This document shows, piece after piece, positions 1 through 64,000 of a stretch of DNA of 64,000 bases. Made by a program: the position numbers and the translations under genes. The DNA is taken from positions 70,699,093 to 70,763,092 of the forward strand of contig OX344763.1 of NCBI GenBank assembly GCA_947034895.1, in the 5' to 3' direction. The stretch is from Rhytidiadelphus loreus. Taxonomy: Eukaryota > Streptophyta > Bryopsida > Hypnales > Hylocomiaceae. The notes beneath the pieces are model-generated. The model made no database searches, was not told the origin of the DNA, and was given only the letters and a program-made list of their open reading frames with translations. Position 1 is the first letter of the stretch. Every line of letters starts with the position of its first letter.

Positions 1-1228
1 GTGAGAATGTGATTATGAATATTAATTTTGATCTAGTGAAATGGAAAGAGGCTTCTTCATGTTTATTGTGGCCATTGGAAGATCTCCTCATGAAGTCTTT
101 TTTTTATAACATTTAGATGATAACTTCTTGAAACAATTTATTCTTAAAGGCCAATGAAGCAGATTAGTGATCAATATGATTGTTCACTGTAGAAACAAAT
201 AATGCACCTATTGGTCCAATAAACCAAGTTAGAGGATTTTGTTGTTTCACTTTGCAAGGTAAATTTCAATTTAGATCAACAGAACTCTCTTGGGAGGCCC
301 CTCTTGGTGCCAAGGGTATTCCTTGGTACTCCGGTTTAGAAATTTAGGTTTGGGATCCTTAATCTTAAAAGGCCTTATTCGTTATATTTGGACAAATGGT
401 AGTCTCAATTTTATCCTCGAGTCGAAGATAAACTGTCATAACTATTCAATTCTAAGACTATTTGGAAATTTGAGACTTTAAAATATTACTATGTATAAAA
501 ACCTTTCACTACCAAAAGGTTGCAGTCTCAACTTATCCTCGACTCGAGGATAACTCCATAAAATTGTTTTAGGGCAAAAGTCTCAAAATCTGTCGATTGT
601 CCAATTATAATGAATAAGGCCTTTTAATTGTAATTGTTTTATTGAAAAGTCACAATTCTTTCATGTCGATCTAGTATAGTTGAAATATGTTTTGATTATC
701 CAATGTGGACTATTGGGACCCTCTCAGCGATGAAGGGATCCTTGGCCCTAATAACATTTGGATTTTCAGCTCTTGGAGTTAGAACTAAAGCGGATTTGAT
801 TTCTTAAAAATGGTCATGCTTTGTTGATATTGCACTTGACTTAATTCAGAGAGAAATCTTCTTCATTAGTCAAACTATGCGGTGTGGTAGCTCTTAGCAC
901 CGAGAGGTAGCTAGGCCCCTTAGGTCTTGATTACAATTACGAAAGAAGTATTATGTCAATAATTCTAATTTATTTTCTTTTGTTTCCAAAGAAAGGAATC
1001 CAAAATTAGAATTTTGATATCATCATTTGATTCTTATAAAGTGTAAGATCAACTTTTTTAAGTTGTTCATCCTCTCTTGTTGTTGAGGTGAAAGTAGAAT
1101 CTAGCTTCTTTGATCTTTAGTATTATAAGTCACTAGGATTTCACTCAAAAGAACTTTGCATTCTCCTTCCTTTGGTGTCAAGGGTATTGGCCAAGCATCT
1201 CATTTTTGTCTCATTTGATTTAGTTTGA
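1..1228. other. Gene-free flank, no recognised feature
   Basis: AT-rich sequence without a coding frame I can support. The short open frame at 290-481 has no recognisable motif. The phrases 'ccctc...gaggggtag' and 'ttggtgccaagggtattcc' recur loosely (near 300 and 1180), suggesting old repeats related to the block that follows. Confidence 0.5.
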
Positions 1229-1640
1229 CAAATTTAGATCAATTGTAAGTGTTCATTTCTTTCCCTCAAGGCCGAGGGGTAGTGTTAGGTATCTTAATTT
1301 GATCTCAAATTTCAAAATTTCAAAGGATTTAGATCAATCGTAGATGATCCATCCCCTCCCATAGTTGTCGAGAAGTGAATCGAGGTGTCTCACATTAATT
1401 TCAAATTCAAAGAGTTCGAAGGAATCAAGGCAACCCTATGTATCCATTCCCCTACCCTTAGGGCCTAGTGGAAAGTCCATGATTCTCAATGTGATTCTAT
1501 TTCTTAAATAGTTGAAGAATTTAAGTCAATCCTATAAGATCAATCCCCTTCCCTCGAGACTGAGGCTGGGATTAATTCTAGGCTTGTTATTTTGATCTCA
1601 ATTTAAATAATCTTGAAGGATTTTAGTTAGCTTGAGGTTT
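1229..1640. repeat. Degenerate tandem repeat, about 95-bp unit, four copies
   Basis: Four diverged units start near 1229, 1320, 1411 and 1509. Each follows the same order: an 'atttagatcaat' type start, a C-rich 'ccatcccctccc' type core, a 'gaggggtag/gagactgaggc' block, then 'ttgatctcaaattt'. Similarity is loose, so the array is old. It lies 240 bp upstream of the P1 exon and has no coding potential. Confidence 0.5.
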
Positions 1641-1879
1641 CTTATTACTAAAACACAAATCTATTGTGTCCATATTTGAAAGCATAGATGTACATTTTCT
1701 GAATCTATATTATTAGATTCTTTGAACATTAGATCAAGCCCTTATTGTACAAAACTTGTATAAGTAGCATTGTGTTTATTTTATTCTCATTCAAATATTG
1801 AGATATTTTTCTGGAACTAATCTTTGTATAGGAGGTTGTTCTTGTATCACATCCTCACAAGTTCCATGCCATTGTGCAG

Positions 1880-2211
1880 ACTAATATTGGTTGAGATGAA
1901 GATGAGCATGGGAGTAGATTTGATGAAAACGTGGAGGAGACAAAAGATGACATTGTCACTAAAGATGCATTTAGAAGAGTTCAAAAAGTGAATTCAGTTG
2001 CATCCATTTCAAATTTGCAATTGAAACCTCATTCAATTTCTCGCCTTAGGATTCCTTGTGCCGGATGGTTGAAATGCCAATAGTCAAACCAATGTTGAAA
2101 TGTGACCTTACAAAGTTGGAGCAACATTTCGTGCACAAATATAGAGATGGATCAGGTGTCTTTTATGTGTCTATCATTAACAAGCAAGGGGAGGAGGAGC
2201 AAGTCTCTGAT
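1880..2211 (+). pseudogene. P1, 5' part: ParB-like (DGNHR)/methyltransferase-like protein, N-terminal region
   Basis: An exon opens after a tgcag acceptor and encodes an acidic stretch (DEDEHGSRFDENVEETKDD), then VASISNLQLKPHSISRL. After a one-base frameshift near 2062 it reads EMPIVKPMLKCDLTKLEQHF, YRDGSGVFYVSIINKQG and EEQVSD. A TGA stop lies at 1892. The frame runs straight into the CACTA element at 2212 and resumes at 22830 (AKKDS...). That continuation leads to the ParB-like motif NGNHQLLA, so the two parts are one broken gene. I place it with plant proteins bearing a W-DGNHR-LLAW motif, from memory of the family. No promoter or first exon could be identified. Confidence 0.55.
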
Positions 2212-2485
2212 CACTAGAAGGAAGTCGTGTTTTCTGTGACAAGTGTTAAAACAAGGATAGATGTTGAGTTAGTCGTCAAGCATGTCTACTACGAATGTCT
2301 AGGAAAATCCGTCAAAACGGACGAGTAAAAAATACATGAAAATTCCAGAAAACGTCCTATGTTTTCATTGTAACGTGACCACGAACACGGTTAATTTTTT
2401 GGCAAACTTGATGACAACTGGCAACCAGCTCAGCGCCAGGTGGGCCTGGACTGCCACATTTTTATTTTTCAGCACTGTCCGCTCA

Positions 2486-2576
2486 TGACGTGGAGAATGA
2501 CGTGGAAATAGTTAGAAAATGACGTGGCACTGCTGAAATGTGACGTGGCTTGCCTAGTTAGTAGCGTGTGACGTAT
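2486..2576. promoter_or_regulatory. Cluster of TGACGTGG motifs in CACTA left subterminal region
   Basis: The octamer TGACGTGG occurs at 2486, 2498, 2520 and 2541, with a TGACGTAT variant at 2569: five in about 90 bp, about 275 bp from the left end. ACGTGG cores resemble plant bZIP (G-box/ABRE) sites. CACTA elements usually carry clustered subterminal motifs bound by their TNPA-type protein. Which of these applies is inference. Confidence 0.4.
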
Positions 2577-3364
2577 TTTGTTGTAGAAGACTACATTGAA
2601 GAGGATGTTCTCTTTGACAACGAGGTGTTTCGAAGAATGTCAGCGTGAACATGCCATTATTTTATAGTCATGCTTGTGGAACATGAGCCATGTCTTGTCA
2701 TATGTTTTGTGGATCAAGTGCTACGTCGGAAAGAACATTGTTTGAGTCATACTGAATGTCTGAGAAGGGGTTACAGGTGAAGTAAGAGGACATCATTTTT
2801 GACAATAATGCAGACTTTTAGGTGTGTCCAGCTTGCTGGTAGTTGTGTTGCATACAACATAGGAATACACCGATAAGTCCTTGCAAATGTTTAAAGTCAT
2901 GTTCAAAGAGGTGTTCTGCCGTGCAACAAGTGATGTGTGAGCGGATGTTCACTAAGGAGCTTGCAGTCCCGACGTTGCATTCAACAGCACAGACGACACA
3001 TTGCATCAGAATTTCGGTAGGACGTGTTCTCAGATAGGCTCAGGAAATAGTTGTCCGCACGTCTTCAGCAGTCACCTGATAACTTCGATGTCATACATAT
3101 GCAAGTGCGCAGTAGTTTGTACAGGACGCTTTTGAACCTAATATGTATATGACATACTTTAAATGCACTGCGTGAACGTCACATTACTATTCCAAAAAAA
3201 AAAGTGCAGTCCCTCACTTAGAAGTGCGTGGCCTTGTCAATCATCACTAACAACCTTTGTGTGGGGAATACGGTCAATCGATTGTATGAACAACATACAC
3301 CTACTATTTGTTAATCAGAAGGAGAACATTTATTGCATTATGCTGAATCCACACACAGAACACG

Positions 3365-3683
3365 ATATTCGTTATTTTGGGAGAATTCCATGATTTTGGG
3401 AGTATGCAGTTCAGCTCGATTCGAGCTGATCTGCACCACAGATTGGGAAACTGGAATTTTCGAATGGCCATAACTTACTCAAATTTTGTCCAAACTGGGC
3501 ATATGAGGTGTTTTTTGACATCTACAAATTCCGTAGATGTCAAAAAACACCTCATATGCCCAGTTTGGACAAAATTTGAGTAAGTTATGGCCATTCGAAA
3601 ATTCCAGTTTTCCAATCTGTGATTCAGATCAGCGCAAACCAACCTAAATTAGGAGATAGGAAAACTCCCAAAATAACGAATAT
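3365..3683. repeat. Foldback (MITE-like) inverted repeat, about 320 bp
   Basis: Near-perfect inverted repeat. The outer arms are TTCGTTATTTTGGGAG and its complement. The inner arms, from about 3446 to 3625, are almost identical around a short loop near 3530. The flanks read TA on both sides, compatible with a Tc1/mariner-type duplication, but this is weak. The left arm contains one copy (3406-3436) of the palindrome that forms the arrays at 33.6 and 42.5 kb. Confidence 0.7.
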
Positions 3684-6600
3684 TGTGTTACAGTGGACTG
3701 TGTAGAATTACAACTTCAGAAGCATACTTGTACCCCCATTTGTCGAACACACAAGTAGACTGTCATAACTACATGTTCATAGCATATAATGTAGGAATAC
3801 CTTCGATGAAGAACATGACGACTTCAGTATGCAAGTGCACCTGATTGGGTAGGTCGTTGTACATCATTGTTATGTAGAAAAAAGTAGATGGAGTTCTTGG
3901 TAGTAGAAGCGTAGTTCTCAATTTCCAATCTCATACTGCCAGCATCCATGCCACCAACGACATAACAACATCCGCTTCCACTGGAACTATTTGACGCTTA
4001 CACACTACAGTTGCGTACAGTGCTGAAGTCGCCATTCCTGTCAGTATAGTTTAAAACCACAAATCCCACAACAATAATAAGTTCACTTTGCTTACAAGTG
4101 GAATTGCAGCATTGCTAACATGTCCTTCACTTTCCTTTACAAGGGTCCACAACTTTGCTTCTCCGTCATGGCCTTCTAGCAAGTACGGATATTTTAGAAC
4201 ATGACGATGCGAATGCATTTCCCGCCTTCTACTACTATCATTTCAGAAGGCATGCATGTTGTTGTGCAAGACAGTGTAACATGTAGTAACACACAATTCA
4301 AGGAACAACAACATTGAAAACTTGAGGCACTTCATTGTAGTAGAAGACCAGGGACCGTTTGTGAACCTGTATTAGTAGCAGAATCTGAGCATGGCAGTAT
4401 GGCACGCATCATCATGCGTGTCACATGTATTCGTACACTTCATAGAGTCTGCCTGCAACTACAGGTGTTGAACATGCATATGTCTTCAGTGCTCTACATA
4501 CAAGCACAAGAAATGCATCTGTTACTTGTCATATATAGGTAGTTCAAATTAAGTGGTACTGCAACAAGGCTTCGGCAACAGACTTCTAATGTGTCACCGG
4601 CATACAATATGTCTTACGCGTCGCTACTAATGTTCCAACATGGTAAACCTACACATTATGAAGTTAGTAGCATTAGTACAGCTTATAGAAGTACAAAACA
4701 AACGATAGCAGGAACTACTGATGCACTTCATCAGTACGCACTGTGCGTTCTGCGTTCTAACAACGTATGTGACGTGAAGAAGTTGTACCGCCATGTACAA
4801 TGCTCCATCTTCTGAGCGTTCACATGCGCCACTGCCTTCAAAACATGACAATACTCACGACAATAACGAACAATGATGCCATATGTCTTCACCAAGAACT
4901 GAGCAAAACGTACATGTTAGTACGCTTCTTGAAATTGTGTGCATGCATTCCTACTGTAAGCCTTTTCAATGTCAAATTTCTTGACATGTGTATAGACAGT
5001 CCTCAAGAAAGGGGACTGCCTTAATGTACTATATATAACTTGTATTGTAGCGGCACATTATTCTTCAACGACGTTGAAGACCTTTTAAATGCTCTGTCAT
5101 GGATTTTGGTGACTTGAGTGGAAGGCATCAATACACATACATCTTCAGTAGTGTAACATTCTCTATAATCGTGCATGTCATGTATTTTCTAATTTAAAAT
5201 CGGTTCTGATGTAGCCTCCAAGGTTCAGACTGACACAAGAGATTCTCACTTGTTGGACGCGAAAGGACTGACCTTGTGGTTTGTTCCTTACATATGACGG
5301 TACCGTCTACTGACATTCATTTGTCAACCGTTCTTTTTCGTTGAATCACGTAAATGTGTTTGGCATTTTCCCTGAAAAAATAAACAACAACTGCAGTTCA
5401 TATAATAGATGCTCTTCAAACAAGGCCAACAGTGAATACAGACAACGTCAAAGATAGTATTCACTTTGGAAGAGAAAATGAAAAAGTGATCGTAGTCAAT
5501 GGCTGCCACCACAAATAAGAAAGGACAAGTCCACGCCTTACAATACCTGCGCAGCCTGCATATGCCCATAATGGATTCACATGTCAGTGTCTAATGTTGT
5601 TCAGAAGCACTATACAACTGAGGTAAAGAAAAAGAAAAGGAACAAGATGTTTACATAATTATGGAAGAATGTGTCCAATGCATAGTAGCCATGTAGGTAG
5701 AAACTGAAGTCACTTTTGATAATAGTATTTTAGAAATAGAGCAAGCAAAGCGTCATAGAATTCTGTCCATCTAACGATAAGTTCAGTTCTACTTCCTAGA
5801 AAATAGAGACATCATTTACTGTGTGCATTTCACGAGAAGTTAAATGTATAGTGTAGAACGTCTACAATAAGTGAACAACAATTGACTCTGACTTCATGTT
5901 TCCTCGTGCAATGAGTATTGAACCTGAAGCTCCCGATACGCATGATGCACTTTTCTGAAGAACATCATCTGAGAATCTGCATGGCCGAGTTTCTACTGAA
6001 TAGGAAGCCTTGTAATGTCGTCCATTGAAGCCATATTGACATTGGCATAGTTCATCTTCTATCAGATGTCGCCGTCCTATAGAGCCACGACAATGCACCT
6101 GCATGAGTTTGCTAATGCCATGCATATTTGAAGTTTGATATGAAGGAACCAGGAGTCCTTCATCAGCCTATCATTCTCACCCGTCTTTCATTCACTTTCA
6201 ATGCGGGTGACAAACACGCAAGACGCACACAAGACGCATACAAGATGCACACCTAAAGTGGCGAGAAGCACAACCGTTCATTCTATATGAACAAAAGATG
6301 TAGTACGAAGGTGATGTCCTCAAAGACGATTATACTGAGCATGATGCGTGAACATAGAAAGGTAGAATTGCTCTGCTAATTCATAGGACCTGTAGCACGT
6401 TCTGAAGTCGATCAGTGCAGACATGCATCTCTCTTTGTAGTGCAGACATGCATCTCTCATTTTTAGGAACATGCTGACCCCATTCTTTGACGTAGAGTAT
6501 GCAGAAGTGCATCCTTCGGCATGGCCGCATTCCATCTGCACAAGCAAAACAATGAATTCAAGAAAGTTCACTTCCAAATGAGACATGTGAATTCCGTGTG

Positions 6601-7745
6601 GTACGAAGCCAACTATTACACTACAAATATTACTTGAGAACAATACAGAGCAAGCACTATTTGCAAGCATGAGTGGACATACAAACATGCAATCCTTGAC
6701 CAACTAAAACAAAAACGTCATCCATGCTTTTGGCAACTACTGAACAAGCGTCCACTTTCTTTATGTTTTCTTTGTTACTGTGGACTATATTGCTGCAATG
6801 CGCCTGAGAGGCCATATAAGTTCGACAGCACTCACGTACTTGTTGTTCTAGAAAGCTTGACAAGAAAGTACTCACCACCTCGCAGAGCCGCAGCATGCAC
6901 AGTACTGTGGACCACACTGCTACATTGGTGTCACTAGAAATTTTTCCTCGCTAAATCGACGTCATTTTCCGTGCTCTGTGCTTAGCAATATGTCAACATT
7001 GTCATACTTATTTGTCCTGAATGCAGGTACATGCACTACATGAGGTATCAGAAACGGGAAATGCAAGCCATGTTCTAGAATGCTGAACTTGTACCATGTT
7101 CAAAGATTGACTACATCAAATGTAGTACGGACAACATGCATTTATGTGCTCCCACTGCAGGACATATATACAGACAAAGACAGTGGACGTTTTGAAGGGA
7201 AAGACGAGCAGTCGACATGTTCCATGGCAGAATGAACAATTCAAATGAGAAGAAGTAGGACTGCAGATGTTTTAACATGATAGGCTATAATAAAGGCACG
7301 ACCAACAATGCTTGCTCTACTAATAATCTGTTGTCTTTACAAAATAGAAGTACAAGTTCACGAAAGCAGAAGAGAAAATAGAGTAGACAATGTCATCAGA
7401 GGTGATGTACCACAGAAGGAATCTTCAATGTGTTTAAGCTGATGTACACACGAAATGAATCCCACTGTCTGAACTAACAAAAGTGATGCACAGAAATACT
7501 GAAAAACGGCAGTCCCTATTGACATTACGTGATCTTCTGCCTTCTTAATCCACATGCATTGATACGTGCTTCACAAGTTCCAAGAGCACAACTGCACTGG
7601 AGTATCTATGTACAAAACAAAAAGTGAGCATTGTCTTAGACGGAACATAAAGGTCATGATGAAGCATGTAGAAGTTGACCTCCACCTGCTAACATGCAAC
7701 TGCCTTCAAGTGTTGCACAATCTTGGACACTGAAACTACCGTGCC
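3684..7745. other. CACTA interior without recognised genes
   Basis: Four kilobases with the same base composition as the rest of the CACTA element. Open frames here are short, overlap on both strands and show no motif I recognise. The longest, minus 6703-6320, gives a cysteine-rich translation without domain signal. I read this as non-coding filler between the left end and the 3' end of the tnpA-like gene. Confidence 0.4.
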
Positions 7746-10700
7746 TCATTTTCTCTTTGACGCTTCCCCTTTTCTATCCACAACAGTCTGCACTTGCAAA
7801 ATTAATAAATGTAGGCATTCAGGTCAGCTACTTTTCTTCAACGACAGCGGAGGATCACTTCTAGCACACAATCAGAACCAGTGGCATGCAATTGTTGTGA
7901 CTTGCAATGCACGGACTAGACAAGAAAAGCCACAGAAAACAACCAACATTTCAATAATGGAAATGATAGTGTATGAAATACCTTGGGCGAGGCATCAACA
8001 CCTTTTGATGCGCTACCCCTTTTCACTGCAGTGGGCTTCGCAGTCTTCAATGCAGCATTCACCTTTGTCGCTACCCCTTTTGCAGGAATCCTCACTAGGC
8101 GGCTTGGTTGCACAACCGTATCCCCTATGCTTTGCAATGTTGCATTGTCCTGCATGTACTCAAGCACATTCAAGACACTTTACTAGAAGACACTCTTCAT
8201 ATACAAATGGGTTTGTTAAGTCATTGTCACACGTTTACAATTTCTTTTAAATGAAGACATTCGCTACTGTAAAAAACAAATGCACACGTCATGCAGTGTG
8301 AGCTTGTGACGACCTCAGTTGGTCACTGTAGCAAGATTACACAATAATCATGGAAGAAATTGTCATTGCACACTCTGAAAACAGACACCCTCCCCCCTCA
8401 AAATTCAGCGCCCACGAAAGAGTTACAAAAGACATGCTGCACTTACCTTGGGTAACATTTCATTTTCTCGGGCAGAGACTAGCAAGCCCCTGCGATTCAA
8501 AACTGTTGTTTCTTCCGGCAACGCATAGACATCAACCTCTTCCATGACGGTGTCTTGGACATTTTCATTAACAGGCAGCTGCGGCGAATCCAAGCGTTCA
8601 GGAACAGACTTCTCGATTGCAGCAGTTGGTGCTTCCGTAGACTCCGTGGCTGGAGAGCTTCGCACAAGTTGCATTGGGTCGCCAGCACTGTCTGCATTGG
8701 CGTCCACAACGGTTGTGGCCTCATGCGTCTCCTCGTCAAGGCCACTCTCCAAAAGTGTGTTCATTTCAGCGTAGGTGAAGGTCGTGCAGTCTTTGGAAAC
8801 GGCTCCAACATCATCGTTGTTCTCCAACAATGCAAGATGTTGTACCTCTGGTAAAGCTGTGCTTGCATTGCTGGAACGACTGTTCAACACGTCCATTAGC
8901 AAGGCCTCCAAGCATTGCTGCGTTGCATCCACCTTTGATTGGTGAAGCACCATGGAATGCTCCATGGCATTCAGACGTGCATGCACATCGTCAATGTCCG
9001 TTGCGGAATCGACGGGCCCTTTCCGCTTCTCCTCTTCTTGTCGGGTGAACTCCACTGCAACCGCTGCCTCCACTTCCTCGGGACAAGGTCACTTCTTAGC
9101 CAAAGTCTGCATCCCAATGATCCCATACACAAATGAAATGACATGTATTTCCATAAGCAGACATTCTTTGACCCAACAGTGGAATGTATTCTCTTTGACG
9201 TCATAGCGTATATATATATACACATCTTTTCAACGGAAGTTGGCACATGCTTTCTTCTACTAGACACATCTTCTAAATAGACGTTCTAACATGCTGTCTC
9301 GTACTTGGCAACATGAATTCGGGATGAAAACTCACCAACTGTACAAGCATGTCCCTCTCAATAGCTTGCAATTGTGTGGCTCTCGACCCTTTGCTTTTGG
9401 AATGGAGCGCATGTGCTCTGATAGCTGCTTCGATTCCTCCGTCTTCTGCTTTGCACAAAGTACATTCCACTGCTCAAGGTCAACGTCAGCGGGTCTTTTT
9501 TTACCTGCATCTATGAGTTGGTTGATTTTCCAATGCGCGTGAATCAAGGTCTTCGTAATAAGCGGTCCCAACCAGTGATCGCTTATCTTTGCGCACGGCC
9601 CGATGAGACGCCACTCTGAAATACAAATTGTAGCTATTAGGATTAAATAATCATGTCTACTACAGTTACCTGCATAAGGAAATCCCTTCCAGGTGCAATG
9701 TTCATGCACCTGTTCAGCCGGCCTCTGTTAGCCACAATCTCAAAGTGCATGAAAACGACAAACACTGCACGTACATGGCTTCACTGCGTGTCACAGAAGT
9801 CGCGGCAAAGACGCAGAGCCAGACGACCAGGGTCCACTGTCAAAGACTTGGATGACTACTGTCATGAAGCATGCACGACATTCCAAGAATCATTACTTTG
9901 GTCATACACGCAAACCTGCATACAATCTTTCGTATAGACGTCTGCGATCAGTTTTGTCTTGCTAGTCCCAACCCATAGTCACATCCAAGTCGGCAGCAAA
10001 CAATCGAACGTCTTTTCGCAAAGTTTTCATCATTTTCCCATGGGGGAACCCAATGTCATCCACCATGATGAGTTTCTTAATGACCTTGCCAGCCATGTCC
10101 ACAAGTCGAGATACGGGCACCTCCGTGTTCTCCTCATCGTCACTGGGATTGTCATTTTCTTCTTTGGTTTCCTCTACACTCTCTGACGGCAAGCTGCATA
10201 CATATATGAAATGGTTATAAATATTTGCTGCGGTGTTCTAAGGTGTGCATGTTTGGCCTTGAAGGCTATGTATAAGAAGAACATACAGAAGTACTCATAT
10301 CTTGTCGACGGTGTCATTGCAGACGTCTATGAAAACGTCCACATGTATGTCTGCCATGTCTACTTGGACGTCACTTTGAACACGACGGATGTCCACGGAA
10401 AAACCAAAGATGTTAATTGCAACATACGTTGCAGTGATCGCTTTCCATGTCCAGTAAAGGGACACAATCACTGTGTTGAAAGACACAACTCCAAGGAAAT
10501 TTGAACGTTCCTATGAAGAAGTAGGAGTACTACTAAGGTGCAAAGCACAACAATACAAGCACATGGAATAAGAGGAGGGCTACAAAAAAACGGAGGAACC
10601 TAACCTTTCCTCCATGGCCATAGCGTTCAGTTGTTGCCTTTGCGATGAAGGGCAGTCTTCTTCTGATGACGAACGCTCCTCCACGGGCAACGCCCTCTGC

Positions 10701-10927
10701 TTCTTAGGTCGTGCTGTCGACGGAGAACCGTGCAACTTCCCCTTCGCTTGGGAAATGGTAATTGACCGACTATCATTCAAGCGCTTGTTGCGCACCTCGC
10801 CGACGAGACGCATATTCCTCTCTTTTGGCTACTGCTGGAAATCGTCATCTCTTTCACTATTTTCTTCCACATGCAATTGGGAAGGAAGCGCAGTTCGCTT
10901 CATGGCACTGCCACGTCGGGGTCCCAT
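7746..10927 (-). pseudogene. CACTA tnpA-like protein (Transposase_24, Ptta/En/Spm type)
   Basis: Six exons on minus with GT-AG borders: 10927-10605, 10193-9973, 9615-9336, 9106-8447, 8149-7982 and 7787-7746. The start MGPRRGSAMKRT opens exon 1. Exon 3 carries the domain signal (EWRLIGPCAKISDHWLGP, then DLEQWNVLCAKQ and KQLSEH), matching the plant 'transposase, Ptta/En/Spm' family as I remember it. Exon 4 is an acidic helical region beginning EAAVAVEFTRQEEEKRKGP. Exons 5-6 give a basic tail ending ASKRK. Proteins of this class bind subterminal repeats of the element. Defects: TAG at 10831-10829, TGA at 9091-9089, and an exon 3-4 junction that is out of frame by my reading. Other junction phases agree, which supports the model. 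Confidence 0.6.
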
Positions 10928-11882
10928 CTTTGATTGTCCACACACAGACGTCAGAAGCCTTTGGGGGCGAACCTACAAACCAGAAGCACTTTCAACCTTA
11001 GAAGCAAATCTTGTTTGATGCCACCTCCGTTCACTCTCAACATTACAATGTGTAATGTTCAGCACTTGCTCTCACGGCTGTAGGATGTACATTGTGCCGG
11101 TCCAACACAGACGCAACTTACTGGGAAGTACAAAGCGTGGACATCCAAGTGTAACTGGTATGGAAATATGTTGGAGGTTTGAACTTCGCATTCACCTGTA
11201 CCAATTCTACCTACGTCGCAGGCCTACAACAATGTCTGCACTATACTTTGCATTATGTTGCAAAACAGGTCTAAAAACACGGACGTCACAATTCTCCAGT
11301 ACATATTGGGCTTGCCATTTTTTTATGAAGGAGTACTACGTAGATTGACATGCATCACGCAATATACCGTAAGTCTACGACAATTGAAACAAAAACACAC
11401 AAAAAGAACACATGTGTGCAGTGCGGACCATACCCGATGGCAACAACAACTGAAGCTTCACACAGGGAGGGCCAATTACAGCTAAATTACACCACAAACA
11501 ATAAAAGGCATCACCTTCTTCGGAAGAGGAGAAATGGAATACGAAATGTAGATGACTCTTCTTTAGTTGGGCGCATGGGCGTCTTCTACAAAGGTGAAGC
11601 ACATAGTTGCAGCAACATGGAAATGAGGAATGGCATTATCAGAAACATGCGGGTCCAACAATGTATATAGAAGCAGAACCCACGGAAAAGCCTCCACGGA
11701 TGGACATCCTATAGCCGTGGGCCTATCGCCGTGCATGCCTCAGTAGTGCGGGCTATGGCGCAGTACAAAAATTAAATGGGGCGGCAGCACACAGATGCAT
11801 GAATTCTTGCGCTCTACGCTTTCTACTGTGTGATGCGCAATTACGAGAGAATTGAAAGTTCCAAAGCGTTGAAGAAAACGTG

Positions 11883-12201
11883 TTAGGGTTTCAAAAATTT
11901 GCGTACCGTACATGTCACTTTGTCGGCGGAAGCAGCCCTCTCGAGAATCGGAGAAGTGTATCCTACGATCGTGAAGTCAGGCATTCGGAGGCAATTGGAG
12001 GCCTTCTGGAAAGGACCATTGTTGTCCACTATAGTTCCTTTCGACGCAAACAATGCAATGTGGTGCATAAAGTTGTCAAACACACGAAGAGCTGCATCCG
12101 TGACTTGCAAATCAAGGGCCGTTCTCACAGGTACATTTCGCTCGGCAAATTGAAGTGTATTGTCAAGATGAACTATTGAATTCACAACCATATCAAAGTG
12201 T
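11883..12201 (-). other. Exon-like open frame of unknown function in CACTA
   Basis: Minus-strand frame reading MVVNSIVHLDNTLQFAERN, then VRTALDLQVTDAALRVFDN and ending VRKFLKP. The translation is well balanced and longer than most open frames nearby. It lies upstream of the tnpA-like start on the same strand. It could be an extra 5' exon or a separate element protein. No domain recognised and no splice partner found. Confidence 0.3.
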
Positions 12202-12562
12202 AGGCAATTATGTATGGGAAAATAGTGTCGGCACTTACGTAATGCCACAGAATGGATAGAAATCGGTCCACCTTTCCTGCGCACATGACTATATGAGAAC
12301 GTGCATACGTGGACTGTAGACGACCACAGGAATTGTTAACAGCACAATTATTGAGGACGTTGTGCACCTTGTTTCGATGGATGTCCAGTGCAAAGTTCTG
12401 TTGTTCAAATGAATGTCAACGTGTCCGTTCGATTAGCGTCTTCAAGGCCACTATATTTTATTTCGCTTTTTCATGGACGTCCGTGCTAAATTTATTTTGG
12501 GGAACATGATAGTACAGTTGTCTAATGCACTTCAGTATGGTTGGATTTCAAACTTCCTTACA

Positions 12563-12638
12563 GCATGCTTCAGTAGCATTCTACAACGATAAGTGTGAAG
12601 CTTCACACTTATCGTTGTAGAATGCTATTGAAGCATAT
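12563..12638. repeat. Long near-perfect palindrome centred on AAGCTT
   Basis: Arms of about 38 bp meet at 12600/12601 with no loop. The core is CTACAACGATAAGTGTGAAG followed by its complement, with about one mismatch in the first 36 bp of each arm. A third copy of the arm (ttcacacttatcgttgtaga) lies at about 12722-12741, and the phrase 'atgtatgtgatgcgc' is repeated between. Such a cruciform would be unstable and may be a remnant of a foldback insertion. Confidence 0.8.
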
Positions 12639-13915
12639 GAAATGTATGTGATGCGCATATGCTGGCAGCATCACATACTTTTCATATTTTATAACGATAA
12701 GTATGAAATGTATGTGATGCGCTTCACACTTATCGTTGTAGAAAGCATATGAAAAGTATGTGATGCAGCATAAGCATTGCCTGTATTGTGTAATACCGTG
12801 CAACAATACAGAATTCCACGAAGCAATCGTTTCGTGGATTTGTTTATACCATGGAGCTCACATGACCTCCGCTCGGAAATGACATAGGACATAGTGAAGC
12901 TAACCTTGGAAATCACCAGTTTTCAACGGTTGTGCTTCAATGACGTCAACGACAAGTGATGCCTGATAGAATTTGCAGATGGACACAGACATGTCTTCAG
13001 ACATTGCTAAGAGCGGCAGTAGATGTCCAAGCTTCCAGAATTGTGTGGACCTTCTAATTGAGTCTTCCGATTATCAATGTATGTCACTATTATAAAGTTG
13101 CAGGACATAGCATGTCTTACACAATTATTACAAGAAATTTCAACATTCCAGTTGGAGTATAGCATGTCCTTCGTTGTGAATGTTACATCTAACAAACAGT
13201 AATGCAATAACACTTCACTTCCTTCTCGGATTGCACAATGAGCGCAATGACTGTCTACAAGCCTGTAGTGTGCACACGATGGCCTTGTCGTGCATGTGCA
13301 AGCTATAACCTTGTTTTTCTGTTGGCTGTTGCAGCGAAAATGGTATTTTGAAAGGAAAAAACTCAATTCGTATTGGAGCAAACGTTGCCCACAAATGCTG
13401 CGTTCCCTGACCTGGTAATTTTAGTACATACTCAATGATGACATGTCTGTACAATACATTGTTAGTAGGAGATGAAGGTCTTGAACACTATGAACAACAA
13501 TTAGTCATCGTCCATTCTTTAGTCGGACAGCACAGATTTCAAAATGATAACATACAAGAAGGACTCAAATCTACATGGTAGTGGCACTCCAGCATTGTAG
13601 CGTGAATGTTAATTGCTAACAACGTCAGTAAAGTATGTCAAAACATGGATGCTGCATCATTATAGTGTTGTGTAGCTTTAGTGAGCACCGTGTTGCACAC
13701 ATGGTACTTCTGGCCACTCAGTAGTAATATGTCCCGTATACATGTGCTACACTCTACGTGCATACGTACTATTCATACAGTCCTTACATTTCCTCATGGA
13801 TGATGTATATAGAACACTTAAGATAGGTGGGACAAACAAATGTTCATGTTTACACTGACTGTTAGAAGCTTTGTTCATGTGACAGGAAGAAGCATTGTCG
13901 TATTCATTCTGAATG

Positions 13916-14224
13916 CACTAGAAGAAAACCAGAAGAAATTGTGTTTTACTTCACAGAAACTACGTTGTATTCAACAAAAAAGTATCATCTAGATTTTGTT
14001 GAGGTCTCCCTTTGTAACACAGAATTTTGCACGTTAATACAAAATTTTGTGTTTTACTTGTCAAAAATCTGCATTTTACTTGTCAAATTCTGTGTTGAAT
14101 CGTTAGAACGCAAAATTTTGCATTACAAAGGGAGAACTCAACAAAATCCAGATGATACTTTTATGTTGAGTATAACGCAGTTTCTGTGAAGTAAAACACA
14201 GTTTCTTTTGGTTTTCTTCTAGTG
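13916..14224. mobile_element. CACTA-type MITE (309 bp) nested in the CACTA element
   Basis: Starts CACTAGAAGAAAAC and ends with its complement. The 3-bp flanks are ATG on both sides (13913-13915, 14225-14227). The interior is a long inverted repeat, so a transcript would fold into a hairpin. It sits in the intergenic region between the two element genes. The TIR resembles, but is not identical to, that of the host CACTA. Confidence 0.85.
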
Positions 14225-14961
14225 ATGTGCAGCATTTGAGAAATATAATCTTGAATTTACATACTGAATGTTGGGCTTCTAGCAAGAAGTACTGAGAGAA
14301 TGAAACTTCAGAGTATTGTTGTTACTATTTGTGGGCAGTCAATCAGTGCAAGGGAAGAGCACTGAAGAGTGCTGTCATGCTAAGAAGGTGGCTGAACTCT
14401 GCTTCGAAGATAATAGGTATATCATCCTTGTAGGCCGCAAGAAGTAGAAGAACGTTTTCTAGAGCAAACTTCTCTTTCACTGAAGTGAAAATGCCATTTC
14501 AGTTTGTGCCCGTATATGTTCTACAACATAGAAGCCGTAGTAATGTATAGAAAACAGAAGGCACAGTCTTCGTGAAGAGTATGAAGTTGGCATGTACTAC
14601 ACAATTAGCGTGTTTGTGCAGTCGTCGAACCCATAGAGAGCATTCCTATTGCCAATGAAGCGTACATACTACACGGACAGAGAGACATTCGACTTCCTAC
14701 CTCGAAGAGGTTGCTCAACCTATGAAGTGTTTGAATATGTGAACATGTACATATGTTTGTAGCATTTGTGAAGTGCCTTCAATAAGTGTACATACATAAT
14801 CTGAATGATCATGTCAGCACACATAGGTCAAGACATGCATACTGAAAAACATTTGAATCTTGTGCAGTAGTACATGCTGGGTTTCAATGTGCACACCACC
14901 TGTATGTTTAAGCAACGACGGTGTACAAAAGGAGTATATGTATCCAGCAGCATAAATCAAG
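14225..14961. other. 5' flank of the TNP2 gene
   Basis: About 740 bp without a supported gene, ending at the ATG of the TNP2 gene. It should contain the TNP2 promoter, but no clear TATA box was found. Confidence 0.35.
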
Positions 14962-17900
14962 ATGCCAGACTTTTGTAAGCGAGCAACGAGAGTGCGCATT
15001 GCCAACGATGGCTGCACACTGCGGCACATCCCAGCAGGCGACCTCATTTTGCAAACAGAGTTGCGGGTAGCAACGGAGCAGAATGTGCATGCATTTCTAT
15101 GTCCCTGCCAAGATTGTCATAGAGGTTTAAGAAAGAGCATTGCGATCATACACAAACATCATGCTTCTGTTGGTCGCGATCCATTTTTGACAAAGTCAAT
15201 GATTGGGGGAGATCCACCCGAAGGATATCCTTCTCATGGCATTTGGGTTGAAGATGTAGCATATGATGATGACGATGTAGAACACGACAACAACATCGAC
15301 GTTGAGAACGCTGATGTACTTGACGATGTTGTGGACGTTGACGACGGTGATCCATCCATTGATGAAGATTCTATGTTGGACAAGTGCCACGACATACAAA
15401 GGCAAGTTATGGAGGCCCTTGATCGAGGAGATGCTCTGCATAGGGAGACGTTGTCAGATGACAATGTGCAGGACAATGAAGAGACGGAGAGTGATGGCTT
15501 GGATGGCCTCGAGGATTTGTACGAGCAAGCAACGACGCCATTATATGTTGGCGCGAAGACAAGTGTAGTTTCAGCAATTGTTGTGATAATGAACATGTGC
15601 CTTGTTTTTCGCGTCAGCAACAAATTCACAGACAAGTTGCTGCATTACTTGTCAGAAGACTTGTTGCCCACTGGCAACAAGCTTCCTAGTAGTCATTACG
15701 CAGCACGCAAAACCATTCGACAATTGGGCTTGAACTACCACAATATACATGCCTGCCCAGATGGATGTGTCCTATACGATGCTGAGAACGCTGCATTGGA
15801 CAGTTGTCCAGAATGTCAGAAGTCGCAGTGGTTGGAAGGAAGCCATACAATTCCAGCAAAGGTCATTCGCCGCTTTCCGTTGATACCTCGCTTGAAGCAC
15901 ATGTAGCGATCAACATAAATAGCTGGCATACTAACTAAGTACACGAAACATGTTAGTGACGATGGCATTATGAGGTCAGTGGTTGATAGTCCTGCATGGA
16001 AGCACATTGATGAAGATGTAGCGTTTGGCAACTTTGGTGCCGAGAAGAGAAATATGCGTCTGGCATTAGCATTGGATGGCGTCAATCCTTTCAAACTGAG
16101 CAATACGAATTGGTCGACTTGGCCAGTGCTCATTTTGATATACAACTTTGAGCCATGGTTTGTCACAAAGAAGTTCTTCATTTCACTGTGCATCCTCATT
16201 TCTGGCAAGCATTCTCTGACTTCCAAGAACATTCGTGTTTTCCTACGGCCACTATTGAAAGAGTTAAATGAACTTTGGGATGGAGTACTAGCACTAGATT
16301 TCACAAAAGCGGAGGGTTCACGACGGTTTCAACTACGTGTAGTGCTCATGTGGACTATTTCTGATTTCCCTACATACAGACTAATTGCAGGCATATGTTG
16401 TAAGGGTTACAAGGGTTGTGTGTCTTGTGGACCTGAGACCAATGCACGAATGGCCAAAACTGGTGATGTCCTAGCGAACCGCCGTTGTCGAGGTTCGAAG
16501 GTGGTATACGGTGGTATGCGGCGGTTCTTACCACGACATCATCCGTACCGGCGCAACAAAAGGTTCAATGGCAAAGTAGAGTATCATTGTCAGCCTCCGA
16601 TCATGTCAGGCTTGGATGTGATCAGGTATGCTGCATGGAGACAATCCTACCTTGATTTAGGTGGAAAAGAGAACGGAAAAGATGATCCCGTGCATGCCAC
16701 AGGCGTGAAATTACTACCAGCATTATTTGAGCCACCGTACTGGCAGGTACGTATTGCTGTACCATTTAGAAAGTGTTACTACAAATGCCTTGCCTTCGTA
16801 GTGAACATGTATATGTAGAATTTTTCCTAGTGTACATCGTATCAATTGGTTCTATGTAAATTGTATGTCTAGCAGGTACTGCTTCCGTACGCATACCATA
16901 AACGACAACACTTGTACTGTACAAATGGAAGAGCATGACAACATCTGAGCAATGCAATTTCATAGGCATAAAAATGTGTTGTATTCAACACATGATGAAT
17001 GAAGTTAGGAAACATTACCTATGAATGGGTGGCATGTGCTTTTGCAGCGTCGGCGTACATGATATTGTGTTGTATGTAATGTACGTGATGTAGTTTGTGA
17101 CACAGAATCTACTAGCTCCACACATTTTGGATGTCATGCATTGCGAGAAGAATTTGTGCAAAAATATTTTGAAGACTATTCTTGGTATACATGATAGTGC
17201 GGGAAGTCGGTAAGATGCGCAGGACTTGCAGGTGCGTGAAGAAATTTGGCTCCAACCTGGAAGGCAGCAACAGGACGAGTTCTACATGCCACCAGCACCG
17301 TACATACTGAAATTAGAGGAGCACAGGGAATTTGTGCAAATCATTTCCAATATTCGCACACCAACAAACTACGTGGGTTCCATTCATAAGTGCTTGAAAG
17401 ACAGGAAACTACAGTACATGAAAACTCATGACTACCATGTACTAATGCAGCAAGTACGACAATGTTGTCTACATAATGTGCTTCATGACAACATCATTCC
17501 ATGAGAAACAACTGATGTGCTATAGGCGCATTTCTTCATGTCTTCAATAGTACGCTTATTTTTCAAATTTACTTTTCTGGACGTGGTACAATCAACATTG
17601 CTTCATATGTAGACATATAAAAGGACGTCTAGTAAGAGTAAGAACATATTGTATAACATGAACAAGCATGGAAATAGAACTCACTAGAAGAAAACTATGT
17701 CGCAGTCAACAAAACCACATCAGATAGGTTTTGTTGACTGCGATGTTGAAAACGCAGCGAAAACACAGAATCTGCGTTTTTCTACGTTTTCAACAGTGCA
17801 ATCAACAAAACCAATCTGATTTGGTTTTGTTGACTGCGACATATTTTTCTTCTAGTGACAGGAAGCCATTTTCTTTGCAAAATATAGATATTCCATACGA

Positions 17901-19710
17901 ACAATGATTTTGCCAATGCATCATTGCTCTTCCAGTATAGACATGTATAGAATATTGAAGATTGATGGTTTCTATGTGTTGTGTAGATACTTCCAGTGGC
18001 AGTTTGAAATGTGTTGGACGAGAATGTTCGTCTGGCAATCATCCGGGTCTGTAGAGTTTTCCAGAAACTCTGCGAAAAAGAAGTTCGCTTGTCCGAACAA
18101 GAGGAGCAACTGAGAAATGTCGTCATAGCGACATGCATGTTGGAGAAAGAGTTCCCATCGACGTTTATGAACATTATGTCACACCTTCCAGTACATCTTG
18201 TACAACAATTATTCATATGTGGTCCTGTTCATTGTCGTTGGATGTATCCCATTGAGTGCTACATGAAGACACTGAAGGACCACGTCCGTACATTAGCACA
18301 TCCGGAGGGCAGCATTGCAGAGGGTTACCGAATGGAAGATGCATTAGGATTCAATACTGAGTATTTGAAGCAATATATGGGAACTGCGCAGCGCGTGTGG
18401 GATCCTATGGAAGATGCAACTATGAATGATGAGGTGTTGCGTTCCAACGAGAGGCGGCAGCGCAAAATGACAAATGATGAGTGCCAATATGCACACGCTT
18501 TTGTTCTTGACAATGCAGCGAGCTTGGAACCTTATCAACAGTAAGTGCTTTTTGTTGGAGATCCATGTTATAATGTGCAAGAATACCATCATTGCATTGC
18601 CGGCAATGCTAGAATGATTTCCAATCTTTTACCAGTTTCAAGTTCTTGCATAAGTGTAGGATACAGTAAGAAAACGTAGTGCACAATATAACATGCTTAG
18701 AAATCTTCAGAGAATACATAGTATAACAGCTAACAATGAATGAACTTATGTCAAATATGTGTTGATACCAAATGTTACTGAAGACATGTGTACATACATA
18801 AAGAGCGAAATGTCGTGTTCGGAGTAATGATTCATTGGTACTATATGCAATTGCAGGCAATACATAGTAGTAAAGGGACTGAGATGGGCAGCAAGGGAAG
18901 CTTTTCGTCAGCAGTCACATCGACCCCGTGCTACACAGGGCGTCAAGTATCCACAAGAATTGAGGGACTTGCCATGTTTTGCAGATTGGTTGCGTTCGGC
19001 GCTAAAGATTGCACTGCGTGCAAGTGAACACGTGGACGCTGACATTGCACAATACGCACAACCACCAGAGAGGTATGCTGTTTCACATAGGCATATGCAC
19101 GCTTTTGGAATGCACTTACGAGTTCGAAGTTCCGAAGATGTCCTCGTTACAAGAGACTCTGGTGTTGCAGCAACTTTTACGCGACAATTACGTTGGGGTC
19201 TTGTGAATGGAAGGCCGACAAAATGCACTGATGACTACGTGGGATATATAGAAGAAATCTTGGAATTGGATTACCGAAATCATTGCACAACGGTCCTTGT
19301 ATGCGATTGGGTGCAGGGAAGTCGTGACATCCGTTACCCAACCATTGAACGAGATCGTTACGGCTTCAGCATGGCTAATTTCAACCACATAGACGACAAC
19401 ATGCATGCAGACTCCTTTGCATTCCCCCTACATTGCCAACAAGTGTTCTTTTCAGACGACCCACATAGACAAGGTTGGAAGATAATTATTTTGTAGGACC
19501 GACGTTCGAGGTCGACGTGGAGAAGTGCAATATGCGCAAGCCACTCCGAATGTCATCCACATAGGCAACGATGACGATTTTGTGGGCCTCCAACCACGAA
19601 TGTCGGATGCTGAGCCTATTAGACAACCAGCGATAGTAGGCAGCCAGTACATTACAGTAGTACCTGATACGGGACTTGAAGATGACAACCTTGTAGATAA
19701 TTGCATATAA
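14962..19710 (+). pseudogene. CACTA transposase, TNP2 with DUF4218 and DUF4216
   Basis: Exons: 14962-16746, 17232-17453, 17987-18540 and 18857-19710, all with GT-AG borders and consistent phases. Order of domains: an N-terminal transposase-associated region with CPCQDC near residue 50; an acidic linker; TNP2 with HACPDGCVLYDAENA, SCPECQKSQW, KGYKGCVSCGP and HDYHVLMQQ; DUF4218 with HCRWMYPIECYMKTLKDHV and GSIAEGYRMEDA; and DUF4216 with QVFFSDDP and RTDVRGRRGE. This protein cuts and joins element ends. Defects: TAG 15904, TAA 15916, TGA 18005 (in LPVAV-stop-NVLDENV, where related proteins have R) and one extra base near 19496. A MITE lies in intron 2. Confidence 0.85.
17682..17857. mobile_element. 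CACTA-type MITE (176 bp) in an intron of the TNP2 gene
   Basis: Starts CACTAGAAGAAAA and ends TTTTTCTTCTAGTG. It is an almost complete hairpin with arms containing GTCGCAGTCAACAAAACC and a loop region of AAAACGCAG-type repeats. The flanking triplets are ACT and ACA, an imperfect duplication. It lies within intron 17454-17986, so it need not disrupt the protein. Confidence 0.75.
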
Positions 19711-19756
19711 GCACATTCAAATTTCTGTTGTAGAGAACGTACACATCGTGGTTGCA

Positions 19757-19810
19757 TTTTTTTCCATCTTGTTGCATTGTTTTCCATCTTGTTGCGTTCT
19801 TTTCCATCTC
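19757..19810. repeat. Short tandem repeat, about 21 bp, downstream of TNP2
   Basis: Three units of TTTTCCATCTTGTTGC with small changes, directly after the TNP2 stop codon. Probably a slippage product in the 3' untranslated region. Confidence 0.6.
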
Positions 19811-22800
19811 ATATGTTAGTAGGTTGCTCCATTCTCATCATGGCAAACAACACTGTCAATGTCAATGAGGACTAGCCTGTATAAAAAAGCATAGACAAAA
19901 GCACTGTTCGTGATGGCATTGCATGCACTACATCCACATGTATGCATGTGGCAGTATGACCAAGAATAGTATATCAAACATAATTGAAGAGAAGGATTCA
20001 AACATTATATGTACAACAAGTGGTCCACACAAAAAGTGCGACAACAACATGGGTGTGAAGTTCTACAAAAATAGGAAACCGTTGTGTACACACGAGAAGT
20101 TTGTCTTGTAGTCACTAACAAAAAAAAGAAACGATAGACAAGTACTAAGACGTATGGAATGGGAAAAGGTAGTGACCATTTCATTGAACAACTGTCCTCG
20201 TATAAGAATTTAGAATTTTTATAGACAATGCTTAAAAAATATAAGGTACTCATTACATTTTCACTATGTGCATAAACTTTATGTGACTTCAACTTTTGTA
20301 CATAATTAATATATGTATTAGAAAGTAGCGGTGAATTGCCCATGCCTTCAGAATGCCGAAAATGTTGTTACTATAATGTCTAACAGAATGTTGTTACTGT
20401 AATGGGGGAACGTAAAAAAAAATGAATACGAATTGATGTAATGTACTTGAGGGGATTCATTTCCAATGTTGCAATGTCGGATGAACACAGAATGGTACAC
20501 TTGAAATACAGGAACATCAAATAATGAAAATATATTATAGTACTTTTGAATTCTGACAGTTTTTTTAAAATAACTTTTAGATGTATATAACAATTATCGG
20601 AACAAAATATTCTAAAAACGGATTCTGACAATCTAAAACGAACAATTCATTAAGTGTACAGAACAATTCATTGAACACTACCACACTGACATTCAATTTC
20701 CTGTCTATAGGAAATAGGGAAGAAATTAAAATGTGGCATCTAATTTACATATTTTTGAGAAGTGATACACAGGCATTCATTTATGACGTTCCATATTGTC
20801 GTTAACAATGCAAGAATCCGCCAAAGAAAAAAGTAGACAAATTAAAAGTATATAACAATATACATACAGAGCTCATAGTTTCATAAGCAGAATAAAAGAA
20901 AGAAAAAAACAAGGATTTGAAAGTTTTTTAATAACATATAGAACAATATTATTGAATGAATGTCAAAAAACATTCTGTACATAAATGAGTAGCACAATAA
21001 AGGTATGAGGACTTATGTACATGTCATTAACTATTTGGAAGCCGACAAATTTGAATTCCTCTAAATGTTAATCAAGTTGAGGGAGTGACTATTTTCCCAT
21101 AAACATGATCCACTGTAGGGGGACTACTTAATCTCGTGAGGACTAAGTGTCCCTTTGGGAGACAAATGGATATTGGGCAGGTACGTACCACAGTTTGGGG
21201 ACATTTTTAGCTTCACTGGCTGAAATCCTACATTTTTTGAGACCAAACGCTTGTTTTAAGCATTCTCTCGGCTAGACCTATATGAAATAGAGAATATTCT
21301 TTGATTTTCCTCGAGTACTTTCCGAAGATTTTGAAATCCATTCGGAAATTCTCAAAATCAATTGGCTAGCTCATAACTAAATGTTGGTACTCCCAAGACA
21401 TTGGTACATACGGACTGATTTTTTCTCTTGCTTCTTGGAAACTATTTTTAAAGATAGAAAAAATGATTACTTCTATGGTAAAATAAAAATTTCCCCAATC
21501 GGTGCTCAGGAACTAAAATTATGCCCATATACCTCAAAACAGGTGAAAACTGGAAGCCAAAATAAATTGCAGAATTTTTTTTTTTTTTTTTCCTGATTTC
21601 TGTTCCTCATACATTATATTTTTGTCTATCTAGAAAGCTTTGATTCAGTTCATTTGGATTTTCTATGAGAAAGTGATGGACAATTTTTTATTGCAGGCAA
21701 TAACAGCATCAGAGCATCTTTTTAGAATACGAAGTTGTTGTATATGTAGTTTGTACAATTTTTCATAATAGTAAATTCCACATGGTTTAATTTTCTTGCT
21801 ACAATAGTCTCATCGTGGGGATTAGTGCATTTCAATTCTATCTTACTTATATGAAAAAAATAGATTTTCATTTAGTCTCGTATGTACTTCTATTCTACAA
21901 TTTTTGTAAGAATGAAAATGAAGTTTTTTTTAAAACCTTTTTTTCCCTAGATTCTCAACTCAGCTCTTCACTATAATGATTAAAAGCTCAGAACTTTGTT
22001 GTACAAGAAATTTTAGTTCTAAATGTTGAAAGACAAATTAGTTACTCCTCTAATGTACTGGAAGACTAGTTCTTTTCATTGTAAACACACATATCTTGCA
22101 ATTAGCTAGTACAGTGAATAATTATGAAATTTTTCCCACACATTCTCAATTCCTCATACTAGAAAGGTGTCAGATCCTATGGTTACGTGTGGGGAAAAAA
22201 TCATATTCAATTTTTTGTACTCTTTGCTGTAGAAATGGCAGTTTCCAATGTTTTTGGACTGAAGAAAGGCCTTGGTCCTTTAGGGGTTAAGTGTAGTCCA
22301 ATGTACGGTACATAGGGAGAAGATGAACAAAATTTATAGAAGTCATATATGATGAATATATAGTAGTAAATGACTTTTGAACGAGTACTACAACGTATTT
22401 TCTACAATAGAATAACTCAGAAGAAAATATTGCACAGAACCTATAACTTCATCCATCCATCCATTTCTTTTTTAAGAGAAAGTTTGAAACTAATTCATAT
22501 CCTGTAATTCTGGAAGGGGGGCAGACTTTCACCCCGGCCGGAAGTTACTTTCTGTAACTTACCTGCGGTAAACTCAAGCCAGATGCCAGCATGGCAATGT
22601 CTATTTCTCGTCGACATTCACTGAAACGCATCTCCGTCATGCGAGATGTCCTCTGCGACATACACGTTTCTGGGAACATCACCACATTCTTCATGTGACA
22701 TGCACGCGTTTCCAACAACATCACACAGAATTCTCACTTTCTCAACCACAATCCGAACTTTTACTTTCTGTTTTTCATAACAGTCTTGTTCTACCGTAAC

Positions 22801-22829
22801 TTCTACAAAAACAGGGGCTCCTACTAGTG
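19811..22829. other. CACTA right arm without recognised gene
   Basis: Three kilobases, AT-rich from about 20.1 to 22.4 kb and unlike the rest of the element, so possibly a nested insertion whose ends I cannot place. From 22.5 kb to the right end the base composition returns to CACTA type. A minus frame (22835-22618, no ATG at its start) reads HPLVGAPVFVEVTVEQD and may be a remnant exon. Positions 22262-22291 match 37014-37041 (see findings). Confidence 0.4.
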
Positions 22830-25800
22830 GATGCAAAAAAAAGACTCATGAAGACCATTGTAGAATGCAGACAATGATATCTTCAACACCATTTTGAATG
22901 CATCATCAAGATTCACTGGAAGAAAACTGTGTTAAGAAACCTGAAAACACGTCACCTTGTTTTTGTTAAGTTCCCGTTTCATAACGCAGTGAAAACGCAG
23001 AAAAACGCAGAAAAACACAGAAAAAACATTTTTCTGCGTTTTTTTGTGTTTTCACTGCGTTATGAAACGGGAACTTAACAAAAACAAGGTGACGTGTTTT
23101 CAGGTTTTTTAACATAGTTTTCTTCTAGTGATTGCAGCATCTCCAAAGTTCTAAGTTTTTTGTTTGCAATGGTAACCATCAGCTTCTTGCTTAGACTTCA
23201 TACATTTCGAGGCACCATAGTCTTAACAAAGATTGGCACATTTTGGCAAACTTTATCATTCTTGAAACTAAAGGCAGAATTGGTCTTGTCATTCATGCTA
23301 TGCATGACATTAATAAGTACATGCATTTTCTTTTATGTATTTGTTGTTTTAAGTATAATTTGCTTCATTGTTTGTTACCATTATCTAATGCCTTGTTGTC
23401 TTCATTATAGGCATACCGAAAACTCTTTTATCAAGACAAGTTTGGTTCACATTTTGTATCAAGTCCGCAAGTATGGAGTTTTGCCACTTGAAAAGTTTTC
23501 TGAGCACCTTAGTTTGTCCAAGATGACACAATGCCAATAGAACTTAAGAAAGAGTTGGTATTCAATGTCTATTGAAGTGTTTACTTCCTTTATTTTTTGG
23601 ATATGATTTGCCTTACACCTCTTACATGTGTTTACATTCCTTGATATTTAAGCATGATTCTTGTCATGTTTAATTTTCTAATATCTTAACTCTTGTGCAA
23701 TATGAGATTGCTACAACATTTGATCCTATAGTATGTATATATAAAGAAGAGATACTAGAAGGGGAGCAATCAAAGGAAGGTATTTTGGCTGTCATGAGGA
23801 ATGGCAATAAGGAAAAGACATCCAAATTAACACAAAAGTTGGGGAAGCTCATAGCAATTGCTAATCCCATTCTTGGAAAAGAATAGTTTCAAGAGGTATA
23901 TTCACTTTGGCAATGAACTTTCAATTTTTTTTCTTTATTAGTCTCCAATTTGTTTAAACTCCACATTTTATTTGGTATAGATTGAACGCCATTCAAGCTC
24001 AAATAGCACAATTTGGAGATGACTTTGGAAAAGTTGCAGTTGATTGCAATTTCCAACGTGAGAAATTACCAGAAGGTAAAGTAGCTTCGATAGTGGAACT
24101 CATCAATTCAAACCAGAGAAGCACGGAGGTTTCCATTGAAGCTGATTGGAGAAAATGAATTGAAGGCGTTTTTAGCAAAAGCCTATTGGTATGCTAGGGT
24201 AAGTACCTTTTATTTGAATAAAATCATATTCATTCCTTTTTTAAGTTCTAAAATCTTTGACATTGTCATTTCTCTTACAATTTATTTCAACTTGAATAAC
24301 TTTATTTAATATTCTTTTCTTCTAATTTTACAAATTGAAGAGGTGGGAACCGAAATGTTTGACAACATTGTGAAGAAGGATCAATTGTCATTGACTACGG
24401 ACTCTCTACAAGAGCCAGAGATTCTTCTAGATTATATTGAGGGATGGCAAATTTGAGTGTGGGACCACACTTTCTTGATACATTTTAGAGGACATGACAT
24501 TTTTAGGAAGTTAGATGACTTCAAGAAGCACAAGGCCTCTGACCTTATTGTAAGGCATGTGATCTACCAGTGAGAATTTCATCTTAAGTCATCATTGTTT
24601 TATTAATCTTGCATTTTTCATTTGTTGTTTATGAAACATCATTTTTGTCTTATAACATATTGATTTTTTGGCATAGGTACTTCAAATACGAGTTGTTGCC
24701 CAAGGGTGCTATTGCAAAGCATGATCTTCTTCCGTTTTTAGGAACTTGGTTGGATGTCTCTTCAAAGCATTGCATGTTTTCGGCGTCTCAATTGAAGTAG
24801 TAGACTAATGCACACCTCAAATCTAGTACTTGGTATTTGAATTGTCCACCGGAATTTACACCGTTGCCTCAAGAGTATCTAAAATGCTCCATTGACTCTC
24901 ATATGATTATTAAAAATATTGACGAGTTTGCTTGATTGGATGAAGATGCCAAAGCCAAGGCTATCAAAAGGAGGGATGAAGAAGACAATAAGATAGCTTT
25001 GAAGAACTCTGAGGCAGTAGACAAGGCAAAAGAGAGAATCACAAAGAAGACCAAAAAACTTGTTGACTCTGAGAAGGCGCCTACAACTAAGAAGTCCAAG
25101 GGTAAGAAATCCAAGTAGCAAGTTCCACCTTCATCTACTAATGATGAGGGCTCACAGCACCAACGATCTCACTCTTGTGGCACCAAATAGGATATTGAGT
25201 TCATATCACTTAGTGAAGATGGCATGGTGCATGGACCCACAACTGTGGACTTTCTTAGTGACTTAGAGATTACTATCAATGAATTTATTTTGAATTCTTC
25301 TCTTGCAAATGTACTAGTTGATCCTTTACCCCAAGTGTACCACAACATTGTCCAATCCATTAACAAGGTTTGTAATTCAACTTCTCTTGTTGCACTTATT
25401 ATTATTTAATTTTTTTATTATATTTTTTTGTTTTACTAATGATTTGAATTTTGTTGCAATACAAGGGAGCTAAAGAACGGTTCTTTAAAGGAATTTGGAA
25501 TAACAAACCTCGCATAGACTTGATGATTGCAGACATGCCGGAAAGACTGCTAGTTCCAAATTTGTTGGTGCCTCCTACTGCCATTCTCAAGTGGAACATG
25601 GACTCTCCCACTTGGCTTCAAGAAGTTCTTGAGTTTGAAGATGGACACCTCCATGAAGATGGGGCTCTTATCATCATTCATCCTCAGAAGGCAAAGACCA
25701 AAGGCAACATTCTCGGATATGCAGCTTCATATTCCTTTAAAAAAAAAGAAGGATTGGTGGGGAATGAACCAATTACATCTTGCCTCACATGTTTCTCCTT

Positions 25801-26577
25801 CATCTATGGTATGTTGATGTTCCTTTCATTATTCAATTTAGTTTGCTTCGTATCATTGTTTTTTGGATCAATTAAATGCTTTAAAAATGGTATGTTTCAT
25901 TACATTTTCTACTACAGTATAAATTTTATTATAAAAAATTTAATGTAATGTCTTCAAACCTCTGTGTATCTTTTCATTTTAAATTTTTTTTTAAATTTTA
26001 TTACTATTTTTTAAATCAACTGAATTTCTTAAAATTTCTTTGTTCTTGCAGACACAACAATTTGGAATTGGATTGTTTGTCAAGAGCTTGGCTGGTGTTG
26101 AACCTTCTAAGTTTCAATTCCAACCATGCCCAAAGTTGAAGGAATTAGGTGTCAATGTTGCTACTGATGACGTCCTTCAAAACTACATCAAAAAGGAGAC
26201 CTTGGCCATAGACAACAATTCTAAGCCTTGGAAAGGGGCACGGAAGAAGGATCTCTGTTTATTGCAAATGCTTATTGAAGCATCATCACTTTTGAGCGAC
26301 ATTGTTATGGATTGTACTACTGCATGCAACAAGTAAATTTTGAAACATTATGTATTTGTTTTCTATCAATCTGACTTCAATAGTTTCATGCAATTGTTAC
26401 TGAACTTTAAATAATTGAATTTATTGTCTATATACTATTAGGGGCATCCATCCCCGCCTGTAGGATTTTGAGCAGGCAGTTGTTCCAACATCAACTGTGA
26501 CAGCCATTGTGCTTTCAGATGATCTAGATGTAGAAGAAGTTGAAGTTCCTCACTCAAGATATTGTTTTTGGAGAGGT
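22830..26577 (+). pseudogene. P1, 3' part: ParB-like domain and methyltransferase-like C-terminus
   Basis: Resumes the P1 exon after the CACTA element. One exon, 22830-23316, interrupted by a MITE, reads NADNDIFNTILNASSRLQHL, KFFVCNGNHQLLA-stop-TSY and KDWHILANFIILETKGRIG, ending AMHDIN. Exon 23411 on gives KHTENSFIKTSLVHILYQVR. Later exons include 23980-24075 (QAQIAQFGDDFGKVAVDC), a lysine-rich linker near 25.0 kb, 25466-25808 and 26052-26335. Exon 25466 reads RIDLMIADMPERLLVP, WLQEVLEFEDGHLHEDGAL and IIIHP, which resembles motif IV and the following strand of amino-methyltransferases, with DMPE where DPPW/Y is usual. NGNHQ is a degraded DGNHR. Stops: TGA 22849, TAG 22861, TAG 23192, TAG near 23884 and several near 24.8-25.2 kb. 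Frameshifts lie in the A runs at 22834 and 25739. Confidence 0.55.
22914..23130. mobile_element. CACTA-type MITE (217 bp) inside a P1 exon
   Basis: Starts CACTGGAAGAAAACTGTG and ends with the complement of CACTAGAAGAAAACTATG. ATT flanks both ends. The arms, with AAAACACGTCACCTTG, form an almost perfect hairpin around AACGCAGAAAAACGCAG-type repeats. Removing the MITE and one ATT rejoins the P1 frame (SSRLQHLQSSKFF), so it landed in coding sequence. Same subfamily as the copy at 27852. Confidence 0.88.
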
Positions 26578-27851
26578 AGTCATTGTAAAGAAATCTCATT
26601 TTAGTAAGTAAGTCGATCTTCATATTGCATATTTATTTCAAAAAATAAATGTAGTTCTAAACCATTCTTAATATTATATTTGCATATATGTTGCATATTT
26701 GTTTTATCATGCCTATCATACATTGATGTTGCAACAATTTCTAATATTTTATTTTCTTCTTGCAACTTGATTTCTAGTCAAACATGATTTCTAATCAAGC
26801 TATACATCGGCCATTCTTTACTTTACCTGGACTTTACATAGAAAAGTCCTATATATTGCCTCTATATGCAGTAAACATTAGTTTCAGCATTTGCATCCGA
26901 GCAAAATATCCCCATGCAAGAGAAGTCTAGTACTTTGGATTTGAAAGTTTTGCAATATTTAAATGTGGCAGTTATAGAATCAGAGAACGAGACATCATTG
27001 ACTAATAATAGTAGCCACTCTCAATCCATGTCTACATCTTCTATGTGATTCTATATATAGTTACATTGTACTTATTGGATTTTATTTTCTCGTATATTGC
27101 ATTTTGTTTCATGTACTCACTCTACATAGACAAAATTATTATGTTATAAACTTCCTTTTCTTATAGAAATTTATTGGTTATAGATGAAATTCTATTCATT
27201 GTCTAATAATATTGCAATACCGTAAACATAATTTTAGTATCCAAACCCTAATCTCCCATTATTCCAAAGTTCACAATTATAGGATCCTCACTAAATTTCA
27301 ACTCAATTTCCTAATATTCCAAAGTCCACGATTGTAGGTCCCCCACCAAATTTCAACCCTAAAACTTGTAGACTCACAAGCTTACAGAATAGCAACCCTG
27401 GGACTCTATTTCCTTTGTTTGTAACTTATAGCTTATAGCTAAGCTCTTTGTGAGTCATATTATTCTAGAATCTTTTTTTCATAAGCTCTTCAATAATATA
27501 TGGCATGCCTTATTTGGACAAGGAATTCTTCTTGGAATCATGTCTAACTGTCTTCTATGTTCCACACCTCGGGTTCACGGCCTAAATAGTTCCAACTTTG
27601 AAGAGCTATAACTTTTGATTCACATGCAATTTGGACCCTCACGTTCTTTAGACCTTTAGACGTGAGCTTTCACCAATTTTTCAAACATGTGGAAGATTTT
27701 ATTGTATACAAAGAAAAATTTGTGAATAGATAAATAGATGCGGAAATGAACTTTGAAGCAATAGACAGAAATAGGGAGTTCATTGACTATTTGAAAGATT
27801 TTTCCAATCTAGACAAGTAAGGAGGCCCTTACCATTTTGGCCAACTAGAAA
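26578..27851. other. Gene-free region downstream of P1
   Basis: AT-rich sequence without a frame I can support. The phrase 'ccaaagt(c/t)cac(g/a)attgtagg' occurs twice near 27265 and 27320, a weak local duplication. It probably includes the P1 3' untranslated region. Confidence 0.4.
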
Positions 27852-28046
27852 CACTAGAAGAAAACTGTGTTAGAATCCTTGAAAATACGTCACTTTGTTT
27901 TTGTTGAGTTCCAGGTTCAAAACGCAGAAAAACGCAGAAAAAGTGTTTTTCTGCATTTTTCTGCGTTTTTCTGCGTTTTGAACCTGGAACTCAACAAAAA
28001 CAAAGTGACGTATTTTCAAGGATTCTAACATAGTTTTCTTCTAGTG
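27852..28046. mobile_element. CACTA-type MITE (195 bp)
   Basis: Starts CACTAGAAGAAAACTGTG, ends CATAGTTTTCTTCTAGTG, flanked by AAA on both sides. An almost perfect hairpin with GTTTTTGTTGAGTTCC in the arms. Closely related to the copy at 22914-23130. Confidence 0.88.
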
Positions 28047-29235
28047 AAAAGAAAGAAATAGAAGGAAGATTGTTGAATTCAAAATAGTTCTTAGTAGAAG
28101 GGAGGAGTCAAATATGATGTCAATTGCAATGGACGCAATAGTGGCAATAATGCTAGACCTAGAAGTACAAGGCTACTTTGATCCACATATAAACATGCCA
28201 ATACAAGTTTCCAAGACAAAGGCTCCCAAAATAAGGAAAAGGGCAAATGAAAGAACTATGACAACTACATCAAGTAGCATTAAAAAAAGGCAAATCCATT
28301 TTGAGCATTTGAACCAATAAAAAGACCTTCAAACCCAACAATTTGTCATTTTCATAGTAGTCATTTGAAATAAAAACTCAGATGCCATTTTATGTGGAGA
28401 AGGTCTTAGAATTTGGGCAATAAAAGTGGGCAACGGAAATGAAGTTTATATGATATGGGCCAATTACAAGGGTGAGAGTTGGAAGATGGACAAACTCAAG
28501 CAAAGAGCAATACACAAACTGCATGGAAGCAATGTGAGAGCTCTTTGGTGAGAGGCATAGTTGGGTAGAGAAAGAAGCAACTATATTCTTGAGAGAAGAT
28601 GTACTATGGAAACTTGAAAACGGAAGTTAGAACTAGTTACTTAGGAATCAAGACAAAATGATAGATCAGGGTAAAAAAAATTCGTTTCTCTAAAGGAAAA
28701 TGAAAGATTTTACCAAAATTAAGATTTATGCCAAATAGGAGTAGTGGTAAATAGATAATACAGTTAAGGGAGAAATTCTAGTTTCCCATTCTTACCAAAA
28801 ACTAGAACCAGATTGGGATTCTAAAGCCATTTGAGGATCATAGACTATATCAAGGTTAGAACCAAGGACCTACCGGATAGTACTGAAAACTGCATCAGGG
28901 TCCAACTGGATGGATCAAAGACCAAATGGATCTATTGGAAGTGATGGACAACCGTTCAACGTTCGGATCTTCCGAGATGATTGCGGAACCGGCCAAACGG
29001 CTAATCTAAACATAAACGGTGGAAGGTCTGAAGCAAGAAGGAAAGAGCCAGGGTCAGATCCCTCACTTTTATTTCCTTCTTCTAATTTCCTTGAGAGCAC
29101 AAAACATAGTTGTTGGGGTTCAAGAGAGAGATCCGAGTTTGGGGATCCTATAGTGAGGAAGAATATAGTTGCAAAGAAAAGGTTTTTAGCTAAGCAAAGT
29201 ACGGATTTGAGAGTTAAGCGTCACCTTTGAGAGCC
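28047..29235. other. Flank upstream of the split ORF, with a small open frame
   Basis: Contains a 68-residue frame at 28114-28320 (MMSIAMDAIVAIMLDLEVQG..., basic C-terminus) that could be a remnant of a gag-like or exonic sequence; unsupported. From about 28.9 kb the sequence becomes richer in CCGG/ATCC words, like the flanks of the related ORF at 55 kb, so it may be the 5' untranslated part of that element family. Confidence 0.35.
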
Positions 29236-29896
29236 ATGGCGAAGGCAGAGGGAAGCGGGTCTGCCCACTTCAAGTTCAAGACCATTAGCCCGGTCATTCC
29301 CAAAGAGGTGAATGAGCGGAAGCAACTGGATGAGGATCTAGGTCAACTCGGATGCGCTGGATTTTTGAGTTGACCCTAGAGCTTGATGGATGACAAGATG
29401 GTGCGAGAGCTGATGGAAAAGCAGTCCAATGAGTGGAACAAGACGTTGAGAGCAATGCCCAGCCGATGTACCATCGATTTATGGAAGAAGACTTATGATT
29501 TTCTGCACGTTGGGGACGGAATGGCATCCCGGGTGGACAAGTTTGCAGAAGGTAAGTTCTTTCATCCTCCCAACCCTAAAGATGGCTACACAGTAGCAAA
29601 GTGTAAGAATGTCAGGGAAAGGAGAATGTTAGAATTTGTAGTTTTTATCATGTATCCGGAAAGGTCAACCCGGATTACAGTGACTTGGGCCAATACAATA
29701 TTTGGAGCGCTAAGTGGAGAGAAGAAGGTTTACTGGGGAGAGATTGTGAAGAACCTAGTAGGCAAGATGGTTTCCTCACTCGGGAACACAAAGGCCAGAT
29801 CCATTGGCCCTTTTCTCTTTCACCTTTATAACTACCTAGGAATGCTCAGAAGTGTGGAAAACGTAGCATACAAGGCCGCCTCCACCATGTTAAAAC
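29236..29896 (+). pseudogene. Copy A: N-terminal part of an unrecognised transposon-like ORF
   Basis: Begins MAKAEGSGSAHFKFKTISPV and continues in frame through TGA 29368 and TAG 29374 to LMDDKMVRELMEK, WKKTYDFLHVGDG, RITVTWANTIFGALSGEKK and FLFHLYNYLGMLRS, ending at STMLK. Copy C at 55-52 kb aligns along its length (RVTVTLGNTIFGALSGQRK, YLLHLYHHDQVL). The TAG at 29374 sits where copy C has W (KPWGF). The pattern recalls plant transposon-encoded proteins of the 'putative plant transposon protein' type, but I cannot confirm the family. The frame stops at the 20.4-kb island and resumes in phase at 50338. Confidence 0.6.
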
Positions 29897-30155
29897 TTGA
29901 CATTATTCCACTCAACACTATATTCAATACTTTGAGAGGTTTGGAGTCTCTCAAAATAATATTGTTCATTTAGACTATATACAATGAATTATAATGTTAG
30001 CCAGTTTAGGCGGGCAAACACTAAATTTGCTAGTTGTAATGTGCAATTTCCATTAAAATGAGAGTCCCGTGAGTGATGGAATGTTCAATTAGATGTATAT
30101 GTTTTAAGATAAATGTTCTAATTAATATAAATAAAGATTTTGCAATCTTCTGAAC

Positions 30156-30270
30156 ACCAAGTCATGAGCTCCACAGTTGGTTATAAAGGGTTGTTTATCT
30201 CATTGAAGCGGTCCGGGTTCGATTCCCGTAGAATTCGTATGAGCGCATGAGAGAAAAAACATGACTTGGT
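30156..30270 (+). repeat. tRNA-like (SINE-type) unit within an 11-bp outer stem
   Basis: A B-box GGTTCGATTCC at 30216-30226 sits in a T-arm-like stem (CGGG/CCCG around a 7-base loop). An A-box-like stretch (gagctccacagttggttata) precedes it at about the right distance. The unit is enclosed by ACCAAGTCATG (30156-30166) and its complement CATGACTTGGT (30260-30270). There is no proper acceptor stem, so it is not a functional tRNA gene. A tRNA-derived SINE or a tRNA-like retro-sequence fits best. Confidence 0.45.
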
Positions 30271-30587
30271 ACTGCTAAGTGAGCTTTGTAGGCAGGAAAA
30301 TTGTAACAACCAACCGGCCCCCTATCCAAACTTGTGACAAGTGCTTAACACGTTAACATAATAAAGAGTGGTTATACCCACTACCCTTTTCTTCAATCGT
30401 ATTACATTTTCAAATTGACTTTAGATAGATATTAAGCTAGTAAAATAACATGAAATATCCAGAAAAGAGTATGTGCAAACATGAAATAGTAAATATATTT
30501 ATATAAATTTGAAGATTAAAACATAATCAATATCCAATATATCAATTTAACATACTATTACTAATTTCACGATAATATTCCACAAAA

Positions 30588-33441
30588 TCAAGTATATGAA
30601 GCCAAGCTTTGGTTGATGACTTCAATTTGAGCTGTAGGAATCTTGATCCTGCATTCGCGGGTACCTCTTCTGTTCTGGGACTTCCATGCTGTCATCAAAG
30701 CGTTTGTTTCTTCCCATAGCGGTGGTTTGGTTTCATCAACCTTCCAACGTAAACCTCTTTCACTGTCCCATCCTGTATAGAAGTCACGAACATCCTGATT
30801 CCTTGATGTTGGACAGAAGTATTGAATGAGCACGCAATTCGGCTTCTCAGGATTACAATTGGGATCAGACAACACCCTTGCAATCCAAACCGGTCGACTG
30901 TCACCATCTGCGGGTCGGATTGCAACAAAATAGCCTTCAAAGAGATCCCGACCCACCCTAAAGGATGGTTGTGGGCATTCACGCAAAGGCCCAACATAGG
31001 CCTCATCTTCTCCAAACTCTTCACGATCTTCACCATCATCTTGTAACTGATCCTCTAGAGTTGCTTGAATCCGAGTAGTTGGCCAAAAACCGTCCTTTAA
31101 ATTAGTAGAAGCAGGTAATGGTTCTTGCAACGCCACCTTCACATCACGCCAGTAGTGTACCAAATGCTCATAGCGTCTTCGATATTCTCCAGTAACGTCA
31201 ACATTGCATAACTTCTCCCAATACTTCACAAAGCCAGATATACCTTTCAAAATGTCATCCACCCCTCTCATTTCCTTCAACAAAATTCGCAACGGCTCTC
31301 CACGGGGCCACAAACTATGCCCCTCCGAATCTTCTTTCCACAACTTAATACCTCTACCATCCTCCCCTAACCAATCCACGTTAGTGCACAACAATTTGTA
31401 CTTCATGACCGGACATCCCGTTGAATCTAGGTAGAACTTCACTTGTTGTGGTTTTGTGTGTCCAACCAGAGTCTCATCACCATCTACAATGCACCTGCAA
31501 TGAATCCTTTGAAATCGGGCACTTCTTCTATGAGGTGAGGGATAGTAGGAATGGACTCCACGTCCATAAACGACTTCATCAACATTGGGATTGTTGGAAA
31601 GTTCTCCTTTTTCAAAAGCATGCTCCATCTTCCAAACAACGCGTCAATGTCATCGTGTGTATGACCCACAATCATGAAGATACACTTCACGGAAGTTTAC
31701 ATACACTTCACGGAAGATCTTGTTCGCAACAAGTAGAGACCAAAAACAGAAAACATATCTGTTTTTGTTATCTCCAGTAGCATTGTCCATTTGCACGTTG
31801 AGAATAGGTGGCAAAGGTGTTGCTGGAACCAAGTTATCTGGTGGTGGAGGTAGAGATGAGTTGCACATCTCTGCACTCTTCAGCACCGCTGTGAATAAAT
31901 TTGTTGAGCCCGACCCTACAAACAACTGTCGAGAAGACGACTTTGATGGCAATTCAAGATCCCGCAATAGCTTTGCCATAGAACCTATGGTATAGTTTGA
32001 ATCATGGGGAAAGAGGTCCAATCCATAATGAGCATAACGGACATCAGCATGACCATGGGCAATCATGCCAGTGACAGACAAAGGCAACTTCATGAGGCCA
32101 TCAAGGTCTTTACTTTTGTGGGAGAAGACCGGGGAAGCAGTTTTGGCATGATCCATCTTGTCGTGCATAATTGTAAGGCATTCATGTGGAAAATTATGCG
32201 ACTGGTAGCGATTTGCGTAGTACAACTCCCTGTGAGCACGAGCAATAGCAAGATGCTTGTCCAACCTAATGGACCACTTCATAGCAGATTGAGATCTAGC
32301 AAGAGCACCCTTCCTGAGCTCTTTCAATTTGTCACAAGTAGCGCAACGAGCAAAATTGTCTCCTCGCTTCTTCACTTCATACTCAGAGAACCTTGAAGAT
32401 CGAATCTTGCTCAAGCTTGAAATTGAAACCTCCTTCAATCCAAAAGCAGCATTAGTTTCATTGATTGTTGTCATTTGACCCTTCCATTAGAAGATAGCTG
32501 GCAATATCCTAGACACGACTTTGTCTCCAGGCTTCAAAGTTCGTGTACGATGTGGCATGTGATCCGCTTCCTTATCAAGGATGCACTTCAAAGTAGCAGT
32601 AGCTTGTTGAGTGTGTTTTGTAGGCTTCACCAATCCCATATTGCCATGTACTGCTGCCTCCCGACCATCCTTCATGTATGTTTGGTAGCGATAGAACGTG
32701 GCCTCCGGGACCCCAGAAATATGCATCCATGCTTGCATGCATACAAGTATTTCTTCAATCATCACCATCCTTCTGCCACGTGAGTCTCGATGAACTTGTC
32801 TATGTACTTCAGTTTTCATAAAGGCTCTGTGCTTGAACGTTGAATTCCGATACATTTGTTCCCGAAAGGCTCAAATCTTGTCCCTTGGAAACGGTTGAAC
32901 ACAATTTTGGCTGCAGCAGACTTTACTAGACACCAAGTTGATAGAGTCTTAAGTGAGTAGGTCATTTGATTTGATGGCAGTCTTGCGAGGAGGATTTCTT
33001 ACGGTACTTGTGTATGGTCTAGCAGATGTTGAAGATGGCGGGTTTTAAGAGAGTTGCTTGCAACCGGTTGAAATTATCACGGGCCTCATGGTCATGCAAG
33101 CTTGCCCCACGACAATGGACAAGATTTATAGGCCAAGCAACTAAAGAGTACACCTGCTCATGTGAGATATCCAATTCTGAATGTGTCTTGGAAATGAAGA
33201 CTGCTACATGAGTGTCACCAAGAGGACCGTTGCTTCCCAGCACAAGGTCAGAATCCACACTATAGCAAGTACCTTCTGCAACTAGGACGCCTGCATTGTT
33301 GTATAGAGTAACGCACTTTGTATTCCAGAGACGACGCGAAAGTCCTTCACACACTGGAATGTCAACATTCACTTCTTCGGGAATTTGGTATTCGCCATCA
33401 GAGAAGTCCATATTGTCATCCGCTAACAAATCGGAATCCAT
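30588..33441 (-). pseudogene. DUF7869-like transposase-type protein, decayed
   Basis: Minus-strand frame from MDSDLLADDNMDFSDGEY. After a frame change near 33.02 kb come a cysteine block (VCCSQNCVQPFPRDKI), a helix-turn-helix-like stretch (WMHISGVPEATFYRYQTYM), then ATATLKCILDKEADHMPHR. The core has ILNVQMDNATGDNKNRYVF, followed after a frameshift by IVGHTHDDIDALFGRW. These D- and HTHDDID-bearing motifs resemble the RNase-H-like core of DUF7869 proteins. A C-terminal part (FEGYFVAIRPADGDSRPVW) looks like a BAH/reader-type domain. Defects: TAA 32951-32949, TGA 32873-32871, TAA 32489-32487, a frameshift at 31681-31716 next to a duplicated 15-mer, and another near 31490. Related families occur outside plants too; assignment is from memory. 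Confidence 0.55.
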
Positions 33442-33586
33442 GATAACTACAAATCAAAGAAGATATTACTCAGTCAGGAAAGAGGCAAACGTCAAGTTCA
33501 ACAAGATGCTTGAAAAAATAATCAAGTGAACATAGGTTTACAAAAGGAAATCTAGTAGATTAAATTGAAGAATTATTTCTTTGTCT

Positions 33587-34677
33587 GCAATTCAGGTCGA
33601 TAAGAGCTGAATTATAAAGGTGTTGATTATGTTACTACAATGAAACTCTATGATGTTTATAGACATTCAGTAATTCCAACCGTAATGTAATCAAGGTTTT
33701 TGCTGGTCAATTAGTGCTAAACTAGAGGAAAAATATATTTACTGGAGATCAATTGCAACTGACATCTAAGTGAAATACATATGAGGAAAATGATTTGATT
33801 TTTTGGAAAATGTATAATCTACAATATTTGTGTTCAATTCTTCATAAGTAGAATGTACAGTTTAGGTTGTTACCACCTGAACTGCACATAAAGAATTTTA
33901 CTTATACTCACATGTTCAAGACAAATAGATAAAAGACTACAACTTACTTGGAATAAAATGCTAAATAATACTCTTGGCAATATGACCTGATTATCAAGAT
34001 TAAAACTACAGTCATCATGTTTTTTATATTTTTGACACCAAACCAAAACTCTACAATGTCAACATTCACTTGTGGACATTTGCAATTCAGGTATTAGCTA
34101 CCTGAATTGCACAGTTCATTATTCAACTTGTGAAAAAAATAACATGCTCAAACACCAATTTAACTAGGTTACATCAATGATGTAAGGAGATGAAAAATGT
34201 CTAATTATATCAAATGCCAATTCATCCAGATCTGCTCATTAATTTTTTTTTAAATTATTTTTTCACGTTCACAATTATATATCAAAAGGTTGTGCATTTC
34301 AGGTTGATACCACCTGATTTGCACCCCGTGACCAAGAGACACACGTTTTGTCAAGGCTAGGAAAGTAAAAGAGTGTATCTTATGAAGATTACGATGTTTC
34401 ACACAAGGTGTCACCATTCAGGTTGATACGAGCTGATCTGCACAGCCAATTAGACAAACATCCGGTACAAGCAGACTATGAAGGAAAAAAGTATATCTCA
34501 ATAGGTTTGAAATTCACAATGCAAGGCGTCTTAATTCAGGTTGATACGAGCTAATCTACACAAGTCTCTAAACAATAATACAGTACTTTTCATTATAGAT
34601 ACATATCTAGGATTCTCGAGTGTCAAAATTATTTTATATCCTTTTCCAATTCAAGTCTTAGTGACATGAACTGTGCA
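33587..34677. repeat. Palindrome array 1 (seven copies) upstream of the minus-strand gene
   Basis: Seven copies of a roughly 30-bp palindrome at 33587, 33855, 34081, 34302, 34414, 34531 and 34646, spaced 110-270 bp. The best copy (34081-34111) has perfect 12-bp arms TGCAATTCAGGT and ACCTGAATTGCA around 7 bases. Others vary within the arms but keep the symmetry and usually end in TGCAC. Between copies the sequence is unrelated and AT-rich. The array starts about 150 bp upstream of the DUF7869-like start codon. Confidence 0.8.
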
Positions 34678-35022
34678 ATCAACAATTAATTGTAGAATGA
34701 CCCCGTATTTTTCAGCGGAAAATGCGGATCTCTAAGGACGATCATTGTCATCCGGATAACACAATATGCCAAACAAAATGAAATCACAACACTACAGGCC
34801 AATAACCCGGGACAAAAATTTGGCTTCCATTCCACTGGACCAAGGATTTACGGTCTTGATGACCAATTCAATTGATCATTTCTTGAAAGTTGTACTTCAG
34901 ATGGAGTCAAGTTCCTTACAAGTAGAATCAATTAAAAACGTTACTTGGTCACAAGCTCAATGACATTCAACACAAAACTTGACTGGCATCCTTGAAAATG
35001 CATGAATCGAGTCCATTGAAAG
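34678..35022. other. Spacer between array 1 and the minisatellite
   Basis: Contains a 65-residue plus frame (34766-34963, MPNKMKSQHYRPITRDKN...) with no recognised motif. It may be a remnant exon but has no splice support. Confidence 0.3.
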
Positions 35023-35146
35023 TCCGAGAGAGCACACTGGTATCCCGAGAATGCACACTAGTATCCCAAGAAAGCACACTGGTATCCCGAGAGAGCACAC
35101 TGGTATCTCGAGAGAGAACACTGTTATCCCGAGAGAGCAAATAGAA
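35023..35146 (+). repeat. 21-bp minisatellite, about six units
   Basis: Units of GAGAGAGCACACTGGTATCCC with few changes. Because the unit is 21 bp it keeps the reading frame and would encode the heptad REHTGIP. The frame continues to 35335 (ending SKDASKIIP), so the repeat may be part of a former coding region. No domain recognised. Confidence 0.75.
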
Positions 35147-35335
35147 GCCTTATTGAGCGCAGTAAAAGTCCGACAGAGCGCAAGAAGTTCGACTATGAGC
35201 ACTAGCAGTCCAAGAGAGCACGCTGAAGTGCATCAACTCCTCACTAGATTCATAGATGCACAAACAAGATTTTACAACGTAAGTTCAATAGAGTTATCAC
35301 CTACAAGCAAGGACGCCTCAAAAATAATACCGTGA

Positions 35336-37385
35336 TCGTCAAAAACAAGAACAGCGTCGACTGAAACTGGAAAAAAACCCGGAAATAGAGTGCAACCAAA
35401 GTATCAGATGAAATGGCGATGGCAGAAACACTGCCGGAGGAGGACGTCCCGAACCGTGAGGGCCTGAGAGACCGCCTGGCGGGAGAGAAGACGCGCGAAA
35501 ACAATTGCGGGAGATTTTGAATTTAAGAATTTCCTTCACAGCGGACGCGCATTTCCGCCGAAGATTATGCTTGCTACTGCGGCATCATTCCAAAAATATC
35601 AAGAAGCCATATTTCCGTAGACTAGATTCTCTTCCAAGAATTCGATGTGCCTTGCCAGTACCTTCCTCGCCGGATTCCATGCAGGACTCTGCTTTTGCCA
35701 GCCGGCCTGCGGTATTTCCGACTGTACTTTATTAACCGAACGGAATTTATCTAAATTTCATGAGTGGCATTGCTTAGACACCATCAATAATTTATTCTGT
35801 ACCTCCAAATGTGGAATTCAGGATTGTTTTTCTCACAGCCCCTAAATCATACATCTTTCGGGTTTCATAAAATTTTGTTTGAGAAATGTGAATCATATGA
35901 GGAAGAGGAGGTGCTCCACGGTCTGAAAATATTCATAGTGCCTTATATCACAATGTGCAATATTTGTGAGATTACAGTCCTTCCCAGATAATAAAAGTAT
36001 TTTTTAATTCTAGGTTTGCACTATCAGTGTGACAAGGGTCCAAAACTCCTCATTTCTTGGGGGATGCAAGTAAAAGACATCAGAAAGAACAAAGAAACAG
36101 TGTATCTTAACTGATAAAAGAAGGAACAAAAAGCTGGAAAGAGGGAATAAAAGGTCATGATGTGACCTTAAAAGTTAGTAGAATGCTTCCAAGTGTCTCC
36201 AATTGGAATGTCGTTGAGGAGGAATGCTCATGTCATGAGCATCTTGCTAGCTGGATTGTGCCTTGAGCCAATGAAAACACCCCAAGTGCCGCACACTAAT
36301 GTGAAATATGGTACTTAGGGCTTAGTAACTGAAGTTAGTGTAGGGCTCATAATGTTAGTTACGAGTACTCTCTTCTAATGAGAATGTCAATTAATTTAAT
36401 TGTTAATCAATACCATGGCACCATAGCAATGTCCTATGATCTTGAACAAATATTTATTTTGCTTTCACCCTGCCTCTAAATGCCTGAGGCACCAAATTTT
36501 AGGGTCCACAATATTTTGAAATTTAATAAAACTTAACCAAGTTGCTATTTTTAGTAGTTTATATTTTCAAAAAATTATTTTTCAAGTCTAGTTTTAGCAT
36601 CAAAAATTTGATTTTGAAATGATTGCTTATTAGAAATACTTATTAGTAGCACATTAAAAATTTATTTTTAAAATTGTAGAAGATATTTTGACAAGCCATA
36701 AATTGATTGTGGTTATGTGTGTTATTGTGTTAGGCCCTTTGACCTCATATTTTATAGTGACCCAATTTTTAGATTTGACATGTGAAAAGAAGATTGAAAG
36801 ACTTCAAATTACTTTTGTAGACCTAACGCCCTCATGGTCAAAGATTATATTCTTTCAACTCATAAGTGACGTTGTAATATTGTTGTGGTTTCTTCTCCTA
36901 TGTTATCTTTAATATTTCTAGTTTGATTTTGCATTAATACAATTCTAAAAAAATGATACAAATTATCAAATGTTTGCATTTTGTTAGTTTAGAACAAATT
37001 CCTAGAAGCTCAAAGAAGGCCTTGGACATTTAGGGGTTAAGAGAAAAAGTTTAGCAACTCAAATAAGAATGTACAAGTTAGTATAAAATCAATTAAAAAA
37101 AAGCACAACAATTGTTTTTTAATAGCATAACAACCGACAACACATAATGAACACTAATTATTAAGTATCCAAAATAACAGTCCTTCCGTCCCTAAATGAT
37201 CTTGGAGTTGGTCAAATAGTGTGGGATTAAAGTTGAAATAACATTATCTCTATCCATTTCTAAATATTTAAGATGAGCAATTGCAAGATCATTTTGGGAC
37301 AAAGGAAATATTTTTTTAGTCCCAAAATATCTTGTGATAATAAAAAAAAATATGTATACATATAGGACACCCAACCATAATATAG
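35336..37385. other. Promoter-like GC patch, then AT-rich sequence, no supported gene
   Basis: A GC-richer patch at 35.39-35.72 kb contains a 35-residue plus frame at 35413-35520 (MAMAETLPEEDVPNREG...). It could be the start of a former gene; nothing continues it. From 35.8 to 37.4 kb the sequence is AT-rich; 37014-37041 matches 22262-22291. Confidence 0.35.
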
Positions 37386-37740
37386 AACCTTCAAGTGCCC
37401 AGAATTGCAAGTGAAGACTTCTTATAAGTCATGTAGGCCTCAAAATAATATATCCTACTCCAAAAACATCTTGAGGGACTAGGAAAAGAAATAAGAAAAC
37501 CTTCAAGTGTCTAGAATTGCAAATAAAGGCTTCTTGTAATTTGTTGAGGCTTTGAAATAATATATCCTAGTTCTAAGAGACTAAGACATCTTACCAGGCT
37601 AAGAAAAAAAATATAATATATAAAACCTCCAAGTGTCTAAAATTGCAAGTGAAGGCTTCCTTTAATTTGTTGAGGATTTAAAATAATACATGCTAGTTCC
37701 ACAACTTCTTGTGGGACTAGGAAATAAAACTATAGTATAT
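37386..37740. repeat. Diverged tandem repeat, three units of 112-126 bp
   Basis: Units start at 37386, 37498 and 37624 with AACCTTCAAGTGTCTAGAAT-type starts, followed by 'tgcaagtgaaggcttc', 'ttgttgaggc' and 'ataatatatcctagttc...gggactagga'. Older than the adjoining 180-bp array and unrelated to it. Confidence 0.65.
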
Positions 37741-37860
37741 AAAAATTAAATTAAATGAAGACAAGATTTCCATAAAAAAAATATAAGAAAAAGAAATAGA
37801 AAAGAATGAATGAATATACAAGCTTGCATGTATCAACGACAATATATAATGTAAATAATC

Positions 37861-38562
37861 TCATGAAATTCACGTCCAAAAAAATAGGAAACATGTTGTG
37901 CAAGTTGTAATTATTCATTAAGTCACGAATCCAAAAAAATTTGCAATAGGTGGTCACTTGAAATGACCTTGAATGTCTATGAAAGTAAAAATTGAGGCAT
38001 GCACCTAGTCCTGTACTTTAAAGTCCAAAAACATGTAATCTCATGAAATTCACGTCCAAAAAAATAGGAAACATGTTGTGCAAGTTGCAATTATTCATTA
38101 AGTCACGAATTCAAAAAAATTTGCAATAGATGGTCACTTGAAATGACCTTGAATGTCTGTGAAAGTAAAAATTGGGGCATGCACCTAGCCCTGTACTTTA
38201 AAGTCCAAAAACATGTAATCTCATGAAATTCACGTCCAAAAAAATGGGAAACATGTTGTGCAAGTTGCAATTATTCATTAAGTCACAAATTCAAAAAAAT
38301 TTGCAATAGGTGGTCACTTGAAATGACCTTGAATGTCTGTGAAAGTTAAAAATTGGGGCATGCACCTAGCCCTGTACTTTAAAGTCCAAAAACATGTAAT
38401 CTCATGAAATTCACGTCCAAAAAAATAGGAAACATGTTGTGCAAGTTGCAATTATTCATTAAGTCACGAATTCAAAAAAATTTGCAATAGGTGGTCACTT
38501 GAAATGACCTTGAATGTCTGTGAAAGTTAAAAATTGGGGCATGCACCTAGCCCTGTACTTTA
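37861..38562. repeat. 180-bp tandem satellite, four units
   Basis: Units start at 37861, 38041, 38221 and 38402, giving periods of 180, 180 and 181. Each begins TCATGAAATTCACGTCCAAA and ends near 'cctgtactttaaagtccaaaaacatgtaatc'. Units differ at only a few positions, so the array is young. No open frame. The period is in the range of plant centromeric or subtelomeric satellites, but four units alone do not show that. Confidence 0.92.
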
Positions 38563-39822
38563 GCTATATGTAGATGTAAGACTCTAATTTATTTTTAAAC
38601 ACCTCTATTGAAATAAGGCTATTTTACTTTTTTAAATGCATACCATTTGACAAATTGAAGATTGTAATGTTTTGTTTTTCTACACAGTATAAGAGGATTA
38701 GTGTTGTTGTTCTAGGTACTAATTCTTGAAAAAATTGAAAGCTATATCAATGTTTTGGAAGCAATCTTAGGAAATAAGCTTTTAGAAATTTTAGGTTAGG
38801 ATTCTTTATGAATTCATTTTTGACAATCAAGAAAGATAAACAATTCCACGTGATTGAGATACTTTTGTATTATCAATATTTTAGTTGGAATTGGATTTAG
38901 GAAAATCTATCTAGAACTTTATGAAAGTGAAAGATTTGTAGTAAAGGTTCATTTTACTTCTCATAAAATTAAAAGAAGTGGAATAAAGTTTCCTTTCACT
39001 TTTGAAGAACATAGAAAAACTATAATGGATTTCTCGTTTCCTTTTCAAAAAAATAAAAGAACTACAATGTAAAACGTTGCTTTCACTTTTAGATTTAAGT
39101 CTTTAAATTGAATTGAAAGCACCATAGAAAATATAACCTATGAAATGCATTAAAAAATACAGTTGATGGTCATTATTGTTTCATTTTAGTAATTAAAGTT
39201 CAATTAAAGACATTATTGTATATAACAACATAAAACAATTGACTTCAACAAAGGTAATTATCGATTACAATAGGGCTTGGATTAAGGTAGTATGCTCTAA
39301 AAGCAAGTTAGCATGTAAGGGTTGGTCCACCTTTTTAATAGGTTATCATGTATAGAAATCTTTTCAATCTTTTTCAAAAGAAGGAAAGTAGATGTGGAAC
39401 CTAACACAAGTGGTTATGTATTTATCAAAGCATCTTTGAATTACTTATAAATTTTTAAAGATTTGGGGCATAGGCTCCTATTTGTGACCTCCCAAAATCC
39501 ATCTCCTTGCAACTTGTAAAGAGATGTGTAGAAATCAAAGACAATGATAGGTTCTTGCAATAGAAAAATAATTTTTCCTTGATTTATTCATTTGCTATAG
39601 TGGTCCGTTTAAGAATCATTCATTGTTTCTTCTTCAACTAATAGTAGGGTCCATTTGAAGAAGATGGATGCATTTAGAGTGTACTACCAGACTAGTTGGA
39701 AGGACTTTGAAGAAATGGAATTACTAATCATCTTCTACTTTTGTAATATTGTTTGAATACAAATTTAATACATTGTAGTAAGGGTGTCACACTTATAACA
39801 TACAGGTAATTCCAGTAAGATT
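38563..39822. other. AT-rich sequence, nothing recognised
   Basis: No coding frame, repeat or RNA gene that I can support. The 72-residue frame at 38854-39072 is AT-driven. Confidence 0.45.
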
Positions 39823-42524
39823 TTACTTCTCTGGAGGTGCAGCCAGATAATTTACCGGGTTTGTAGGCGGAAACAGTAGGAGTACTGTGGTAGGAAGTGT
39901 CACATGTATCCAGTAAGTTCCTTTATGAGAACAGGCAATTGCAAATTCCTTGTTTTTTACCTGGTGATACCAGCCCCAGCTACTTTCGAGGCGCATCTGC
40001 AGTCCGCATCCGAGCTTCTCTGCCAGTTTGCTACGCAAGGAATTGGAGCGAAGCCTTCTGCGCTTCTCATTGACGACAAAAAGGGGGATCACAAGAACTA
40101 TAGTGGTGGGGGCTTTTAGGGTTTGTATTTTTTTCCGCTTCGAAGTGAGGGTCGCGGAGCTGCAAAGTGAGTGTCTTTTACCTGCGAAGTTAGGTCGCGG
40201 AGGTGCGAAGTCAGGTCGCTGCAAGTGAGGGTTATAGAGCTTGGAATTTAGGATCGCCAAGGTGCGAAGTCAGGTCGCGGAGGTGCGAAGTCTGCAAGTT
40301 GAAAGGTACGTCCCGAGCACATCTTTGAGAAACGTTTTGTGTCTCTGGTTCGTCGTGAATTCAGTTTTCTTGAAGCTTCTCATGTGCTTGAGATTTTGTT
40401 TTTCTTGATTTCCTATATGAACTTCTGTGGTGATCGGTCTTGCTCGATGTCGATATTGCTCGATGTTCCTTTTCAGATTTGATTTTTGTTGTGTTTTTTC
40501 GAACAACGCACATGAGGTTGTACCCCTTCCCGAACCTCCGGAAGATTCTTTTCGATCATGAGCTTCCTCGCGTAGGCGGAATCCTGAGAGATGTAGGAAA
40601 AGATGTAGGTTTCTAGAGAACGATTCCCGATCTAGGGTTTACGGTACTGATGTTTTAGTCGTACTCACGTTAGGGTTTAGTGTGCTCATAGTTTCCCCTG
40701 TCCGTCTCCTATGAGTTGTGTCCCGAGCCCCGAACATCACCTTTCTCCGTCTCTTGTGAGAGTGAGAGTCCCTGAGAACTGAATTCCAAGAAAAACTAAA
40801 CTAAGGTGGAAGCATCCTCAGGTTCATGACAACTTTTTTTACTGTCTTGTTTTTTTTTGCGTGAGGCTTGCAGAATTTGTGGTGAGCTTCATTTTGAATG
40901 TTGGTAACGTTGAGTGTGGCATAAATGCATGCACATGATGGGAGTTTGCTCTGTCCCCTTCTCCTTCTAAGGGCCCACCCCAGCGTCGGTTGTGTTCTGT
41001 ATTTTATTTTGTTTGTGAGTTTTTGTAACTTCAGCTTTACTGAGCTGGTGCAGGTACCATATTCTAAGCGAACTTTTGGGAATCGAAAAGTGCTCGCAAA
41101 GCAGTACCGAGAAGCCGCAGCTAAGAGTAAGGATTTTTCAACTTGCTGACAATAGAGCGTGCTGCTCATGGTGTGTTGGTAAGCACAGCACAAACTGCAA
41201 GTTGGGTCTCACTCATCAATTTTCACCAAAGGATAACATAAGATCTTGAATCAAATACTGTAACTTACATGCTTTGAAGCAATTGACAGTATAACTGAAC
41301 TGCTTGGTTCTGGATGTACGTTGGCTGTCATTGATTCATGATCCCTATTCGTTTCAGGTGCTCGGCGCTAGCTCTTGAGAATTTGAGATTTGATTGGAAG
41401 CTCCGGTTGGCGTGGAGGCTGCATTCTGTGGAATCTAGCGGAATTTGTGGTGAGTTTTGAGCGCTATATTTAGGATTCGTGCTTGGAAGTGTTGCATTCA
41501 AGTAAGCGATGGGAGTTTCTTCTGTCACCTTGAACAGGCCTATGTCCTTGCAACTTTCCTGCTTCCAAAAGGGTGCTTTGATTCGAAGCACCTGTTCTGT
41601 TCTCTATTTCAATTTGTTTGTTAGCTTTCTTAGCGTTTGGTCTGCTTCCATTGCTGCATTGCAATTATTCTTTTTGGTGTCCATTTGATAGTATTTCTGG
41701 TACCCCACAAAATAATCTTTTTATCTGAACTTCAATTGCCTCTGTGCACCTAATTGTTGTAGTTAGCCCACCTTGTTAGAATGCACAGTCCATCAAGAAA
41801 ATAGCCAAAACAGCTAGTAAGTGTGAGTGTTCCTCCTTTGAACCCTTGTGGAGGTTTCTGTGGTCTTTCATGATACCGTGTGCTCAGTTGGATTGCCCTT
41901 GCGCTTTTCAGTGTTGCTACATACAGAGCAAATCTTTCTTTTCTAGTTTGTAACTGAAGCCTTTGTCATGTACTAGTTGAATGTGTAATGTCACCCACGC
42001 GCATACATCTTTTGAGATGTATACAGGATTGAAATTTTTGGTTAGAAGAACAATGGTATCTTGTGGTTTCCATTTTGTGCGTGGATTTCTTGACGTTGCT
42101 AATCCAATCATGGATAACTCGTTGTTTACTCGTTGTTTGTTTTCCCTAGGTCTCAGGAAGGGTCCTGATATTTTCGTGACTAGGTGTCCGGAACTGTGAA
42201 TGTGAAGCTTGAATTCGGAGACTTCTGAAGCTTGAATTGTGAGTGTGAAGCTGAATATGAAGTTTGTATTTTTAGTCGGAAGCTTAAGCCAGAGTCTGAA
42301 ATAGAATGTGAAGCTTGAATTTTGAGTTATTTGCTCGGGCTTGCTAGATTGTGAATGACGTGGTCAATACGCAGTTCTTGTTTTCCGTCCCTATCCGTCC
42401 CTTATTGTTCTCTGTCCCTGCATAATTAATAAGTTATCTGGATATTGTTGATTGTCCATTTTCTGTAAAGATTAATAAGTTATCTGGGTATTTTATAAAT
42501 TTGTAAAACTTTGCGTTGCTGTCT
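39823..42524 (+). promoter_or_regulatory. Promoter/5'-leader-like region with telo boxes and a duplicated intron-like segment
   Basis: GC-richer than its surroundings. TAGGGTTT (telo box, complement AAACCCTA) occurs near 40117, 40634 and 40672, an element common in promoters of plant translation and cell-cycle genes. Between 40140 and 40310 the words GTGCGAAGTCAGGTCGCGGA recur three to four times. Two diverged copies of one segment (about 40865-41055 and 41440-41640) share GAATTTGTGGTGAG and GATGGGAGTTT. Open frames on either strand (for example minus 40260-39823) show no motif. I read this as the leader of a lost or captured gene. Confidence 0.4.
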
Positions 42525-43416
42525 TGCGCGATTTAGGTGGGGTAGACCTGAAATGCACAAGATGTACTCTAGCATTTTAATAAAAGAAATAAAGTCGATA
42601 ACAAAAGCAACACAACAGAAAGATTTTTAGCCTTGTGTAATTCAGGTGGCATCAACCTGAATTGCACAAGCACAGTCCATTGCTATTCTAAAAATAAATC
42701 AAACTATAAATCAGATATTTTTGCTAAAAAACCTAGAACATAGTCAAAAAAAATAGTAAAATCATAGAGCTAGTGTGCAATTCAGGTAGCATAGACCTAA
42801 AATGTACACAAAGAATGTCGGTTGTGAATACATCATGCTCATCTGTCACAGACAAGAAGACACATTGAACCGCAATCACAAAAAAAGATGCTAACAACCC
42901 ACATCTAATTGATCAATTTATTTTAAGTGTACTTTAGAAAAAACTAACAATCCTGAGGTGTCTATGAAGCAGATAAAGCTGTACTCTAGCATATATAATC
43001 AAAAAATAACAAAAAAAACAAAAGTGGCATGACAAAGAGCATTCAAGCCTTAGGTAATTCAAGTGGCATCAACCTAAACTGCACAAGCATAGAACAGTGC
43101 CAATCAATAAATATATTTACAATATAAACTGTCTAGCTATTGCCTAAAAATCAAAACAAAGCCATGGGAAAAAAAGTTCATATTAAGGTGCACGTCGCTA
43201 GTATGCAATTAAGGTAGTAAAGACCTAATATGCAAATAAATAAAATTTAAGACTTATCCTTCAAAGACAAGACAACACATGCAAAAGAAAATACATCCAA
43301 AGATTCTAACAAACCACAATTAATTGATAATTTATTCATAAATAGACATAATAAAAAACAAATAAAAAACAAGTCTGAAATGAGCAATTCAGGTCGCACC
43401 CACCTAAATTGCGCAC
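42525..43416. repeat. Palindrome array 2 (six copies) upstream of the ParB-type gene
   Basis: Copies at 42525, 42635, 42775, 43053, 43201 and 43383. They have the same symmetric design as array 1: left arm TTCAGGT, right arm ACCTGAATTGCAC or a close variant, with 7 bases between. The copy at 42635 is the best (TTCAGGT and ACCTGAATTGCAC). Spacing is 110-280 bp with AT-rich, unrelated sequence between. The last copy ends 130 bp before the ATG at 43549. Confidence 0.82.
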
Positions 43417-44985
43417 GTGAATATCCTTGAGAAAAAAATAGGTTGTCATTCCAAGTTCCCTTCAACAAAGCTCAAAAAACCCATCAAAACAAAACCATGT
43501 TCATAGAAGGTTAGAAAAATAAAATGTAATTTCTATTTATTTTGCAGCATGGAGGACCAAGTCGAAAATCTAAATGCGTACTTCAAAAGGAGCACAACAA
43601 AGACTCCTGAAGTCGACGATGAGGATGAGATGATGGACGATGGAGATTACTGGGAGTTCAAGGACCCTAAAGAAGTGGAATCCTGGGGTCTGGCAATGAT
43701 TCCTTTCACGGACCACTTTCATTTTACTATGAAGTACACAAATGCTCAAATCTATATTCCAATCTCATTTCACGAGAGAGTGAAGGACGTCATCTACGAC
43801 ATTTATCCACAAATTCTCATACGATGTATCACTACGAAGACGGGGGTCCAGAGCAATGAACCATATCACTTCACCATTCTTGTAAACTCTGACAAGATCA
43901 CCTTCAACATGATGCCCCTTCTCAAGAGTTTGGAGCCCACCCCATACAGCAATGAAATCAAGCAATTGGAGAAGAAGGTGGACGATGGGTATTACTGCAA
44001 TCAGGATGGATCACCGCTGACCGGGAAGAGACTGTGTGAAAAAATACGATTGTTGTTAAACTCCTTCGAGGTCCTCAAGGAAAAGCATGCCATGCAAAAG
44101 TCTTTCATGGCTTCTCGCACAATTTCAGTGGAAATAGCAAGCCAAGCGGGAAGTCAACTCTCCGTGGGAAACCAAGGGGTTGGATCACAGGGGCGAGGTA
44201 CAAGGAACAAAAAAACTCCACTAACACATGGAACACGAGGGAGTCCCCTGGCGTCAACGTCTGCCAAAAAGCAAATTGATCGAACATCAGAACAATCTGG
44301 ACAAGGAGAGTTGAGCTACGCGGACATGATGCTTAATGTTCCACAAGCATTAAATACCGAGCGAAAACCAGATTACAAGGTCATGAGTGCGGTGTACCGA
44401 AAGTATTGGGAAACATACTCAAGCGCGTATGTTCTTCCTGCTGACATGAAGAAAGAACTTCCACTAAAGCAACTCATTCAAGCACCACCAGAGTTCAACA
44501 TACGGGTCCTCGAAGACAAAATGGTTAGGGATATGATGAACTGGCTTGTCAACATTCCTGACAAAAGTGCTAAGCAAACCCTCTGCGTTATGCCCATTAA
44601 TCAAGTGCAAAAGCCGGAGAGGTGGGAAGACATTACAGATGGTGAATTCTACATCATCAACGGTCAGCACAGCGTTGCGGCGAGCAGGTTGATGTTGGAT
44701 GAAGAAAGTGGAATTGACAGAGAGACTAGCGAGCAATTCGAGAAGTGGAATTGCTTCATTGTTTGGTCTGATAATGCTGAGCAGTTGTGGTCGATTTCAG
44801 CATACTATAACTGCACCAATCACTTCCAGGCGATTCAACCATCATAAGCAACAAACATTCTCGGAGCCCGGACAGTGTGGGTGAAGATGGGGAGTCCAAA
44901 AAATCCCAAAGAGGCAGCTGCAATAGGGATTGTGACAATTACAAAAAGAACTAAAGAATCAATGCGAGAGACAACAAAATTCAGG

Positions 44986-45175
44986 GTGTGTAATTCAGGT
45001 CCCTTAGAGCTGAATTGCTCAATTGTTTTTTACATTGTCATTAAGTGTGCAAATCAGGTCCCGTAGAGCTGAATTGCTCACTTGCTTTCTGCTTTGTAAT
45101 TGTTTTGCATAAATTGACTACATTAGAATTCTTTAAAACTTGATTATTGATTCTCAAGTGCTCAACTTCATGCAG
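44986..45175 (+). repeat. Two array palindromes inside P2 intron 1
   Basis: Copies at 44988-45022 and 45046-45080, both with TCAGGTCCC and GAGCTGAATTGCTCA. Together they make up much of this 190-bp intron. The first begins at the splice donor itself. Confidence 0.75.
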
Positions 45176-46528
45176 ACTTTTGAAAAAGCAATGCACCAAC
45201 GTTTTGCAATGATCGATGTCAATAAAAATCACATGACCACTAAGAGAAAAGGTGCAGACGAGAAGCTAAAACTCGTCAACAAACTCAAGATTATAACCGC
45301 ACCGAACGAAGTTTACAATTTGTGGAGCGAAGTCATTACGAATGCAGCACATGGGGAGCTCTTTGATCCTGATACCTTGATGAAGTTCAATGAAAAAGAG
45401 AACTGGAAACAAGAGAGCTGCTCCCTTAGCCGTGACTTCTTCAAGCCTCTTGGAAATCTCAGCTACAATGACCTCGAAAAGCTGGCAAAACACATCCTCA
45501 ACCAATCTGGACCCAAGCGCACTAAAGATTATCCAAAGGTGACTATCAAGACCACAACTTCGGTGCTTGACAGTTGCTACAATACAAAGGAGTGGGTCGA
45601 AAGGCGCAAATGGAAGCAGCTAGTAAAAAAAGCACTCCAAGAAATTGACCCTGACCTCGGATTATTTAGCACAAATGGTGAACTCATTGCCGCAAACTGG
45701 AGGGAATTCAAGCGAAGTCACAGCATTACAAGTGCGACAATGAATCTCCTTGTAGAGAGGCCCGGGGATAAATTCTTTGGAACTAGAAAGCAACTCAAGG
45801 CCAAAAACATGTCCGCGGAGCAGATATCACCACGAGCGGCAGAGTTCTTCAAGGTTTTCCTGCAGAGGAAAAAAAACTTTAAAACGCAAACTGGAATTGC
45901 ATACTTGAGACCCTATAGCATTGGCAACAACATGTGGTCGAAGTGGCCCCCAAAGGCGTAGAACGCGGAGACCCAAAACCAGATAATGCTAGGCGTCATT
46001 GACTTCAGAAGTATTCCAGGGGCCTTAAAGAAAGAGAAGTCCAGTATCGAGAATCCTTTCTTCAACGTAGTCCTCACCTCCATGCAGAATGAGAAGAGTC
46101 CTCTACTTGAAGATATCAAGTCCTGGCTATTTATTTGTGCCGACGAAGTAGATCAGACACAAGTGTTGGCATACGTGGAGAAAAATGCGGTCCTCAAATC
46201 CTTCAGCTTGAATTTTGCCGACTACTACCCGGCCAAAAATGAATGCTTGATGGACCTGCCCGCAAACAGCGCCAAGGCATTGAAAAAAGTTCTTTTGATA
46301 TTTCTTCAAAGTCCAATCAACAATATGAAGGCCAAAATACAAGTAGAGTTCGTAGCTCCCAATACGTCCGTATATAGAGATGCAAGAAAGTATAATGAGC
46401 TTCCATTTCGCATGTATAATATGGAGCTTAGGATGGAATTCTACCTCTGGGTAGTGCAAACGTTTTGCCATCCCGAATCAAGTGTGCTCTCGGTGTTTGT
46501 TGGAGCAAAATTGACATGTGCAGCGCTG

Positions 46529-46744
46529 GTAAGTAACATTTCGCATTTTAGGGCGCTCCCACCTAAATTGCACACCATTGCTCATAAATCTCTGCTTCAG
46601 TTTTCCTTCTTTTATTTCCGTTGTACTTCATTTCAGGTTGCACCTACCTAAATTGCACGCTATTTGAAAGATTTCTAGATAAATTCAAATCATGTATTTG
46701 AATGCTTAAATCACTAAACGCCTCTTCATGTCAATGCCATGCAG
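46529..46744 (+). repeat. Two array palindromes inside P2 intron 2
   Basis: Copies at 46542-46574 and 46629-46660. Both keep the right arm ACCTAAATTGCAC; the second has TTTCAGGTTGC as left arm. Confidence 0.7.
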
Positions 46745-47762
46745 ATGAGCGGTATGAATGTGTATGCATCAGTTCCCGATATTGAATCAGATATATGAAG
46801 CGACGCTATTACTAAGGCAATTATGTTAGACAAAGACGATTTCTTGGCAACAGGATATCACGTCGATGAGGCACAGTATCCCACGGTTCCGGCGTCGCAA
46901 ACAACATCAAGAACGATAAACAGAAAATCAGCTACAGGTTCCCCAAGTAGCCGCGCAAGAAAAAAACAAGTGGTAGTCAATGAAGATGACGAGGAAGAAG
47001 ATGAGGACGAGGAAGAAGATGATGGTCTCGAAGCAATGCCCACACCAGGTGCACGTTCATCGCAAGACATGTTGGGCTCATCAACTTCATCAGGTTTGCC
47101 TCCACCAACTGTTGAGGCTGCATTTCCACCCTCTCCTATGACTCGAAAACCCCTGGCAAAAAAAAGAAGGGTAGATGCAATGGATACCCTTGCGCAGACC
47201 TTGGCGTTTGTAATGCAGCAATAAGAAAACATTCGACTTGAGAATTTGAACGAACGGTCGGAAAACAGGAGGCTCCACGAGGAGTCGAACAAGAGGATCG
47301 AAGGCCTTACAAAGAGTTTTATGAACGAAACAAAGCAAAACAAGGAAATGTGGCAAAATTATATTACCGTCAAGCAAGCCACACCATTAGCAACGTTGGA
47401 TCCCGCCTGAACTTCCCAAGTTCTTCTTCTCCAAAATTACCCTTTCGTGTCAAGTGACGGTGCAATTTCCATTCCACACGACGTTGAAGCAATAGTGCCT
47501 CCTCTTCCTCCTGGAGGACCAGTGCTTGATCCTCCTCCACCAGAAGAAGTTGTTCAAAGTCCTAAGGCACCATCCCAACATGCAGATGCCACGGTAGAAG
47601 AGAGTGTACGTGTTGACGTCAAAACACCAACAAAGACGGCAGAGGTGGATGACATAGGGCATAACCTGCAGGTGGAAACACTTGAAGTAGTACAAGAGAG
47701 TGAAGGCGTTTCCACCGACGTTCAACAAGCAGGTTGTGCCTTGTAATCACTCGATGTCATTT

Positions 47763-47793
47763 GTTTCAGCTTGACTCGAGCTAATTTGATGTA
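47763..47793 (+). repeat. Degenerate array palindrome in P2 intron 3
   Basis: Reads TTTCAGCTTGACTCGAGCTA..., a weaker member of the family, inside the predicted intron 47734-47961. Confidence 0.5.
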
Positions 47794-49344
47794 CATAGAG
47801 CATAAATAGTAGAATCGTGTTTTGTAAGATGAACTTCTAGGACATTGAACTACTTTGTTTCGAGCTTGAAAACTCATTTTTGTATGACCAAACTCATTTT
47901 CTTGAGGCAGTTATATATTGATTTCTTACAAAATATGATTTCATATTTACTGAATCGCAGGGCTTGTGAGTTTGACAAATTTATCCGATCCTACCTCACC
48001 TTCACATCCGTCATCCTTTCCACACATGACAGTTGATGATATTCCTCGGAACTTTGAAAACGCATCACGCGAAGAAAAGAAGAAGGTCAATCCTTCTAGA
48101 TTGACGACAACATTGCATGATAATTCCCTAGCTACCGGTGAATCCTCCCAGAAGCAGGTATGGTTCGATTCATATTCTATCTATCCTACATTCTGTAGGT
48201 AGACTTTGTTGTTTGTACACATATAATTCTCAAGGATTTTGTTCTCTGTTATGTCGTCATGAACCTTCAATGAAGCCGTAGACGATCGTAACCGCTTCCG
48301 CATTCGTCCGTTTGATAGCAGGGATTTGGCCCTCCATCTCGTCATGAAGGATCTTCGGAGGTTGTCAATCGACCATTCAGGTCCAGGGTTGCGGAGAAGT
48401 GGGTCAATGTTATCCTGGACCTAAATGGCATTCTATGTGTCTGCGAAGATTGAAAGTCGAAGGGGTTGTCTCACAAAAAACTCAGGAACTCCTCAGAATC
48501 GCACTCTGCAACCGAACCCGCTCTAGTGGGACCCAAAGTTGTGTGGGTGCGACCCGATTGCTCCAAATTTCTTTCAGAGATAGGAAAAATTGCAGTCATC
48601 TCAGTGTAGAGCTCCATGAAGAAGTCCACTACTAAATTGATATGCAAATATCTCTTTCGAGACGTACATGAACCCTTTCTTATTCTTGGGCAGGATGCAT
48701 GTGACACAATTAAACACAGAGATAAATCAGGAAGGCTGACCACTTTCAAGGAGGCAGGGATTGATAAAGACTTGTTTCTTAAGAATCTTGATACATTGTT
48801 CAAGGGTTCCAGAGGAAGCTTTGCAAGTGACAATACTATTGTAATCGACGATAGCCCAACAAAACACATAACGAACAAGCTTGATAATGTAGTACTACCA
48901 GAGTCATGGAGCTATAGGGGAAACGGCCCAAAAGACACATTTCTGTTTGATGTATTGCTTCCCTGGTTTCAATGTCTGCACGCTTTTGGCAATCAAGGGT
49001 TGAAATCATTTAGGGAAAATGGTCCTAGAAGAATTGGGCAGCGGATGCTTTGCGACGAGAGGAATCAGAAGGAGTACGACAGAATTATGGATGCAATTCG
49101 TGCATCCTCTTGTACTAGTTAGGCTAGGGCTTTGACGTGTATAGTTGACATGGGACCAATTTGCCGTTTTAGCTCGGCACAACTTGATATGTACATTGTT
49201 GATTATATAAGTATGAATAAAAGTTCTGTTCTTGGTGTACAACTTCAACTATGCAGCTGGATTCAATTTGGCTCTAGTACGTTGTGTTTTATTCATGTTT
49301 GCACTTCATGACCTTTCATTTGAATATGGAATTTTTTTCAGATT

Positions 49345-49959
49345 ATGAGCACCACATCAACCCATGCTGTAGAAGGTGGCCTTGCTTGCGCAGCGTCCGT
49401 GGATTCTATTATGGACTATGGACAATACGTAATATTGAGCACTGGAAACTTCTTTTGCTCAGCGGCTACAGCAAATTCCACAATGGACTTTTCAACACAG
49501 CCTATGGATGATAACATGGTGGACAGTCCCCCAAGTGGATGGCCACATCCGCCACTATCTTGCTCCCCGTCTCCTCTGAGGTCTACAAGTCATCATACTT
49601 CTTCGTTGCCCTCCGATAGAGTGCCTCCAAGGAAACTTTACGGGGATATTGATTGTTCATTCCATCCAGCAACATTGAAGTCCGAGGTACCAGTGCGTAC
49701 ATGCCCGACACTCCCTCCTATTGCACCATTGCTTCCACATCAACGAGCATTGTCTGAAGGGTATCAAATGAAGCGTTAACATGGCGAAGTCTCTTGTAGT
49801 TGTTGCTCTATTCCAACATGGGATGCGTGGGAGCGGAAGTCATTGAAATTGCAGTGGCGTCAATTCAGTCGTGAATACCGGAAGATGGACAATGGATATA
49901 GTAGAGGACCGGAAATTTTGAAGGCACTGGAGAAGCTAAAGAGTAAATCTCACACATGA
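49345..49959 (+). pseudogene. Proline/serine-rich ORF of unknown function downstream of P2
   Basis: Starts MSTTSTHAVEGGLACAASVD just after a ttttttcag acceptor-like site and reads through one TAA (49777) to SKSHT-stop at 49957. The middle is rich in P and S. The C-terminus has CSCCSIPTWDAW and WRQFSREYRKM, which look conserved. It may be a further P2 exon or a separate gene of the island. Family not recognised. Confidence 0.4.
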
Positions 49960-50337
49960 GACTTAATCATATAATTCACTGGATTTACGTAGACCAATAA
50001 TAATGGTATAGAGATATTTTGTAGTTCAAACACATAGGCTTCCATTTCACTAGCACTTAACTGGAAATGTTGGTTGCCAATTTATTGCGTACTTGTAAAT
50101 TGGAACACATTAATGGTACATTTTCTTATACAAAGTCACATTTCATTGTGATTGTACATTTATAGATTACATATATGTACATCCATTGGCTCCTTTTAGT
50201 AAATGGATATTAAAAATTTAATAAATGCATGATATTTGGTCATCTTGTTATTATATGCACGCTTCATATGACTTTGCATTGCTTATTTTGTATTTACAGC
50301 GACAAATTTCTCTTCAATTTTTGGATTGTAGTGTCTC
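49960..50337. other. Right end of the 20.4-kb island
   Basis: AT-rich with 'tgtacat' repeated; no gene. A ttacag site at about 50299 precedes the junction. No sequence here matches the island's left end in inverted orientation by eye. Confidence 0.4.
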
Positions 50338-51435
50338 TTAAAACACTCATTTCAGTGGAAAACTCCCATTTTAATGAATATGATGTTACCCCAGAAAAGA
50401 AAAAGTGATGATAGGAAAGAAGGACTAGATGATGAATCAGGAAGAGACTCAAGAGTTTCCTCAGAGAGGAGGAAAAATACTGAGAGAATATCAGCCTCAG
50501 AGAAGAAGAAAGAACCCCAAGAAGAGGAGAAAGTTTCTCCAAGACTAGAAACAAAAAGAGAAGATTCACTGGGGACGGTCATTGAGGATCTAGAAAGAGT
50601 CCGAGGAAAGATAGACGTTGAAAGGAGAGTAGTCTGAAATGCATACAGACTACTAGGAGAGATTGATGTGTTTGAGCTTGGAGAAAGGATAGAGGATCTG
50701 ATCCGGAAGAAAGAATCCTAGAAGGCCCAGATTACGAAACTGACTGAGAGAAACGGGGTGCTCCAACAACAGTTAGAAAAGAGGTCAAAAGAGAGTATGG
50801 AGGTGAGGAAACTTTCCTCAGAGACAGAGGATACTCTCAAGCAGATCCAAAGTTTTGTGGAGATTTCCAAAGATGTAGTAAACAAGGCCAAGCCATTTGA
50901 CGAGGAGATCTACAAGGAAGGCAATCAGGCAGCGAGGAGGTCGATAACAATCCTGGCGGAGTACTCAGAGACAATGGAGAAGCTCCTATATAAGATCCGG
51001 GATGTTCTCCAGCAAGCTAGCTCGGATTTGGATGCACAAAAGGAGAATAAGTTCAATCCAAGGAAGGAAATTGCCCCAAAGCTGGACATCCTTGAGATGT
51101 CTCCTTCTACGCCTGTGAAGCCCAAGGGAAAGAAGGATTAAGAGAAGACCCCGGCGAAGAATGTTTCTAGGTTGGACGCTGGAAAAGAAGAAGGGTCTAC
51201 ACTCGGATCTGGATCCAAAGTCTAAACCTGGAAGTCAGGATCGGATTTGGATACATTCCAAAACAAAGACTTGTGGATGTCACCAAAGAAGCCGAGCATG
51301 ACAAAGAAGAAAACGACGCCCAAGCAAAGAAGGGAGGCGTCCCCTATAAGTCAACAATCAGAGGAGGATGAGTCACTAGAAAACTCAGAGCTAGAGGGTA
51401 GCCAATCGAGATCCGGTTCCGAACCGGAATCCAAC
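50338..51435 (+). pseudogene. Copy B: middle/C-terminal part of the split transposon-like ORF
   Basis: Resumes in the phase of copy A at TTAAAAC. It reads MLPQKRKSDDRKEG, a charged helical stretch (VIEDLERVRGKIDVERR), LERRSK-type coiled-coil sequence, AKPFDEEIYKEGNQAARRS and then a K/P/S/E-rich tail. Copy C aligns (AKLFDEGWLADKKPSGSRM). All segments share one frame through TGA 50635, TAG 50719, TAA 51139 and TAA 51223. The frame runs into the 4.4-kb element at 51436 and resumes at 55842. Confidence 0.6.
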
Positions 51436-53703
51436 TGTCGCAGTACAGGATAAGCAATTCCCATGTTATACTACCAAAAACCACTCTAAAGTATAACAAA
51501 AGTGACTTTAAAGATCGAACCCACGAGATTCTGTGAAGTATTCACCCTATTTACGATTCTAAGCTAAGTCAGTCTCCAACAACACCTTTCCGGTCCTACT
51601 CTTGCAACCGGAAAACCACACAACCCGCAGAAATAACTCCCGGATTCTATTCAACTTCCGGTCAAAGACATAATCCGGTCCTGGAAGTAATCCGGCCAGT
51701 AAATCTACAACAAAACCAAGACTTTCTAACTTCCGGTCCTGGGTACGACTCTGAGACCAACCAATTCTGGTCTCTTCTCACTGACTCAAGTAACCTATCC
51801 GGTTTGATTTAACCTCTGTTTCACCATCAAAGGGATCACCGCTTGAATTTGAGAGTGGCAGGCCCACCGCTCCTTCCGTGACTTATAGTGGCTGAAGACC
51901 CACTTCTTCTACTCTATTCTCCTATTTTAATCCGGATCCGGTTTGATCTTTCACAGTAACCCGGAAACAGATCCGGACTACAGGTCACACAAAGACCCCC
52001 CGTACGATCCACTCATATTACAACGACAATGGTGCGGCGTTCCGGTAGTACGAAGCAAGGCGGCTACAAGTCTATCCGTTCGTTCCAATTCTACTAAGAT
52101 TCTTCCGTTCGCCACTACAGCAATGAGACCTCACAGGAGTTCGGACACTCAATTGGATTCCCTACCCAGGAGTTCTAGCGCGCCTAAGGATCCCTTCCCT
52201 ATTCGCCTAGCCTAGCAACGGCTTTCTCAACCGGAATACTGAATCTCAATAGAAATGAGGCACTGGAATAGACTCCCAACTCTTACTACCTGCCCACATG
52301 TACTAAGAAACCGGAACACAAACACCAAAGGGAGAAACCCGAAGTCAAACTCTAAATGCACTCCTAACTCCTCACAAATCTGTCTTGCCAATCTTTGGGA
52401 GACCATACAAACAAAGAGCAAATAGAACACAAAAGAAGTTTAAACAATGGAATGACTCTTATTCTCCATCTCAGAGAATGTTTTTATATACACTGAAAAG
52501 TTCCAAAAGCACAAAAGCGTCCCAGAAAGTACGCACAAAAAATCCGCGCAAAACTTTCGGGATAAGATTCGCCGTCAAAACCGGATCTGATCCGGTTACA
52601 AAACCCTAACTAAAACCGGGAATGAATCCGGTTCCTAACTAACAGACTGGGAACTAATCCGGTCTGGTTACAACTAACAATCCGACTGTACATCTAATAT
52701 TTACCAACAAGGGGAACTCCTACTAAACTCCCATACTTGCCTTCGGTGCGTCACTCCCAGGCTCTGGCGGAAGTTCATTGAAGATGTCCTGCAAATTCCA
52801 GGCTCGCTCACTAGTAGCAGGATCCGGCTTCTCTGGTGATGAGTCCACCTCAATAAGTTCTGACAATCCGGTTCTCGCCGCCGACCGCTCCTTCTTCGAT
52901 TGAGGAGTGACTTCCACACCTTCCGGAAGTAACTCTGGCAAGGAGAGATCCGACAAGCGGAGACTCCTTGAGAGTATTGTCCCGGTCAACCTCACGCTGC
53001 TCCGGCTCATTTGGTCCGCAGCTTCCCGAGCTCCTACCAGAATCGTCTCCAACTTCTCGGAGAAGTCTGACAGAATCCAGACCATCCGGGAACCGGATGG
53101 CTTCTTGTCCGCTAGCCACCCTTCATCAAACAGCTTCGCCTTCGCTAATACCATTCCGGATTCCCTGAACGTTTCGGTCATGAGCTTTGCTGTCTTCTGG
53201 GTCGCATCCGCCATTTCCCTCGTGGAGGTCATGTCTTCCTTGAAGGTGGCAATCTCCCCCTTCAGCATGTCGACTTCGTTTTGTAGTCGACCATTGTCCT
53301 CCCTCGGCTTCCGGTCCTCGTCCGGATTACTGATAAGGTTCGCTATTACCTTGGGCAGTTGGCGATCCGGTGATGCTCCTGCCAGCTTCCCGATCTTCTC
53401 GAGTGTAATTTGCTTACACTCCCAGTCAACACGGATGTCAGCGATGGCTAACACCAGAGTGTTGAAGAGGTTAGTCGAGCTACCTTCCCCAGTTACCGGT
53501 TTCTTGTCCGGTTTCCGTTCCGGTTCTGCTGGCTCCCTGGTCGGTGTACCTCTCCCGTGTGGAGGCGTCGTCTTCTGCCTCTTCACCCGCTTCAACTACT
53601 CATCCTCGTCCTCCGTGTCTTCTTCTTCAGTTTCCGTCCCTTCGTCTTCCGGTTCTTCGTCGGTCTTCGACTCCCCGTACTTCAGGATGGACTCCTGAGC
53701 TCT

Positions 53704-54655
53704 CACTAGAAGAAAAACACGTCCAGCACAACCAACTACTATGCAACTAGTGCCCTATGCAACTATCATGCAACTAGTTTCCTCTCTATTTGCACCAAAT
53801 CTAATGTAGTTGTTTTGTGTCATTGTTTTACAACATTCATTCATTGTTTTAGTTGCAAAGTAGTCATTCTGTAGTTGCAAAAAAAGACTAGGAAACAACT
53901 AGTGTCCTATGCAACTATTATGCAACTGTAAAATGACCATAGTTGTTTTCTAGTTGTACGCTAGTTGTTTCTTAGTTGCACTCTAGTTGTTTCCTAGTTG
54001 CTTTCAAAGTTCATTCCCATTCGTGTTATATCAATTGACCCATATCAATTGTAAAGAGTACCATTAGATTGAACATATAAGACTTATAAGTTGTTATAGT
54101 CTTATGTAATGAATTCTTTTGATAGAATTCTAAGATTTCTATAATTTGTGGGTTTCTACAATTTGTAGATTTTGTATATAAGAATTTAAAAAATAATTAA
54201 AATTCAAGAAATTTTATAATCTAGGAAATTGAATTTTGAAATCTAGGAAGAAGGTAGATCTGAAATTTTGAAATCTAGGAAGAGGGTAGATTTGAAATTT
54301 TGAAATCTAGAAAAAGGTAGATTTGAAATTCAAAAATCTAAGAAAAAGGTAGTTCTGAAATTCAAAAATCTCGAAAGGAGGTAGATCTGAAAATTTGAAA
54401 TCTACAAATCATTGAGATTTATATTTTAAAATTGACAAATCTACAAGTTGCAAGCAAGTTGCAAACAAGTTGCACACAAGGATGAAGTTCTTTGTATGGT
54501 GTCGGATGACAAAAAACCTTGCAACTACACTGCAACTAATGCGACTTGTCCACTGCAACTACGGACTCTACATTGTCACCTAGTTGCAAACGTCCTATGC
54601 AACTACAAAATGAGTTGCATACTGTAGTTGCAAAACCCCTCATTTTCTTCTAGTG
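53704..54655. mobile_element. CACTA-type MITE (952 bp) inside copy C
   Basis: Begins CACTAGAAGAAAAACAC and ends CATTTTCTTCTAGTG. Flanking triplets are TCT and GCT, a duplication with one change. Removing the element and one triplet rejoins copy C in frame (TWS-AQES). Internally it has many ACTAGTTGC/GCAACTAGT words near both ends and a 32-bp tandem repeat at 54239-54410. Larger than the other MITEs here and not a simple hairpin. Confidence 0.82.
54239..54410. repeat. 32-bp tandem repeat, five units, inside the MITE
   Basis: Units read GAAATCTAGGAAGAAGGTAG plus 12 bases, with changes accumulating to the right. No coding value. Confidence 0.75.
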
Positions 54656-55841
54656 GCTCCAGGTCTTCTCCTCCGTCTCCGTCAGGACCTGATCATGGTG
54701 ATACAAGTGAAGGAGATAGGGAGAGAGAGGTGTTGGCCTACTCTTCCCTATCCGGGGTACCAGATTGTTCACCAGGTCACTTAGTACCTGGGCCCAATCC
54801 GCCTTTCGTTGACCGGAAAGCGCACCAAAGATTGTATTTCCGAGGGTCACTGTTACCCTCGTCAGCCGCTCCGGATGGAATATCGGAATCAGGAACTTGA
54901 GTAGGTTCCGGTTCCGCTCATCCACGCAATCGTCCACCGCGAATCCGTCCTTCGGGTTGGCTGGTTCCGCAAATTTCCCCTTAATGTACTCGTCCTTCCG
55001 GTTGGCGGTACCCGAACCCCCTGATCGGAAACCGTATACTTCCCTCCACTTGTCTTCCGTCTAGCGACCTGGGTTGCCTCTGACGGTGTTCTCGAAGGCT
55101 TTCGAGACTTTCCCAATATCTCCCGAACTACCTTCCCTTCCTTAAACCCCCAGGGTTTATCTATCAGACCCGCGCAGCCCAAAGTGGCGAGATCCTCCAT
55201 GAGAGCGGCCTTTTCCGGTTCCCGTGAGGGGATGACTGGAATCACCTTCTTCAGTTTGATCTTCGCCGTGGCTATGCTCTGTCTGGGCCTACGTAACTGC
55301 GGCATGGACGCACTCCACTCAAAATACTTACCGATTCTACCTTCCTTTCCACTCCTAGCCGCACGTCCCGTATCTCACTTTCCCTCACAGCGCATAACCG
55401 GAAAGCGACAAATTTGCAACTGTAGATTTCCAACCCCGCAGCGCACAAAGACAACAGTCAATAATTTCACTCTTCCTCACAGATATGACAAGAAACCCAA
55501 CTGGACAGCACAACAGCAGCTCCAACAGCGAGAGGGCTCCTACACACAGGGTTTGAAAAAGAAGAACTAACTAGCAGGGCACTCCCTTATATACTGCCAG
55601 CGCCGCCAAATTAGGTCATCATTAACTAATCCGGTTAACCTAATTTAATCCGGTCAGAATTCTTCCAGTCCCGAACTATTCCGGTTCAGGCTTATTATCC
55701 GATTAGCTACCTTCCTTCATTCCTGTCCTAATTTCCGGTTCTTACTTATCTGTAAACCGGATAGGAGTTCCTACCAAGAACTTCTGATCCAAATTTGTAG
55801 ATAACTTAAGAAAAAAACAAAAATCACGTTGCGACACCAAC

Positions 55842-56030
55842 CACGAGTCAGATTCAAAAGAAGAATCCGATCCAGTTCCCATCTCTCCTTCGAGCTTCAA
55901 GAAAAAGACTCCAACGCCATCAAAAGGAAAGACGACAACTGGTACAATATTGTCAGTCAGTAGGAAACAACCACCTTAGAGAGGATCCGCCAAGTTAGAG
56001 GAACCTTTTCCTAAGAAGTTTAAAAAGTAG
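55842..56030 (+). pseudogene. Copy B, C-terminal tail after the 4.4-kb insertion
   Basis: Continues copy B in frame: HESDSKEESDPVPISPSS, KKKTPTPSKGKTTTG, a TAG at 55977, and then RGSAKLEEPFPKKFKK with a stop at 56028. Together with 29236-29896 and 50338-51435 this completes the split ORF. Confidence 0.6.
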
Positions 56031-58680
56031 GTAGGACAGTTCATAGAGTAGGCGTAGACTAGTAGGTCAAAAACCCAAGTTTTTGGTAGGTAGGAAGCTG
56101 CTAGTTAGCTGCTTTAGGGTTGGATGCACTCGGACATCCGGATCCGGATTTTTTGGATCTGAGATCCACTTTTTTAGGAATCTACCACATAGTTAGAAGG
56201 AAACAAGTTTTGGATAGGGGATGACACCTATCATTCTCTAGTTTTTTGCTTTAATCCTTTGGATCGTTTAGAGGTCTCAAGTGGTTAGTATTTAGGGATT
56301 AATGTTAGTTTGAAGCCCCAGGTGTACATATTCTTACTTTTGTTTTCCATACTTTGCAAATGAATTTCAGATTTCTACTCCATAAGCATTGGTCTGAAAA
56401 GTCTCAGTTTTGTATTGGTATGTTGACAATGTGTGAACCATTGTTTAGTGTGGATAGATAGTTTGCAGGGTAGTTGTTGGAACAGAGTAGGTAGCCTCCG
56501 GATTCTATTTGGATCCAATTCTGGGAGTATTTAGGATTGATTGAAGAAACTTTGTGTACTAGGAGGAAGTTTTAACTGTTAATGTTTCTTGGGTGTTTTC
56601 TGAATAGGATAGCCATTCTTAGGTTAGATGAGTTCTTCGGGTTGGAGGACAAACGCTAGCCAATGTCTAATGATATCTTGCTATATTCGGGAGAAAAGAA
56701 CATGAAGGTAGTTGGGATCTCTTAGTTATCAGGGTATCCGATCCAACTCTTGGGATTTTGTCTGAATAGATCCGTCGTTGTAGTACTGGAAAGATTGTGG
56801 GGGTTTCTTGAGTGACCTGCAGGTACGGATGAGAATCTGGATCCGTTGTGACGAAGAGCCTACTTCCTAATTTGTTTGTTTGTCTTTTTGTTTTCTTTAG
56901 TGAACCTTCAGTCACTATAATCATTAGAAAGATAGGATTTATGCGTCCTTCTTTAAGTCAAGTGCGGATCCTTCTAAATAGAGGTTAAACTTCTAATTTA
57001 GTTACTTTAGTTATTGGATCCGGATTTAGAAGAGGCACATGATAGCGACACTCCTTTCGGTTCTGCATCTGTCTAAGTGGATACTAAGTTATAGGACCAG
57101 ATAGGAAAAGTATGAGCCTTCAAGTTGGCACTTGGAACTCTGAACTTATTTTTCGCGATTTTTAGTTAGTTTTTAGGTGAAAAATATGAAAAAAATACAT
57201 AAAAATAAGGTTATTGTGGGTTTTGGTAGAAGTCCCTACCAAAGTGGTGTGTAATGGCCTTAAATGTGTGAAACATGTAAAACTTTACATTTTCACTAAT
57301 TTTAGGTCTTTATTAGTAAAATTAAGTAGTTAAGTCAGTAATTCCGAGCGAAGTAAGGATTTGAGAGTTAGCCAGTTCTAGTGTCTTGTTCATGTGATAC
57401 AACAGCTACAAGTATACATGTAACAAACTGGTTAAAAGTTAGAGTCTAGTTAGAGTCAGTCCAAATCCAATTCGAAAGAATTAGATTTGTTGTTTGCAAG
57501 TAATTTTGAAAAATACATTCATTCACAGACCAAGATGAAGTAAATGATGATTGGAACATACAGAGAGGTGCTTTTCTAGGTCAAAGCATGCCAGGAGGTC
57601 AAATAGAAGTCCGATCATCCAAGATTCCCCCGGTATCGAGAATAATTTCCCCCCCGGGTGGAAATTATTAAGGAATTGCTAAAAATAGCATCCTTATTGA
57701 AGATTTGATTTTTCCCTTAGTTGATGGACATCTTGTAGAAGATTTCCCAAAAGTTTCGGGATTTTACAAAACTCCACGATGATTCCATAGGAAGTCAACC
57801 ATTTAAAATTGCATTCGTAAATTCCTAAAAATTACCAATGTTGCAGTAAAATCCCACTAAAAATTAGGATAGAGTTTTGTGTGCCAATAAAGAGCCATGT
57901 CAAGTTTGAACACATTCTAACATTCCCAAATACCAGAATTAGGACCGACAACGGATTTTACAAGAATTTACAACTTGGCAGCGGGTTGACCGGCGTACCA
58001 GGAGCTAGCAGTGTCCGAATGGAGCGATTCAAGGGTCAATTCTTACCCCCACAAATATTCTAAACCACCTAGGACCGACAGTTTCATCAAAAAATGCAAA
58101 CTCCAAAAGTTAAGTTTTTGACTTTTGTTATGAGTTACCGTGACTCAATTTTGCGCTTTAAAACGGCTAGAGAGGTAGGGGTAAGGGTTTCCTCAGGCTA
58201 ATTGGGGTCTTCTAAAGACAATGGCGCAGTTTGTTTTCAGTTTCAAATTGTCCCTCAAAAGATAGAGAGGGTCAGCCCTTAGTTTGACTTTTAAAAGGTA
58301 ATTTTGAATTAATCTAGGTTGATTTTGCAAATATCTTTTATAAAATCGAAGATTGGATTTGCTCAAGATACTTGTCTTGCATAAGAAGCCATCTTTTGGT
58401 CTAAAGAAAGACAATTTAGAACTAACCTTAGATTAATCTGCAAAATATCTCGGTTAATTAGGTAAGTTTTTAAAATATCTTTGAAAAAATCTAATATTTG
58501 ATTTGGAAAAAGATTCTAAGGTCATTTAGGGCCTAGAAGGAACTTGCTTGAGGACCTTCTTTCCCATTAAACAAAGATTATTTAGAAAACGCGTTAGCTT
58601 AATTTAGCAAAATATCTAGATTGAAAGTAAGAAAATAATTACGAACAACTTACTGGTCGGAGCACTTTTTAAGCCAAATT
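56031..58680. other. Downstream flank of the split ORF, no supported gene
   Basis: 56.0-57.1 kb has the ATCCGGAT-rich character of the element family and is probably its 3' untranslated part. From 57.1 to 58.7 kb the sequence is AT-rich with short frames only (for example plus 57881-58063) and no motifs. Confidence 0.4.
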
Positions 58681-59560
58681 TTGGCTCTTTTCTTCTATTT
58701 CTTTCTATTTTCTTGTACTTTGAAGGTCCGGAGGGCCCCTTCAAAGCTTTGTGTTCTTTTCTTATTTGAATTTGGAAGCTTCAAGCCCCAAAACTTTGCT
58801 TTTAAAGAGTTTGGGAGGAAGAAATCCCCTAACTCCATTGTTGTTTGAGTTAACTAACTTCTTTCTTGAATTTGGAGGCTTTAAGCCCCAAAACTTTGAT
58901 ATTTTGAGAGTTGTGGGAGTAATTCCCAAACCCTAGTTAATTTTCTTGTTCTTTTGGATACTAACCAACTATTTGTACGAATTGATAACAGTTTGTGAAC
59001 TTAAAACTTTAAAGCGGCAAGGCTAAACTTTGCCAAAAGGTTTTGAGCATCACCACGTGCCAAAACTCGTTGTATAACAGGTGTTTGGGTTGACTAATTG
59101 TTAATGTTCGGTTAAACATTGTCATGTGTACCTCCTTTAGTAATTAAACTTAGAACTTTGTTTGAAATTTTGGGAATTAGTTTTTAATGTTCGGTTAAAC
59201 ACTGTCATGTGTACCTCCTTTAAGAATTAAATTTTCAAAATACTAGTTTGGGTCCTTAGATGCCGGTTATTTCCTAGAGTTGCTCCCGCACGTCGGAGCT
59301 TTGACTTTGAAACCTGGAAACGGATACTTGAAACTTTAATTTGTCAATTATTTCCTGGGGTTGCTCCCACACGGCGGAGCTTTGACTTTTACAATCCTGG
59401 AAACGGGTGTTTAAAAATTCTAAACCCTTGATCCATTCGTGTTGCCTGGGGTAGCCCCGCACGGCGAAGCTTTGGCTTTTAGAGTTAAAATTTACTTTTA
59501 AAAAACCATTTAAACTTGGATTTACCCCCCGCAAGGCGAAGCTTTGACTTGAACAATAAG
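58681..59560. repeat. Cluster of local direct repeats
   Basis: Three sets: CTTGAATTTGGAGGCTTTAA followed by GCCCCAAAACTTTG twice (about 58764 and 58865); AATGTTCGGTTAAACACTGT followed by CATGTGTACCTCC twice (about 59102 and 59187); and TTGCTCCCACACGGCGGAGC followed by TTTGACTTT four times (about 59280, 59360, 59455, 59530). Possibly an LTR or leader of a retroelement; no LTR pair seen. Confidence 0.65.
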
Positions 59561-59867
59561 AATCAATGGAATAATATTCTTTTGAAACTTATTTAAAGTT
59601 TAGGATCCCTTGAATTATTTCTCTTTCGCTTGTACAAGTTGTGGAGGTATTTGGCCTTCCAAACTTTCCATTTGTTTCTTTATTAGATTGTTAGTTTTTA
59701 TCTTTATTTTGGAAATTTACAAAAATTAAGTCAACATAGTTGTTTGTTGTGTCTTTTATTTCCATTGAAGCCATAAAGAATTATTTTCCATTTTTTTTTT
59801 TTTTTTTCTTTGTTAGTTATTATTTCTAAAAATGTGTGTGATTTTAGAATAACTAAAACCAAGTCGG

Positions 59868-60287
59868 ATGAACCAGATAGCCCGAAAGAAATCAGACCAG
59901 TCCAAAGGAACCAGGTCGAAAGGAATTCAGACCAGCCAAATCGAACCAAACAGCCCGAAAGGAGCATGGACCAGCAGTAAGTTTAGAAAGGACGAGGAGC
60001 AGGGGTCTCTCCAACCCGGGGGCGACACGTGGCGAGGCGCTAACGAACAAGGGGCCGTGCGACAGAACGGGAACAAAGGACAGGACGGGAACAAAAGAGT
60101 GAACGGAGGAGGAGCGGACGGAGTTCGACAAACGGAGCGCCGACCAACTGCGCTCCGCCACGTGGCAACAACAGGAGACGGAGTTGGGGTCTGGAGGGGC
60201 TGCAGGACAGCCTGCACAGAAGGGGGGGTGTCCACAGTTCAAGTTCTGACTGACTCACAGACAATTCACAGTCCAGACCAGTATTGA
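59868..60287 (+). other. GC-rich open frame of uncertain status
   Basis: A 139-residue frame rich in G, R, N, Q and T. The minus strand is equally open, so base composition may explain it. The region has CACGTGG (G-box) near 60020 and 60158. A poly-T run lies just before (about 59789-59807). Could be the leader or gag-like start of a retroelement; no motif supports this. Confidence 0.25.
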
Positions 60288-60962
60288 AACTTGAAGAAAA
60301 ACTCACAACTAGAAAACTAAAACGGTAACTGGATTTATAATCCATTCCCTCACACTCTCACCTTTATTTTCAATTGAATCATTAGCTTGCATGCACATTT
60401 CATATTTAATCACCTTGTCTAACTAACAACACTAGGATTAGAAATCAAACACTAATCTCATAAGCTGCAACCCAACCTCAAACTTCTCAATCAACATATG
60501 AACAAAACCATTTGAGAGTGATGACTAAGAAGCTTGGGGCATTGGATAGTTGAAAGGAATATTATTTCCTATAGGTAGGGTCACGTCATTAGATTTGATT
60601 CCGTTTCCTATTCATCTAGTTGTTTGGTAGTTATTAATTAGGATTCCATTTGCATTAGTTGGCAAAATTGTTGTTTAGAGTTTTGTTTTATTAGGCTAAT
60701 AAGCCAAATAGATAAAAACAAAGAACAATTAATATCTTTGGAATATTAAACTAAAAACTATTAAACAATTTGCAAAAGAATAATATCACTATTCATTAGA
60801 ATTAGAGAATTTAAATGAATTAATTAATTTACAATAAAAACTCTAAGCCAAAACTATTATCAACACTAACAAATTGGACTTTTTAGATAGGTTTTTAGAA
60901 ACAACAATTCAATAAACAATTCATCAAAAACTCACTAGGACTTTGCAAATTCATGAAAGACA

Positions 60963-61034
60963 ATGGAGAACTTCGAGGAGACAATTATAATGGTGTTTTG
61001 CAACGATGGATCCACCGACATCCTCGACACTGAG
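60963..61034 (+). other. Possible small first exon
   Basis: ATG followed by 24 codons (MENFEETIIMVFCNDGSTDI...) ending at GAG|GTATGA, a good donor. No following exon found. Weak, but it stands out in an otherwise AT-rich region. Confidence 0.25.
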
Positions 61035-64000
61035 GTATGATTTCTAACCTTGTTTTTCTTTTAAATCACAATTAACATTTAGAATTCAATTTGCTACTTA
61101 AAAGTTTGAACATTGCTAAAATTCTTAAAACAACCCTAATTAAATTGTGGAAGTAATAAATGGAAGAATTTTGAATTAAATTGGAAAGGAAATAGTGATT
61201 TCATCCAAAAGAATCTCAAAAGGAATCTAATTTAATTTAGGAATCTAGGGAAAATAAGAATAATTGGGGAAAGTTTAAACCTAATTAATCCCCTTATTCT
61301 CTTTAAAATTATTGAAGGAACGAATTCCATCCAACTAAGGGGAATTTTCATCCATTCATAAGTTTTCACCTAGAAGTCCTAAATTCTTACTTTTTACCTT
61401 GGTAGAAAGGTAATTTATCACTTTCTTCATAAAAATAATAAAACAAACAAAAACTACTCATTTTAGAATTATAACTCAGAATTAAGATCAATAAAGGAAC
61501 AATTAGGAATATTTTTAAAAAATAACTAAAGAATCTTTTGAGACTAGAATCATTCAGGGAATCTTTTGAAGATTCCAAAATCAACTTTTACTTTAGAATT
61601 GCTTTAATTTTAAAGGAGTAAAGGATGGATGAAGTTTATCCTAAATTTGGATGAACAATCTAAAAATAGGTCAAAACTAGGTTTTCTCTCAAAAATTCAT
61701 TAGTTGAATTAATTAACAAATTAACCCTGAAATTTAGGCTTATTTAGAAATTGATTGCTATAATTAGTTAACGGATGAAGTTTTTAGGATAGAATTAGGG
61801 ACGAATTTCATCCATCAATATCTTTTAGTAGGAACATCAGAATTCAACTTGCTTTACCATTCTGAGAAGGACAAAGTGCATTCTACACATTAGCTTAGAT
61901 AGAATTTTACATTAGATTAGTTTCTACTTACTCATCAAGGTCTTGAACCTTTTAACCTTTAGATTATTTTGAAGCAGATAGAATTCAATTATTACCATAA
62001 CAAACAAAGTGTCCATTGCTTGGAAGGCCAAAGAACACTAAGTTTACATTCCACCCTTACAATTTACTAATTTATGCCGCTAGAACCTGTGTGCAAATTT
62101 CTGACTTAAGGGTGGAGTTAGAAAAACTCACAAAGAGGTACAAGATAATGACACTCCTCCATATTTGGTGAAGTTGTGGAGAACTGGATGAATTGAGGTA
62201 GAGAAGATTTTAAGAATCCTAGTGTGGAAAGACAATTTCCGGATTTCATTTCCGGTTCTTATTGTCTTGGATTGTTTTCCGCATTCTGTTCCGGTAATCT
62301 TCCGGAAACTACAAGTAAAATCCTTTGGGAACGATACACAAGTCATTTTAGGGTGTTTTACATCATTTTAACACCTAATAGGAGGATTTGTGCTTCCTTG
62401 TGCTATCACATGTACCTACAAGAATAAGAAGTGGATTCATACATGAGAACAATGTACATGTTTTTGGAGAAATAATGGAGAATAAAGTTAGTATCCCAGT
62501 AACAATAAATCTTCATTTGGTAGAATACATTGTAATGTAGATGGAAGAGTTGGACAATGAACAATTGCAATATAATATAGATACATATTAAAATAGTGTA
62601 TAACATTTTTTAGGACTTAGGAGAGTGGTATATTTAGTACAAAAACTTCATAGTAATAGAATTGAATTTAGCCAATTAGAATATACAAAAAATTTGAGCA
62701 ATTTGGAATTGCTAAAAATCCCTCATAATATTAGTCTACAATGTTTGGTTTTATGTCAAAATGTATTAGCAAAATAGTAAAGTTGAAAATTTTCAAGAAA
62801 TTCTTCATATTTTACATTTTAAAAGGAATGAAATTTGGCACGGACACCACTCATATTGCATAGAGTAAAATTGATGTTTCATTATATAATTTTGAGAAAA
62901 GAAAAGTGGGCAAGTGGCCCCACTTCTTGGTAATGGTGTAAATTAGCTCATGTGATTACGAAGTGTAGTTTTATACATATAGCCAAGTCCAAACATGACA
63001 AATTATTGCATGTTATGATTGATTTTTTTTAAAGATGTAACTGATAGTCATTAAAATTTCAGATTTTTTGTGAAAATTTGAAAATACTATGAAAAAAATT
63101 TACACCGAATACAAAATATGCTAAAAGAAATCTAAAGTTTTCTTCATGGGAATATATGGTAGCTTAGAACATCATAGTGCAAAAAACATTTACCATATTA
63201 TTTCAAAACTTATTAAATCAACACTCCACAATAATAGATCCAAAGTTCCAATTGCAATAAAATATTTAATTTAAAGAAATTTTCAAATTTCAAATTGGAG
63301 TAGAACTAGACTTGGTAAGCTTCATTTTCTTTGTTGTGCCTCAATTCAAAAAAGATTTTTTTCATGACTCAAATTCACATAAGAGTAGAGTCCTAAAAGA
63401 TGTCAACATACATTACATGGTGATCTACAAATCAAGCATCATCTTGTGTAGAAAAGTCAAGAATATCACAATGAGACAATCTTCAACACCATTCTCAACA
63501 TATGTGTTCAAGCACCTCCCACAAAAAAATTAGATGAAAAGTTGTGTTTTTTTATCTCACAACCCCTCACAAAGTCATCCATCAATCAATAATTGGCTAC
63601 TGCAGCATTACAGGGTTAATTAGACTGTTTCAGAGATTGTACTAAGGTAGAAGGCTCTGAAATGGACAAATTGTAGTTCATAAATTGACCTCCATAGTCA
63701 TTGAATGAATCAAGGAAAAAAGCATTATTAATTGCAAGAGCCAATCATTCTCTTTGCTTTCCCATTTTTCATTAGAAGTTGCAAGTGAACAATTTATGGA
63801 AGACCTAGGGACATAAATAGAGACCTATGACACAACTCCTTTGAAAATCCACAAGTAATTCAAAAATACTTCAAAAAATATGAAACCACTTGTGTTAGAT
63901 TCCTCTTCTATTTTTCTTTGCCTGAAAAATGATCTAAAAATATTTACATTTAAGAAAATACATGAAAAAGGCAGATCAGCCCTTAAGCCATTTCTGAGCC
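61035..64000. other. AT-rich right end, nothing recognised
   Basis: No coding frame longer than about 73 residues, no repeat family and no RNA gene that I can support. The words 'gattcatcc/aatttcatcc' recur around 61.2-61.8 kb without clear periodicity. Confidence 0.45.

Follow-up and report, generated by a model that had tools for sequence, protein, structure and literature searches.

Palindromes in a large moss transposon as candidate self-specific sites for the element's second protein

A large DNA transposon of the moss Rhytidiadelphus loreus carries many copies of a palindrome at recurrent noncoding places, and between subfamilies both arms of the palindrome switch together in two separate arrays of the element. 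As judged by sequence comparison, the palindromes vary with a fast-evolving second protein of the element, unlike the DUF7869 segment of its transposase-like gene or its inverted end. The pattern suggests that the transposon may encode a DNA-binding switch of its own that serves only the element's genes. We consider it reasonably likely that the plus-strand gene product of the same transposon recognizes the palindromes as cis sites, probably in the form of a homodimer, and that it would act in trans for anti-silencing or activation.

The palindromes and the element that carries them

The window, a stretch of 64,000 nucleotides, contains 20 matches to TTCAGGT-N7-ACCTGAA at up to 3 mismatches, 17 of which lie at 33591-46652; dinucleotide shuffles of the window (n = 100) gave a mean of 4.36 matches and a maximum of 11, with none of the 100 reaching 20. 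The palindromes had been described in an earlier note on this DNA, and that observation holds: the 17 copies are found upstream of the minus-strand gene (seven), upstream of the plus-strand gene (six), and in introns of the latter (four), together with a weak one at 47765 (Table 1). The weak copy had been assigned to intron 3; the gene model puts it just 3′ of the stop codon (47744-47746), and it falls outside the 3-mismatch set but only one mismatch from the general family pattern given below. What had been taken for a 7-base center is really 2+3+2, because copies that have decayed less take the form TGCAATTCAGGTCG-nnn-CGACCTGAATTGCA, with 14-base arms about 3 central bases. Nor is symmetry kept in every copy, as had been claimed: several window copies are asymmetric (TTCAGGT...AGCTGAA), and symmetry is therefore only partly retained in the window copy.

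The palindromes are part of a DNA transposon of 20.5 kb, which is bounded by inverted ends and flanked by a 4-bp target duplication. The island outlined previously was too narrow, the element reaching from 29914 to 50387. Elements of this family are 18.7-20.5 kb long, 4-bp target duplications were found in all four large copies in which both ends were read (one with a mismatch), and the features of a DUF7869 transposase element are all present (PF25273 domain, inverted ends, and target duplication). The transposase-like gene lies in pieces in the window (ORFs 33019-33441, 32487-32855, 31650-32474, and 30588-31628), of which that at 31650-32474 matches Pfam PF25273 (DUF7869) with an E value of 2.4e-22, and it is open over a longer stretch in the sister copy I25. 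Divergent from it runs the plus-strand gene, encoding a fast-evolving protein of ~1,270 amino acids. Splice sites of this gene were assigned by reading the sequence; in the window copy, exon 1 has one in-frame TAA, and exon 3 is also broken by stops. The element has at least one further ORF that could encode the binder of the palindromes.

Table 1. Features of the transposon copy in the window
Feature	Position	Strand	Basis or remark
Whole transposon copy	29914-50387		Sequence shared with sister copies to sharp, common ends
Left terminal inverted repeat	29914-29938		Preceded by ACTC at 29910-29913
DUF7869 transposase-like gene	30588-33441	-	Pfam PF25273 and ORF list; broken in window copy
Seven palindromes upstream of transposase gene	33586-34676		Pattern scan; at 33591, 33861, 34086, 34298, 34417, 34535, 34650
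Central tandem array, ~180-bp units	37806-38562		Related arrays in sister copies
Six palindromes upstream of plus-strand gene	42527-43414		Pattern scan; at 42532, 42641, 42781, 43058, 43209, 43388
Exon 1, plus-strand ("ParB-like") gene	43549-44985	+	tblastn with sister-copy protein, 81.5% identity
Intron 1, with palindromes at 44994, 45053	44986-45175	+	First core starts 9 bases into intron
Exon 2, plus-strand gene	45176-46528	+	One in-frame TAG in window copy
Intron 2, with palindromes at 46547, 46632	46529-46744	+	Pattern scan
Exon 3, plus-strand gene	46745-47746	+	60% identity to sister copy
Decayed CT-type palindrome 3′ of stop codon	47760-47790		CT-type too in sister copies I25 and I62
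Third ORF, weak NIF/FCP1-like phosphatase domain	48616-49122	+	Pfam PF03031, E 1.3e-4, 22.1 bits (cut-off 21.8)
Right terminal inverted repeat	50363-50387		Followed by ACCC at 50388-50391, target duplication with one mismatch

Genomic distribution and divergence of the sites

In the R. loreus genome, 97 or more copies of the family's plus-strand gene were detected, in a search that had 1,026 candidates at first look. A genome-wide motif search returned 295 exact sites, against 45 for a reversed control, and the general pattern TYAGSKCG-N3-CGMSCTRA occurs in 1,377 places, against 0. Listed sites cluster with the genes of the element, a co-occurrence that the earlier note had proposed as a check: those examined (the first 50 listed of the 295 and the first 50 of the 1,377) are located inside or adjacent to copies of this family or of its short derivatives. 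Among the matches listed, with two rows dropped as second pieces of listed genes, 50 of the 97 plus-strand gene matches have a listed transposase within 20 kb, in divergent orientation in 49 of these 50, compared with a mean of 2.3 and a maximum of 7 in random placements (n = 300). Coding sequence held a single site, with two mismatches, in the 13 gene copies scanned, 8 of which contain exon 3 only in part. Some palindrome arrays have expanded in tandem, with a 122-bp period in L041-L043 and a 148-bp period in I11. All three 330-bp derivatives examined resemble the full element in their type of inverted ends and in carrying 4-bp target duplications. Host tRNA was discarded as a source of solitary sites, there being no tRNA in the four stretches examined.

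Between subfamilies, both palindrome arms switch from TCAGGTCG to TCAGCTCG or TTAGCGCG while the places are retained, and the switch is also present on the transposase side of the element. GT-type sites are found in the window copy, I25, I62, I11, I13, L041-L043, and L050; CT-type sites in L025-L030 and L039; and CG or mixed sites in L031-L038, L040, and L044. These types agree with the tree of the plus-strand protein, in which CT and CG rows group on a single branch, and the correlated divergence therefore rests on few independent switches. Hybrid sites (GT/CT) exist, L032 and L035 each having one GT half-site, and the site 3′ of the stop codon is of the CT type even in GT-type elements. In a comparison that took 30 of the 49 divergent gene pairs, the second protein is 48-51% identical to that of the window copy in diverged subfamilies and 50% identical over 16 diverged pairs, whereas the DUF7869 segment is 84% identical in the same 16 pairs. 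The transposase-upstream arrays are of CT or CT/CG types in six of six diverged elements, and 15-16 of the first 16 bases of the left end match in six of six, with five elements common to both sets.

Arm covariation was found at the sites of both introns, in sets covering 11 of the 13 gene copies (I25 and I11 were omitted as duplicates or near-duplicates of kept rows) and taking the first site where an intron has two. Cells with both arms changed numbered 11 at the intron-1 sites and 15 at the intron-2 sites, which were matched across subfamilies by order and may mix paralogous sites; in neither case were any of 500 shuffles as high. Two other measures were unremarkable: values for further pair types were equaled or exceeded in 369 and 286 of 500 shuffles, and that for pairs with two-sided change in intron 2 in 298 of 500. 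Neither scatter independent of the element's genes nor a lack of arm covariation, the two contrary outcomes named in the earlier note, was seen in the sites examined. CpG content was uninformative as a sign of escape from methylation, the observed/expected ratios in the arrays being 0.82 and 0.87 in I62 versus 0.38 and 0.42 in the window.

Candidate binders of the palindromes

The earlier suggestion that the palindromes bind a protein of the island gains support from the excess of exact sites over the control, their clustering with the genes, and the arm covariation. Of the two binders that had been named, the plus-strand protein fits better, because it changes in step with the sites whereas the DUF7869 segment and the inverted end are conserved; the transposase fits less well, and the 330-bp derivatives leave some room for it. 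We infer that the plus-strand protein would be the binder, that it would bind as a dimer, and that the outcome would be anti-silencing or activation rather than repression. In the mechanism we propose, this long protein would bind the palindromes, probably as a homodimer, would occupy the arrays before both divergent genes as well as the sites in its own introns, and would act in trans on elements of the subfamily to which it belongs. Its most likely purpose would be to hold the promoters and noncoding DNA of the element open, as VANC does for VANDAL.

Sites for the DUF7869 transposase or a transpososome, like the subterminal TnpA sites of En/Spm, are an unlikely explanation. In all three 330-bp derivatives examined, one palindrome is retained at 53 bp from an end and a degenerate counterpart (2-3 mismatches) lies close to the opposite end, as a role in transposition would also predict; in I25, however, the outermost sites (≤1-2 mismatches) are ~3.6 kb in from the left terminus and 1.2 kb in from the right terminus, and both the DUF7869 segment and the left end are conserved despite the switch of site type. 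That the element exploits sites of a host transcription factor or chromatin protein seems to us quite unlikely, even though positions upstream of genes and in introns are the usual places of host-factor sites, as a single factor poorly explains why subfamilies that share a genome differ in arm type, and the association of the examined listed sites with this family and its derivatives also speaks against it.

It is very unlikely that the palindromes are functionless by-products of tandem duplication or of a nested repeat. Some arrays are indeed tandem duplicates, with the 122- and 148-bp periods given above, but paired arm changes occur at matching sites of two introns and the same site types occur in two arrays several kilobases apart. 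RNA hairpins in transcripts, acting in splicing or small-RNA control, strike us as highly improbable. G-U mismatches do outnumber A-C mismatches in genic sites (67 versus 45) and, in the sense of that gene, in transposase-upstream sites (65 versus 27), and in 6 of the 8 gene copies shown the intron-1 core starts ~8-10 bases from the 5′ end of the intron. Upstream of the plus-strand gene, however, A-C mismatches exceed G-U mismatches (156 versus 78), and in the window the arrays stretch to ~1 kb or beyond on the 5′ side of each start codon. With the mismatch asymmetry opposite in direction between arrays, the hairpin reading was set aside.

The plus-strand protein and known systems

Two labels used earlier are not established: "ParB-type" for the protein, for which Pfam, NCBIfam, PHROG, and PDB gave no significant match, and "parS-type" for the palindromes, the protein having no significant ParB kinship in profile tests. 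At E ≤ 10, the spliced protein matched no Pfam family and the window exons gave no NCBIfam match, and family and profile searches found no recognizable DNA-binding domain. In hhalign, with shallow profiles, the score against phage ParB-like domains was 14.7, versus a mean of 13.7 and a maximum of 23.4 for shuffled columns (60 shuffles); the ParB resemblance is a single short stretch, INGQHSVAAS, like the ParB box-II region. Methylase motif I has the form D-P-F-x-G-x-G. The best local alignment of the C-terminal part with methylases fell on this motif in three of three comparisons (at FAGGKLTCAA, where D-P-F-x-G-x-G is not conserved), and the N-terminal exon gave an unrelated 12-column match to the three methylases. 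As to methylase kinship, motif I is the best local match, yet the scores of the alignments with controls (20.6 and 22.7) are no higher than those of shuffled columns (maxima, 24.0 and 26.0). The phage protein L071, used as a ParB-methylase fusion, is by Pfam a methylase only, and the matches to its first part are phage proteins that carry a ParB-like annotation. Viral contigs yielded 46 and 32 pattern stretches and no relatives by tblastn, and single-sequence structure models of the protein (pLDDT, 32) were discarded. It is doubtful that the transposon captured a prokaryote-type ParB-methylase fusion that has since lost methylase activity and would serve as a self-specific factor, loading at parS-like palindromes and spreading along the element to protect it from silencing, while protein and site split into orthogonal pairs in a single genome.

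The known system that the element most resembles would be the VANC/VANDAL anti-silencing system of Arabidopsis. VANDAL elements are Mutator-like, with VANA as transposase, unlike the present element with its DUF7869 transposase and 4-bp target duplication. The parts of Hosaka et al. (2017; PMC5735166) that deal with VANC motifs describe them in noncoding regions and introns, with subfamily-specific types and tandem repeats; the system is also treated by Sasaki et al. (2023; PMC10398659). Shared with that account of the motifs (PMC5735166) are an element-encoded protein other than the transposase, a short motif that recurs in the introns and other noncoding DNA of the element encoding the factor, tandem-repeat expansion of the motif, and related subfamilies with different motif types alongside the factor (with few independent switches here); the motif itself differs, being a 19- to 31-bp palindrome with covarying arms here and the 9-base YAGTATTAY there (PMC5735166). 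By this likeness, binding and demethylation would be predicted for the moss element.

How a transposon can escape silencing while the remainder of the genome stays repressed is a standing puzzle, for which VANC is the sequence-specific plant example that we found in the literature. If the palindromes are indeed sites for the plus-strand protein, the moss element would add another such system, set apart by the symmetry of its site, by its transposase, and perhaps by a protein of separate origin. A single genome would then hold three or more site types (GT, CT, and CG) as natural protein-site pairs, and specificity and coevolution would therefore be testable by in vitro swaps.

En/Spm TnpA is an element protein with many short subterminal sites in its own element. 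The moss transposon likewise combines a candidate element protein with many short sites, which in full elements are, unlike those of TnpA, internal, near both promoters and in introns. As in bacterial ParB-parS, palindromes cluster near a gene whose product may bind DNA as a dimer, and the INGQHSVAAS stretch adds to the likeness; the plus-strand protein differs in having no significant sequence kinship to ParB. Sola1 DNA transposons have 4-bp target duplications, as does this element. A Sola1 of Physcomitrella is named in Table 1 of PMC9033089, and the curated bivalve Sola1 elements reported in PMC10294476 average 5,445 bp, unlike the 18.7-20.5 kb of the moss family.

The mobile element and its genes

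The palindromes to which the earlier note drew attention are real: 17 lie within 33591-46652, with a weak one at 47765, and the window as a whole (64 kb of contig C3) holds 20 palindrome matches against 4.36 expected by chance. Seven more regions with clusters of the motif were fetched, and one mobile element is common to these and the window. It terminates in inverted repeats (AACACTATATTCA..TGAGAG or TGGGAG; some right ends have AACATCATATTC), and 4-bp duplications stand on either side of it (AACC, AGAA, and ATAT; ACTC/ACCC for the window copy), known from copies with both ends read, the remaining copies having been read at one end or none. The window copy has decayed: its transposase open reading frame (ORF) is broken, and stop codons interrupt all three exons of the divergent plus-strand gene (here, the plus gene), one apiece in exons 1 and 2 and further ones in exon 3. 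The plus gene reads as one with introns, so that the host was taken to be a eukaryote.

The third ORF is perhaps inactive as a phosphatase because, in the sister-copy sequence, DLNG stands where the DxDx motif of NIF/FCP1-like phosphatases is expected. In the sister island I11, the central array has grown to some 7 kb (8646-15787, stretches L017-L018). Elsewhere in the window (14962-18544) are ORFs that, by eye, resemble a CACTA-type transposase.

Features of the element, its outlying sites, and its short relatives
Feature	Location	Strand	Remarks
Element copy in window	29914-50387		
DUF7869 transposase-like gene		minus	E 2.4e-22
Plus gene		plus	long, three exons; protein of sister copy I62 has 1,266 aa
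Third ORF	window 48616-49122		weak NIF/FCP1-like phosphatase match
Central tandem array	window 37806-38562		~176-181-bp satellite-like units
Post-stop and rightward sites	window 47765; I25 18778 and 20197; I62 18936 and 20355		island coordinates for sister islands I25 and I62
Short elements	L080:303-633; L081:365-695; L082:367-696		inverted ends, 4-bp duplications

Distribution of the palindromes

Across the 407 Mb (489 contigs) searched, the exact arms (TTCAGGT-N7-ACCTGAA) occur at 295 places against 45 for a reversed control, and the more general pattern TYAGSKCG-N3-CGMSCTRA occurs at 1,377 against 0; in less decayed copies, the arms are 14 bases long and the centre 3. The association with the plus gene that the earlier note had seen in the window recurs among the genome-wide sites that were placed. 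Of the 295 exact sites, the first 50 listed were placed: 40 have a listed gene match no more than 15 kb away (against 0.43 on average and at most 3 at random), and the remaining 10 are all in I11, which itself encodes the plus gene and has a transposase region in common with I25. Among the first 50 listed of the 1,377 general-pattern sites, 34 are near a gene match (the gene of I11 having been added by hand) and 9 surround a plus-gene copy absent from the list (L083). Three of the remaining seven were fetched, and all three are inside 330- to 331-bp elements with inverted ends of the large element's kind (AACACGATATTCGTTATTTTGGGAG), perfect 4-bp duplications (TCAA, AATT, and CTTC), and one CT-type palindrome 53 bp from one end plus a degenerate second one; short non-autonomous derivatives therefore retain the palindrome too. 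A perfect CT-type palindrome at window 3410-3430 (TTCAGCTCGATTCGAGCTGAT), far outside the large element, may be such a short derivative; within the window, tblastn found neither transposase nor plus-gene sequence near it.

The two genes are themselves linked. Exon 1 of the plus gene has at least 99 matches (identity 100% down to 48%) and the transposase segment at least 141, both lists being lower bounds (97 candidates scored among 1,026 at first look and 141 among 1,445, respectively). A listed transposase lies within 20 kb of 50 of the 97 plus-gene matches, against a mean of 2.3 and a maximum of 7 in 300 random placements, and 49 of these 50 pairs, among the matches listed, are divergent.

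In the copies examined, sites sit upstream of both the plus gene and the transposase, and in introns 1 and 2 of the plus gene. Six of the eight gene copies shown have a first intron-1 site whose core begins some 8 to 10 bases inside the intron, and a scan allowing up to two mismatches found one site in the coding sequence of 13 gene copies. The site 3' of the plus-gene stop codon is CT-type even in elements whose sites are otherwise GT-type, and GT/CT hybrid sites lie farther right.

Divergence of the sites and of the two proteins

In subfamilies whose plus-gene protein is 48 to 51% identical to that of the window, the site places are kept and both arms differ, TCAGGTCG-nnn-CGACCTGA giving way to TCAGCTCG-nnn-CGAGCTGA, TTAGCGCG-nnn-CGCGCTAA, or mixtures; in 160 of 242 distinct sites the two arms share one canonical type (GT, CT, or CG). 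The earlier note's remark that the arms vary while symmetry is kept was upheld in part. With 11 genes compared for each intron, the cells with both arms changed (11 at intron-1 sites and 15 at intron-2 sites) were matched by 0 of 500 shuffles for either intron, the covariation score was reached by 1 of 500 and 0 of 500, and every measure drops when the partner is slid along; but further pair types were no more numerous than in shuffles (369 of 500 and 286 of 500 as high), and pairs with two-sided change were weakly above shuffles in intron 1 (28 of 500) and not above chance in intron 2 (298 of 500). These cells are not independent events because the gene copies are related, and the intron-2 sites were matched by order, so that paralogous sites may be mixed. 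In all the arrays examined, A-C and G-T mismatches of one arm against the other differ in number, with the sense of the difference reversed from some arrays to others, a strand bias of decay.

The earlier note had offered both the plus-gene product and the transposase as the possible binding protein. On the sequences compared, the sites diverge in step with the plus-gene protein and not with the transposase segment or the element end, through few independent switches: CT/CG arrays stand beside a conserved end and DUF7869 segment, and the protein tree agrees. In diverged elements, the arrays upstream of the transposase have CT or CT/CG sites in six of six read, as does the plus-gene side in five of five read of those six, and the left ends keep 15 to 16 of the first 16 bases of the window family in six of six read (five elements being common to the left-end and upstream-array sets). 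Identity to the window for the plus-gene exon and the DUF7869 segment is 50% and 84% in 16 diverged pairs, 81% and 93% in 5 intermediate pairs, and 96% and 96% in 9 close pairs (window included), a comparison of 30 of the 49 pairs in which the use of a conserved transposase segment overstates the contrast. The plus-gene protein tree has 13 rows, of which I11 is badly broken; its CT and CG rows group in a single branch, with GT rows outside.

A candidate binding protein

The most economical reading, drawn from sequence comparison, is that a dimer of the plus-gene protein would bind the palindromes before both genes and in the introns, within its own subfamily; the effect may be activation or autorepression, or the sites may serve in transposition. 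The protein has no significant family or PDB sequence match, and its ParB label was not supported: it rests on INGQHSVAAS, the stretch picked by profile alignment against phage ParB-like domains, whose score (14.7) is within the shuffled-column controls (mean 13.7, maximum 23.4). FAGGKLTCAA, picked against methylase motif I, likewise scores within them (20.6 against a mean of 16.2 and a maximum of 24.0; 22.7 against 15.3 and 26.0). Their order would be that of a ParB-methylase fusion, which with such scores is a lead only. For DUF7869, no paper was found in the PMC literature, the sole literature source searched.

The closest known system, by analogy, is VANC/VANDAL. According to published reports (PMC5735166, PMC10398659), the motifs bound by VANC lie in noncoding stretches of VANDAL elements, in introns as well, and VANC brings about a loss of DNA methylation at the bound regions; motif types vary by subfamily, and motif arrays enlarge by tandem duplication. 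As described there for VANDAL, the arrays here have grown in tandem, with a 122-bp period in stretches L041-L043 and a 148-bp period in I11.
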